NCBI GenBank assembly: GCA_963971425.1
Contig: OZ020516.1
Coordinates: 36,878,199 to 36,942,198, forward strand
Direction: 5' to 3'
Origin: Bryoerythrophyllum caledonicum
Taxonomy: Eukaryota; Streptophyta; Bryopsida; Pottiales; Pottiaceae
DNA length: 64,000 bases
The notes beneath the pieces were generated by a model. The model was given only the letters and a program-made list of their open reading frames with translations, had not been told where the DNA came from and made no database searches. The position numbers were made by a program, and so were the translations under genes. Below are positions 1-64,000 of this stretch, piece by piece; position 1 is the first letter of the stretch; every line of letters begins with the position of its first letter.

Positions 1-2330
1 GTACGGATTCGACGAATGTCACCTACTACGATAGACATCATCAATTGCAAGTGGTAAAGAAGGGCATCACCACCACTGGAAGCTTCAAATATTGCCTCCT
101 CTACCAAACTTCTAATCATACGTAGAGTACCTTCGGAATTCCGGCACAATATCATCCTCGAATGACATTGGAATAGTCTTCGCTTTGATACCACCAATGT
201 TCTTATTTGGTATAACATCTTCCAACACATCAGGAATGTCAAATCCCGGTACAATGTCATCCCTTGATATATTATAGTCTCCCGGTACATCATTGTCGTC
301 CACTACGTCTTCGTCATCGTTGTATTCACTATCATAATTTAAAAGGATCACTCGGAACGTTGTGACTGAATATAACTTTGAGTACCCCTCAAATCAAACC
401 ATAATAATAAGTTCTTAGAAATTCAAACATAGCTTTCCATTACAAATCACTAGTGACTTTGAGAACGGCGAGTTGATGCTTACATATATTCCCCCGTATA
501 TTCCATTTACATGAACAACAAGCATACAAAGTGAATGGTTTGCAAATGTCATACCAACGGTGTTCGATCGACTGCAATTTTACTTTTCATAGTAAATCCC
601 CTTCCTTCAACGGTAAAATATCTTCAAGAGGAATTATCTTTATTCATGCAATTCCTCTCTGCACAATCCCTTTAAAAGATTTGTTTAGAATATAATCGTT
701 TATCTTTTGCCTTTACATACACATGTAGTGATTAACAACGGGGTTTGTCAACCGCCTACTAGGAAATCCAATCTTTTCCCCCACCTATGTCAATTATTGT
801 CCAACAACCACTGTTTAAGAGTTCCATAGTAACCTTCAATACTTGATTGAGTATCTTGATTGGAATGATGATGGCGACGATGGCCAATAACGTATAATCC
901 TGGAACAATATAAATACAACACATTGACCAAATATATTCACATCATAGTCATTGTTGGCTTTTGAAATCTAAGTGAAGCATTGGATTACAAAAAATGCAA
1001 AACTAGAAAGGATCAAGGAGAATACATATACCTTGATGCTTGTAGTGTGTGCCGAAGTAGTTTTGAAATTTATCCATATAGAGGTATTGGAAAAGAGTTT
1101 CACCAATCTTCTTTGCACGTTCCGAGAAATCCAATTTATCTTCTTTGTACTCAATCATTAAGTATAAAAAATGGTGGAAAACTTTGTACACAAGATTTCG
1201 TAAGTTTCCTACATTTGGAACCTTGAGGAGAATATGGTTCTTTTAGTTCTTGATAATGTGGAACGTACACAAGTAGACGGAAACATTGTCCTCCGGCCAA
1301 GCACGCTTAACAGCTTTTCGGATCTCCGCAACATTGTTAATTATGAAACATGAAGGTAAGAATTGTGACATATCTTTTTTGATATGGTGCCGTAAAGATT
1401 CTAACCACATCATAAAATCCTCTCCCGAGGATCAACTTGAAAACACTCAAGCAACAAAAATTCCGTTATTTCAGTCATCAAACACAAGTAGAGACCAAGG
1501 AAGATAGTTAGAGAAGTTTGTATCGTGAGTTGTGTCCATAGAGATTGCTCTCCCATGCCCAAAATTCATCATCATTTTCCTCTGCCAATCCGTTTGGATA
1601 CCCAAGATGAAAGGTAAACTCGTTACAACGTCTTGTTCGTGCCACATAAACACGTTCTCGGGACATGCCTGAGTCCATATCTTTACACTAGCAAAGTCCG
1701 ACGGATCTCTATGTCATATTCTCATTTTCTGCTGTCCGTCCAAGTAGGCAATGTCTTTGAGCTTGATGAAATCATCTCGGCTATAAGATAGACTTGATTC
1801 CTTTTAGTCATTTCAATTTTACTAATTTTTTCAAATATTTGAAGAGATGTGAATCGTGCGCTTAATTTCCGTTTTATCCACACCTTCATTTCGGCACTCA
1901 TCCTAGGTTGACAAACAATTTATCTACCAATAGACTCTAGATCAATAGGACCATGAGCTGGAATTCCATCCTCTTGTATGTGATCCACGTGATAATATTC
2001 AACTTCAACAACATCTGGATATAATTGCAATTGCATCCTCCTTTATGGGACTTAGAAAAACGTGGATCATCTTTATAATCTTTTGAGCCATATGCACATT
2101 CATACCACACATGCTCAATAAATGACAAAATATAGAGTCTCTTTTTTGTTCTCCTTTCTTTTGCTCTTTCACATTCCAACCAACTGATGAACCATCCTCA
2201 CAAGTCTGACCTTGAATGAAATCTTGAACCCTGTTATAAGGAATGTATGCATGCACAATAACACTTGCATTATTCCATCCTCTCCTACTTCCATGGTTCC
2301 ATGTGATATCAAGGAATAAAAAAGGTCCCG
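1..2330 (-). pseudogene. Decayed MULE-like (SWIM-type) transposase, family 1
   Basis: Reading right to left, conceptual translation with several stops and frameshifts gives recognisable blocks of a Mutator-like transposase. At about 2310-2190 is a segment ending in a V-Q-D-F-I-Q-G motif. At 2130-1990 is a block with Y-E-C-A-Y-G and a C-N-C zinc-like pair. At 1650-1475 is the first catalytic region, S-M-D-T-T followed by L-L-V-F-D-D. At 1360-1260 is F-I-I-N-N followed by the L-C-T-F-H motif (the CxxH of MULE transposases). At about 850-790 is a S-I-E-G-Y-Y block that would hold the catalytic Glu. The second catalytic Asp position reads Asn, so this copy is dead. An acidic tail is open at 351-112. 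The element continues beyond the window start, so its ends are not seen. It is a different family from the transposase at 24914. Confidence 0.62.
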
Positions 2331-2784
2331 AAGAACGATTTTGAAAATTGAGACTATCCCGTGACTTTAATATGTTGCATTATATACAAAAAAAATAAAA
2401 TGGAAGAATCTCAATTAAATGTAATATTCAAAATTGTAGTAAGGAAATGAACTCAAAAAGGTCAATACAAATATTGTTTAGTTTAAATGCAATGGAAATG
2501 AATTCAAATTATAGTTGAACTCAATATAAGAATAAGCAATTGTGGGAGTGAGGTAGGAGATATATGGAGAAAAATACATGTACTGGGAGAAAGAGGTGCA
2601 AATAATGTCCTAGGAACCCTTTACATTCCAAGCTTAATATTTGTCGAGCGAAAAGAATTTTGAAAAACTTCCTTGGCTGAAGGTTGTTGTACATATGCAA
2701 TATCCATCACCAAGAGAAAAACACAATAAAAATGTCCCTAGAGTGTTCTACTTGACAAACGCAATACCCGTCACGGTTATAGTT

Positions 2785-3290
2785 TTGACCATAGGGTCTT
2801 AACTAAGACTTATTAAATAACATACTCATAAAATTTTATAAATTTTGACCACATGGATTGAAAGATTGTAGTATCTGAAGTAAAAAAAAAGGTTCATTTT
2901 CTTCCCTACGTTAAGTGAATAAGTAGACGTTGACTTCACTTGGTGTCAAATATTTGCACTATACAAGGTCTAAATTCAAAACACATCTTGTATAGCATAA
3001 AATTAGTTATTTTTACACCTATTTTTAGAGGAAGATATGGGATTCAGCATATTTGAAATAATATTGTGTGTTGGGCTCAATGTTGGTTTCTGCTTGTTGC
3101 CTGTAGGCTTTGTTGTGTTTCCAATTACTTTTCAATTTATCCCGGATTAGGTCTTTTCAACATATTTGAAACATTTGTGCAAGGAGGAGAGGTTCCAAAT
3201 TTTCCAATTCACATTTATTTATCTATGTACATAATATATTTTTAGAATGATAATCCAAAGGGCCAATAAGAAGGTGTACATAGACACGGA
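2785..3290 (-). repeat. Decayed copy of the TTAA-flanked MITE family
   Basis: The stretch matches, in reverse orientation and with many changes, the interior of the element at 45761-46434. Shared landmarks are the GACTTCACTTGGTGTC-like and GATTGAAAGAT-like words and the GAATGATAATCCAAA-like segment. Ends are not recognisable. Confidence 0.45.
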
Positions 3291-3708
3291 CACGCCTAGG
3301 AGTCTAGACTCTTACCACTATAATTGAATTCCACTGCAAGCACACAATACTTACACCTCAATTTGTGAATTGGTATAGTAAAGCACTCTTTGATATATGA
3401 TGGACAAGAGATACATGCTATGAATCAATATTTGCATAGAGTTATCACAACATACAAGGATAACCTTCATATTGTCCCATAAACCAAAACCTATAGAAGT
3501 ATTAGTGGCCAATTCAAAAGACATAACATATTGGAAAGCAAAAACATAGCTAACTAGTAGTATTTTTTGGTTTGCTTCCTCGACTGTTGTTTGTGATTGG
3601 AGTTGATTGTTGGCTAGGATGTATTTGGTTCTGCTGGAATGTTTAAAACTATGGTTGTTCAAGAGCGAAGGAAGCTTCAATATAGCAGGAGTGCATAAGT
3701 TCATTACC

Positions 3709-3785
3709 TTGGTGGTTGTCCAGACTATTGTCTTGGTGGTTGTCCATAATAGTGCCTTGGTGTTTGTCCAAACTAATGCCTTGCG
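3709..3785. repeat. Short tandem repeat, unit about 30 bp
   Basis: Three imperfect copies of a unit containing CCTTGGTGGTTGTCC followed by about 15 variable bases. There is no coding sign. Confidence 0.55.
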
Positions 3786-4961
3786 CCACCGGCATTTTCA
3801 AATTCCCCTCAGTGGCCCGCATGCATGCACCTTTCCTCTCACTCGACAGACCAATTACTGAATGATATAAAAATCTATGACAAGATTATCTTAGTCCTTA
3901 TACACAACTACATGTGGAGGCCATAGTATAAAAACCTTAAGAGAGCCAGTAACTTATAAGTAGTGCTGCAAGTTATTGTTTTCATGCCTAAGGATGAACA
4001 ATAGGTTTGGAAATTGGGCCTACTTGAGATAAGGATTTTATTGTAGGTTGGTAATTAGATTTGCCCAAAATAGTATTCTATTTCGAGCGGATGGGATTTA
4101 TCCAATGGCAGATAAAGTCAAGGCATAGAGCACAATGTTCAAGCCACATACCATAGCGCATTTCTTTTTTGATGCTTGCAATTTAGACAATTGTCCATAT
4201 CTTTGTCCACCAAGTTGTTTTCTCTTGTCCATGTCCGCCTGATTGTTTGCCCGTGTCCGCATCCACCTGGCCATTTGCCTACTTGTACTAAGGACCTATG
4301 TCCGTATTCCCTAGTAGCCTATTTCCGCCAAGTACATCGCCATTGCCATTAAAATAACATTCCATACACATTTTCTTTACAAAGACTGGTTTGGCTCACA
4401 AGCCAGTCCACATTCGCTTAGCTTTGATCGGAATACTATTAAATTGCCAATTATAACCGCCTATATTCCACTCAACAAGTAGGATAATCAAATCCATAAT
4501 CTACACTGATAGAATTGGGTTATATCCAGCCAACTTTCATCCCATTATCACCCATTTAGCTCCAAATGGAGGTTTGTTATTAGTCAAGACCGATACTTTT
4601 GGTTGGCTCTAAAGGGGGGTACCTATTGGTGGCCACCGACTAAACATGAAAATACACTTGGAAAATCTGTAACTAAATCATATTTTAACGGACATCACTT
4701 GGGTTGAATAGTAAATCTATCTACCCATCAGTAAAAAAAAATGAATGTGTTATTATTTGTTCTCTCCATACATCCACATTGCTTAACCCTTAAACGTCAA
4801 AAGGTGCCATGTATGGTGTTGTATTTGAACATGATAAGGTTAAGATATTGAAACAACCTCCACATAAAAAATGTTAGTTGAAGATTCTTCAATCCAAAGA
4901 TGTAAGTCTTGCTAAACTTTGATACATTTTAAGTACTCTGTACATAAAAAACATGCCTGTA

Positions 4962-6673
4962 CAGTACCTTGCAAATGAGTTACGTTTATTGTATCCACAG
5001 GGCAGTAAACAGACATGGAGTTGTAATTTCAAATTGGCATTACAGATTCAATTTTAGGCCAAATCATGTATGGAAAATTGCATTGGAAAGGTAATGAAGT
5101 GGACTTTGCTGCAAGAAGAAAATTTTACAACAAACTTTCAAAATCATACAACAATAAAGTATCTTAGAATATACTACCTACCATCTTATGCTACTACCTT
5201 CAGCATCAATTACAACCTTCATACGTTTAGGCATGCTAGCAATGAGGATCTCAATTATTTCCTGAGAGATGCCTTCCCAAGCCCGTTCAATGGATTCAAT
5301 CATTTCTTCTTGGTTTTTTGGTATCGGCCCATTTTGTACGCAGTCCTTTACAATCATCCATAGGTTTTCTGTAGGGTTCAAGTCCGGCGAGTTTGCCGGC
5401 CACTTCAGCTTCTTAATGTGATGCCCCACTCTCCAACTTTCAGCGTATTTACTACGATGCACTGGGGCGCCATCTTCCATGAGGATAAGATTCTCACGCT
5501 CATCATGCATGAAATAAAAGCCACTTAAGCGACCTTCATATACAATATTCACAAAATCTTCACTTGTGCGTTTGTGAAGTGGCATAACGATAATAGGGCA
5601 CTTATCAAAGCCACTAAAGGCACCCCAAATCATGACGAAAGTGCGGCCCGACTTGAATGTGGGGGCTATGCAATCCATTGAGTAGCGTTCATACGCTGGA
5701 CGCCAAACCTTGACTTGTCGGGACCTCTTTCCAATTTCAAAAGAAGACTCGTCTGTCCACATAATGTTGCGCCAATCTGATAGAGTCCATCTCTTGTGTG
5801 TCTTTGCAAATGCTAGCCTATTTGCTTTGTGTTTCTCACTCAAATATGGCTTCCTCACTGCAATTCGATTGCCAAAACCCAATTTGTTGATATACGTTGA
5901 CAATGTGCGCTAGCAGACCTTGACCCTCATCTGCTCAATGATATCTCTACGAGATAGGTGACGATTTTGGGTGAGAATGCGCGCAAGGTCCCTCTTATCA
6001 CGAATTGAAAGCTTTTGAGCCCTTCCACAGGGCTTATGCGCTACCACTCTACCATGCTCACAGTAGTTCTTCCAGATAGTGAAGACAGAATATTGACTCA
6101 TTTCCAGTTCCTTCGCAATATTATAAGTTGACATTCCAGCACTCCGCATTCCCACGATGACCCTTCTTTCTTCCTCACTCAAAGTCCTTGTCTTCATCTC
6201 TCTCAAATGGAACCAATACATAACAAGCATGCAAAGACAACAACATGCACAACTTTGCACAGACCATATACCCAACAATTTCGACCTCCACCAACACTGA
6301 GTTTTGCTACAAACACTCTAGCACTCAAATCCACTACGATTCTTAGAACCCAAGGATCCATTGTGTAGCTGCAAGTCAGAAAAAATCTTTGTTGTGATGG
6401 CGTGTTCGCAGTTAATATTGTTGCAAGCATTCCAGCTGTAGTGACAGCAAGTTCAAGCTGTCTCTTAAAAATCCCAAAATTTGTAGCTGTTGACATTTTA
6501 GTACGTCCTAAATTTAGCAGCTGGTGAGTCACAACTATGATTTTCATGTATCCACTAAGTTACGTAGCCAGGTGTTTGAAATTCTTGCCAAGATCTAATT
6601 CGGAAGTGACACCACTATAGAAGACGTGTTCTGACAGTTCAAGAAATAAATGTAACTCATTTGCAAGGTACTG
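4962..6673 (-). mobile_element. Tc1-type DNA transposon with TA target duplication
   Basis: The ends are inverted repeats of about 29 bp beginning CAGTACCTTGCAAATGAG, one mismatch apart, each flanked by TA (4960-4961 and 6674-6675), as expected for Tc1/mariner insertion. The 1.7-kb interior carries one transposase frame on the minus strand. Length, ends and coding content are all typical of a full-length autonomous Tc1 element. It would be complete apart from a single in-frame stop in the transposase. Confidence 0.88.
5178..6197 (-). pseudogene. Tc1-type DD34E transposase, interrupted by one stop codon
   Basis: A 340-codon frame starting at the Met of M-K-T-R-T-L-S-E-E-E. The N-terminal third is a paired helix-turn-helix DNA-binding region (G-M-S-T-Y-N-I-A-K-E-L then R-R-D-I-I-E-Q-M). 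The catalytic part has M-W-T-D-E-S-S-F, M-E-D-G-A-P-V-H and P-D-L-N-P-T-E-N-L-W, with 34 residues between the second Asp and the Glu, hence DD34E. A single TAG at 5912-5910, between the DNA-binding and catalytic regions, interrupts the frame; the same frame continues at once afterwards. Upstream in-frame Met codons exist to 6278, but the chosen start fits the family length. The one defect suggests a recently lost or possibly readthrough-dependent protein. Confidence 0.85.
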
Positions 6674-6675
6674 TA

Positions 6676-8665
6676 CATGATTAAAGCATCCGCTCTACTC
6701 CTCCCAATACGGAACCCACCGAGTGAAGTGGTGCAAGATGACATGCGGGGACAACCAACAAAATGAAGCTCGTGTCCACAGCGCAGAGCCACCAAACTTC
6801 CCTGCAAAATCACCATGGGACCTAATATGTGGCTTACACACAACCCGTTGGCCTCCTCACCTTCTCCGACCACCTACAAGAATTGGTCAACGTGCTTGGC
6901 GTGCTTGCTCCCTCACGCCATACTAGAGTGAAAACGCCAATTTTTGGCATCACGACATTTTTTGAAGTGAAGAAGACTAGTGAGGTGGGAACACTCACAC
7001 CACTTTTCCTCTGCTTTGGCCGTCAGCGTGGTGCTTGGAGTATGCGGTGCAGATGCTCTTACTCATCGCTAGCAAGCATGTAAGGCAAGCTACCCGATAA
7101 CCAACCAAATCCCATAACCAATGCCTATAAAATTGAGATACAACCAACCCACTTCCATCCCATTACCACCCATTCAGCTCCAAATGGAGATTTGCTATTA
7201 GTCAAGACCCCTCGCTTTTGGTTGTCGCTTACAAGGGGTGCCTATCGGTAGCCCCCCACTAAACATTGCAACACACTTTGAAATTCATAACTAATCCAAT
7301 TTTCATTGGAAAAATATGAAATCACTTGAATTGAAATTGTAAATCTATTGGCCATCATTCAAAAATAGTTTTTTGTTTTTGTTTTTTTGGCTCTCTCGAT
7401 GTATGCACTATGCATAACTTGTCGATCACAGGGGAGTTTACCTTTGTAACGTACCATTATTCATCACAGAATACCATTATTCCTCAACTGTCGGTAAAGC
7501 AGTCAGCTTCGATGCAGCATCTCTACCATTTCTTAGGTGATTTCGTTCCGAATGCTGCTCCTAAGGCCAAGCGTAGGATCCCGATGCATGCTCTTCAACC
7601 CACTTCAAACACGCACCGCTGTCGGACCAGCGACTGAACGATGGAGAAATCTGCAAGAATACTAGATGAAGCAGAGCATCATCAAGGTCATCGGTACATT
7701 TCGCCGGTCCGAAGTGGGCCTCATTTCCCACGTCAAAGCGCTTGTTTTCTCAATAATGCCGTGCCTGGATCTCGGGCAGGCGGGGTGAGTTCCTGGAACC
7801 AACTGACGATTAAGGGTTAACTTGACGCCTACCATCTTACCTGGTTACCTTACATGCCACCTTACCTGGTTCATGTGTTTGACTAGCCGTGGCTGCCTAC
7901 AGCAAGAGAACAAGTGACTCTTGTGTGTGCTGTTGCACACTGATTGAACCATGATGTTCAACATGAACTCTAGACAGTTTCTCAGGCAAGTCCTGTCACA
8001 GAAGTGCCACTTCTCACCAACTTTGACGAGGCACGATGTCAGTGTCTGAGTGACGTACAGTTGTTTATCAGTGAACAATTTTTCATGGTAAGGCTGTTAT
8101 TCACTGCTTTCATGTCTGGTGGACCAGAGTAGAAGGGCATATGTAAGTTCAGAAGTGACTCAGCAGAGGTATTGGAATTGCTGTGGAGAGTGCTTTTAAA
8201 GTTGCTAGATGACAAAAATTTGGATCTAGATTGGTGAGTGAGTTGCTTGATGCCATTACAATGGGTGGGGAGCTCCAGAAATTAACTATGAACACCCCTC
8301 ATAATTGAAATAATTTATAATTGCCTTAGTTCGCATCCAATCTCAACAAATTACAAGGCCATGATAGTGATTCTTGACTGTGCGGAAAAGACCAGTTCTT
8401 GCAGACACACACACGTTTCTCATGGTACCCCACCCAACATGTCAATTATGTGTGACGGATTGTTGAATGCAACTTTTGAAGTGCAACAGCTTGGTATTCT
8501 GTAGTTTTAGGAGACTTGGTGGGAGTGGATATGTTCAGGTCCCATTTCTTGTCTCCTGCAAAGCATCTTCTTCATATATTCTTTATGCTCCAAATTTGGA
8601 CAAATTCCTAGAAATTCATCAGTCAAGAATAGAGGATGAATAAGGGGGTGAGGATTTGGCGCACT
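6676..8665. other. Intergenic, no gene seen
   Basis: Only short open frames without recognisable domains. About 7150-7345 is the second copy of the dispersed repeat also present near 4540-4720. Confidence 0.45.
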
Positions 8666-8668
8666 TAA

Positions 8669-9008
8669 GAGCATCTCCACTGGGCCACGGGGCCCCGATA
8701 GTTTTTCCCAGTTAGCGAGAAATTTTTAGAAACAGTAGAGATTTGCCTAAATACCCCGGTTGAGCGTTGCACCAAGCCTCAGGCTTGGAAGGGTGGGAGA
8801 GGGTAGGGACAAAACCGGCCCCTATTTTTATGTTGGAGGGGGGCCCTACTTGATCCAAGGGGGGCTTTCGAGGGTAATTTGGGACCGCAGGCTCCAATTT
8901 TGTAAGAAAAAAACCAAAAAAAGCCTCTAGAACCCTAAATCAGGCAGGGCCAGAAAATGGACCCACCCGAGGCTGAGGTTTGGTGCGACGCTCGACCAGG
9001 GTCAATAA
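8669..9008 (+). repeat. Partial Harbinger-type MITE left end
   Basis: GAGCATCTCCACTGG directly follows TAA at 8666-8668, the same arrangement as the complete element next to it. No matching right end of its own is visible, so it is a truncated or nested copy. The interior is GC-rich. Confidence 0.5.
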
Positions 9009-9591
9009 GAGCATCTCCACCCCTTGCGGAGAAACGCCCACGGCAAAGGGTGGAGATACTGTGAGTGGTTGCAAATGGGAGGGGGTTTGCCATCTCCCCC
9101 CGCACCCGTCCCTGTCCGGCCTGACAGGCAGGCCTAGACAAATTTATTTTTATTTTATTTTATTTTATTTTTAAAAAAAATATTAAAATATTGAAATATA
9201 AAAAATAAGTGCAGTGAAGTGCACTTGGAACTGTCAATATACAAAAAATTAAAATTTAATTTTAAAAAAAATAAAATAAAATAAAATAAAAAATAAAAAT
9301 AAGTGCACTATGAATTGCACGTTAGTGCAGTTCGACGTAGGGGAGAATAAAGACGGCGATTGGCCACAGCCACTCACGGCATGCCACGTGGCATGCTGTG
9401 AGTGGTTGACGTGGATGCGGTATGAAGACGGGGCCCCGGGGAACTGCCGAAGTTCCCCGTCGACGGGGCCCTGTCACGGGGAAATCCCGCCCCGTGACGC
9501 CGTTTTGGCGCATGTGGTGGGACGGCCGTGCCACCCCGCCACATCATCTCCACCCCATTTGCCGGGTTGCTGTGGCGGGGTGGAGATGCTC
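9009..9591. mobile_element. PIF/Harbinger-type MITE with TAA target duplication
   Basis: The ends are inverted GAGCATCTCCACCCC repeats, flanked on both sides by TAA (9006-9008 and 9592-9594), the 3-bp duplication typical of PIF/Harbinger insertions. The element is 583 bp and has two GC-rich arms around an AT-rich core (about 9138-9305). In the core a TTTTATTTTATTTTA run is answered by its inverse, so the core itself can fold. There is no coding sequence. Confidence 0.8.
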
Positions 9592-9594
9592 TAA

Positions 9595-10262
9595 AGAGAT
9601 CCGCAGAGTAGGCGTCACCTCGGTAACCCAGGCCGCCCTTCTCCCGGTTCTCATCCGACAAGATGGGAGAATCTCCAAGTATGCAATCGCCTCAGCATAA
9701 TTCGCCATCTTGCCTAGCCACTCCCCGACTGCCACATAGCAGCACGGAAATGGTTGCAGTAGTCTCAATCATATTTTTGCTCTTTTCAACTGCACTTAAC
9801 TAGAGTTTATTTCTCCGATTACCTTATAACTGCTTCCGGTGAACTACAATCTTCTTCTTTCTTCTTCCTCTGGTTTTTCAAGGTGCGGCTTCCCACCATT
9901 CTTTTGCTATTGCATATCATCTCTTCCTCCTCCATTTTTTGAAGGTTTATTCTTTCCATGTTGTGCATTTCTTCCTACTTGTGTTTTACGTAGCCGCATA
10001 TCGTTTCTTCTTGCTTTTGTCTTTAGGCAAACGCTGTGTTTTTAAAATTTTAAAAATCCTCTCTTGTATCACAGCATACGCTTCATGAAGGTTTTCATGT
10101 GTGATCTTCATGTTTCTTCTACAAGCATAATACTATCTTGTGAACATCAGTTTTAACCGTATATATTGGCACATATTATATTGTATATTGTACAAGTTCT
10201 AGGGGGAAGAGTGTATTTTAATACGGTAACCTTTTTCTTATTAAATTTCACTAATTAGTCCT
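9595..10262. other. Intergenic, no gene seen
   Basis: Pyrimidine-rich stretches (CTTCTTC runs near 9850-10020) give an open frame of low complexity. I see no domain, splice pattern or repeat end. Confidence 0.4.
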
Positions 10263-10266
10263 TTAA

Positions 10267-11073
10267 CCCCTAAAGGACCAATGTCCCCTCGGGGGACATT
10301 TTGAGTTTGGGTAAGGTACCACGTTCTCAATTCTAGGCATTATTTTCTGAGATTTTTTACTGAATGGACAACTTTTGATTAGCTTTGCGTAGACACAAAT
10401 TTCGTAGAATCCCGACTTACGGTTCAAAAGTTACAATTTATTTTCACTTACATATACAAATAGTGCAACAGTTTAGTGTGACATATCACAAATACTGTCA
10501 CCAAACTTTAATAACTTCTAAATTCAATAGAAATTCGAGTATTTGTCCATTTAAATAAAGAAAATGTCTTCTTAGAAAGGAAATTGAGATATTTTCTTCG
10601 ACCGTACGGATTTGTGAATTTCAAATATTTGAGAAGGATATGATGTATGCAAAATATAAAGTGTATTGTTGATTCTCGGCACATAGTTGCATTGCAGGAT
10701 TTTTTAGGACATCTTCTACACCTCTTCTACTTCTAAAATTTGGTGCACATGTGCCTAACATGATACTTTTTAAGTTAACACAATAAATTCACGGCCCATA
10801 GTGCAAAAAGTTGCCATAGAAGGTGGTCGAAGTTTGTTGAAGGTGTATAGTATGACCTGAAAAAGAGATTACGTCTCACTTCAAAGGCTAATATCTTTCA
10901 ATCCGTGAGGTCAAACTTACCAAAATTTTTACCACACACTCTCATACAAGTCTAGTACAAGATCTTACGGTTAAATTTTCAAAAAAACGATTTTGTATCA
11001 TTTTGTGTTGAATGTGCTGAAAATGGCAGTTTTGGTGTGTTTTTGAGGAAAAATTGCCTTGGTCCTTTAGGGG
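10267..11073 (+). mobile_element. TTAA-flanked (piggyBac-type) MITE, copy 1
   Basis: The inverted ends begin CCCCTAAAGGACCAA and are flanked by TTAA (10263-10266 and 11074-11077), the signature of piggyBac-type insertion. The 807-bp interior has no coding sequence. Just inside the left end is the palindrome GTCCCCTCGGGGGAC. It is nearly identical to the inverted 808-bp copy at 47473-48280. Confidence 0.82.
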
Positions 11074-11077
11074 TTAA

Positions 11078-11467
11078 TTTTATCTAATTTTTCAACAGAC
11101 TGTGAAGAAGCTCGAAGGATTTTGTTTCTTATACCTTGCAAATGCGGTTGCAACCAATCTCTAAATAGTATCACATGCACAGATAGTTCTTGTTGAAGAG
11201 TGTTCAGTCACTATATTTGTAATAAGGCAACATCCATTGTTGCAATTGATTCTTATGAGTGATTTAGAATTTAGTTCTTTTTTTTGTTTTATAGCTACTC
11301 TAAGATACAAATGACTTGAATATGTATATATTTTTACCTTTTTTTTTTATAGATTGCTAATATATAAAATTATTTTAGAAAGGACTCTAAAGTGTTGCGC
11401 TCATATTAACATTCATATTACTAGCCGATTACATGTTTAGCACATTCATTGGTAGTAAAGCATAAGC
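11078..11467. other. AT-rich spacer between two elements
   Basis: No gene or repeat end is seen between the MITE and the following Tc1 element. Confidence 0.4.
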
Positions 11468-11469
11468 TA

Positions 11470-13068
11470 CAGTGGCCAACAAAAGTATTTGGACAGTGAA
11501 GCATCTCTTCAATAGGTGTTGATTGTAGCGTAGTTTGTCGGTTGGTAAGAGATTTTTGGGCCAATTTTAATTAGTAAACCACATGGCACCTAATTAACAT
11601 TGACTCCCTCAAAATTTGCCACTTGTAGAGATTATACATGCAAAAATCATGAAGGGGTGTGTACAGCTTAATATGCACAAAAGTCGTACTCACGACTATC
11701 TTCTCATTACAAGTGCACTTGTGAAGCTTTTTGTTGTGGTTTTTTTTTGTAAGATTTGGAGAGGCTTTTGGTGATATGCTATGGCTCCTAGAAGGTCTGT
11801 GAATCAACCTAGGGAAGTTCTTGAGATGTATGAGTGAGGCAACTGATATGGCCAGATTTCTATAATTTTGGGCATTCCTCGAAGCACTTCTTCTAACAGA
11901 GTACGAAAATACCGTGAAGAAGAGAGACTAACAGACAAAAATTCACTTGGTAGACCTAGAATTCTTCATGAACGTGATGACCGTGACATTGTGAGGCGAT
12001 TAAATGATAGGAAGAGTGTTACAATCTGAGGGCATGTGATTGAGTAATGATACAGTCAAAAGGAGTCTTTTGAGGCAAGGGTTATTGCATGTGTGAAGAC
12101 CAAGAAGCCACTTTTGGCAAAGAGAAATCGAGCATGTCGTTTGCACTGGGCAAAGAAGTGCAAGCATGCAGATTGAGAGTTTTGGGCTTAGATGAGTCCA
12201 AATTCAATATTTTTGGCTCAGATGGGTGTTAGTATTGTTGGAGAAAGAGTGGAGAATGTCTTTAAGATCAATATGTGCAATCTAAATTCAAACATGGAGG
12301 AGGAAAGATAATGATTTGTGGTTGTATGAGTTGGAATGGAATTCACGAGCTTCATTTGATCGAAGGGAAGATGGATAAATACGTATATTGCAACATTTTA
12401 GAGACGGAATTTATGGGCACTATACAAATGCAAGGTTTAGAAGAGGATGAGGTTATTTTCCAACATGACAATGATCCAAAGCATACTACACATTTTGTTG
12501 TAGATTAGTTGCGTGCTAAAAAAATTCAACTTATTGGACATCCTATATAATCACTTGACCTCAATCCAATAGAACATCTTTGGAATGAAGTAGATTGTCG
12601 TCTCAGAAGGTCTAAGAGGAAACCCACTAGTAAAACTGACTCATGGGAGAAGATCCAAGAAATTTGATACAAAATAGAGCCTGATGTTGTTAAGAAGTTG
12701 ATACGTACTATGCCTCAAAGAGCTCTTGATGTCTACCAAGCAAGAGGTGGCTACACACGATGGTAGTGTTTGTGAGTGCTTATAAGTTGAATCATTGAGT
12801 TGTAAAGGTGTTTAGTACTCTATAGTCTTGTTTCCTATGGTTGATATGCAATAAAAACCAGTTTGAGCATAAAAATCGTACAGGCTTGTTGCACATTTGA
12901 ATTATTGTGTTTTTCTAGTTCATATTTTCATCAAAAACTGTGTTTTATGCTTGTTGCAACTATATGCGCATGTGGTTGTGTCATTGGTATTTTATGAGAG
13001 TTCATGCAGATTTGGTACTTGATTTTTCAAAAAATCTTCTCTTGTACGACTATTTCTACTTGCCACTG
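11470..13068 (+). mobile_element. Decayed Tc1-type transposon, second family
   Basis: Ends begin CAGTGGC in inverted orientation next to TA on both sides (11468-11469 and 13069-13070). The left end is closely matched by a fragment at 34090-34300, and the 3' half by the copy ending near 39355. The coding part is degenerate (next entry). Confidence 0.72.
11781..12766 (+). pseudogene. Tc1-type DD34E transposase pseudogene
   Basis: Starts M-A-P-R-R-S and ends A-R-G-G-Y-T-R-W with a TAG. In between, several stops and frameshifts interrupt the frame. Recognisable pieces are a D-E-S-K-F-N-I-F-G-S-D-G first catalytic block near 12195, Q-H-D-N-D-P-K-H-T near 12463 and D-L-N-P-I-E-H-L-W near 12560. 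The spacing from the first Asp of D-N-D to the Glu fits DD34E. Only the segment 12275-12508 stays open. It cannot make a full transposase. Confidence 0.8.
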
Positions 13069-13138
13069 TATATTGTGTTAATTTGAATTTCTAATTCTTC
13101 CTTCATTGGTGTTCAGATCTCAAACTAGACCTATTACT

Positions 13139-13728
13139 ATGGCTTCCGGTAGTATTGTGAAAACGGCCCTTGGCTCAAACTTCTCAGACACCGAGTGCGT
13201 GCATCTTTGCAAGGCCTGGATCTAAACTTCTCAGAATTCTGTCCAAGGGACTAGACATGAACTTCTACCTTTTCTAGGAAAAAATTCACAAGGCATAGGC
13301 GCACATTGAGCCACGTAATGTTCCTTCACGCACGGCGCGGAACTTGGACACTAAATGGCCGGAAATTAATAGGTTCAAATGCAGCTCGTGAACAAATTTG
13401 GAACAAACAAAGAGAACCGCATTGAAGAGGCAAAGAATTTGTATTTCAAATTCTATGGTGGAGGTGAAAAAAAGCCCAAACCTTTAGGGTACTTGGAGTG
13501 TTGGAGGTACCTCAAGGTCAAAGAGAACTGGAGGAGTTTGACTGTCAATGGGAAGGAGAAATCTCCAAGCACATCTGCATTGCTTCCACAAGAAAGAGAG
13601 GGATCTCCGATGCAAGCTACTTGGGACTCTCTAGAGCAGCCGACCAAAAATAATTGAAGGTGCTTTCAAAGTTGGATGTAATGATCAAGAAGATGGTCAA
13701 ATTGTACAAGAGGACGACGGCGGTGATG
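13139..13728 (+). pseudogene. Trihelix/NAM-like gene remnant, 5' part, split by the 15.6-kb transposon
   Basis: From an ATG at 13139 the translation gives S-N-F-S-D-T-E-C-V-H-L-C-K-A-W-I, then after a stop T-S-Q-N-S-V-Q-G-T, then (shifted frame) E-K-I-H-K-A and R-N-V-P-S-R-T-A-R-N-L-D-T-K-W-P-E-I-N. This is the pattern of trihelix/Myb-like DNA-binding proteins found as plant genes and as the second gene of PIF/Harbinger transposons. At least two stops (where a Trp and a Tyr are expected) and frameshifts show it was already decaying. The last codons, K-R-T-T-A-V-M, run into the target-site duplication and continue in phase at 29369. Confidence 0.65.
13719..13728 (+). repeat. Target-site duplication, left copy (10 bp)
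   Basis: GGCGGTGATG is repeated exactly at 29369-29378. Both copies sit 7 bp outside the matching inverted core of the element ends. Confidence 0.88.
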
Positions 13729-13735
13729 CAGGAAT

Positions 13736-13790
13736 GCTAGAATGTGAGTAGTGAGCAGTGAGCAATGAGCAGTGAGCGGTGAGCAGTGAG
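13736..13790 (+). repeat. Left inverted end with GTGAGCA heptamer array
   Basis: The core GCTAGAATGTGAG is followed by about six copies of a 7-bp unit, GTGAGCA, with single changes (AGTGAGT, AATGAGC, GGTGAGC). The right end has the same core and about three units. Such short subterminal repeats are commonly transposase-binding sites; that role is inferred here. Confidence 0.8.
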
Positions 13791-13957
13791 CACACACCAA
13801 TTTTTTTTTCCATTTGGACACCCCAAAACCACAGATTAGGGGTGATTGACAAGAAACAATTATACATTGTGACCTATTTCCGTGGTGTGAAAAAAGTTCA
13901 AAATGAGAGGAAATTGAATTAATTAACCCGGAAATAAACCGTTTGGAGGATATTTGG

Positions 13958-14011
13958 ATGAATGTAGATAGATGGATGAATGTAGATAGATGAATGTAGA
14001 TGAATGATTGT
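13958..14011. repeat. Minisatellite, GATGAATGTAGATAG-type
   Basis: About three and a half imperfect units of 12-19 bp built from GGATGAATGTAGATAGAT, inside the left subterminal region of the 15.6-kb element. Confidence 0.6.
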
Positions 14012-14437
14012 TGTCGTTATAGTTAAAAATATATAACAACTTATTAGTAAAACCTTTTTAGTCTCATTCAGACCTAAGCAACAACATAGAATGAAATAAT
14101 GTCTTCATGTGATTTCAACAATGATATCGGCAATGTGTAGCAACTTTTGGGTCAAGCCTTTGATTTTTGGTAGGAGCTAATGGTAGGAGCACATGGGGAA
14201 CGTAGTGGTAGAAATATGCTAAAATCGAAACACACTTTGAATTAAATTCAAAAGTGTTTCGATTTTTATTAGAAAACATGAAATCACTTGGGTTGAGAAA
14301 AAAACCTGATGTTCTTTCACTAAAAAATAACTTAGGAATACTTCAGTTTTTAACATGCCATATTCTTTAAAGTGGTGGTCATGGCCCATTACTTGACTAT
14401 GATGGAAATTGAAAAATTTTCAATTACCAACGGAGGG

Positions 14438-14548
14438 GCTCCTCGGTACCGAGGAGCGCCCTAAGGGCGAAACCAAAAAAAAAACGTAAGAGGAAAATTA
14501 AAAATAAGAAAATAACCATCTACCAAGGGGCTCTTCGGTACCGAAGAG
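14438..14548. repeat. Two perfect palindromes of the CTCGGTACCGAG family (left end)
   Basis: 14438-14457 is a 20-bp perfect palindrome and 14531-14548 an 18-bp perfect palindrome. Both are centred on GGTACC, and the second has TT/AA in place of CT/AG in the arms (compensating changes on both sides). A third, decayed copy is at 14672-14693. The same core recurs at 19780-19797, 20513-20530, in each 211-bp unit and at 28631-28660. Confidence 0.8.
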
Positions 14549-15234
14549 TGCCATGATGGAAGGATGAATATGGATGAATAAGGATGAAAGTGATTGAACG
14601 ACTCTAATGGATTGACAAAAAAAAACCAATAATACTTATGAATAACACAAGACAAACATCATAAGATTAGAGGCTACGCGATACCGAGGAGCCTTTGTGA
14701 ACCTAATCGAAAAAACTTAAGTGATTAGGGTAAAAAATAAGTGAACCAATAAAAAATAGCTCAACATATTTAATGAGCTATTACAATAAAGTCATTTACA
14801 ATTGTGTTTTCAATTGCATTACAAACTGGACATAACCTATCAGAAATCATAATACAAATACCAGAAAATAAATACACTAGTACATGATGAAGCACATTGA
14901 ATTGAACACATAGATACAACTTAAAGTAGTATTAGAATCTGTAAATCCACCAAAACGCTATTTGGTGACAAGGGAATAAAGATCAACTAGATAATGTTTT
15001 GAAGCGAATACATAGTATTCACAAATCTTCAAATTCTAAAGCATAATACAAATGTGGAACAAATAGAGTAGACAACGCAATTAAGAACTTAAGTAGTGGC
15101 CCTTTTAGTCTCACCACATGGATTAAATAACGGCATACAATGAATATAGTCAACGCTTAGAAACACATATGGAACCATTAACACCTACTAGAGAAGCGCC
15201 AGAAGAGGTAGCACCAAAATGGCTTTCACTGCTT

Positions 15235-18200
15235 TCACTGCTCGTAGTCGATGTATCTACAACCCTTTGGGTCATATTTAGGTAATTTAGTGATTCGGGT
15301 AGGAGTATCCTCGTTCGCAAGATCGATGGCCATTGCCTCAATGTAGCACGGTAAGGACATCGCACTTGGAGGACTAGGAAAGAGGTCTATCAACCTGCAA
15401 AAAGTATAAATAATGAATAAGCTCATCATATAGATTACAATGAAATAAACTTAGATGAAAGAAAGGATAGAACTTACGTACACATGCGATTCTTGGGAAT
15501 CCTCTTCTGAGGCCTTCCCTCGGGCGGGGCTTCTTCAGAAGCTGACACCTTCCGTTTCTTTCCTCCAGAGTTATCTTCTGAAGACTTCGAAGAACAAAGA
15601 GGCACTAGAACGGCCTCTAGAATTTTGGCGTCTGACTCAAGGGCAATGAGGTGACGACCGCTTCGACGACAGGCATGAACGCTAGCGCCTACAAATACAC
15701 AAACATGATGAATAAAGGACGTTGCGAACTTATGGAATTTGAGAAAAAAATATTCAATCGAATAATATTGAGGGTGATGATAGAACCTGTTGATGCAGTG
15801 CAGTCCAAAACAACATTCCCAGGTTTGGAAAAACTTTCAAGTAGCAATTGCACAAGAACAGGGCACTTCTCACGTGGTCCTCTCCACATCTTATCTCCAA
15901 TCTTCAAAGCGGTGTTTGGCGTAGTATAGTTATAAAGAACACCCGCCCCGACTATATCAATGTCCAAATTACTCATTTCTCGGTTAACTTCAATGGAGAA
16001 GTTCGAACTGACAGGCATATCATTGAAAGAGTCCCTCACATATAGAATGATCCAAAATCGCTTACTCTGAATGAACAAAAAATACAGTAAACGTTAAGAA
16101 ACACATATTAGTTTAGAAATACATGTACACATGCAGAAATTTGAAGAACACATGATGACCAAGGAAACATATAATTAATCTCAACTTAGCCAATCGTAAA
16201 ATATACACCACAAATTAACAGACTTCTCAAATTAAAATGTAAGCCTTCAATATTAGGCAAAAATTTGAGAAAATTGACGTTTAACAAATCATACCGTCCG
16301 AGAAGGGCTTTTGAATGAAGTGAGTGGCATCTCGTTGATGCCCCACCAATCAAACAAAGCAGTGAATCCATAAGCTTCGGCAAGCGAATCTGTTGTAGTT
16401 CGAACGTCTGGAAGATCAGGGTGAAATAACATGATAGCCCCATCATCTTGGAGTGTGTCACGAGCCACTTCAAAGATGGATTCCGGCCAATCCTTCTGTA
16501 AAATATTCCACGAAGGGACAGTTAATCCCATACCTGGGATAGGAAGTCCATCGGGCATATCTGTCATGATAAGATCAAAACAAGCTTCTCTTTTAGGCAC
16601 ACCACCAAGGCGACGTTGACCTTGACCAACCTATTAAGAAAATGTACCACAGACAAATATCATTAGAACATGACCTCAGAAAGGAAATATGGCAGATTCA
16701 GTGATGTAGTTGGAAACAGAATAGAGTCATAGGGTCAAACCTTCTGAGCAAATAACAAAAGTTCCTTGAACTGAGGAGACGGCTCCCGCTCCTTGAACAT
16801 GTGATCCATAATGGTAGGAATTGAAGTATTCATCAGAAGGACTTTGGCATCAATTCCATGTGTGTCAGTGCGTTTAGCAATCTTCTCGTATAGTTGAGAG
16901 GGCGCACAAAGTTCAGTGGACATGGATAGCAATTCCGTAGGGCAATGTGTTGGATTACTCAACGTGCCAGGGTTGATGGTGGCAATAGATATAGTTTCCG
17001 AGGCACTTACCAGAACATCGGCTTCCTTTTCACCCTTGTTTTTTGAACTACTTGCCTTGGACTTTTTGGTCTCATTTGCACTCTTAGACACCTTTGAGCC
17101 TTTGGTTTCCTTGCCATTCTTGGTTGTCTTCTTTGTTTGTACCTCGCATGGGGCATCCATAGACTTGTCTTCATCAGAATCCTCATCAGGCGCTTGAATT
17201 AAGGCGGTTTGTTTTGTTTTTTCACCTTCCTCCTCGCTCGGGACAAACTTCTTGGAGCATTCCAAGTACCATGGAGACGCGTTAAGCTCCTCCATACTGA
17301 AAGCACGAGCTTGGCTAGGTGTAAACATATACGAGTCTCCTAAAGTCTTTTCCGTCCAAGCTCCAAATAATTTAGGAAAGGTCTTCTTGTCGATTGCATT
17401 CCTACCAAGAAGCTCCCTCTTGAAATATCTAGAATACAGATAATGTAAAACTTGAGATAAGCATATCACAATTTTTGTTACTGCAATATAGTGGTACCTT
17501 GCTTCCAATAATACTCTACCGAAACAATGGAAAGGTCGCGTGCGAGATCCCATATAATAATCCAAGTAAATCCCAATATGATGACGGCCATGTTCATTCA
17601 ATCCGACAAGGGCTGAACTAATGACACTACAAATAGTTTCTATATTCACTGGGGACGCCTCCTCAATCTCGAGGAAGAAAAAGAGTATCAAGTAAAATTT
17701 TTTTGAATACTTAACTGTATTGAAGACGCATCATAGCAATTTTAGTTCCTTCTTGAGAAGCAAACGGTTTTGAACGAGAGTATCCTCCTGCCTTCCGGAA
17801 TAAGAAAAAGAATGCTTGATCCCATAATATGATGCGCCACTTCTCGATGTAGTCTTCAATTTCGTCCACATCATCTCTTGCTCTCCAGTCAATTACGATG
17901 TGCTCTGATGTCATAGTGTCTTTGACGGCTTCCACAGTGGCAAACTCCAACTACGATTTTAAACCATTAGAATATCAAGCACTATGAATTTGACATTCAA
18001 TAATTCTTAAGGCTCAATGAGAGTACATGAAGATGTTCTCTTTATACACTCACCTCTGCCCAGAAGGCTGCCTTGACCAACCACGCTTCAAGTTTCTCAT
18101 CTGTAACACCAATCGCTGGGAAACGGAGAGCTACGCGATTCAAGTCTCCGGAGTTCCACCAATTCAACCACTTTACTTTAAACGCGGGTTCAACAGATGA

Positions 18201-19620
18201 TGATGAGATCTTCTGAAGCTTCTCTATCGACATCTCCGGCTTTTCAAAGTGACTCCAATGATAGTTAATCTGAAGTACAAATAAATAGATCCAATTCAGA
18301 ATAATGAAATACAATTCAGAACATAATAAAGAAAAAATTACTCACCCCTTCAAGAAACTTTGGCCCGTGTTTGGGATTGGCAATCGAAACCATCTTGTCA
18401 AACTCTGTCCTGTAGGACTTCACTTTTGCGTTGGAGGCACTGTTCATTGCTGAGTGAATGCCTTGTGCATTTTGTTCTGACTTCTCAGTCTTCTCCAAGT
18501 ATAATCTTGCTGCCTCATCTGCTGCAGCAGATACCTCTTGCTGTAAAGCTCAAGACAATGATTAGGATTAAAAAAAATAATGTAAGCACTTCAACTTCAC
18601 GAGTGTAAAAGTAATACTCACTCGGTTTAAAAATTTGATGAACACATCCGATGTCAACGAATACCAAGGATAGGGCTTTTGGCGAGTCTCGCATGCAATG
18701 TATTCATCTGGAGTCAATAGGTCTTTAAAATCCGATAACTTTAAAACACCATAAGTATTAATTCGATGCAGTTTGTGCACAAGGTTAGTCTTTATGTGGG
18801 CATTCTCAGTGGATCTGCATAAAGATGCGATTGAAATTAGAATTTTAGAACCGACTCATCTTAGACTATTAAAATCACGTAAAATTAGATATTCATACCT
18901 GTTCACATCATTCATCGCGTTCAGAAGGACACCTGTATTGTCCTTTGACGAAAGTAGAATTGAATCAACTGAATAGTGCCAATCTTTCTCCTCACTGCGA
19001 AAACGAGAAATATGAGAATACCACGATTGGAACCTGTGATTGCCATCCCAAATGAAGAACATATGACCCACAAGAGCCGTCAAATTCTTGTCTGTTGATA
19101 AAAACTCCTCAAAGGCCGCATCCTCTTGAAGCCAGTGCACATCCCATTTCTCCATAATCTCTTCTGTGACAAGTTGAGTCTTTCCAGAGTCATCTGTTAG
19201 TGAAACATAGAATACCCTGTCGCCTTCACGGTATCCGTGGACAAATTCCGACTCTAATCGTTTGACATCAGAGTGGAGCAGAGGACGGACTAACGACAAA
19301 GGGATCATTCTACAAAGTGGGATCCTGATTCGAGAGGAACTTATGGGCTTGAAGCGTAATTCCTGGATAATAGAAATGGAATCCAGCTTCCCCCTCACCC
19401 TGAAGGCATTCTCGGCCTCATCAATGCTAACTCCACCCATTCCATCTTCCACCGTGTTTTCCACATTTCCATCAGTAGTAGCCATCTCCACATTTATTCC
19501 ATCGCCATGAACAGGAGTTTCGACATGAGCCGTAATCGAGTCATCTAAATCGATCTCCATCTCCTTCGATCCAACCCCAAGTAATAGGGGTTCGATTGCA
19601 ACACCTTCTTCAATCCCCAT
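15235..19620 (-). CDS. Transposon-borne multi-exon protein with C-terminal beta-class DNA amino-methyltransferase fold
   Basis: Eleven exons can be chained: 19620-18899, 18814-18622, 18540-18346, 18269-18054, 17950-about 17716, 17667-17498, 17428-16741, 16630-16295, 16066-15787, 15688-15478 and 15394-15235, about 1,130 codons. All junctions except exon 5/6 are GT-AG and in phase. The N-terminal 850 residues match nothing I know; a Lys/Ser/Glu-rich linker lies in exon 7. Exon 8 holds D-L-I-M-T-D-M-P-D-G, at the position of catalytic motif IV. Exons 9-10 join to K-P-G-N-V-V-L-D-C-T-A-S-T-G then G-R-H-L-I-A-L-E-S-D, the SAM-binding motif I region. Motif IV before motif I is the beta-class order of N4-cytosine/N6-adenine methyltransferases. 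G-G-K-K-R-K-V in exon 10 looks like a nuclear localisation signal. Motif IV is D-M-P-D rather than (D/N/S)-P-P-Y/F/W, so activity is uncertain. The exon 5 donor (ACAGTTAAG) leaves a phase mismatch, a possible splice mutation. Confidence 0.72.
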
Positions 19621-20511
19621 CTACAAGATGTCAACGAACCAAAATCAGGTCGACGTATATGACATGATGCGACTTTAGACTAGATCCTCGGTACCTTCTA
19701 AACTTATGAACATCGCATCTACGTCATTCCAGAAAACCAGGCTTCCTACTTTACAATATCCCGGAAACCATAATACAAGATCCTCGGTGCCGAGGATGAC
19801 TATTTGGTACAAGCTTAAATGAATCATCCTCATCAGGTAATCAAGTTATACAAGGCATCATCTTAAACCAATCAACTGAAACGAGTTTCAGCATCATCCA
19901 CAATAACCGAAAAGAAGTAATCAAGTTAGTATAACAAGTGAGGTCCAGTTTGCTCATTAAGATATACGAGGTGCACCATCCTCAACAACTTGTAAACTGT
20001 AACGAAGCAATATGAACTCAAGAGTCAAAACCATGAATGAAAACAACAGCAAAAAAATAACAAGCAACTTAAACGAAGTTTGAACTAAGCAACTTAAATG
20101 AGGTCCAGCATCTACATCAAGGTAATCGAGGTCCAGCAACCTTATCAACGATAACAAAGTATCAAGTTTTCAAATTCTAGACACGACATCCACGTCATTG
20201 CAGATGACCATGAAGGTAGTTTATAATCTCCCGAAATCAAGTATACCACATCCTCGGGACTGAGGAGGACTTTTTAATACAAGCAAAAATTAATCATCAT
20301 CATTAACTTATCAAGTTATATAGAGCATACAAGTTATACAAAGCACCATGTTATACAAAGCAACCTAAACTGATCAACATAAAATGAGGTCCAGCATCAT
20401 CCAAATTAACCGAAAAGTAATATCAAACTCGCAACACAAGCAGCATTAACTCAAACCATGAATGAAGTCAAAACCACCATGAAAAATAAGTCTCTGGCTT
20501 GCGGTGGAACG

Positions 20512-22010
20512 CCTCCTCGGTTCCGAGGAGCAATTTTCATGTCCTACAGATGTCTTCTGTCGAGTCCAGGATTATCAGGTTTATGAGATCAGGTCGATCC
20601 CGGTTCAGAGTCAAACACGTCCTTTTCAGTGCATCATCAGCATCCTACAAGCTGAAAATAATCAATAACCTCGAGTGCAGATTACATTAAAAAAAAACGA
20701 GTTCACCATATACGCACAGTAAGCCTCCTCGGTCCCGAGAAGGAGTTTCTATCAAGATCAGCACTTCTCCATCAAGTCCAGGTTTAGCGTAATCAACATT
20801 GCCGAGTCTAGGATTCCTTGCACTGTCCACGTCCTACGGTGCATCATCAGCATCCTACAAGCTGAAAATGATCAATACCCTCGAGTGCAGATTACATGAA
20901 AAAAAACGAGTTCACCATATACACACTTTGAGCCTCCTCGGTCCCGAGGAGGAGTTTCTATCAAGATCAGCACTTCTCCATCAAGTCCAGGTTTAGGGTA
21001 ATCAACATTGCCGAGTCTAGGATTCCTTGCACTGTCCACGTCCTACGGTGCATCATCAGCATCCTACAAGCTGAAAATGATCAATACCCTCGAGTGCAGA
21101 TTACATGAAAAAAAAAATGAGCTCACCATATACGCACAGTAAGCCTCCTCGGTCCCGAGGAGGAGTTTCTATCAAGATCAGCACTTCTCCATCAAGTCCA
21201 GGTTTAGGGTAATCAACAATGCCGACTCTAGGTTTCCTTGCACTCTGCACGTCCTACGGTGCATCATTAGCATCATACAAGCTGATAATTATCAATACCC
21301 TCGAGTGCAGATTACATGGAAAAAAAAACGAGTTCACCATATACGCACAATAAGCCTCCTCGGTCCCGAGGAGGAGTTTCTATCAAGATCAGTACTTCTC
21401 CATCAAGTCCAGGTTTAGGGTAATCAACAATGCCGAGTCTAGGTTTCCTTGCACTCTGCACGTCCTACGGTGCATCATTAGCATCATACAAGCTGATAAT
21501 TATCAATAACCTCGAGTGTAGATTACATTAAAAAAAACGAGTTCACCATATACGCACAGTAAGCCTCCTCGGTCCCGAGGAGGAGTTTCTATCAAGATCA
21601 GCACTTCTCCATCAAGTCCAGGTTTAGGGTAATCAACATTGCCGAGTCTAGGTTTCCTTGTACTGTCCACGTCCTACGGAGCATCATCAACATCCTACAA
21701 GCTGAAAATGATCAATACCCTCGAGTGTAGATTACATGGAAAAAAAAACGAGTTCACCATATACACACTTTGAGCCTCCTCGGTCCCGAGGAGGAGTTTC
21801 TATCAAGATCAGCACTTCTCCATCAAGTCCAGGTTTGGGGTAATCAAATGAATTGAGTCCTGGTTTCCGTTGAGTACTGCACGTCCTTACGGTTAATCAT
21901 CAGCGTCATACTTTTGAGAAATAATCAAAACCATCGAGTCAAGATGACATGGAAATAAAACACAAGTTTCTGGCTCGCCCACAATATGCCTTCTCGGTCC
22001 CGAGGAGCAG
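20512..22010. repeat. 211-bp tandem repeat array, about seven units
   Basis: Anchor palindromes of the CCTCCTCGGTCCCGAGGAGG type occur at about 20513, 20725, 20933, 21144, 21355, 21564, 21775 and (decayed) 21990, giving a period of 209-211 bp. Units share the words ATCAAGATCAGCACTTCTCC, CGTCCTACGGTGCATCATC and CTCGAGTGCAGATTACAT. The first and last copies are diverged and the middle ones nearly identical, as in arrays kept similar by unequal exchange. It lies between the two divergent genes of the transposon, possibly in the first intron of the minus-strand gene. Confidence 0.92.
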
Positions 22011-22149
22011 TTTCTATCAAGATCAGTTGCTACCCACTCACAATGCTAATAGTGTGTCGCCCACATGTACCATCGAGTCCTGGTTTAGTGTAATCAAGTT
22101 AATCGAGTCCAGGTTACTTCAGAGTAGTACATGTCCTTACGGTGCACCA

Positions 22150-24036
22150 CATTCAGCTTGTTTCCCACACACACCATCCCCTGTCGATGCTATATGCCGC
22201 CCACACACACTATTTCAAGGGTACCCGTTTCCTAAAATATCGGATCTACACAGATATGAGTGAGTAAGCACCATGTCATTGAATTCGGCTGGAGTCACAG
22301 AGTTGGGCAGACTGTTCTAAGTCACGCGTGTGACTGATTTCGACAATGAGGTCATATAATCGACATTGAATTCCACACCGAGGTCACTGAGATCGCCATA
22401 GCTGATCTTGATGTGCGTTTCTACTTTATCAGACTGGCACCTTTTGCTGGAGCGCCTAAAGCAGGTCTTGACGACACGCATCAGTCACCATAGACAACAA
22501 ATTCTTGGTACCAACGACGACGTTTTCACTCCAATCTCAGATCTAAGATCTACAGTCTGGCACCTAGATCTAGTGACACACCACTTACAGACTCTCGCAG
22601 ATATGAAACGCTTCAACTTCATGAGTGAGCGTGCGCACGCAAGAGCTCCGGAGCGCAAGTCTCAGGTAGCCTCTTCACTGGTTTAAGTTTACCACGAACA
22701 CAAACTAGTTCGTGCAGCAGTCCCGTCTCTCTAGTTGGCGGACGTGCAACACAATACATGAGCTGCCACAATATGAGATTCGCGAGACACAAGAGATGAG
22801 AAGCCACAAGACGCCGGACGTGCAACACAAATGATGAGCTCCCCAAGGCATCGGCCAAACCCTACTTCAACCAGACCCTACTTCGAATCTAAAGCGACCC
22901 TCGAACCGAAATCCCAGATGGATTCATTCATCAGAAAGATTCTTTCATCAACAATTCACTAATTCACTATTGGAACATGATATATTGTTAGTTCATCTGA
23001 TCTATGTTGATCTACTTTGACTCAATATATTGGCATACTATTCCACTAAAGGTTGCATAAATTTTATTGATTCAACATTCATGTCTTACCTTCTCTTAAG
23101 TCATTGCATTAAATTATCACAAGTATATGAGGTGTTTTAGACATATTAAAAAGTAAAATGATGAGGAGTTCGGAAAGTAGCCCATTCTTTTGAAAAGCAA
23201 GTAAATTTTGTTAGCAGAACCATACAACGGGCTCTAAATTCCAAATGGTGAAATAACTTTAACCCCCCTTCCACTGATAGAAATTAATATCTCTTCCAAA
23301 AAAGTAGCATCATGTATCTCTATACATGATGTATGAAAAACAATTAAGGTTGCCTACATTTTCCTTCATTGCTACCTGCCACAAAAACATTCACTAATAA
23401 GCTCAATTAGTGGTACTATTTATGCTATACATTTCCCTGCTCATTTTACCCTAATTCTCGTTTAATACTTCAAACCACAATAACTTTAGTTTCCTAGATT
23501 TCTTTCAAGAATTGCTTTTTCCCGCTCAGCTAAAACTAAAACGCAGGTATATTTATATCTTGAACACTTCGTGATTTATATTGACACAGATATAGGTCAC
23601 CTAAAATCACTGAATGCCCAACTTGGGAATTTGTGCATTTCGAGGCTACTAAGAGCTCAAATATACAACCCCTTACTACCTAGATCTATTTGTTCTAATT
23701 ATACAATCTATGTGTTCATGTATGACATGTCCTGTACTATACATGCACTTAATGCACACAATTATACACAAATACATTGATACAACTAATACAATTATAT
23801 CCTCTTCTGTGGTTATTGTACGTATTCGTATTTAGTGTATTCTGCACTAAAGCGATAGTGAAATCTTCACTAAGGGGTACCTTTTGAACTGGGTTTCTAC
23901 AATCCAAACGGATGACTAATAAACTCAAATGACGAGTCTGAAAGGAGCATTGACCTAGCATGCTCTATAGCATGTATTCTCACTATCAAATGAAGTAAAT
24001 TATACTCAAAATATAAACGTGGGTTACAGACCTCAC
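22150..24036. other. Interior of the transposon without clear gene
   Basis: No domain-bearing frame is seen. Near 22740 and 22812 the words CGGACGTGCAACACAA and ATGAGCT are repeated 72 bp apart. It could be the rest of a long first intron of the minus-strand gene. Confidence 0.4.
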
Positions 24037-24315
24037 CTCAGGAGATTGGTCACCCGCACTTATTTGTGAAACCGGTAATTGTGTCAAAGAGTCGAACACT
24101 TCTACTTCAGCATCAGTTGGTTGTCCCGTGTCATCTTCATGGTGATCTCCAGAGTTGGCCTGTAAATCCTCTAAATCGTCCCTAGAGTTATACAGTAGAC
24201 TACCTCTCAATGACGGATCTCCCACCTCTGCGGTCCTACAAGCCATGCTCTCAAAGGTAGAAGCCAAGGATGTCCCCCTTCCCTCCGCATACCTTGTCTG
24301 GTAGCGCCTCGACAT
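24037..24315 (-). CDS. Candidate 5' exon of the methyltransferase-like gene (or separate small gene)
   Basis: An open frame from M-S-R-R-Y-Q-T-R-Y runs 93 codons to S-P-E and then meets a good donor (GAG|GTGAGG) in phase 0. The exon at 19620 starts immediately after an acceptor AG (TTGTAG) and is also in phase 0, so the two can be joined across a 4.4-kb intron containing the 211-bp array. The peptide is acidic in its second half and has no domain I recognise. If not joined, the gene at 19620 starts at its own ATG and this frame stands alone. Confidence 0.4.
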
Positions 24316-24913
24316 TCTAGACTTCTCTAGCTGTATTCCTAGTGGAAATCCCTAACCCTTTCCTTGCACTCTTCCTCTTATGCCCCTACAACAATAATCT
24401 CTACGTTTATAGCCACGACCACTGTCCTCCAGAATGACTCACATCCTATGCGTCATCCTAACCATTCACTTGTATTTTCTATCATGCCTACCCACTTATA
24501 TTGGCTAAAATAACTATTACTCCGCCACAGATTCGTTGGAAAACTAAATTCATAAACCCTTTGCTATACTTTTAATATTTCTGCTATCGTAGTTGTTTGA
24601 AATTTGAAATTGTACCAATCTGAGTCATTCTTATTTAACAGCATTCTATATACGCTTCTGACAGCCGCCCATGGACATCCATGATTTCAGTGTCTTTATT
24701 GTTTCTCTTCAAAATCAAAATCGGTCTTCATACTAAATCTACCCAAATCGCCGAGTGTTACTTTTCCACAGTAATGTTTAATCATAACCTTTTCCATCCA
24801 AAGTTATCCTCTGACAAAATTAAACTTTCGTTCCGCACTCTATATTCACTATCAAAGGAGAAGATTAATCACTAGCAAGTCACCTCTCCATTCCTAAACC
24901 CTCTCCTCCATCA
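24316..24913. promoter_or_regulatory. Probable shared promoter between the two divergent transposon genes
   Basis: A 598-bp gap separates the minus-strand frame starting at 24315 and the plus-strand transposase ATG at 24914. The plus-strand start is preceded by a pyrimidine-rich leader (CACCTCTCCATTCCTAAACC). The bidirectional role is inferred from arrangement alone. Confidence 0.4.
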
Positions 24914-27900
24914 ATGGCTATGGCTTCTATTCGCGGATTGAACCACATTGTCCCGTTGTCGCTACCTGTGGATGATGACGGTGTTGTTTGGGTTGCCGAA
25001 GCAATGCTCTCGCAGCGCTTCAGTTTAGATAGAACGTCCATGTGGTTAGAGATGGAAATCTACGACATTGAGGGTTTAGAGGTAGTTTCGACAGTGTTGC
25101 AGAAGAAAAGAGTCAAGGATACAGAAGTAACCTGGAGACTCCCAGCTGGGAAATTCAGAGTTTTTGGTGTTCCTCTTGAAAGCCGCTCGCTTCTTACCCC
25201 TGAGTCTAGGAAGTCTACAATGCACACTTCATTCCCGTCTTTTGTCAAGGTTCAGGGCTTGGAGACTGACACTGTTATTCTAAGCGAGTCATCTGATGAC
25301 GACGGTCGTCCTCAGGAGAGAGCCCGTCAGTATTCGTTTCTTTCCCCAATTACTGAAACTGTTATTGAACAGCAGGAGAGCGGATCTCAGTCTCTCAATA
25401 CCTTGCCTTCACTAAATTCCCGACCGCCTTTACCTCGTAAAAATGACACATGTTCTGTTCTAGAGTGCCTTAGGCAATTGCAGAGTAGACCACGTGGAAA
25501 GAATGATCTGAAGTTTCTCGATCTAGATACTCTACGTTGCGAAAAGGTCAAGTACCTTCCTCCAGAGTTTAACGGGAATGTGCTGTTCGAGTTCCCTCCC
25601 CTTCGGACCCTTCCTATTTCTACTTCTCCTTCAATAGCTCGCCAGATGGAAGGCATGGACAAACGATACGATGGTCATGCATGGACTAAAACCCATACCA
25701 CTAACATTGTGAACGACTTTGGGCTCACCTTTCGATCTTCTAATTATGTTGGTCACCTGCAGTGTAAGAACGATTCTTGCCCTAGGTTGCGTCGAAGCAG
25801 CTCTCATAATGAAACTGATTGGGAAGGCCATTCGCCCCATGTCTTTCCGCTAGGTGACATCCCTCCTCCGAACTCGACCCTTGTTTGCCGGATCTGTAAG
25901 TCTCCACCGTCTTGCCTTGAATTTTGCCCCTCCAAGATGTATTACGTCGTCAATAGAAATGGTATTGGTAGAGCCTGCATCCATATTGGTACACACCAGC
26001 ATCCTATTGCTAAGGGCACTTGCCGTGAAACCATCGACAAAGTCACGGAACTTGTGAGTAATGAAGTCTCTAAAACACCTACTGCAAAGAACTCTGCCAT
26101 TGCTCTAGCTGCTAGTAAAGAGTTTTTGTCGAATGAGGTCTTTGCACTTGATCGAGAGGGCACGCCCGAACCGCTTCGTGGGGATTCTCTAGTCAAGGTC
26201 ATGGAGAGGTTCCGGATACTTAGTTCTCCTAACATCAGAAATGCTATCTCTTCCTTCCGACCCACTGCTAATGGCGGACCACTTGACAACATCATCAAAC
26301 TGAAGCTCAAGAGTCCCTATGACTATATCCAAGACAGTGTCTTTCCAGGGCAAGGCAAAGAGAAGGTGTACCTTTTCAAGATGTCGGAAGAAGGCCCGGG
26401 CAGTGGTGTCGACCTCTTCAAACGTATGCAGCCTGGTGGAGATCTTCAGAACTCTTGGATCATGTTTGACCACGTCAAACGCGTAAAGGGCTGGACTACC
26501 ATGGCTGCCCATGTCTATGATCCCGAGTATTGTCGCGTGATGAGCATCGCCGTCTGTGATATGCAGAGCGAAGATGTCGAATCGCAGAAGTTAATGTGGC
26601 AGTCTTTGAACAAGGTGATGGTGCGCCACGGAATCCCAAACCCTAACTTCAAGGGTTTCATGGCGGACAGCGCCCAAGCGAACTGGAATGCTGTCCGCAT
26701 CATCTACGGGAATGGCGACCCAACCATTAAGATGGTTGACAAGGAGAGATCGTGTCTTCTTCATTGGGTGACATCTCTAAACAAACACACGAATAAGCTC
26801 ATCAAACCCGAATTTCGAGAACAACATGTGCGCCTCTGCAGACAATACAAAGACGCTAAGACATCCGAAGAGGCGGAAGAACTTTACCTCGGCATCAAAG
26901 GTTGGTGGCTCTCATCGCGTGCGGCATCGGAAGATGCAGTGCGTGAACTGGACGACTGGTTGGGTTTCTGGCATTTCCGCTATCGCCAGTGGGGAGGCTT
27001 CATGGACATGGTAAAATCCTAAACCATTCAACCCTAACTACTCCCTGCTTCATATTGTTGTCCTTCTGCATTGAAGCCCTAACCCTAAATTACCCATCTA
27101 CTAACAATTACTGAACTATACTACGGAACCATAAACTCTGTGTCTTGCAATCCAGAAACTAGACATTGAGCAATTGGCGGAGATGCCACTTGCAACCTCG
27201 CGGAGACTGTGCACAACAAGTGGTTGCAAATGTCGGGGAACCGAGGGACATGCCTTTATGTAGCTACGACGGACAACATGATGCGAGCAATGATGCAGTC
27301 CACCAATTATTGGGCGTTCCTTCAAGGTCACGCATCTGGAACTGGGCCCCACCTCGATGAACTTCGGCTTCGGGCAGCCAGACGTTCGAAGGACCCGGTA
27401 AAGATTGCTGCCGCAATTAGCTTGCTTCCAGGGGCTGATAGATTCGCCACTAGAGTTCCCCACTTAGAGGGTGAAGAAATTTTTGGATCTAGCAAACGGA
27501 AGCTTGATCTTCCACCCGGATCAGATGAGGACTCTCATCGGCATGACAAAGTTAACTTCTCCCACCCCCGTGTTCAAACCCGTTCAACACGAGCTCGAAC
27601 AGAGGCACGAACTTCGAAGGTCAACACCCCTTTTATTGAATCTACTGGTACCTATCTTCCACATGCGACTTCTATTCTTGAGACTGAATGCAATCCACAT
27701 CAGTGGCACATAGGACGCTGCAAGAAAGTTGGAAAGAAATGTCCTAGCATTCAGGTAGGAAAGAAGGTTACCAAATGTGGATCTTTAGTCTGCAAGGATA
27801 AAAAGAATGGTACTCCTGCACCAACTTACAACGGTCGCATGACAGAGTATGGTACTAGGGCAATCATCAACTTTGATTTCTGGTTTTGCCCCGATGATAT

Positions 27901-28546
27901 CAACAGATGTGTTCACGGATCCAAATCCAGGTATGTCCATGACTGGCCCACTATTCCAGAGATTTGGCCGGTTGCTTACGGCACTAATCTGACAAAGAGC
28001 GAGATCCTAACATTGGAAGAAGGAGGCTTCCAACTTCAAACGAAGGACTTTGATATGTCGCCCCGACGTCTCTTCCATAGGTCACCCACATCAACTCCAG
28101 CAACCATTGTGAGTCCTAGTCCATCAAACGGTGATTCACATCCAACAAAGCGCTATGGGAGGACCATCAAGCGGTGGGAAAAGGCTCCTACTGTTGACCA
28201 TCGCAACAAGTGGGAAACAGCCCGGAACGTCTCGGCTATTGTGAGGAACGTCACTACAATTCCGTATCATGGTTATGGAAGAATCATCACCATGGATTCT
28301 GGTATCAATCCCAAACAAAAGACATATATTGTTTCACTTTGTGACTTTCCGTCTTGCACATGTGAAGATTTTATTACCATGAACAGTGGAGCATTAGGCA
28401 AACGCAAAGCGTGGGTGAACTGCAAACACTTGTATTATGTATTCAGATTCTTGTGCAAGGCAAACCTGGAGGATGACAAGTATATACATGCACCAAGTCT
28501 TAGTTTCAATGAAGTACAGCTCCTACTCCGCAATAGTAATCTATAA
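24914..28546 (+). CDS. MULE-like transposase with zinc module and SWIM finger, apparently frameshifted
   Basis: Exon 1 (24914-27010, 699 codons) ends at ATG|GTAAAA; exon 2 begins after TCCAG at 27155 and runs to 28546. A zinc module lies around residues 325-362 (C-R-I-C, S-C-L-E-F-C, then I-H-I-G-T-H-Q-H). The catalytic RNase H-like core has D519 (M-F-D-H), D585 (M-A-D-S-A-Q) and C614/H617 (the CxxH of MULE transposases). In exon 2 the expected Glu is in N-L-A-E-T-V-H-N-K-W (27194-27223). The C-terminus has a SWIM finger: C-T-C-E-D at 28354 and V-N-C-K-H at 28418. The phase set by exon 1 reads K-L-D-I-E-Q-L-A-E-M-P and then falls out of frame. The family sequence resumes in the next frame at T-C-N-L-A-E, so one base seems missing near 27186-27188. 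A different splice could rescue it, but I found none in phase. Confidence 0.82.
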
Positions 28547-29327
28547 GTTATTTTTTGTCATAGTAGTTATGGCAAGTTATTGCCTCTTTTATAGTTGAAC
28601 TTTGAAACTACACGAAACTTTTGAGGCCCAAAAGGGTTCCTCGGTACCGAGGAACCCTTTCGGGCTTCCCAAAAAACTTGTGAAGTTCAACAATTTTTAT
28701 TTGTAGAAATAGTAAAATGATTTTTGAGGATACAAATTTTGAAGCATGTTTTACCTGTTGTCGAGAACGGGAAAAAAAATCCAAACATTAGACAAATTCT
28801 AAAGAAATAAATGGGCCTAATAGGCTCTTTGGTACAGAAGAACCTCTTTTGACTTCTTCAAAATCTTGTACTTCATTGATTCATCGTCACTCTTGAAAGG
28901 ATTGTCTTATTTTGCAGCATGAATTATGAAGCACTGTAAACATTCATAGTTTTTGTATCCCATTAAATTTCATGTCGTTCTTAATGAAATTTTCGTGAAA
29001 CTAGATAAGATTTTGAATGGATGTCGTAAACTTCATTCATCTACAAACTCTGTTTATCTATCAAATAAATCTGCCAAACTTATTCATCCATTTAATGACG
29101 AGAAATAGTCAACTCCATAATAAACTTTGGATAGATTTGTTCCAATAATTCAACAATTATTTTCATGTGAAGCAATTTCATAGCCCATTCGTCCGTGAAA
29201 AATCACAGAAGACATTTGTAATCCACGGTAATAGGTTGCAAAATTTTACTAAATTTAGAAAATTCTAAATTTTATTTTTAGATTATTACTATAATTAGAA
29301 TATCCCTGACCATTTTTATCCTCCCTC
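28547..29327. other. Right subterminal region of the transposon
   Basis: Downstream of the transposase stop. No gene. It contains the 30-bp palindrome and a decayed palindrome at 28823-28844. Confidence 0.6.
28631..28660. repeat. Perfect 30-bp palindrome, right subterminal
   Basis: The arms AAAGGGTTCCTCGGT and its inverse meet at GGTACC; pairing resumes further out with GGCCC/GGGC. It is the longest member of the palindrome family that marks this element and lies 85 bp after the transposase stop. Confidence 0.85.
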
Positions 29328-29361
29328 CTCACTGCTCACTGCTCACCGCTCACATTCTAGC
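29328..29361 (-). repeat. Right inverted end with heptamer units
   Basis: Read on the minus strand it begins GCTAGAATGTGAG and continues with GTGAGCA-type units, mirroring the left end at 13736. Confidence 0.82.
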
Positions 29362-29368
29362 GTCGTTT

Positions 29369-29537
29369 GGCGGTGATGGAGAGGGCTGTCAATTTGGAGG
29401 ATCGGAGTGCACAGATGCAACTCTCCTCCATGGATTTGTCGAGGATGTCACCTAAGAGCGCAAAGTATTACACATTACTCCATAAGCAAGCTATGGAAAA
29501 ATTAGCAACACCTCACACTGCAACTTTAACTCCATAA
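29369..29537 (+). pseudogene. Trihelix/NAM-like gene remnant, 3' part
   Basis: Beginning with the second copy of the target duplication, the frame reads A-V-M-E-R-A-V-N-L-E-D-R-S-A and M-D-L-S-R-M-S-P-K-S-A-K-Y-Y, ending T-L-T-P-stop at 29537. The Asp/Met-rich helix followed by S-P-x-S-A-x-Y-Y is the usual ending of NAM-associated C-terminal domains. Joined to the left part over one copy of the duplication, the phase is continuous. Confidence 0.65.
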
Positions 29538-30979
29538 CCTCCTTCTCAAGCATAAAACCTTTGGTGGTTTGTGTTGGTTGAGAACCTCAGGTACAACATG
29601 TATAATCTCTCACCCTTTCCATTCATGTATAATTTTAGACACTTGAAATGCCCTCAAGATGCATATGAAATGTCCACTTACTTCTACATTACTGTTCAGA
29701 GACTGTGCTAGAAGCAAAGGTGATGACTCTCCTGTTTCCACAATGGCGGCCCTTCAACGTTTGGATGTGGAAGGCGCTTGACCTAGCAAGAGGTTTGTGG
29801 ATTTTATAAACTCCTACTTCTATAAACTTCAATTATTATCATTTATGAAACCGTTGTTTACGTTCTTTTCTTGTCCTAATACAATATTTATCACTACTTT
29901 AATGTACAGTTTGTGGAAAACATCTTCGGTCATTGATTTACATGAACTTACTATTCTCTAGTTATGTTTACAGAGCTTGAAACATGAATGTCGACCATGC
30001 TATATATATGGTTTCTAAATAACATTCTAAATGATGGTTGAAATCAACCTTATAATCCGCTTTAGATGAGCCTATCAACCACTACATTGATTTTGGTATT
30101 CAGTGTTACACTACATTTAATGTTATAACCTCTCATCACTACACAACTCAATTATGTTCCTCTAGGAAATTAGTGTTAACACTCATTAATGAGCGGCTCG
30201 CAATATCTGCCCATGCACTTACCTCAACAAGGAGTTGGACTGTTTGCCAACGTCTTTCTCCCACTATATTTTGCATGATCTTCATGCAATGGTCAAGTGA
30301 CATTATTTCTTCATTAATAAAACAAAATATTTTTCATAAAACCAAATGTAAAGGTGGTAGAAACCCAAAGTTAAAATTTTGTGCATTTAGTGTCCATGTT
30401 GACATAAAGTGTTGTAACATTATCAGCACTGTTGACATATAATGTTAGAGTTTGTAGGGTTTAGGGTTTCAAACACTACATACCAGGGCTTTTTCTTTGG
30501 CGACACTCTGACAAATTTTCTTTGCTGTGAGATGTGGGTTGGGTAAAATTTTGGAAGGAAGATATGTCACTCGCCGAAAGAGAATCTGGCGAACTAAAAA
30601 AAAAAGCGCTGCTACATACCAAAACCAGTGTAGAAGGTTTGACTTACTTTCCACGTTGAATACCTGTAACTACTTTTCCACAGGTAAAAATAGGAAACAA
30701 TTTGTATTTCATCATCTCTTCTTCTTCATTGGAAACAAATTTCAGCCATTTTGATGGCCTTTTGCTACAATGAGCCACATCACCTTATTTCAACAGGTTT
30801 TTGTACTTTTGGGAAAGCCTGGTTGCAGCACTGTTTGAGCATTTGACACAGCAGAATTTAAGGTCTCATATAGTCCTTGTCTGTCAGAAGAAATCAGAAA
30901 ACAACCTCTTACACTACAGGAGATGAGGAACAGAATTAGTTTGAGAAAATTTGTTCCTATCAACGAACATAAGTTATTT
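29538..30979. other. Intergenic, no gene seen
   Basis: AT-rich with short unconvincing open frames. I see no element ends. Confidence 0.4.
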
Positions 30980-30983
30980 TTAA

Positions 30984-31200
30984 CCACTAAAGGACCAAGA
31001 GTACCTGCAGCGTACATGTCTTTCCACTTTTACTGCAATTATCATTCAATCCGTATCGTCAAAATTCACAAAAAAATTTGCCACATCATTTCATATAAGT
31101 TTAGAAGAAGATCCTACAGTTACATTCTCAAAAATTTCATCTTGGAAGTGTTTAATCAATGAAGTAGAGATTCCTCTATGATGCTTTGGTCCTTTAAGGG
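30984..31200 (+). mobile_element. TTAA-flanked MITE, short deleted copy
   Basis: The ends CCACTAAAGGACCAAG and (inverted) CCCTTAAAGGACCAAAG are each flanked by TTAA (30980-30983 and 31201-31204). At 217 bp it is an internally deleted relative of the 807-bp elements. Confidence 0.65.
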
Positions 31201-31204
31201 TTAA

Positions 31205-34089
31205 CCTTGTAGAGCATCCCCAAGAGAAGAAAGGAAACAATAGAGTTTTCACAAAAGTAATTCCCTACAAAGAAAGAGAAGAGAAAGAGAGGGTGAGATT
31301 TAACCCTGAAACCATGAAAGGACATTCCCTTGGGAGCTTTTTCCATTTTGGGTAGGTTCCAACTTCCTATGGGTTCAATTTTGACCATGAATTTTTGATT
31401 TTTTTATGAAGTGCTGCATAGTAGTAGCTTTGTATGAATATATATATACATATATATACATATATAGTGGAATCCATGTCGTAACCAATGGGCCAAGGGC
31501 AATCTCGAATTAAACAAATGTATGTAGATGAAAACATTAAATTTTGGATTGAGAATTTCATGCAGCGTACTAAGAAAAGAAGCCCAACGGTCTTCGTAAT
31601 CAAAGAAATCCGTGATATCAATGATACGTACCCCGCATGATTGCTTGTAAAGACTTCCGCCTAAAACACTTGTGCCGAACACCATTGTACAACTAATCTG
31701 GTGCCATATGTAATCCATTTGATGCATACAGTTGCAGAGAAGCATCATGGGTGTTATTATTATTTACTATGTATCCATTATTTACTATAGATACCCCATA
31801 TTTACTTCATAGACGACATAGTTTCAACCAAATAAATTTAATATGTAGAAATCATTATTTTTAAATTGTATATGTAGCACTTATTTTTTAAATATTTGGT
31901 GGATAATGGTACTTTAAAATTAATAATTTTTACATGATATCCAAATTCAAATGAAAGGGCATATTCAATAGGTTCCTCCAAAGTACACACATGGAGGATT
32001 CTTTCAAAAGACACATCCAAAGAACAAAGTGATTCCTCCAAAAGGCTTTGTCATCCAAAAATGTGCCAAAAACTGGTGGATGAAAGTTTTTTGTTTTGAA
32101 ACCGACGGACGATCCGGACAAAGACATCACAAATTGTATTCTATTATATATAGAGACTAGGGTTGGTACCCGTCGTCCCGACGGGAAGAGCGGAGGGTGG
32201 TGTGTTAAATTTACGTTTGTATGTTTTGTATTTTTAAACCTATAAGCTCAAATCAAATCTAAATGGAAAAGTACTTATATTCTTGGAGTGCATGTAAACG
32301 TTACCCTAGTTTAAATCCACTCCAAAAATAAAGTACTTTTTCTTTACATTTGCATTTTGATCGACCCTTTGTGCACATAAGTATCACTTACCTCATATAA
32401 GAGGAGAAAACCCTTCACATCAAGAGGTCAAAATCAAGAAAGAGACGCTTGCAAAAAAGAGAAGTTACACTATTCTAAATGCAAAACTTTCGACCCCGAG
32501 TAGCTTGAAATTTTTTGCTAGAATTTTCTATTGACGTTAAGATTTTTCATACATTAGAAAAAAATTACTTTCTATGACAATGTCAAATATAAATTTTGTC
32601 TTTAGTGATAAAAACATTGAAAACTTAAGTCAAACATTTCCAAACATTGTTGGGCAAGTACCAAATAAAATTCTTCTTCTGCATATTCTTCTGACACATG
32701 TCCATTGAGCACTTGAGTAAGTGGATGTGATTCCAACATGAGAGCTGGGTTTAGGTTTGGAACTAGGTCAACTCAAATAAATTATGTCTAGAACTTTTTT
32801 GGAAGTTGGACAACTCTTATTGTCCATGCCAAAGTTGTTGTGCCATGGATTGGCTTTTGTCGCTATGATGACTTATTTTTTTCAACATGTAAAAGCAATT
32901 TCAAATGGTGTAATTCTATTTGTTTGGTCGAATTTTCTACCACCTGTGATTGGCAGCTTGTATCTATCCGTGTCTGTGCCTACCAACCATATCCGCATCT
33001 ACCTTGTCGTGTCCATATCTATATCTGCCTAAACATTTGCCCAAGTGCCCTACATTTGGCCCCATCGCCAATTGCTCTATAAAATATGTTATTCCATACA
33101 TGTGACCCATGAGCTAGACCAACAACAACCAAGGCCAAGAAAGAATGAAGAAAAAAAAAGATGAATGTGGGTTGTCTCTAGGATTAGTAAAAATGTTTCA
33201 ATATGTACTATATTGGAGTAAGCTGTGAGACACATGTATCAACCTACTAACACATAAAACATGACTTATACATTCTTGGTAACCTTTAAGATGGTTATCT
33301 TACACCAACATAGTATTTGTGAAAACGTCATGCCATGATATATGAAAATGCCAGAAATGGTGACTTCATTAATAATCATAATGCTAGCTTGAGATACAAC
33401 CATTGTGCATAATGGTGGCCACAAAGGGAGTTCCTAGCATTGAACTATGAAACTAATTTAAAATTTGAGAACATTGTGTTTGATTTTGTTGCAGTTTTCC
33501 TTTAAAACCCTAAACCCTAATTGCTGGAATAGGTCGTTTAATGAATGTATGGACTTGATTTGAGAATTTGAGTTTGAGTCAATGCCAAGTCTATGAGCAT
33601 TCCCTTCACCCTGATCAAGGTGGATTTGGTGTACTCTCTCTGTGGTTTTATTTTTCTTCTTGAACCCTAAATTGAGGATAAATGAGTTGATATAACCTAA
33701 TTTAGTAAGTTGCATTCGTATCCATGAGCTTATAATTTCATGAACCTAATCTAAAAATCTAAATACGTACCACTCTATTATACAAACCAGCAGGATGTTT
33801 GCCTCTTTCAAAGCAGAAGAAGATCTTCTCACAAACTAGTACACCGTTCCTTGAATATAGTGTAGATTAGACTATTTGAAATTTCCTACACTAATTGAAA
33901 ATTTACATGCAATTGTTGACTGACACACACTTGCTTGAGAACAAATACCTAATCAGAACTTGGCATGCACAACCTTTGATAGAAATTAGTGTGGGTGATC
34001 CACATCAATAATGAATCCACACTATATTCAGTGTTTAGTGTAGTCTAATGCAACACAAGTGAGCTTTTGTGATGGACATTTCATCCATA
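31205..34089. other. Intergenic, dispersed repeats only
   Basis: Contains a TA-rich microsatellite at 31437-31466. A block at about 31880-32150 recurs inverted at about 46620-46900 (shared words CAAATTGT, CTATATAGAGA, AGTGATTC). A block at 32500-32690 is related to the interior of the MITE at 50398-51310. No gene is supported. Confidence 0.45.
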
Positions 34090-34300
34090 GTGGTGATCAA
34101 AAGTGTCTAGACAATAAAGCATCTCTTCAATAGGTGTTGACTGTAGCGTAGTTGGTGGGTTAGTAGGAGATTTTTTGGGCTAGCTTTAATTAGTACACCT
34201 CATGGCACCTAATTAACATTGACTCCCTCAAAGTATGCCACTTGTAGAGATTATACATGCAAAAATCATGAAGGGGTGTGCACAATTTAATATGCACATA
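34090..34300 (+). repeat. Left-end fragment of the second Tc1 family
   Basis: Closely matches 11474-11670, sharing AAGCATCTCTTCAATAGGTG and the following 150 bp, then diverges. Solo fragment without transposase. Confidence 0.65.
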
Positions 34301-35598
34301 AGTTGTACACAACACTATCAACACGCAATTAAGCAATTTTGCACTCACCAAATAAAAGTGCACTTAGGTACAACGGCGGCCATTGCGAGCAAAAGTGACA
34401 AAATTGAAGAAAAAAAATGTTTTTCAAAGAAAAAAAATGAGCTTTTGCAACAATATTATGTACAATCATGGTTGTTAATATTGGAAGCAATTTTTTGACA
34501 TTTTCAACTAATTTTTGGTGGCCCTTCGTTAGTACTAGATACATGTGTATTTAATATAGTTTCACAATATTTCAAAGATAGATTTGAAGGATTGTAGTAT
34601 TCAAACAGGTGTAATCACAAAAAAATATACTTCATGCAAGGGTTGACAATTGATTAAAAGATATTCTAACGTAGTACATAATGCATACAATGGTGGAAAC
34701 TAAATGTAGATGCTTCTACAAATGGACTTAGCACCAATAGTAAAAACACCTTTACTCTAAAGGATTAATGACATAACGTCTTACATCACTCTTAGAATAT
34801 ACTACTCTTACACATACACTATATAGCAATTACCATACACAACTAGTATACTCTCATAAAGGCACACTATCTACTCCATAGAATTTAGGGCTGCTTGCAA
34901 ACGGTCGTCATCAATAGCTTCGGTCTGCATTGCAACATATTGTAGTATGTGAGCCTTTGCGGATTGAAGAATGTGAATCCTACTTTCAGCCTGCACTCCA
35001 AATACCTTGCGCTTTCTCCACCCGCTGGCCCCGGACATGGTTTTATTGCTGAATTAGAAATAGGCAACTCAACACACGAAAAGGCACCAAATAATATGTT
35101 CAAATTGTGAAATTCAAAACAAGTTGAATGTTTACATATGATGGGAGACATCAACTACACTAAAATTGAGAATTAGTATTAAGCACAGTAAATGATCTAA
35201 AATGTTAATAAGTTTTTACTTGTGATGAATGTTTTTACCAACAATGTTTACAATGATTCCCCTCATTGAATAGTATCAATAGTTGTGCTCATAGTAAAAA
35301 CCTTCATCAAAAGTAAAAACTTACAGTAGTTACAAATTAATTAGTGTGGTTACACTAATTCTCATTTTTAGTGTACTGAGTGACATCAAAACCACTACAA
35401 TTGAAGCCGTGAGTGTAGTACAAAGTATGACATTGAGTCTGTGGGTACAGCTACACAAATCGGCCCAGAAACCCCAACCCTAGCCGCCACAGATCCAAAC
35501 CCTAGCCGCCGCCACTAGGAACCCAAATCCTAAACTAAAAAATCCTAGCCGTGTTCCCATGAGATCCTTGACGATCCCATGGAGTTCCATAGACTAGA
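34301..35598. other. Intergenic, no gene seen
   Basis: AT-rich. Ends in a short stretch with AACCCTAGCCGCC repeated near 35473 and 35500. Confidence 0.4.
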
Positions 35599-37200
35599 GG
35601 TGTGCGCGCGCACACCCTTGCATGCTGGTGTTCCTCCATCCAGCACATCCGAACGAGATCTGGGACAACAATTTGTCGAAGCGTTATGAACACGGATTCT
35701 GCAGCTGATAATCCTCGTAGCTGTTTGGACTCGCGCGAGAGAGGAAAAGTGTGGGCTCTTAAGCGAAGAAGCACCGGAGCTGCGGAGAAGGAATCTCCTG
35801 TCGAGACACTATCATGACACTGTCGAGGAGAGAAGGAATCTTGTCGAGACACTGTCGAGAGAGTGTAGTACAGAGTATGACACTAAGTCTCTGTAGAAAA
35901 GCAAGAGCTACGGAGAAGGAATCTCGTGTCACCGTGCACAAGCAAGAGCACCTGGTTGGATTCGCGCAGGAAAGGAAACGTGAGGGCACTCCTCCACGTG
36001 AAGGAATCTCTGCAAACAAGGAGAAGACACGGAGAAGGAGCTCGCTGCAGACACAGAAAAGCTGCGTAGAAAGAGCTCGCTGTAGACACGGACAAGCTGC
36101 GTGGAAGGAGCTCAATGCAGACACAGACAAGTTGCGTTTAAGGAGCTCGCACACAGACAAGGAGATCTCTGCGGACTTAAAGAGAAGCTGCAGACAAGGA
36201 GATCTCTGCGAAAAAGGAGGGAATCTCGGCGAGGAGTGGGGCACAACTTTACAGCAAAGGAAGGAGACAAGAAGGCGGCGCGTGTGTTACACAGGAGAGG
36301 CGTGTGCTTGTCGAGAGAGGAAGGCGCCATGAAGCTGCGCTCCACTCCGTGATGTCGGTCTTCACCTGCGGTTGGTTTGCATGACTTCAGCAGCCATGAC
36401 CACACGGGACACTGGGCTCGACAGCCCACAACTAAAAGGACAACCTAGCTTCGCTTTCGCCAGGCGCCAATCGGGACAGTGGGTCGCGTCGCCCCGAGGC
36501 CCGCCACTGCGACTCAGAAGTTGACGTCGATGGCACACACTACCAGGCAAACCAACCGCAAGTGACACCGTCAGCCCCTGTGGGGACTGAACAGCTCGTG
36601 CGGTCGCACCTTTCATGGGTCGTCGGCTTCTGTTTGCGGCGGAGGAGTCTTCTCGAGGAACCCTTCCCCCACATGGTACTCTCTGCGTCATCAAGCTCCT
36701 CGGATCGGTGCGAGCTGCTCGTCGCCATTGCGCACAGCTACGTCGGATCATCAGCTTCTGTTCGCGGCGGAGGAGTCTTCCCGAGGAACCCTTCCCCCAC
36801 ATGGTACTCTCTGCGTCATCAAGCTCCTCGGATCGGTGCAAGCTGCTCGTCGCCATCGCCCACAGCTACGTCGGATCTGCTCATCGCGCACAGCTGCTGG
36901 ACGCCTCGGATTGGTGGACGCCTTGGATCGGTGGACGCCTCGGATCGGTGGACGTCTGCCGCCCCTCACATTCTTCTCTCACCCTCAGACGCCGCCCAGC
37001 TCCCTCCTACCTTCACATTCTCTCACACTTCGTCCATTCCTCTCCCTCAAAACTCCTCTCTCCCCACCCTCATAGCCCATCTTTTCCCGACCTCACAAGT
37101 CCATCTCTCCCACACCTCCATTGTCTCCCTTTACCAAACCCTAGGCTCTCACAATCACAACCTCCCTCACAACTACTGCAAGGGGTGTGCGCGCGCACAC
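35599..37200. mobile_element. GC-rich 1.6-kb block bounded by inverted CG palindromes (putative non-autonomous element)
   Basis: The left edge has GTGTGCGCGCGCACAC followed by CCTTGCA; the right edge has the inverse (TGCAAGGGGTGTGCG...) at 37177-37200. The ends therefore form a 23-24 bp inverted repeat whose outer 16 bp are themselves palindromic. The interior is much richer in GC than the surroundings and consists of repeats. About 36010-36220 holds units around GAAGGAGCTCGCTGCAGACA. A 128-bp tandem duplication spans 36621-36868. About 36899-36957 has three to four copies of GGACGCCTCGGATCGGT. Open frames here are long because of composition and repeat phase, not coding. No target duplication is clear. 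Confidence 0.55.
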
Positions 37201-37429
37201 TCCTCGTAGGACTACCCAACGTTGCAAAGGATTGATACCCGCAAGTCAAAAAGCCTAATCCGAAACCCTAAATTGATACCTTGATTGATATCCGGGTAGT
37301 GGTGCCCAAGAAGTCATACCCTGCTGGTGATACACTTGTTATTGATACCCAAAGTACGTTGGTCCAGAAATTATGTTGAAAATATCTCAACCAAAAATCG
37401 TTAAAAATGTTTGTTTTTGTGCAATTAGC

Positions 37430-37980
37430 AAGGAAGAAAAAATGAAGTTTTTTGGTAGTTTCAACCGTAGGATCTCAATTATGACTTATTAAGTACTCTA
37501 CTCACAAAATTTCATGAAGTTTGACCGCACAGATTGAAAGATTATAATGTTTGAAGTAGAGAAAAGGCTCATTTTTTTCCCTGCGTTTACTGGACCAGCA
37601 GAGTTTGACTTCAATTGGTGTCTAATTTTTGCACTATAAAAGGTCTCAATTAATTACCATAATGTTAAGCACGCTGTTGGTTCCTTATGCACCAATTTTT
37701 AAAGGTAGAAAAGGAGTGTAGCATATTCAAAAAAATTGTGCAATGAGTGGAGGTTCAAAAATTCTCAATTCACGTTATATTTTTTTGTGAACTCGATATT
37801 GTTTTAAATGAGAATCCAAATGGTCAATAAGAAGGTTTACATCACATAATGCTGTAGGAAAAATCAAAAGTGAATCATACAAAGATCTCAAAGTTTTTTG
37901 TGGAAAGGTAGAAGTGTTTTTGGTACCTTGGCCGAAAATGTGTGACAATGTATGAAAATAATTGACTTGGATTAATATGC
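37430..37980 (-). repeat. Decayed TTAA-type MITE copy
   Basis: Inverse of the interior of 45830-46400: shared landmarks include the GTTTGACTTCAATTGGTGTC-like word and the run ending GACTTGGATTAATAT. Ends are lost. Confidence 0.55.
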
Positions 37981-37989
37981 TATTTCACC

Positions 37990-39360
37990 AAAGAACTAAC
38001 AACATATGTGTTTAAAACCACAAACTATTGCCAAATTTTGATTTTTTTAAAGTTATGAGCAAATAACTTGCAGCTTTCTACCAGCAACCAGTGCACTTGG
38101 CTAAGTGCATAATTGCTTAATTGCGTGTTTATCTTCTCTTTACAAGTGCTTAGTGCACTTGTGAGGCATTTTGTTTTGAATTTTTTTGGTAAGATTTGGA
38201 GAGGTCTTTGGTGATTTGCTATGGCTCCTAAAAGGTCTAAGAATCAACGTATGGCAATTTTTGAGATGTATGAGCGAGACAAATCATATGGTGAAATTTT
38301 AGCAGTTTTGGGCATTCCTCAAAGCTTTGCAAAGGTTTCGTGAGAGATAGAGTCTAACAGACAAAACTTTGCATGGCGGACCTAGAATTCATGATGAACG
38401 TGGTGACCATGACATTGTGAGGAGATTAAATGATTGAAATACTAGTACAACGGCATCTATAGTACAACGTCATTTTTCTGATGAGTCCAAATTCAGTCTT
38501 TTTGGCTCAGATAGACGTCACAATTGTTGGAGAAAGAGTGGAGAATGTCTTTTAGATTAGCATGTAAAATCTATATTCAAACATGGGGAGGAAACATAAT
38601 GGTCTGGAGTTGGTTGAGTTTGGAAGGAGTTGGCAAGCTTCATCTAATTGAGGAGAAGATGGATAAATAAGTATATCACAACATTTTAGAGGTGGAATTT
38701 ATGGGCACTATACAGATGTAAGGTTTAGAAGAGTATGAGGTTATTTTCCAACATGACAATGACCCAAAGTATACTGCACATTATGTTATAGATTGGTTGC
38801 GTCCTAAAAAAATTCAACTTGTTGGACACCCTCCACAATTACCTGACCTCAATCCAATAGAACATCTTTGGAATGAAGTAGATTGTCATCTTAGATTTAT
38901 GACTAATGACACCAATAAAAGTGACTTACAGGGGAAGATCCAAGAAATCAGGTACAATATAGAGCTGGATGTTGTTAGGAAGTTGATACGTTCTATGCCT
39001 CAAAGAGCTCTTGATGTCTACCAAACAAGAGGTGGCTACACAGTGTAGTAGTGTTTGTGAGTGCTTATAAGCTGAATCATTGAGTTGTAAAGATGTTTAG
39101 TAATCTTTAGTCTTCATTTCTAAGGTTGATATACAATAAAAATCAATTCGACCATAAAGAATTGTACACGCTTGTTGCGCATTTGAATTATTATGTGTTT
39201 TTCTAGTCCATATTTTCATTGAAAATTTTGTGTTTTAAGCTTGTTACAACCATATGCGCTTGTGGTTGTGTTCTTGCTATTTTATGAGAGTTCATGTAGA
39301 TTTGGTAGCTTATTTTCTAAAAAACCTCCTCTCCTACAACTATTTCTGGTTGCCACGGTA
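37990..39360 (+). mobile_element. Decayed Tc1-type element, second family
   Basis: Shares the 5' leader, transposase and 3' region with 11470-13068. A right-end relic GTTGCCACGGTA is near 39350. The left end is not clear. Confidence 0.6.
38221..39048 (+). pseudogene. Tc1-type transposase pseudogene with internal deletion
   Basis: Starts M-A-P-K-R-S-K-N-Q and ends Q-T-R-G-G-Y-T-V. Compared with the copy at 11781 it lacks about 150 bp in the middle and has stops and shifts. H-D-N-D-P-K-Y-T-A near 38755 and D-L-N-P-I-E-H-L-W near 38846 remain. The last 83 codons (38797-39048) are open, so it decayed independently of the other copy. Confidence 0.78.
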
Positions 39361-39457
39361 AATTTCCTAGCGTCATTGGATCTAGTGAGTTCATAGTCGA
39401 ATATACCTGATATGAAAGTTCCTATCAATGAGTTTTGCAATTTGCCCTGTTTTGCAG

Positions 39458-41858
39458 GAGGTTGAGGAATGGAGGGAGAGGATTGCCGGTCATCTGCAGC
39501 ATCTGCTCCTGCTTCGGAGTCGCCCAGGTCGTGGGGCCGAGTGGAGTGGGGAGATCCAGCTTGATCAACGCGCTGCGTGATGTCTCTGGGATTGAAATGT
39601 GGTGTGAACAAGAAGCCATGGAAACACCTCCTGTCGGTGGCGTCGGAGAAAGATGAAGATGATGGTGTTGTTGTCATTTCTCAGGTTTGTGACCAGATGG
39701 TGTGATTTTTTGCAGTTCGTTTGAGAGTAGTGAGTTTATGAGAGTTATTTGTGAAGTCACCCAGAGCTTCGACAATATTCAGTACCCCTCGATTTTTCCA
39801 TTTTGAATGTTAATATCAGTTGGAAGGAGAGAATGTCGGCTAATATCCATCGTTGATCTCATGTAATTCACTCTCAAGGTGTCTAAAGCTACTTTGACTT
39901 GAGTTAAATGATTACATTAAGCACTTCTATTGATCAGATAACTATGTCGAGCAACAAAAGACTAGTATGATAATTTAAAAGAGGGTTGTCTTGTTGAAAT
40001 TTGTGATGACTTTACAACTAAGGTTGGATGACCTATAACCACCAACTTAAGCTTGCTGACCTATTTATAGCGTTTGGATACGTGGTAAGACATTTTTTGG
40101 GAATTCAAAATAGGATTTCATGAATATTGCAAGTGTCGTGACCATTTATTTCTTCATATTGAAATTGCTACAAATTTTTAAAGTGGATAGTAAGCCGTGA
40201 CCCATTCTCGACATACAAAACTCTCTATTTCCACAGTAGGTTGTATTAATGACTACTTCTGCAAGAGACTAAAAACCGAGAGCTTTGAACCAATCATAAC
40301 TGACTTCCTAAAATTTCGGAAATGGGGTGGGTGGGTGGTGGTTTTGGTCCACATTAGATTGTTGGTTCTGGGGTTCGTGGTGGTGATAGGTCATCCAACC
40401 TTAAACTGAATAATAACGCAATTCTTTACGGGTTGATCTTGCATCACTTAGTGTGAATTTTTGTTGAGAACCTCAATCTAGGAGATGAAGTGGTTCATCG
40501 ACATTGTGTTGAGGAGATCTCCACTGTGTTGTTGGTTAGGTCCGGAACGAATACTAAGAGTTTGGGGCGCTTCAGGTGAGCAAAGTTTCCTCAAGATCGG
40601 GTAAAGGCAGGCACATGTATCACTTCTCCGACTGCGTGGAGATGGAGGGTTGCTCACCAGGGTTTAGCCAACCAAGCCTGAACCTTGTCACAATCGGAGA
40701 GCTTAGAGATCTTTTTCCAGAGGTACATAATTACTACAACCATAAGAAGATGGTAATTGTACCCATACATAATGATTATACCCATGCCACAGAGTTATTC
40801 GTTAATGTCACCCAAGATACCTGCTCTTTTCATACTGTTTCCTTATTCTAAAGAGCTCTTCCAAGTCGGTCAATGGACAGCTTTGTGGTCTCTAACCTCA
40901 AGCTATGTGGTTAGGCTGAAGAAAGAGTTTGCATGCGATATCATGAGTAGCAGCCGCGTTCCTCTCGTTTGAGAGCTATTTAGAGCTGATGAAAAAGAGG
41001 AGCTATCTTGTTCAACCTCCAGGTGTCTTTCATCGGAAAACGCCATGTGCATATGTAACGGTGACTTTACAAGGGGTGTTGCAGGTGAGAGCAAGGATTG
41101 CTGCCAGCCCTGAAGGCGAGTGTTTGTTAGCCAATTGCTTGCACGTCAGGAGCCCTCTTGCGCTGTGGGCACGGAGTGGGATCGGCACTGGCATTACCTG
41201 GGGTTGCTGGACAAGGTCAGGAGAAGGGAGGAGGTGGAGAAGCGGGTCCTGAGAACCAAATGAGAAAGCGATGTCAAGTAGGTTTCTTCTTCATGCACAC
41301 ATACCAACCCTCTTCTCTTCTTAGTATCACTTGAAAGTAGAGTTAATTGTGAAGTCACCTTAAGTTCGAACGAGAATCAACAGAGAAGTTAACACAGACC
41401 GCTTGTAAAAGTTCCATCATTAAAGGAAGAGGATGAGCCCGTCTCGAACTAATAACAAAAATTTGGACTAATTTTGGAATTAGAAGAAAGACCGTGTCAG
41501 ATTAATTGAGATAACTTGTAGATTCTATGGATAACCTGGACATCTCAAGTGGGCTTTGCTCTGATACTTTCTGGTGAATAGTTGATCCAATTGTGGCTCT
41601 CAGAGTCGATACAATAATGGGTGAACCTGGTTTATTGGATATCACACAAGGCACCAACGCGGTCTTTCTGATGCAAGTAAATTTTGATTTATGTAGGTAC
41701 AAAATCCGTGCATCAGGTGTGAAGCAAGCAGGGCCGAGGCTGCAACTGAAGCGATACCGACGAGGTCGCGGAAAACAATGCGGCAGTCCCTGGATGAGAA
41801 GCTGTGGGAGAACATGGAAGAGCAAGCTGAAGTAGAGGATGTTGTCAGAGAGTCCTGA
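39458..41858 (+). pseudogene. rsgA: RsgA (circularly permuted ribosome-assembly GTPase) pseudogene, four exons
   Basis: RsgA is a GTPase of small ribosomal subunit assembly; plants have an organelle-targeted form. Exon 1 (39458-39684) gives V-E-E-W-R-E-R and, in another frame, the P-loop V-V-G-P-S-G-V-G-R-S-S-L-I-N-A-L-R. Exon 2 (40576-40722) gives V-S-S-R-S-G-K-G-R-H and S-P-G-F-S-Q-P-S-L, with the normal D-T-P-G-F region shortened. Exon 3 (41085-41277) gives A-A-S-P-E-G-E-C-L-L-A-N-C-L-H, the zinc-binding region, a one-base shift, then W-H-Y-L-G-L-L-D-K-V and a TGA. Exon 4 (41697-41858) carries the basic C-terminal tail with another shift. GT-AG sites are intact at every junction, so it is an unprocessed decayed gene. 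The N-terminal OB-fold part was not found upstream. Confidence 0.8.
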
Positions 41859-43316
41859 ACATGTACATAAATGATAACAACTTTCCAAGCAAGATCACTC
41901 TTCCTTCTTCTCCTTAACTTCACAAGGTGATACATTGAGCATGATCTACTTGATTTAGTTCTCGAGTCATTTGAGATGGTGAATATGAAAACTTATGCTT
42001 ATTTGTGGGATTCCGACCAAAAATGATAATTTCAAAGGCATTACATCAGGATCAACCAACTCTAGGCTTGATTTGATGTTGTAAACCAAACTGTGCCCTG
42101 AATTATTCGACAAATAATTTGCTTAAATCTTCCAGTACACAGTTTCATGAACAATCTTCTAATAGACGTTTTCATGAATTATCTTTCAATATTCATCCTC
42201 ATGGATAGTCATTGACGACTTCAAGGCTCCAATTTAATCAAGGACGTTGTTTATTTCCATAATCAGGGTTGCTTGCACGTCACATAACATAACTATCATC
42301 GAGACTATCACATCAAGCATCACCTAAAAAAAGGTACCATAACTTCAAAGCAACCCCTGATTACGGGAAATAACCTTCTTTCTTCGTTGTCTGCATTCAC
42401 TTTACGACCATATAAAGACTCTCAACTGCTCCTACAGTGCGTTTAACAATAGAATTATGAACACATGTCCACTTGCACCCAATTTCCGCCAACTTGGCAT
42501 CAATCATAATTTAACTGTAGCAAGGGTACTCCTCCAAACGGCAGCACGCCATTCAGAGTCTGCGTGTTTGTTATCGACCAAATCGATCTTCTCAAGCTCT
42601 CCTTGTATTCATTGTGTATTGTTTTCTGGATTATTGTGTCCCACTAAGCTTTGTGCTGTGGCACTGGTAGCAAACCTGTCGCTAGTCGCAAACTCGTCGT
42701 CTTTCACGGGTTTTTTTGAGCAGGTGAAAACGTCTGTTAGGAGCAGTTTCGTCAGAGGACAAGAAAACGGGAGCGTTTCTGCATTTTTAGTGAGTGAAGG
42801 GCGACACTTTTTGAGTAAGAATACCCTAAACCCTAAACCCTGAACACCATTTATAGGGTCTGTTACTTACCGTATTTGATCTTCTCAAGATCTCCTTGTA
42901 TCATTCATGGACAGGTGAGGTTCGACACTTCACTTCTCCGGTGTTGTTGTCTCGTCCACTACTTGTGTGGTTTTCTCGATTGTTTTGTAAGATTTGTGTG
43001 GCACTTGTAGAGATTCATCTTTTTTTTACTGAATACTGAAAGGACTTGTTGAGAGAGTGAGTCAGTTTGGAAAAAGGGAGTTTTTTATTTTTATTTTTTA
43101 AATTTTGTTATTTGTTATTTATTTTTATTGCTTGATGATTGAAGATTTGCAATGTTCAAACATTAATCATTCAATTGTTTAATGGACTCAGATTATTTAG
43201 AGTTGGAAGGTAGAAGATCAGCACAACACAATAGAAGTAGTACGAGCTTAGTTAGTTGAAATTTCAGCACGTAAATGAACATACGCTTGTTTTCCAAGCT
43301 TATCTTGTTTGAATAC
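41859..43316. other. Intergenic / possible leader of the kinase
   Basis: Contains a partly duplicated segment (GATCTTCTCAAG near 42585 and 42880 with similar following sequence) and a short telomere-like word (CCCTAAACCCTAAACCC at 42822-42840). No coding sequence is supported. Confidence 0.4.
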
Positions 43317-43318
43317 TA

Positions 43319-43621
43319 CTCCCTTTGTTTCACAGTAAAACCGTGGTTTCTATTTCAGAGCGGGATTAAGAACAGTGGCCGGTTTTTCACCGCAATGCGC
43401 TTTTTAACCTCATAACGCGCTTTTCAAAGGCATTTAATATAATCGGTGCTTTTAAGCGCATTTAATATATGTAATCGGTGCCTTTCAAGCAGTTTTTAGA
43501 AAACGTGCTTTTCAAATAACGTGCGCTTTTCAAGTACTCCGAGTAGCAGTAACGAAACCATGGTTTTATTCTGGCACGGAGTTTATGCAGAAACCATGGT
43601 TTTATTGTGAAACAGAGGGAG
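43319..43621. mobile_element. Stowaway-type MITE with TA target duplication
   Basis: The ends are 33-bp inverted repeats starting CTCCCTTTGTTTCACAGTAA (left) and CTCCCTCTGTTTCACAATAA (right, inverted), flanked by TA at 43317-43318 and 43622-43623. CTCCCTCYGTTTC-type ends with TA are the hallmark of Stowaway elements mobilised by mariner transposases. The 303-bp interior has repeated GCGCTTTT words and no gene. Confidence 0.88.
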
Positions 43622-43960
43622 TAATATTTATGAGAGTTTAACCTAGTTTCATCTTTAACTTTTATTTTAGCAAAGGAATACGTTGAATAGCATTTAGACG
43701 TGTCTACAACTTTAACTTGTTGATTGTCTTGATTGGTCATTTATAGAACTTAGTTTCTTTAGAGCATCAATTGTTTTGGATGAAATTATCAATGTTTTTT
43801 AACTATATTGTTCTTCAATACATGTTTCCCATATATCTAAAATGGTTGGCTACGTTGGCACTTAATCGTGGATGCAGAGGATTGATTTGTGGAGGACTTT
43901 TGACAACAATAGAGAACGCAAGTGCAAGTATCCACAAATTGGAAGAAGTGCACTTGGTAG

Positions 43961-45202
43961 ATGGGGGAAATAGTCCAGCCAATGCACTTGGGTATGCTTA
44001 GCGGGAATAAGAGTGGAAGTGAAGCAGAGCGGATTGAATTGTCCAAGAAGTGTAATTGGAGCATACCTACAGAGTTTGCTACCAAAGAAGAAGAAGAACA
44101 AGCTGGATGTTGTTGTTGGCGTCGAAAGGCCGTGCCGGATGTGGCAGAAGTGAGCAATAGAAGGATTTTCAAGGCTTTGCAACAACATCATGTTTGGGGT
44201 CACTTCTTCCAAGAATTTAATAGAGGTGATGGGTCAATGTTGACAATAGGAGCAAAGTTTGCGAAAGGCATGCAAGCGGAAGTCTTCCATGCTGAAGTCA
44301 AGTGGGCAAGTTCAGAGCTAAATGAGGAGGATCAACACAAGGGACGAGAGTGGGTGTTGAAGGTTTTTAGGAAGGGAACATTCTTGGAGGACTTGCAAGC
44401 GCAGCTCCCTCGTGGATTGTTGGAAGTCCATGCCGTACGGAAGAAAAATTGGGATTCTGCTCGCCGGAAGAAGCTCTCTAAGTACTCTTGCCATATATAC
44501 CGTGGGACATTGCTAGAAGACGGGAGGTTTGCGTTTGTCATGGTTAAAGAACATTCTGACTTGCGTACTGTCATTGATTGCAACATGGAATCAAGGCGTA
44601 GAGAACATGGTGGACCCTTTTCAAAAGAGGAGGCTGAATGTATAATGTACTATGTTGCACTCGGAATGGATTGGTTGCACGGTCATGACATCGTTCATAG
44701 GGACTTGAAGGCATCTAATGTCCTTGTTCGTGAATTCAAGAATGTGCTGCCAAAGTGGTTTTGTTATGTGGCAGACTATGAATGTTCCGTCGGAGTTGTA
44801 GGAACAGGGTTTTTTCGAGCACCTGAGATATTACAAGCATGCAAAGAACGGAAGTTGCATGAGAGGCCGGAAGTGTTTTCAAAAGCAGCCGATATGTACA
44901 GCTATGGAATGACATGTTATGAAATCTTCACGGGGAATTTACCATTTGAAGGTCATAATCCAAGTGAATATGATATTGTCCTTGATGGTAGGCATCCGGT
45001 GGTGCCTGAGCATGTTGAAGATTGGAAATGTGACCTAATGAATAGGTGTTGGCATAGGGATCCTAAATTGCGGCCTACAATTCAAGAAGTACTAGGGCTC
45101 ATTAGAGTACATTCTCCATATGCTATGAGTCGTACAGAATGGGTGTATAGTATTTTTGGTGAACATTATAGTTTCAAGTATGAATTTGGAGATGTAGAAT
45201 AG
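43961..45202 (+). CDS. Intronless protein kinase-like protein, 413 residues
   Basis: A single open exon. The kinase domain runs from about residue 95: a glycine-rich loop variant (G-A-K-F-A-K-G-M-Q-A-E-V-F), the ATP-anchoring Lys in W-V-L-K-V-F (K134), H-R-D-L-K-A-S-N (catalytic D248), then A-D-Y-E where D-F-G is usual (D272). The activation segment is very short, V-G-T-G-F-F-R-A-P-E-I, and is followed by D-M-Y-S-Y-G-M-T-C-Y-E and the final C-W-x-R-D-P-x-L-R-P-T. This resembles the TKL/dual-specificity kinases expanded in mosses. The first 95 residues (C-C-C-W-R-R-K, basic) have no domain I know. Family members can be longer, so the N-terminus may be truncated; a Stowaway MITE lies 340 bp upstream. 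Confidence 0.85.
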   Translation: MGEIVQPMHLGMLSGNKSGSEAERIELSKKCNWSIPTEFATKEEEEQAGCCCWRRKAVPDVAEVSNRRIFKALQQHHVWGHFFQEFNRGDGSMLTIGAKFAKGMQAEVFHAEVKWASSELNEEDQHKGREWVLKVFRKGTFLEDLQAQLPRGLLEVHAVRKKNWDSARRKKLSKYSCHIYRGTLLEDGRFAFVMVKEHSDLRTVIDCNMESRRREHGGPFSKEEAECIMYYVALGMDWLHGHDIVHRDLKASNVLVREFKNVLPKWFCYVADYECSVGVVGTGFFRAPEILQACKERKLHERPEVFSKAADMYSYGMTCYEIFTGNLPFEGHNPSEYDIVLDGRHPVVPEHVEDWKCDLMNRCWHRDPKLRPTIQEVLGLIRVHSPYAMSRTEWVYSIFGEHYSFKYEFGDVE

Positions 45203-45756
45203 GGAAACATTTGGAGTGCCATAAATAGATGTATACATTAGATAAAAAAATTAATGTGATTTGTTAGCAAAGCATCTATACTCCTCAATGTTACTTATTC
45301 AAAGTATAATGAGATAAATGTTAACACTTGGTTTTCCATTGTGTTAGAATAAATTCTAAAATATCCCTCTAAAAAAGGGCATTAGCTTCTTTGATGCTAC
45401 TACCAAACATATTCAAGTATTTATGTTGATTTTGACAAAGGTTGTTTGATTTTGAAAAGAATCTCAAAGTTATTGCTTTTTATTATTGTAAACTAGAGGT
45501 AGAAATTTGGTTATCTATTGTACTTCATGACATCTTAGAATCCACCTTAAAAAAACATATACAAAGATAACTCACAAATTACAAGTATTGATGACGTATT
45601 TAGTAGTACCACTTCTAATAAATTGTATAACTAACATAGAAAAGTAGGTAGAAGAAGAAATATTTTATTTTGGATGACAACAATGTTCAACATCTATAGA
45701 TTTTATAATTTTTTAGATATCAAAGTCTGTGAAATATTACCAAAGTTACCAATCTC
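45203..45756. other. 3' flank of the kinase, no gene seen
   Basis: AT-rich; no repeat ends before the TTAA of the next MITE. Confidence 0.4.
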
Positions 45757-45760
45757 TTAA

Positions 45761-46434
45761 CCCCTAAATTACCAAGAATCCCCTTGGGGGACTCTTGAAG
45801 GTTCGGGCAGTGGATGTATATTAATCCAAGTCAAACATTTTCACACATTGTCACACATTGTCGGGCAAGGTACCAAAAATTCTTCTTCCTTTCCACATAA
45901 AACTTAGGGATCTTCATATTTTTTACTTTTTATTTTCTCCACAGCAATACGTGGTGTAGACCTTTCCATTGACATTTGGATTCTCATTCTAAAACATATT
46001 AAGTTCACAAAAAAATAAAACGTGAATTGACAATTTTTGAACATCGACTCTTTGCACAATTTTTTTGAATATGCTACACCCTTTCTTTACCTCTAAAAAA
46101 TGGTTCACAAGGAACTTATATCATGCTTAATATGGTAGTAATGGCTTTAGACCTTGTGTAGTGCAAAAATTGGACACCAAATAAAGTCAAAGTCTGTTGA
46201 TCCACTAAACGCAGAGAAGAAAATGAACCTTTTTCTCTACTTCAAACACTGGTATCTTTCAATCTGTGCAGTCAAAATTTATGAAACTTTATGAATATGT
46301 TACTTACTAAGTCTTAATTGAGATCCTACGGTTAAAACAAAAAATAAAAGTTTTGATTTTCTTCCTTACTGATTGCATTGAAACAAGCAGTTTTGAATTG
46401 TTTTTGGTGTGAAAATGGCTTGGTAATTTAGGGG
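45761..46434 (+). mobile_element. TTAA-flanked MITE, subfamily 2
   Basis: Inverted ends CCCCTAAATTACCAAG flanked by TTAA (45757-45760 and 46435-46438). The end sequence differs from subfamily 1 (AATTACC instead of AAGGACC) on both sides, so it is a distinct subfamily. A palindrome-like TCCCCTTGGGGGA lies just inside the left end. Confidence 0.82.
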
Positions 46435-46438
46435 TTAA

Positions 46439-47468
46439 TGAAGGAACTACACCAAAAGAAGTAAAGAGAAAAAAGTACAAGCATTGGAATAGAAGAAAAA
46501 AAAAGGGTGCAACAATACTAAAGACAAACACTAAGCCTAATGACATGTTGGAATAATACGATAAAATTGTTAATTTATTAGACTATATTTATAAAAGTGA
46601 GACAAAGATATCAGGAATTTTTACTTTTTTTTTATCTCTATATAGAATAGAAAACAATTTGTCATGTGTCTATCCGGAGCATCCGCCAGTTCTTTGCTAG
46701 AGAATTTTCATGTGATTGTTCCAAGGTGACATCCTTTAGAACAAAACCTTTTGGAAGAATCACTTTGTCTTTTGAACATTGTAGCTTATTAATCAAATAT
46801 GCCTATTGGAGTAGTCATTTAAATGTAGCCTTTTATTAAAATTTGGATAGCCATTAAATTAGGTGATATCCGGATACAACTTTCTTGGACAAAAATTTAA
46901 GTATTTTGATGACACTATGGAGTATACTACCCCGGATATATAAAGTAAATAACAAGTATTTAAAGTAATGGTTATTTGTGGTACATGATGGGTATATAAT
47001 CTCCTTCCTACTATTTCAAAAATTGGTTTCTTCATCACACACCAAGATTTGGCAAGAAAAAGGGAAGATGGTGCACAAAAAGAAAGAGTAGTAACTTCAT
47101 TACCAGTGTTTTGCTTTGCTGATGTGCCCTTGCTTAAGTTGATTTGAGCATTCCCGTCGACTTCAACAATGGGTTTTTAGTTGTTTGTGAAGAAGTTCAT
47201 AAATACTTCCCAAATATGCAACTAAATTTTTTGTTGAAAATCAAAGTTTCATCCTACAAAGATGATATTTTGGGTGAAATATTACCGCATTGAATAATTT
47301 GCAAAAGAAGAATGAACCTCAACAAAATGAGGCACATTGTACACACAAATGAAGCAAAAATGAAATGACACACTTTCCTTTTTTAATTGAATTCTCCAAT
47401 GACTCTCCAATTCTTCAATTTTCCTTTGGCCCGTATGTTACAACGGGGTTTCTACTCGTTTTAGATAA
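46439..47468. other. Intergenic, dispersed repeat
   Basis: About 46620-46900 is the inverted counterpart of about 31880-32150. No gene is supported. Confidence 0.4.
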
Positions 47469-47472
47469 TTAA

Positions 47473-48280
47473 CCCCTAAAGGACCAAGGCAATTTTCCCT
47501 CAAAAACACTCCAAAACTGCCATTTTCAGCACAATCAACACAAAATGATACAAAATCATTTTTCTGAAAATTTAACCATAGGATCTTGTACTAGACTTGT
47601 ATGAGAGTGTGTGGTGAAAATTTTGGTAAGTTTGACCGCACGGATTGAAAGATATTAGCCTTTGAAGTGCGACATAATCTCTTTTTGAGGTCATACTATA
47701 CACCTTCAACAAACTTCGACCACCTTCTATGGCAACTTTTTGCACTACGGGCCGTGATTATATTGTCTTAACTTGAAAAGGATCATGTTAGGCACAAGTG
47801 CACCAAATTTTAGAAGTAGAAGAGGTGTAGAAGATGTCCTAAAAAATCCTGCAATGCACCTATGTGCGGAGAATCAACAATACACTTTATATTTTTCATA
47901 TATCATATCCTTCTCAAATATTTGAATTTCACAAATCCGTATAGTAGATGCAAAGATCTCAATTTCCTTTCCAAGAGGACATTTTCAGTCTTTTAAATGG
48001 ACAAAAACTCGAATTTCTATTGAATTTAGAAGTTATTAAAATTTGGTGACAGTATTTGTGATATGTCACACTAAACTGCTGCACTATTTGTATATGTAAG
48101 TGAAAATAAATTGTAACTTTTGAACCGTAAGTCGAAATTCTACGAAATTTGTGTCTATGCAAAGCTAATCAAAAGTTGGCAATTCAATAAAAAATCTCAG
48201 AAAATAATGCCTAGAATTGAGAACGTGGTACCTTACCCAAACTCAAAACGTCCCCCGAGGGGACATCGGTCCTTCAGGGG
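47473..48280 (-). mobile_element. TTAA-flanked MITE, inverted near-identical copy of 10267-11073
   Basis: Flanked by TTAA (47469-47472 and 48281-48284). Read on the minus strand it starts CCCCTGAAGGACCGATGTCC and follows the first copy base for base with only scattered differences over the part I compared, including the GTCCCCTCGGGGGAC palindrome. Confidence 0.85.
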
Positions 48281-48295
48281 TTAAATACCACATTA

Positions 48296-49079
48296 TCATA
48301 CTACTAAAATCATAATCCGCGAAGTGAACCACGCAGGAATCAATCATGCAGTCAACCGTGCAGTGAACTATAGGATCGGTGCAGTCAACCGCGCATTTAA
48401 TTATGCAGCCAACCGCGCAGTGAATCATGTTACCTATTTTTTAATATAGTTTGTAATATAAAAACTACATTAAAATGGTTGGACTAATGCGTTGCAAAGC
48501 ATTAGCTTGAGTTTTTGGGTGTGACAAATTTGCATTTGTGTGTTGCAATTTGTGCTCTTGATTACAAATTTGACGTTCAAAATATTTTTTGAGTTAAGCA
48601 CTTAAAGATTGAATTGTAAATTATGAGTTGTAAACTTCGAGTGAAAAAGTTGTGAAGTTGGAGTTGTGATCTTGGAGGTTGGCATACAAAGTTGGAGTTG
48701 CAAAATTGCATATTTGAGTTGTGGAGATTGAATTACAAGTTTTGAGGTGAGATTGTAATTGCAAGTTGAGTTTGTGGGTGTGTGAAATTTGCATTTGTGT
48801 GTTGCAATTTGTGCTTATCCAAAATAAATTTGAAACTCTTGATTACAAATTTGACGTTCATAACATTTTTGAAATTTCATGTTAAAATGCAAAAAATCTA
48901 AAACCTAATTTTTTTTTTCTATTCTATTCTATTACATTATTAAAATTCATGCATAGGTTTCAAAGACATATTTATGTTTTATGTAGATTGTTGTTACCTT
49001 TCTTTTTTTATATTTGTGACATAAAAGCTATATTAAAATGGTTGAACTAATGCGTTGCAAAGCAAGCGCCAACTGCTAG
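48296..49079 (+). mobile_element. Non-autonomous Helitron-like element
   Basis: The left end is TCATACTACTAAAATCATAA directly after A (48295). The right end is CTAG (49076-49079) directly before T, preceded by the small hairpin GCGTTGCAAAGCAAGCGC about 7 bp upstream. A TC start, CTAG end with 3' hairpin and insertion between A and T define Helitrons. The element is 784 bp, without coding sequence. Confidence 0.68.
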
Positions 49080-49357
49080 TATATCTCTAAATATTTATAA
49101 TAAACTCAAAACAAGGAAAAAGGCGGTTAAGATTCCTTGTCCAACCTTACTTCTGTCTTTTCATCCTCAAAGGTTCTAGAAAACCTAATTCTAAGTAGAG
49201 TTTAGAGGCCACCATCCTCTTCTACATGCAATTGAAGAATTCTACTGTTTGAGACACCACCAATGTCTTCAATGTGTCATAATTATGGACAACAAATAGA
49301 CATCAATAGTTAAATAAATAAAAAAAGTTAACTTATTAAAACTCTAACAAAATATTA

Positions 49358-50032
49358 AAAAAAAAAGGTAACAACAATTTACATAAAATATAAATATGTC
49401 TTTGAAACCTATGCATGAGTTTTAATAATGTAATAGAATAGAATAGAATAGAAAAAAAAAAAATTAGGTTTTAGATTTTTTGCATTTTAACATGGAATTT
49501 CAAAAATGTTTTGAACGTCAAATTTGTAATCAAGAGTTTCAAATTTATTTTGGATAAGCACAAATTGCAACACACAAATGCAAATTTCACACACCCACAA
49601 ACTCAACTTGCAATTACAATCTCAATTTCACACACCTACAAACTCAATTTGCAATTACAATCTCAAAACTTGCAATCTCACCACTAAACTTGTAATTTCA
49701 ATCTCCACAACTCGAATATGCAATTTTGCAACTCCAACTTTGTACATGCCAACCTCCAAGATCACAATTCCAACTTCACAACTTTTGCACTCCAAGTTTA
49801 CAACTCATAATTTACAATTCAATCTTTAAGTGCTCAACTCAAAAAATATTTTGAACGTCAAATTTGTAATCAAGAGCACAAATTGCAACACACAAATGCA
49901 AATTTGTCACACCCAGAAACTCAAGACCCTAAATTTCAAAACCGTACAGTAAACCATACAACAATCAACCGCGCAGTCAACCATGCAGTCAACCGCACGG
50001 AAACTGAATAGATTATGATTTTAGTAGTATGA
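49358..50032 (-). mobile_element. Second Helitron-like copy, inverted and 3'-truncated
   Basis: Read on the minus strand it begins TCATACTACTAAAATCATAA after A and matches the first copy through its TTGCAATTTGTGCTCTTGAT and TATTCTATTCTATTACATTA segments, then stops near 49358 without the hairpin/CTAG end. With the first copy it forms a large inverted repeat about a spacer of roughly 280 bp. Confidence 0.62.
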
Positions 50033-50397
50033 TATATGTATATTATTTTTTTTTGGTGATTTGGAGCCAAACTGGTGGTTTTTTTCCAACACAACCGTGA
50101 AACCAAAAAAAAAAAAACGCTGTTTCACAGCATAATTCCCCTTATGAATCTATTAAGAATGATATGTCAAGTAAGCTTTGTACTTCCAAGGGGGAAGAGA
50201 AGTGATTTTCCAAGTTCATTGCTAGCGTTTGTGAAGAGAGAAATGTACATTGCCAATTTGCATACAACAAAATCTTCTTTATTCCAAAAAATTCCAAATT
50301 GGATATTTTGTGAAGATAGAAAATGAGCAATTCCTGTAGTAACATCCCTACAATAGTTTCTTGTGCAATAAAATGTTAACTTGTAAGATGACATTCG

Positions 50398-51310
50398 CCC
50401 CTAAAGGACCAAGTGACCCTTGGGGGGACGATTTTGATTTTGGGCAGGTTCCTAAAATTTGAAAATAATCTTTTTTTTTGAATTTTTATTCTAGATTTAC
50501 CTTGATATGAGTTTCATGGTGGTACTTTTATTATTTTTTTGGATTCATGGTTTGAAAGTTAGTACCGCTTAAAGTTAGAAGTGTAGACTTTAGACAGCTT
50601 CAAAATTTTGCTAGTAGTTTTTGTTGACATTGAGATTTTTCACACATAGAGAATATTACCTTATTTGAAGATGTCAAAAAAAATTCTTGTCTACAGTGTA
50701 AAAAACATTTAAAGACAAGTCAAACATTTTTACAAATTTTGGATAAGCCGGGAAAAAAACTTCATCTTTCCTACATAAAACCTAGAGATCATCATATTTT
50801 CACTTTTTATTTTATTAACAACAATATGTGGTAAGAACCTTCTTATTGACCATTTAGATTATCATTCTAAAATATATTGAGTTCACAAAAAAATAAATCA
50901 TGAATTGATAGCTCTTAAACTCTTACTCCCTACACAGATGTTTTGAATATGCTACAACCCTTCTTTACCTCTAAAAATTGGTGTACAGGGAATTAACATC
51001 ATGCGTAACACAATGGTAAGAGATTTAGACCTTGTGTAGTGCAAAAATTTAATACTAAGTGAAGTCAAAGTCTATTGATCCACTCAATGTAAGGAAGAAA
51101 ATTAAGGTCCATTATTTTAAGTTCAAACACTATAATTTTTCAAGTCATGGGGTCAAAGTTTTTTAAATTTCATATGTTACTTAGTAAGTTTTGATTGAGA
51201 TACTACGGTCAAACTTATAAATATAGGATTTTGTATCTTTCTTTACTCATTGCACTAAAAATCAACAATTTTGAAGTGTTTAGTGTGAAATTGTGACGGT
51301 CCTTCCGGGG
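50398..51310 (+). mobile_element. TTAA-type MITE, 913-bp copy
   Basis: Left end CCCCTAAAGGACCAAGTG follows a mutated duplication (TTCG); right end (inverted CCCCGGAAGGACCGTC) is followed by TTAA at 51311-51314. Near the left end is a decayed CCCTTGGGGGG palindrome. Confidence 0.68.
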
Positions 51311-51769
51311 TTAAAAATTTCGAAGAAACTCTTCAAGCAAATGAGCACACTGTTACTAGTGTTGTCTACACAAAATAAGCATATTCTTTATGACTACACA
51401 CAAATCTCTCATCACGTGATGGTCCTTGTATGCAAAATTCACATCCACCATTGCAACCAACATTACATCTCTCTTCTAATCAAAGCATACGCATCTTCAT
51501 TCAACCTATCCTGATTTTGAAAGCTCAAGTGAAGCAAACCTTAGGAAAAACGTGACTGTAAAAACTTTCACGAGATAAACTGTCGATGTTAACATACTCA
51601 ACGTTGGTTATAGTTTCTCCAAGAAGAAGTTTCTCAGATGCTAAATCTCGAAAGAAAACCAGAATTTACAAATTTCTGAACAAGATGTACAAAACGCATC
51701 TCAGACAAACAAGTACACGATAATACAACTCTGTTGGATCCAGTAGAGATTGCAAAAACTAATCCGAAC

Positions 51770-53048
51770 TTAGCGCGAGACCGATGGGACGACGGCGCCT
51801 CGGCGCGCGCCATTGGTCTGATCACCCTCGATGTCGGACTGGTACCTGCCCCCGGAGCTCAGCAGAGGCTCCGAATGCGCGCGCGAGCTTTGCAGCTTTT
51901 CTTCGGCGCCGCCACGCAAAATCTCAAGATGGGCCCCGAACCGGTCCACTTGCTGCAGCGCCGCCACCCGGATGGCGTTCAGCACCGCCGCCACCACCAA
52001 CAACCCGCTCGCCACCAGTGCGAACCACGTCGACAGCGTCTGCATGCCGCAACGTACACATGATGAGTTGAGACTCGAAAGTTTGGAACTACAAGCTACG
52101 CAACCCTGAGATCGAGGAGTGAAGATTGGCGTACCATGAGTTTGTGGCCCTTGCCGGAGATCTGCAGAGCGATCACTCCGCTGACGAGAAGGAGCTCACT
52201 GGCAACGATGCAGGGCAGCGACACCGCCTTCTGCAGGAGCTGGATTCGTATGTCAGTCTTCTCGTACACCTGGAACGCGTTGTGGATCGCTCCGACCAAC
52301 CACAACGCCGAGCCTGCCACCACGAGCCAGAAGGACTGCGCCAGTTTCAGGTGAACCTCGTCCTTGCCATACGCTCCCTTGTTTGCCTGCAATAAAACCG
52401 ACCAGAATTACTGACCGATTCAATACCTAGGTTACCAATTGAACTGTCGTAACCGATTATATCTAAACTGCAAGATGTTACCAAAAAACGTATGAATTTC
52501 AGATATAAATTCGTTAGTAAGTGTGCAATTCAAATGTTCCAATTTTTCGAAACTCTATGTGAATTCCACTGTGTGGAAGTACTCGGGCATGTTTGATTCA
52601 ACGCATGTGAAAAGAACTACAGGCTTTTTAATGAAAGATAGCAAAAATGGCCCAATATGAAAACCGCGATTACACTGACACTTACCCTGATCAGCAAGAA
52701 AGTGGCGATGCAGAGCAGAATGGACCCGATGGCTTGGACCAGAGGCGCCGCGAGCTCGACCATCCACAGCTGCGTGTCCATCGCCAGGAAGCTGAAGTTG
52801 TAATCGATTCCAGCCAAGTGCGCATGCAAGTCATGGAAGTTTACAAGAACAACAAGCGCAAGTCCCACAAGGATCAGCCACAGCCCCCAGCTCTTGTTGA
52901 CTTCGAAGCTGGGCAGGAGCAACACGACCCCAGCTGCGAACAGAACGGTACCGAACAGGTACAGAAACGCGTTCAGGTTCTCGAACAAGTCCCGAGTTCC
53001 CGGCGGACCGTACATGCGAGACTGCCGCGCCGAAGTAAGCTTCACCAT
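51770..53048 (-). CDS. Conserved plant six-helix membrane protein of unknown function
   Basis: Three exons, 53048-52686, 52386-52135 and 52039-51770, all GT-AG and phase 0, give 294 residues. The start M-V-K-L-T-S-A-R-Q-S-R-M-Y-G-P is very like the conserved N-terminus of an uncharacterised plant membrane protein family. Six hydrophobic segments can be seen: three in exon 1 (around residues 28-50, 53-75 and 98-120), two in exon 2 and one in exon 3. Motifs at the helix borders include N-F-H-D-L-H-A-H-L-A-G-I and the repeated H-N-A-F-Q-V / L-N-A-I-R-V after helices. The polar C-terminus holds L-R-G-G-A-E-E-K-L. It would sit in a cellular membrane; I know no biochemical role. Codon use is GC-richer than the flanking repeats, as in the two neighbouring genes. 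Confidence 0.85.
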
Positions 53049-54173
53049 CTTGATAGTTCAGGCCGAGTACTGTCACAAACTCCGGTTCTATGTTCACTGG
53101 AATCTGGGCTGTTGAAAGGGGTTATTTGTAAGAATTGAGGAGTCCAAATTCCAGCTAATCAGTTGTTGTGAGCGGCGGAATTGTGGCACACTTGGCGAGG
53201 CGGAGTGGCGTTCGTGTGGCCGGGGCTAAGGCCTCCAAGTGGGTCTAGAAAAGGTGGTGCCAGGTATGGGATAAATACCGCATGGAGGCGGACTTGAGGA
53301 AACTCCTAATTCACGGCTCTTCGTTCGAGGTTTCTCTGAGTGACAGAGAGAACTCACCGATGACTTCGTTTGCTTGCGTGAACAGCCGGACACTTGGCTG
53401 TTTATGGGGCCCTGACAGCAAAACATGCAGTACCAGGTCGACCTAGGTCCAAAAGGCTAAAGTACCATGGCTTATGGGGCCGGAGTTCATTAATAGAAAG
53501 GAGAGCATCTTTTTACACCACATGATGATTTGATAGACATCTGAAATATCTGTTTCTATCAATAGAGATTTGAAGTGCTAGTTTTGCCTTGCCTGCCTCT
53601 ATGCCCCGGTTCAAGGAGTCGGCCAAAGCCAGTTGATGTCTAAGGCCACTTTAAGATGGGGCAATGCGAAAGAAAATGTCTAATTAAACGAAGAATCCGA
53701 AGTCAGCTCCCATGCATAGAGCCAACTCAAAGATTCGTCCAAGAAGTAAATGAATGGGTGCCTAATCTAATTATCAGCAGCGGTTTATGAAAAGAATCGC
53801 TGTGCTTCAAGAAAACAATTCTAGTGTACAAGAGCTTCCTATACGCAGCCAGAGAAGATTCGCTGATGGGCTATGCAGCATGCTCCATGATCTGTTGACG
53901 CAAACCCAGGTTAATCATTACTTGCAAGCTACAGACAGAAACTCTACCGAAAAAGAACTACTTCAAAGAATTAGATCAATTGTCCTGACATATGACAAGA
54001 AAGAGCTGGAACAGAAGGTGAGGAATCTGCGAGACCTCCAAATTGAAACGAAAAATCTAACAGCTAACACACAGTCAATGCAAAGATGTAAAAGAGTCAG
54101 AGAAGTCTCAAATACCTGCACTCTTGCCCATCCAAGACCACGCACCGAGGATGCTATTGAACCGCACATCTTC
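53049..54173. other. Intergenic region between two minus-strand genes
   Basis: Promoter of the membrane protein gene and 3' region of the next gene. A 147-codon plus-strand frame at 53787-54230 overlaps the end of the minus-strand gene and shows no domain; I do not call it. Confidence 0.45.
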
Positions 54174-57100
54174 TTAAGCAAAACTCCTCTGTTTTCTATG
54201 TCTACACTCCGAAATCGCCAGGTCACTTGAGCCATCGGGCATTCCTGAGTCAGAAGCTGCCTTTGATACGCCTACGGACTTGGCAGCAACAACATCTCGA
54301 AAGTCCAGCAGATCATTGCTGCCTAAATAGGACTCAGCGGTATCGCCAAGTGAGGGAGGGAGTCCTGCGCCAGCTATGGAACTGCTGGACGAGCTGCCAA
54401 ATCTCTGCTTCGAGCTACCCAACGAACTTGCAGCTAATGATGAATCACTAGTCACTGGAGGGCCAACACGCAACTTGTTTTGTTCTTCCAGCCTGCGTTG
54501 ATTCTCTGAAGGTAAGTTCGCATAGCAGTTATAACAGTAGCAACTGCTATCTAACCCACATTGGCCACGAGGTCCATGAGGCGAAATTCTCGTGTGTTTC
54601 ACACAATAAACACTCTGACATTCTCGACAATAATGCTTGTTGAGCTTCATCCACCAGTCCTGCAATGAATGCCAGCGATCAAATCGCACCTTACATCCTT
54701 CATAGTTGCACCTGCATTTTCAGCAAAACTACGTGTAAGAACTACATAATATTCTAAAGAGGTGTTCAAATCGTGTTCAATAATTTGCCTAAATCTCCGT
54801 ACAAGTACGACACAATAGCATAACTACTGCCAACCTCATCTATGTGATTACATATACTATTTTCCAACAGAAGTTCGAAGTGCTAAGAAATTGTCAAAAA
54901 AACGATAGCTTGCAAATTGATGCAGGAACACTAACCTGCTTCTACTCCGCTTCGAAGGAACATGAAGCAGCTCTATGTCTCGCTGAGGAGTTGATGGTGG
55001 GTACACTAACCCCTTGTCCATGACTTCCTCCAACTCCACTTCAATCTCACTGCTGTTATGGGAAGAACTCTTTGAATCCCCTGAACTGGGTTGCAAGCTT
55101 GAACCACTTGCCCCTAAAAGGCAATTTGCACTTAAACTTTGAACGTCTTGAGCCACAAAACAGCCTCCAACCAGCTCTTCTTCAACGATGATAGGAGTTT
55201 CCATGCACGGGTTACTTGGACTCTTAAGTGAAGCTCTTCTAGAAGCTAATGACGGATCCACTCCAAGCCTGGAAAGCGCCCAGACTTTGTGACGCATGTA
55301 CAACCAACTATTATAAGCTAATGATAAAGAACGTGCTGCTGTTCTCACACACACATGGGGGCTTTCTAACCCTTTTCTCAATGCCTGTCGACAATGGTTC
55401 TTCAGAAGAACCCAAGCAGCCAAAGTAACATCGAAGAAGAATGTGTGCCTTGAAAACACGGCTAGAAGCAATATAACCCCTGAATTGATCCACGTCCATA
55501 TACCACTGTCCTCTTTCTGGGATGGATTGGATCCTCTAGGTATCAACAACTCTGGGTCCAGGCTTGCACTACCTTGGCGTGCCATCTGCAAGGGCAGCGT
55601 CTCCTCTACATCCAGTTTCGAAGATGAAAAAGGAGTAACAGCTGCTCTACAACCATCAACGGTAACCCAATTTGAGGGGCCATGGCCACCCCAAGTTTGC
55701 ACTCTGTATGTATATTCTTTTCCAACTTTAAGAGCATTTCTGTCCAGGAAAGCGACCTCTCTTGTATCAGCCACAATTGTCCAAGTAGAGAATGTTCTTG
55801 ACCACCGTTCGATCAAATATTTATGCAAGGGAGGCAACCCACGGTTGATGGGAGCTTCCCAAGAGAGCTGTATGCCACCGTAACTAGAAGGACTGCACTG
55901 CAATGAGCGGACTGGACCTGGAACAATGCCAATTCCAAAAATCTGTCTCACCAAAGCACGTGTGACTTTGGTACGGTGTAGAGTACTCTTGATTCCAAGA
56001 TCCTCCAGCAAAGCTTCACTGTCGTTCTCAATAAGGGCTGGAAAATCCATACCATTGATAGCATTCTGCCGGAATGCTTCAGCATATTGTGGCAGTTGTA
56101 GTCCGTGAGTGACCCATTCTACTACATGGTCTGCAGTCATCATGTTTGACAGATGATCCTGTACAAAGGAAACGTGAAAGTAAGTGGTAGAACATTGAAT
56201 AACTACGTTCATAAATCAACGAAACACAGAACCTACGGGCTTAAAACACAACTTCAAGAAGACCAGTAATAGACATTCAGCACCTAATAAATAGTATTTC
56301 TCCTCTCGAGCTTCTCCACAATCCTAATAACTAAGTTTACAATCCATTCACTCCTTACTAATATAGTCTATAACCAGTTCTGTCACTATGCGTTACATTT
56401 CCAACTTGGCTCTCATATCAGCAGTATATTTCTCTGGGAAAAAAATATATTTAGTAAAAGATACCAGAAAATGAGCGTGATACAGAACCAAGGTAACAGG
56501 CTCTCACCAGCATCTCTTCTGCAGATATGGTGTTCCCTCCATAGCTGAAATTGAGGTCAAACTGAGAGGACGCTATCAGATCACTCATACCCTCTTTTGT
56601 TTCCATGTCACCTTCATCTGCCACTTTCGCGTCAAGCTTCCGCAGAAACTGCAATCGGAGTCCAGATGTCCAGGGCAAGCTGTATATCAGTTATCGTTCA
56701 ACTTTGAAAAGCTCAGAGAAAGGGATGAAATGTAAACAAATGCAAACCTAGAAACTGACAAAACTAACCGCTATCATTGGAAATAGAGCACATCTCACGA
56801 TCTTAAACCAGCAACACTACTATCGTTTCAACAAACATTTAGAAAACCCTAAATTAAACAAGATACGCAAAAGAAAAGATCGATAACCTTCGAAGCTTCT
56901 CCTTGCTCGATCTCGCCATTCCCATCTTGATCTACCTTACAAAAAAAGGAATCTAGATTTCGCTGGGAGCCTATAGCATTCGCTTTTGCTCCCAGCAACA
57001 CCACCACCAGAATCCCTACAAGAAGAACAAATTTCCAGAAGGTGCAGAGGTTCAAACTGGATCGGTGCTTTCTGCAGATCTGCAAACGAGGCCCGTTTGC

Positions 57101-57223
57101 TATCATTTTGGAGACGGCTTCCCCAAACTCTCCCATAGCAACGTGTCCATATGCACCACAAGCATTGTCTATAAATTGTTCAAAATGCATCTGCTTTCCT
57201 ACCCTGCGACTGGCAATAACCAT
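54174..57223 (-). CDS. EF-hand / SAM / fibronectin-III / zinc-finger membrane protein
   Basis: Four exons (57223-56888, 56648-56508, 56158-54936, 54711-54174) join in phase to about 745 residues. In order there is a hydrophobic segment near residues 68-85 (F-V-L-L-V-G-I-L-V-V-V-L-L), a canonical EF-hand loop at 98-109 (D-Q-D-G-N-G-E-I-E-Q-G-E) and a SAM domain at about 166-232 (W-V-T-H-G-L-Q-L-P-Q-Y through D-L-G-I). A fibronectin type III domain follows at about 239-330 (P-G-P-V-R-S-L ... G-P-S-N-W), then a second hydrophobic stretch near 410 and a Ser-rich region. The C-terminal Cys/His cluster has C-N-Y-E-G-C, H-Y-C-R-E-C, Y-C-V-K-H and C-Y-C-Y-N-C, like a divergent FYVE/RING-type zinc finger. 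Exon 1 ends at a weak donor (GTTATC). A calcium-responsive membrane scaffold is a guess from domains; I know no characterised homologue. Confidence 0.8.
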
Positions 57224-59374
57224 CTATTGAAGTTTCGAAGCAATCACTGTAGGCTTGTGCCGAAAGACCCCATTGTCCGTCTGTCGACAGTGATTTTCAC
57301 TGCAAATAAAAGAAGACACTCAACATTAAAAGGACTGGTAGAAAATCGGGGCATACCACAACTAGAAACACAAACACCAGATAGATCACATGAAATCGAC
57401 AGATCTGAAACAGAATTCTAACGCATTTTTGTAAAGAATAATACAGCAAAACTAGGCCTCGACTCCTGATGCTCAGAAATAGCTCTCATCAAGACCACTA
57501 AAGCTGCAATGATAACCAGATGAACGCACCAATAATCTCACCACATTACGAGCAATATACAACATGCAAGCGCACTAGAGGCATGAACAGCAACCAGTGT
57601 CATCCGAAAAACTAAGATTGAAAAAGAAAAAGTTATGAAGTTACCCTAAGTCAAAGAGCTATCAAAAGCGTTATCAAGTAATCCATTTTCTTACTACTAT
57701 TCCTAGGGTAAATTCCGCCCGCCAAACACTACAATGCAGCTCCGAGACCCTATAAAAAAAAAACCCTCACAAATGATCTCTGAATCTCCCCGCAATTCAC
57801 CAGCACCTCCAAACACACACTCCGCCGCAGTTAAAAAAAACTGCCACAGCAACCAAGCTTACACCACTCCAACAGCGCCACTTGACCAATTCCAACAACA
57901 CAAGAATCAATGCAAAAAACTCCAAAAAATCCGAAATTCCTCCTCCGCAACCCCGACACACAAGAAAACTCCACCGAAACCTCAAAACCACAAATCATAA
58001 CCAAACTAGTACCTAACGCACTCGTAACGCCACTCGCAACCCAAAACCTCGATCTCCTGAAAACTCCAACACGCATATCCAACATACCTCTTCTCCAGCT
58101 TCCACAATACTCAACCTCCAACCAATCTGAAGAAAATTTTGCAAGCCGCCGCTACAACTGCATGACGAAATTCATAGAGCTCACGCACGGCTGAAACGAC
58201 GGCACGTCTAGGTCCCGCACCGGCCGTCGGGCTCTGCTTCGACAACCCTGGAATTCGAGAACAAGTAAGCTTACGAGCCGAACAAGCTCCGAAAATAGGG
58301 AAAGGAAGTATAAAGGAAAATGATAGCTGGATGATACTCGTGCGTAACTCCTGTGAGACTGTGGTGATACCTGTATGATACTAGTGCGGGTATATGCGTG
58401 ATAGGGTGGGGATGCCCGTTTCATGACTGGGCAGGTGACCGGAGATAGCAAGAATAGCAGAGATTGGAGTATGAGCGAGTTCACGTTCATGCCTGTGTCT
58501 TGATACCGTGGTAATACCACTTCGTTATCCGTTAGATACTAGTTTGAGCATTTAGAGGAGGATTTCTGCGGTTCTGGAACGGAATGGGACCACCAGGAGC
58601 TTGGGGGAGTTCCGTCCGATACCTGGTTGATACTGGTATGATACCTAAGTCAGCTCTGACCATACTATACTGCTACTGTGGTGGTATCCGTTTGAAAATA
58701 CGAAGATTTGAATCCCTTTCAGCGGCGGCGATGAGGCGCATCAAGTAATGTTTCGGGACGGGCAGCGGGCAGTAACAGTGGAAGGAGGTAGAATCTTCGG
58801 ATTCTAGAATCTAGCTTGAATGGTGGGGGCTAAAAGAGCTTGCTTTCTGGAACAACACGGACTACGGGTGGGCTGGATTGACATTGACAGATTAAAATGA
58901 CATTCCAGCTATTGTTCTCCGTGATTTGGAATGGGTCATTGTTCAACAAACCCGAAGTTCAACCATGTTAATTTCATTTTCATTTTCTGTGATAGGTTTG
59001 TGACCAAAAATTAGAAAGAAAGTAAGGTGATCGATGATGCTTGTAAAATAAAATGATTGATCACCCTAAAAGCAAAGATATAGGCAATGTGAAGTTGCTA
59101 TTAAAATCATAGGTTAAGTCGACTAACAGACCATTTCAAAATATTCTCACAGCAGATTTACCTGCACGAATATACACATTAATCTGTAAAATAATGTCCT
59201 GCTTATTGGCCTAGGAGCCAACACACACCACCTTTCCTGATGATCCCTCGGATCTGCAACGGTTTGAGGGGCTACAATCACGTACCAGTTAAACTTTTCT
59301 ACGGCCTTTCCTTGACATCGCCGTTCCCAGCTATAAAAACTCATTCTCCTCCTAATAGTGGAGGGCCTCAAGCT
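57224..59374. other. Intergenic and promoter region
   Basis: Upstream of the SAM-domain gene; C/A-rich between 57730 and 58110. Between 58320 and 58680 the word GATAC recurs many times with variable spacing. No gene is supported. Confidence 0.4.
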
Positions 59375-61241
59375 TTAGTCTTCCTTATGTGGATCAGCGC
59401 TTGACCCAGCAACTGGAGCACTTGGCTCTTCACCAGCTGAAGCCTCCTCCTCTCGAAGAGCAGCTCGATGTTCCTTGTTCTTTCTAAACCACTGGAAAAA
59501 CAACACAACCACTAACGCAAGAGCTTGTAACATCTGGGTGGTGTTTTCTGTCGCCTTCTCAAACAACGTGAGACCCTTCACTTCGTGGAGCTTGGTCGTG
59601 TTCTTACTGTACCCTTCTAGCAGCTCCGAAAGGCTCGACTCCATCTTGTCTCCAACAAAAGCATCCGATTTGTCGCTCTGACAACAAGACGAGAAAGAAA
59701 GGCACCAAAGTCACTGTCAGAACAATAGTTGATCCCTTGCTTTGTTCTCTAGAAGAGCAAAACTTTAGAAGATTTTCGTTTTACAAAGCTTAACTGCTTC
59801 TACAATGTTTAGATGACTTACTTTGGCATAATGCTTTTTATGCCAGATGATCACGGTAGGCAGCACAGGTTTTCTGCCCAGAGCAAACGGGCGCACAAAT
59901 TTGGGCCATCCAGAGGCAACCACGCTGGAGAAGACGAAATCCCGGTTGGCCTTGGCAGCCACTCTCATCTTTCCGACAAACGCATCAGCCTCGACTGAGG
60001 AGTTGCTGTCGAGGATGGAGACGACGATTGGCCGACCGTCTTCCGTCAGGGACTTCAAGCTGTCGAAATCCACCGGTGTTACCAATGCCAGCAAGTTCCG
60101 CTTCACAAAGTTGGTCAGATCCGGGCCTGAGAGAAAACGGGCAGGAGGAGTGAGTTGGTTAGGTTAAAGTGGAAGAAACTACCAACATTACCATCTCTAT
60201 ACGAAGACAAACCTTCAAAAGGGCCATAATAAACATCTTGAACTTCATCTTCTCCACGCAACACCACCAGGGCGTGTCTCTCGTCAAAATGGAAGTCCTC
60301 GTGGGCGTTTTCGGAGTACTCTCCCAGCACAGCGAACCAGCCCTTGTTTCTGTACTTGTGCGCCAGCTTCTCCAACGTGGTTGCTTCCAGACCAAACCCT
60401 ACAAAGACGGGCAACTCAGAACCGTGTGTGCCGAGAAAGTCCCGAAACCGAGACTCGGATGTGTACACCTCAATGGCAGGAGCGGTGAGACGCGTGACGT
60501 GTGTGACCAAGGCGTGCGCGCTGTGCGGGCCGTCGTAATCTGTAGGATATCCATTGGCGAAAAACTTCAGCGTCGGGTAGAAACTGGCCACAATACACAA
60601 CAACGTGACTACGTAGCTCCGATCATATCTCCAACATCACTGATCATAAAAGCAGCCTTAACTACAAAATTCTTCTACAAAGATATGTCAACATCTCAAA
60701 AAGAAGCAACATGCTAGAAATCGACAGCCTGCCCTAGAAAGACTTCATTACTGCTCTAGAAAATGAACATGGAGACGCACCTTATGTCGTATTTCTCAGC
60801 CACAGTTCTATACTTGTCAGCGTTGATCTTCGCCACCACGATCGGTGGCTCACCATCTGCTAACAAGGGAGCTGCCTGGTCCAACTGCACATAAAATGCC
60901 ATATCTCCCATTCATCAGAAACTCCCACCCTACAAAACAAACACACACTGTAACCTAAAATCGTCAAAATTCAACTAACCCAACACCATCCGGTTTGAGA
61001 GAAGCACCTGGGGAGACAGGCTTTGGCAATACTTGCACCAAGGAGCATAGAAATCGATGAGAATATGGTCATGTTTGCTAAGAGCGCTCTCAATTGTTTG
61101 GTCGGTGAGCTCCACGACTGATCCCAGGTCCGCAGCCTCCTCTAGATCCTCCAGCTGCGCACCGCTGCTGAAAACAGCGACGTGAAGCAGCAGAAGAAGC
61201 AGCAGCAGCTGCTTGGTCGCGCTCGTCATCGCCGCACTCAT
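59375..61241 (-). CDS. PDIL5-2: Protein disulfide isomerase-like, PDIL5-2 type
   Basis: Five exons, 61241-61008, 60884-60781, 60583-60213, 60126-59822 and 59677-59375, join with GT-AG sites and matching phase to 438 residues, the usual size of the family. A Leu-rich signal peptide is followed by a single thioredoxin domain with the active site A-P-W-C-K-Y-C, then L-S-P-Q and the cis-Pro segment S-F-Y-P-T-L-K-F-F. Inactive thioredoxin-like regions follow (P-V-F-V-G-F-G-L, W-F-A-V-L, Y-Y-G-P-F-E; A-N-R-D-F-V-F). A membrane helix lies near the end (A-L-A-L-V-V-V-L-F-F) and the tail is H-K-E-D, an ER-retrieval-like ending. The protein would be a type I ER membrane oxidoreductase. The active site usually reads CGHC; CKYC would shift its redox behaviour. 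In-frame Met codons upstream (to 61388) exist, but the signal peptide favours 61241. Confidence 0.9.
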
Positions 61242-61402
61242 TTTCAAATTCACCGGGATACAAAAACGAGACCATCTTCTCTGCGCTTCAATCCAAGCTT
61301 CAGAGAGGCCAGCACCCAAAACCATCATGGTACTTAAAACCACCACAAAGCTGCAGAATGTTTCAACTTCAAATCTGAGAAGTACCAATACATGTATAGT
61401 GA

Positions 61403-61472
61403 CGCTTTGGGAGCTTAGTAACAGCTTTGGGAGCTTGTTAACCGCTTTGGGAGCTTAGTAACAGCTTTGGGA
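61403..61472. repeat. 20-bp tandem repeat, three and a half units
   Basis: Units CGCTTTGGGAGCTTAGTAAC and AGCTTTGGGAGCTTGTTAAC alternate, giving a 40-bp higher-order period, about 160 bp upstream of the PDIL5-2 start. Confidence 0.85.
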
Positions 61473-61479
61473 ATATTGT

Positions 61480-64000
61480 CTCTTTTGGGTCCATTAACGG
61501 TTTACTAATGCAACCTTTTAAACGCTCATCATTGATGCTAATGAATGAGACTTCCTCTCGTTTCATTTTCCATATCATTTCAATCAGATGTGATCTCCTG
61601 GAATTGATTAAACCATTTAACCCTTTATTGACCACCGGACCACTTTTTGATCTCTCGATGTCTTAAATTTCAACTTGCATGAAATTCAAGAGGAATTAGA
61701 TTGTGAACTCCAAAGTTTAGATTTGCACACACATTGTACACACACTTTTCAAAAATTAGGTCATGATATGGAGTAATTAGAATACCTTGGGATACATTGC
61801 CAAATACACCAAATGCACTCAAATGCAATAAATACCTAGTATAAATATCATGCCACATTATAGGCACTATTTTCTACACATGGAAAATGATTTTTTTCTA
61901 AAATAAAATTGAAATCTGTCTTTCAGAGATTCTCCAAATTTTTGTGAATGTTGATCTTTCCAATCACATATAAAACTTGTATTTTCATTTGTATTAGTTT
62001 TGAAACATCTTCATATACAGTCATACAGACAAAAGATGGAAATTCATCAAAGCTCATGTATGATTGTGGGAAGGGCTTTTTCCACCACTCGGAGGCTGGA
62101 TCAAGAGAGATGAGAGGAGAGTAGCTCCGCCAAACCAGGTCAAGAGGGTTTCAATGTTAGTCGCAAATAGACAACACGATGGTAATGAGTGGTATTGGGC
62201 CTTGTTACAGATCCGGATTGTGTGTGCTTTGCGCTTGAAAAGTGTTTTGATGCGAGGTTGTTGGATAGGGATCATTCAACTCTAGGTTTTACTAGCTTAT
62301 ACAAGTTGTGATCAAGATCTAGTGAGATAGACATTGAGATTAGGTGCAAAACATCAAAACAAGATGAGTACGCACCAACAATTGCAAGCAATAGGAGAAC
62401 AACATCACGACATAGCCCAACAACGCTAACAAACACAGCAGAAAGATACACATCTCTTACCAAGCTCTACTCCATTGTTTATTGCTCTTTGTTGCCATAA
62501 ATTCAATTATTGTACAATTTGTCCTAGAAAACATTATCTGTATGGAATGATGTCACATTCAGCCACACAGACAACACTTCGAAAGTTGCAGTTGACCAAC
62601 GCCAAATATAAGGAGCGTAGCGAGCGCTACATAGTAGGGACAATTCAACCTTGCAGCTGCGCAAGAATTACTCAAGCTAAGAGTCGGTCAAGACGGACTC
62701 ACAGCAACCCAACCCTGCAGGTACACAGCATAGAAGATCATCACAAGTCAGCCTCAAACCCACAGCAGGCAAGCAAGATAAGGGAAATAACATTAGTACC
62801 TTGTACTCATAGCACCAACCGGAGTCACTAGATACATCAGCTCAGTCCAGAAACAAGACTAGGGAGCACACCAAAGAGAAACATCGAACACAAGATGGAC
62901 ACGCGCATCATGACTTTGGACACGATAAAGCAGGGACGACCTTCACAAAGCGCACCGAGGTGCAACATATGGAGCCAATTCACCACAAGTACATACTGTA
63001 CATGGAATCCGTATCTCATGTCAAGATAATGCGCACCAAGACATCAGCAAACATAAGCTATCAAGTAAATCAAATAAGGGACGAGGCAACATACCTCAAT
63101 AAAGACTGGCAGTTATGCACCTTCAGCTGGAGCTTCGACCAAAAGTCTGCAATCACAACAACAACACTAAGTCAGCAAATGAGACATCATCAAGACAACG
63201 ACAACACGCCCAAGCTTCACAAAATCCCAAAGAAAAAGGAAGAGAAGCCCAAGTCCACTACAAAAGGAGCAACGCGGAACGACAACCCGACTTCAACACT
63301 AAACATCAAAACAAGAAGCCTTAGGGCAACGCAAAGTACTAGGTAAACTTCCTCACCCCATGCCTTCTACTTTAAAATCTTAAGTAACTAGCAAGGCAGA
63401 AACACTCCAATGGCACTTTAGTCAGAACGGCACCTTGGCAATCTAAAAAAGGGAGAAGAAGACCTGGCGCACATCCACAACACCCTCAACAAGATACCCT
63501 GAATCAAAGGGACAAAATATAGAGTCAATGCATGAAACCCTAGGCGCCCCCCCCCCAAAAAACGGTCTAGCACCACATACCAAATCCTAACCACAACAAG
63601 AAGGTATATATTCTCACCTCTGAACCTCATCAAACCGTCTTACTTTTATGCCTGGTCCTGCTCGCCTCCATACCAAACTCTTTTTACTCGAGTTGCAAAG
63701 TGTATACTTGTAACAACTGGTGCCACATACAAGATAGATGCAAGGCGAAGGAGTGAAGCAACCTCAACAAGAAGCCAAAACGGGCTCCTCCTTGTTCAAG
63801 ACAGTGAAGAATCACTCACCTTTCTTATTGCACTAGTACTCCTTGTTTTTTGTTATCCACTGCTAATCCTTCCTGCATCAGATCTGAATGATCGCCACTG
63901 TTGTAGCAATCCTAGTCATAGGACTAAAACGTACATTAACAAAGCCAGTGTATGCCTGCAGATTTGCTTTGCACGGATACATCTGCACACAAGTTCCAGA
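61480..64000. other. Intergenic, no gene seen
   Basis: AT-rich to 62.3 kb, then rich in A and C to the window end, giving low-complexity open frames without domains. It may be old retroelement sequence, but I see no protease, reverse transcriptase or LTR ends. Confidence 0.4.

Follow-up and report, generated by a model that had tools for sequence, protein, structure and literature searches.

A damaged copy of a large two-gene DNA transposon family with a methyltransferase-like second protein

The window analyzed here, the whole 64,000-nucleotide stretch of contig OZ020516.1, contains a 15,640-bp segment (13729..29368, no strand assigned) with two genes and with termini common to 13 other elements. 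It represents a single, damaged copy from a family of large DNA transposons that have terminal inverted repeats, carry two genes, and generate 10-bp target duplications. Its second gene, referred to below as gene B, was given passing mention in a preliminary description of the locus, and it is the most important part of the element.

Termini, duplications, and insertion site

The window copy is flanked on both sides by the perfect 10-bp target-site duplication GGCGGTGATG (left copy, 13719..13728; right copy, 29369..29378; no strand assigned), located 7 bp outward of the inverted core GCTAGAATGTGAG. The gene-B-side terminus (13729..13792, plus strand) features CAGGAAT, then the core, then GTGAGCA heptamer repeats, and the transposase-side terminus (29321..29368, minus strand) features heptamer repeats, the core, and GTCGTTT, which is GTCGTTG in most relatives seen. 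The ends form 41-bp inverted arms with heptamer repeats and 88% identity. In the 437-Mb genome, the core had 119 + 132 occurrences, and its reversed word, used as a control, had 1 + 2.

The window's element was compared with 13 others that have both cores near each other, picked among the first 100 listed core places. When the 10 bases at offset 7 were examined in these 14 elements, 10/10 matched in nine, 9/10 in two, and 8/10 in two, and a 9-bp duplication fits in one (e3). Offsets other than 7 gave only 0-6 matching bases of 10, and control comparisons of left and right flanks from different elements (182 pairs) gave a mean of 2.5 and a maximum of 6. The 7-bp tracts that separate the duplication from the core were conserved among elements apart from a few variants, as CAGGAAT on one side and GTCGTTG on the opposite side, and are therefore the terminal bases of the element, which ruled out reading them as filler outside it. 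The preliminary description had placed the duplication correctly at 7 bp from the core; these 7 bp belong to the element tips. Its proposal of a transposon bounded by a 10-bp duplication is upheld by the recurrence of duplication and ends in related elements, and neither copies ending elsewhere nor an absent duplication refuted it among the 14 elements.

When the element and one duplication were removed in silico and the flanks joined, a single open frame resulted (...KRTTAVM-ERAVNL...), which weakly resembled the NAM-associated domain, with an E of 0.0085 that falls short of the cut-off. The joined flanks had 23 matches in the genome, two of which were the window's own halves. Four matches crossed the site with 66-70% identity, starting no later than query base 10 and reaching base 308, and 10 further matches spanned it in shorter alignments, some of them gapped. 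Judged by these alignments, the matches across the site represent paralogous empty sites and not the allelic one; the empty-site logic of the preliminary description agrees with both the open frame and these sites. No Rfam family matched within the window at the gathering score.

The transposase and its relation to Mutator-like elements

Both gene models were predicted from splice signals and conservation. Transposase exon 1 (24914..27010, plus strand) contains two D residues and a C-x2-H pattern, and exon 2 (27156..28546, plus strand) contains an E residue and a C-x-C...C-x-H zinc pattern, all located by eye. In the window copy, a one-base deletion early in exon 2 breaks the frame near 27188. 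The dN/dS ratio was 0.15 for exon 1 (window versus e2) and 0.09 between e2 and L060, indicating purifying selection on the transposase. Between e1 and e2 the ratio was 0.84 (295 codons, dS 0.025), so that no selection is visible among recent copies.

Mutator-like elements (MULEs) have 8-11 bp duplications, a DDE transposase, frequently a SWIM domain, and, in several groups, second ORFs (PMC6446971). The 10-bp duplications described here fall within this range, and terminal inverted repeats, a further MULE trait, are present but short compared to the hundreds of base pairs common in MULEs (PMC6446971). The D-D-E residues, the C-x2-H between the second D and the E, and the C-x-C...C-x-H pattern were conserved in three families, as assigned by eye. 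The earlier term "MULE-like" agrees with the duplication and these motifs but not with the profile searches, since the transposase, in contrast to Mutator-like elements in general, gave no match to the MULE profile. With an E limit of 5, PF10551 was not matched in any of three transposases, its 138 places in the genome did not coincide with any of the 62 transposase loci when compared by eye, and the Pfam SWIM domain had no match in the three transposases. Comparison with a canonical MULE transposase using hhalign gave a probability of 0.04, the MULE alignment consisting of two sequences of low diversity. The transposase fold model, with a mean pLDDT of 39.2, was too poor to be used. The putative MULE membership rests on anatomy and motifs.

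Within the same E limit, the Pfam search with these transposases yielded no family except one chance match, and PDB matches to snake-venom proteins were likewise judged to be chance. A single scan for viral relatives, using only two short peptide patterns, confirmed none. Among Kyakuja-Dileera-Zisupton elements, an 8-bp duplication is stated for Zisupton (PMC12730594), versus 10 bp here. Because a large transposase family is unrecognized by Pfam, such elements may escape annotation.

Gene B and its pairing with the transposase

Gene B (15160..19620, minus strand) is oriented divergently from the transposase gene and has 10 predicted exons, a structure conserved in L059 and L061; it is the extra multi-exon gene of the preliminary description. 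Exons 1-5 (18899-19620, 18622-18814, 18346-18540, 18054-18269, and 17715-17950) and exons 6-9 (16741-17428, 16295-16630, 15787-16066, and 15478-15688) are followed by a last exon starting at 15394, in which the frame of the window copy stops at 15235 (all minus strand). The first model contained an additional exon at 17498-17617, which the comparison with L059 showed to be intron; this segment had made the relatives appear frameshifted. In the window copy, gene B has lost the splice donor of intron 5 (17713..17714, minus strand) and carries a 26-bp deletion. The element is complete in structure, as had been claimed, but both of its genes are damaged.

Two further families were used for comparison, sub-2 (L059/L060) and the distant sub-3 (L061/L062), and L028 was used for gene-B relatives only, with L026 and L027 left out. 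Between the window copy and e2, the dN/dS ratio of gene B was 0.27 over the whole gene, 0.21 in the methyltransferase part, and 0.09 in the most constrained part (18899..19380, minus strand). In families with 56% and 36% identity, the frame was open over those exons that were found. The ratios indicate purifying selection on gene B, which, together with the open frames and the divergent pairing with the transposase, argues that it is no random passenger. The constrained part contains a WDGNHR motif that is ParB-like by eye only. A ParB domain proposed from this motif was rejected, as no Pfam or PDB profile matched a ParB/sulfiredoxin fold in the N-terminal part and the fold model (mean pLDDT 34.7) was uninformative on it. 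One scan each for prokaryotic and viral gene B relatives, with only two short peptide patterns per scan, confirmed none.

The C-terminal domain of gene B, coded by three exons (15478..16630, minus strand), matches N6_N4_Mtase (PF01555) and CcrM. With PF01555, the protein of L059 scored 35.1 bits, above the cut-off of 26.7, and the other three of the four proteins scored below it: e2 with 18.8, L061 with 22.1, and the window copy with 22.0 bits, the latter from a query that still contained the segment 17498-17617. The match to CcrM (6pbd) had an E of 2.4e-4 and aligned its DPPY with the D-x-P-[D/E] of the family. In place of DPPY, gene B has D-[M/I]-P-[D/E], which all four proteins of the alignment retain even where identity is as low as 36%; the canonical (D/N/S)PP(Y/F/W) was not present in any of them.

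When the 62 transposase loci (66 matches minus four second pieces) were examined, a gene-B first exon was found within 20 kb of 35, and all 35 pairs were divergent. A shuffle control, in which the lengths of C11 and of small contigs were assumed, gave a mean of 0.8 and a maximum of 4. The larger-list search scored 150 of 2365 candidates, and the 125 gene-B loci were the first-exon matches listed, of 255 matches, with later-exon matches dropped. Among the matches listed, a divergent pair was present at 60 of the 125 gene-B loci and 61 of the 205 transposase loci; one gene-B locus had a transposase in another orientation, and 64 had none. We regard the anatomy of the element and the co-mobility of both genes as nearly certain.

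Possible role of gene B

The element contains a central non-coding array (20629..22026) of 6.6 copies of a 211-bp unit with CCTCGGTCCCGAGG-type sites, the subterminal palindromes CTCCTCGGTACCGAGGAG and CTCTTCGGTACCGAAGAG (14434..14551), and the palindrome TTCCTCGGTACCGAGGAA at the opposite end (28632..28655), none with an assigned strand. The element palindrome had 300 sites in the genome, versus 0 for the reversed control; 43 of the 50 first-listed sites lay within 16 kb of a core match, compared to 0.5 at random, and the palindrome arms varied together. Palindromes are clearly arrayed in the window's family and less so in sub-2, which had two perfect palindromes and five TCGGTGCCGA sites. 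No array was seen in sub-3, which had one CTTCGGCGCCGAAG, and the palindrome site was absent from three of nine short elements examined.

We considered that the transposase, a divergent enzyme of the DDE type whose C terminus would bind zinc, would attach to the heptamer-rich ends and carry out cut-and-paste movement of the element. The gene B protein would bind the element's own DNA, with the repeated palindromes of the window's family and sub-2 as candidate sites, and would counter silencing, perhaps as VANC does, or otherwise ready this DNA for transposition. Including these putative roles, the explanation is the best overall and is considered probable. Action of gene B on the element's own DNA is likewise likely, and an anti-silencing function in particular is plausible but somewhat less likely than not. 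More tentatively, the elements may form a separate abundant clade (perhaps a superfamily) of giant plant DNA transposons beyond the recognized MULE profile. Their regular second protein would be a repurposed N6/N4 DNA methyltransferase recognizing the palindromes of the element, in a self-targeted system for DNA marking or anti-silencing that still moves in this genome or did so very recently.

Gene B could instead assist transposition as a co-factor of the mudrB or MutB kind, required for integration or complex assembly and with no silencing role. Its frequent proximity to the transposase, divergent in 35/35 nearby pairs and in 60/61 among the matches listed, agrees with this, as do the accessory ORFs of unknown function that MULEs can have (PMC6446971). 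We consider it unlikely, as it leaves both the use of a DNA-methyltransferase-like domain and the palindrome arrays of the window's family unexplained. If gene B were an active DNA methyltransferase whose active site is atypical, it could mark the element with 6mA or 4mC and so allow self-recognition or give protection; this reading would account for the N6_N4_Mtase and CcrM matches and for the retention of D-[M/I]-P-[D/E]. However, the first P of DPPY/SPPY is changed, the aromatic residue is replaced by an acid, and motif I is altered too, whereas none of the amino-methyltransferase motifs listed in one source (SPPY, DPPY, NPPY, DPPY/F, and DPPW) is acidic at the last position (PMC8885841). 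This non-canonical motif makes methylation by gene B doubtful and the alternative quite improbable. MULEs do capture host gene fragments (PMC6446971), and the 64 of 125 listed gene-B loci without a transposase could include host copies; nevertheless, gene B as passive Pack-MULE-style cargo is strongly disfavored by purifying selection and by an exon structure and order conserved across families at 36-56% identity. Chance nesting of two unrelated mobile elements, for which no supporting observation was made, is refuted, since e1 and e2 are ~90-93% identical in the two gene regions and at the two ends, ten distant-family copies keep gene B 7304-7413 bp from the transposase, and the 35 nearby pairs are all divergent.

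A transposon-encoded N6/N4 DNA methyltransferase in plants was not found among the matches listed in searches of open-access papers. The Phytophthora MuDR/MULE elements with a SET histone methyltransferase are a different family from the element described here. They similarly combine a MULE with a chromatin-modifying extra domain, but differ in their histone target and oomycete host (PMC12730594, PMC6446971). Fungal TET/JBP transposons (Kyakuja-Dileera-Zisupton and others) also carry a DNA-modification-enzyme gene beside the transposase; however, it encodes a dioxygenase and not an N6/N4 methyltransferase domain, and Zisupton duplications are 8 bp (PMC12730594). The bdelloid rotifer N4CMT, also eukaryotic, contains an N6_N4 methyltransferase domain in permuted form, but it is a host gene product with SPPY and a chromodomain that deposits 4mC at transposons, and is not transposon-encoded (PMC8885841). 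The VANDAL MULEs of Arabidopsis, which encode the anti-silencing protein VANC, are likewise plant elements with a transposase and further genes, and have short motifs arrayed in non-coding tandem repeats that differ in number and drift together from copy to copy; VANC is not described as methyltransferase-like in these accounts (PMC5735166, PMC10398659, PMC13317346), and VANDAL duplications are 9 bp versus 10 bp here (PMC6446971). Among the MULE groups considered from the table of the same paper, none is from non-flowering land plants and none has an ORF for a DNA methyltransferase.

The literature cited above describes VANC-type proteins, TET/JBP dioxygenases, and SET proteins as transposon tools against host control, and a methyltransferase-like protein maintained by selection across a large family of transposons would be a further one. 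In sub-3, a 215-aa transposase region was identical at ten loci, all of which had both genes and a 10-bp duplication (10/10, nine by script and one by eye). This shows recent movement of a related family, and ten such insertions make the proposed reading directly testable in the living plant.

Borders, insertion site and copies of the element

The window (C3:36878199-36942198 of a 437-Mb assembly) carries a 10-bp duplication, GGCGGTGATG, at 13719-13728 and 29369-29378, each copy lying 7 bp beyond the inverted core GCTAGAATGTGAG, as the preliminary description had read it. Genome-wide, the core gave 119 forward and 132 reverse matches, and its reversed control word gave 1 and 2; the core is therefore a genuine family mark. 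The duplication was examined in 14 elements: the window element and 13 others (four long, e1-e4, and nine short) that were picked, from the first 100 places listed, for having two cores close together. The 10 bases past the 7-bp tips matched at 10/10 positions in nine elements, 9/10 in two, and 8/10 in two, while e3 had a 9-bp duplication; wrong offsets gave 0-6 matches and mismatched flank pairs at most 6. One tip reads CAGGAAT and the opposite one GTCGTTG; both are conserved across elements apart from a few variants, and the last base is altered in the window element. Conserved tips with duplications beyond them therefore place the element at 13729-29368 (15,640 bp).

The proposed empty-site logic also held, as joining the flanks without the element and one duplication restored a single open frame, weakly similar to a NAM-associated domain (E 0.0085, below the cut-off). 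The joined flanks had 23 genome matches, two of which were the window's own halves. Four paralogues crossed the insertion point, from query base 10 or lower to base 308, and ten further matches crossed it in shorter alignments, some of them gapped. These sites are paralogues of the empty site and not the allelic one.

Both gene regions were found in e1 and e2 with the layout of the window and about 90-93% DNA identity, with a differing centre; e3 and e4 had lost parts. In the nine short elements, one end is retained for about 250-330 bp and the opposite end for 1 kb, as expected of non-autonomous copies. Short GATGAATG-type tandem repeats lie at window 13955-14011, just inside the gene-B-side end.

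A transposase and a divergent methyltransferase-like gene

The transposase is encoded on the plus strand in two exons (24914-27010 and from 27156), with conserved D, D, C-x2-H, and E residues and a C-x-C...C-x-H pattern, assigned by eye. Gene B, with 10 predicted exons, runs on the minus strand from 19620 down to about 15160. Among the gene-B matches listed, its first exon was located within 20 kb of at least 35 of 62 transposase loci, divergently in 35/35, compared with a mean of 0.8 and a maximum of 4 divergent pairs for shuffled loci. By transposase identity, pairing was found in at least 15/21 loci at 85% or more, at least 19/30 at 60-85%, and at least 1/11 below 60%. With a larger transposase list (150 of 2365 candidates scored; this list and that of gene B are both capped, so a missing partner carries no weight), at least 60 of 125 gene-B loci were divergent to a transposase, one had another orientation, and 64 had no transposase among the matches listed; divergent gene B accompanied at least 61 of 205 transposase loci among the matches listed. 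Host copies of gene B are possible.

Between the window and e2, dN/dS was 0.27 for gene B and 0.15 for transposase exon 1. Within gene B, the constrained core (0.09), the middle (0.23), and the methyltransferase part (0.21) were flanked by an N-terminal 80 codons at 0.50 and a last 57 codons at 0.90, the latter with few changes. The e2 transposase gave 0.09 against L060 of the related family sub-2, and synonymous sites of gene B were saturated against L059 of that family. Counter to this, for e1 versus e2 (295 transposase codons), dN/dS was 0.84 at dS 0.025; selection is not visible between these two recent copies. Gene B is part of the element's machinery. The structure, the joint movement of both genes, and the selection are demonstrated.

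Relative to its relatives, the window gene B has lost the GT donor of intron 5 and carries a 26-bp deletion near the gene end, and the window transposase has a one-base deletion early in exon 2. The gene-B lesions look young, because a C12 copy, 98-99% identical over the compared part, has the donor and lacks the 26-bp deletion as far as the fetched sequence extends; its transposase contains one stop. Both genes are broken in e1, and both frames are open in e2. Three copies had identical scores (C12:16445495, C12:16485326, and C879:25953), and the pair on C12 is separated by about 40 kb; we read them as a segmental duplication or a redundancy of the assembly, not as independent insertions.

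PF01555 (N6_N4_Mtase) matched L059 gene B at 35.1 bits over residues 815-999 (cut-off 26.7), and the window (22.0), e2 (18.8), and L061 of family sub-3 (22.1) remained below this cut-off. When four gene-B proteins were combined in a profile, it matched the solved methylase CcrM (6pbd) with E 2.4e-4; with three proteins, E was 6.8e-5. PHROGs matches were DNA methyltransferases (best 2.1e-7), as were NCBIfam matches, which lay well below cut-off. Motif IV precedes motif I, which is the order of the permuted beta class. The permuted order in N6_N4 methyltransferases may be compared with the account in PMC8885841. The DPPY of CcrM aligned with D-[M/I]-P-[D/E] in the gene-B family, and because this catalytic motif is altered, our guess is that binding or blocking would be a likelier role than methylation. 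A ParB-like N-terminus, suggested by a WDGNHR stretch, was not confirmed by domain libraries, PDB profiles, or a fold model.

Related families and recent movement

The sub-2 element (L059/L060, C12) measures 14,835 bp with both genes open. It ends in CAACGACGCTAGC and CAGGGTTGCTAAC; at both ends, TTGTTGCTGG was read by eye as the duplication. Sub-3 (L061/L062) is about 46-48% identical to the other families in the transposase and 36-37% in gene B, which retains the exon structure and is open over the exons found, in a model without the upstream first exon. Ten loci, compared at their ends and searched regions, matched the 215-aa sub-3 transposase region at 100%, with gene-B first exons of equal score 7304-7413 bp from the transposase. 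All ten had 10-bp duplications, nine found by script and the tenth (C2), with a base change at one end, by eye; the element on C8 measures 14,369 bp. Movement of sub-3 has been recent. Genome-wide, 2365 first-look candidates were listed for the sub-3 transposase catalytic region, and the 150 that were scored all had at least 75% identity; this type may rank among the larger DNA transposon families in the genome. The core matches at L001, L005, L006, L007, and L028 have a gene-B relative nearby that is more distant, about 40-58% identical over pieces; these ends are therefore common to several families.

Candidate target sites and proposed working

The window element contained 12 palindromes of the class [CT]TCGGNNCCGA[AG], and the remaining 48.3 kb of the window contained none. 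CCTCGGTACCGAGG had 300 genome sites (control 0), and 43 of the first 50 listed were within 16 kb of a core match (random 0.5). Palindromes lay near both ends in the window element, e1, and e3; e2 and e4 had none at their transposase-side end. Further palindromes form a central array, in which the centre bases vary by copy: most units of the window element read TCCC, and those of e1 read TACC. The two arms vary in step (CC/GG to CT/AG), as they should in a symmetric site. The palindromes are candidate target sites. Generality is opposed by three of the nine short elements (s19, s21, and s22), which had no palindrome of this class, and by the related families: in sub-2, two palindromes are perfect and five TCGGTGCCGA sites occur, and in sub-3 a single related palindrome was seen, which forms no array.

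The transposase, a putative DDE enzyme, would move the element by cut and paste, and the gene-B protein would act on the element's own DNA. The variable motif arrays resemble those of VANDAL elements, Arabidopsis MULEs with the anti-silencing protein VANC, whose bound motif lies in fast-changing non-coding tandem repeats according to PMC5735166 and PMC10398659. The nearest precedent found for a DNA-modification-enzyme gene inside a transposon was the fungal TET/JBP transposons (PMC12730594). The earlier MULE-like designation fits the anatomy; the MULE profile did not match the transposase, and a profile-profile comparison with MULE, of low power, was negative. The element works like a MULE, yet because of the unmatched profile we do not class it as a member.

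Separate from the element, a minus-strand remnant with three stops at window 1246-1545 matched PF10551, the canonical MULE profile, at 37.4 bits. A Tc1/mariner-type transposase fragment was located at 5178-5909, minus (DDE_3 45.1 bits, HTH_Tnp_Tc3_2 just below cut-off), and open frames were found at 43961-45202, plus (413 aa, protein kinase domain), and 54857-56215, minus (SAM and fibronectin type III domains).
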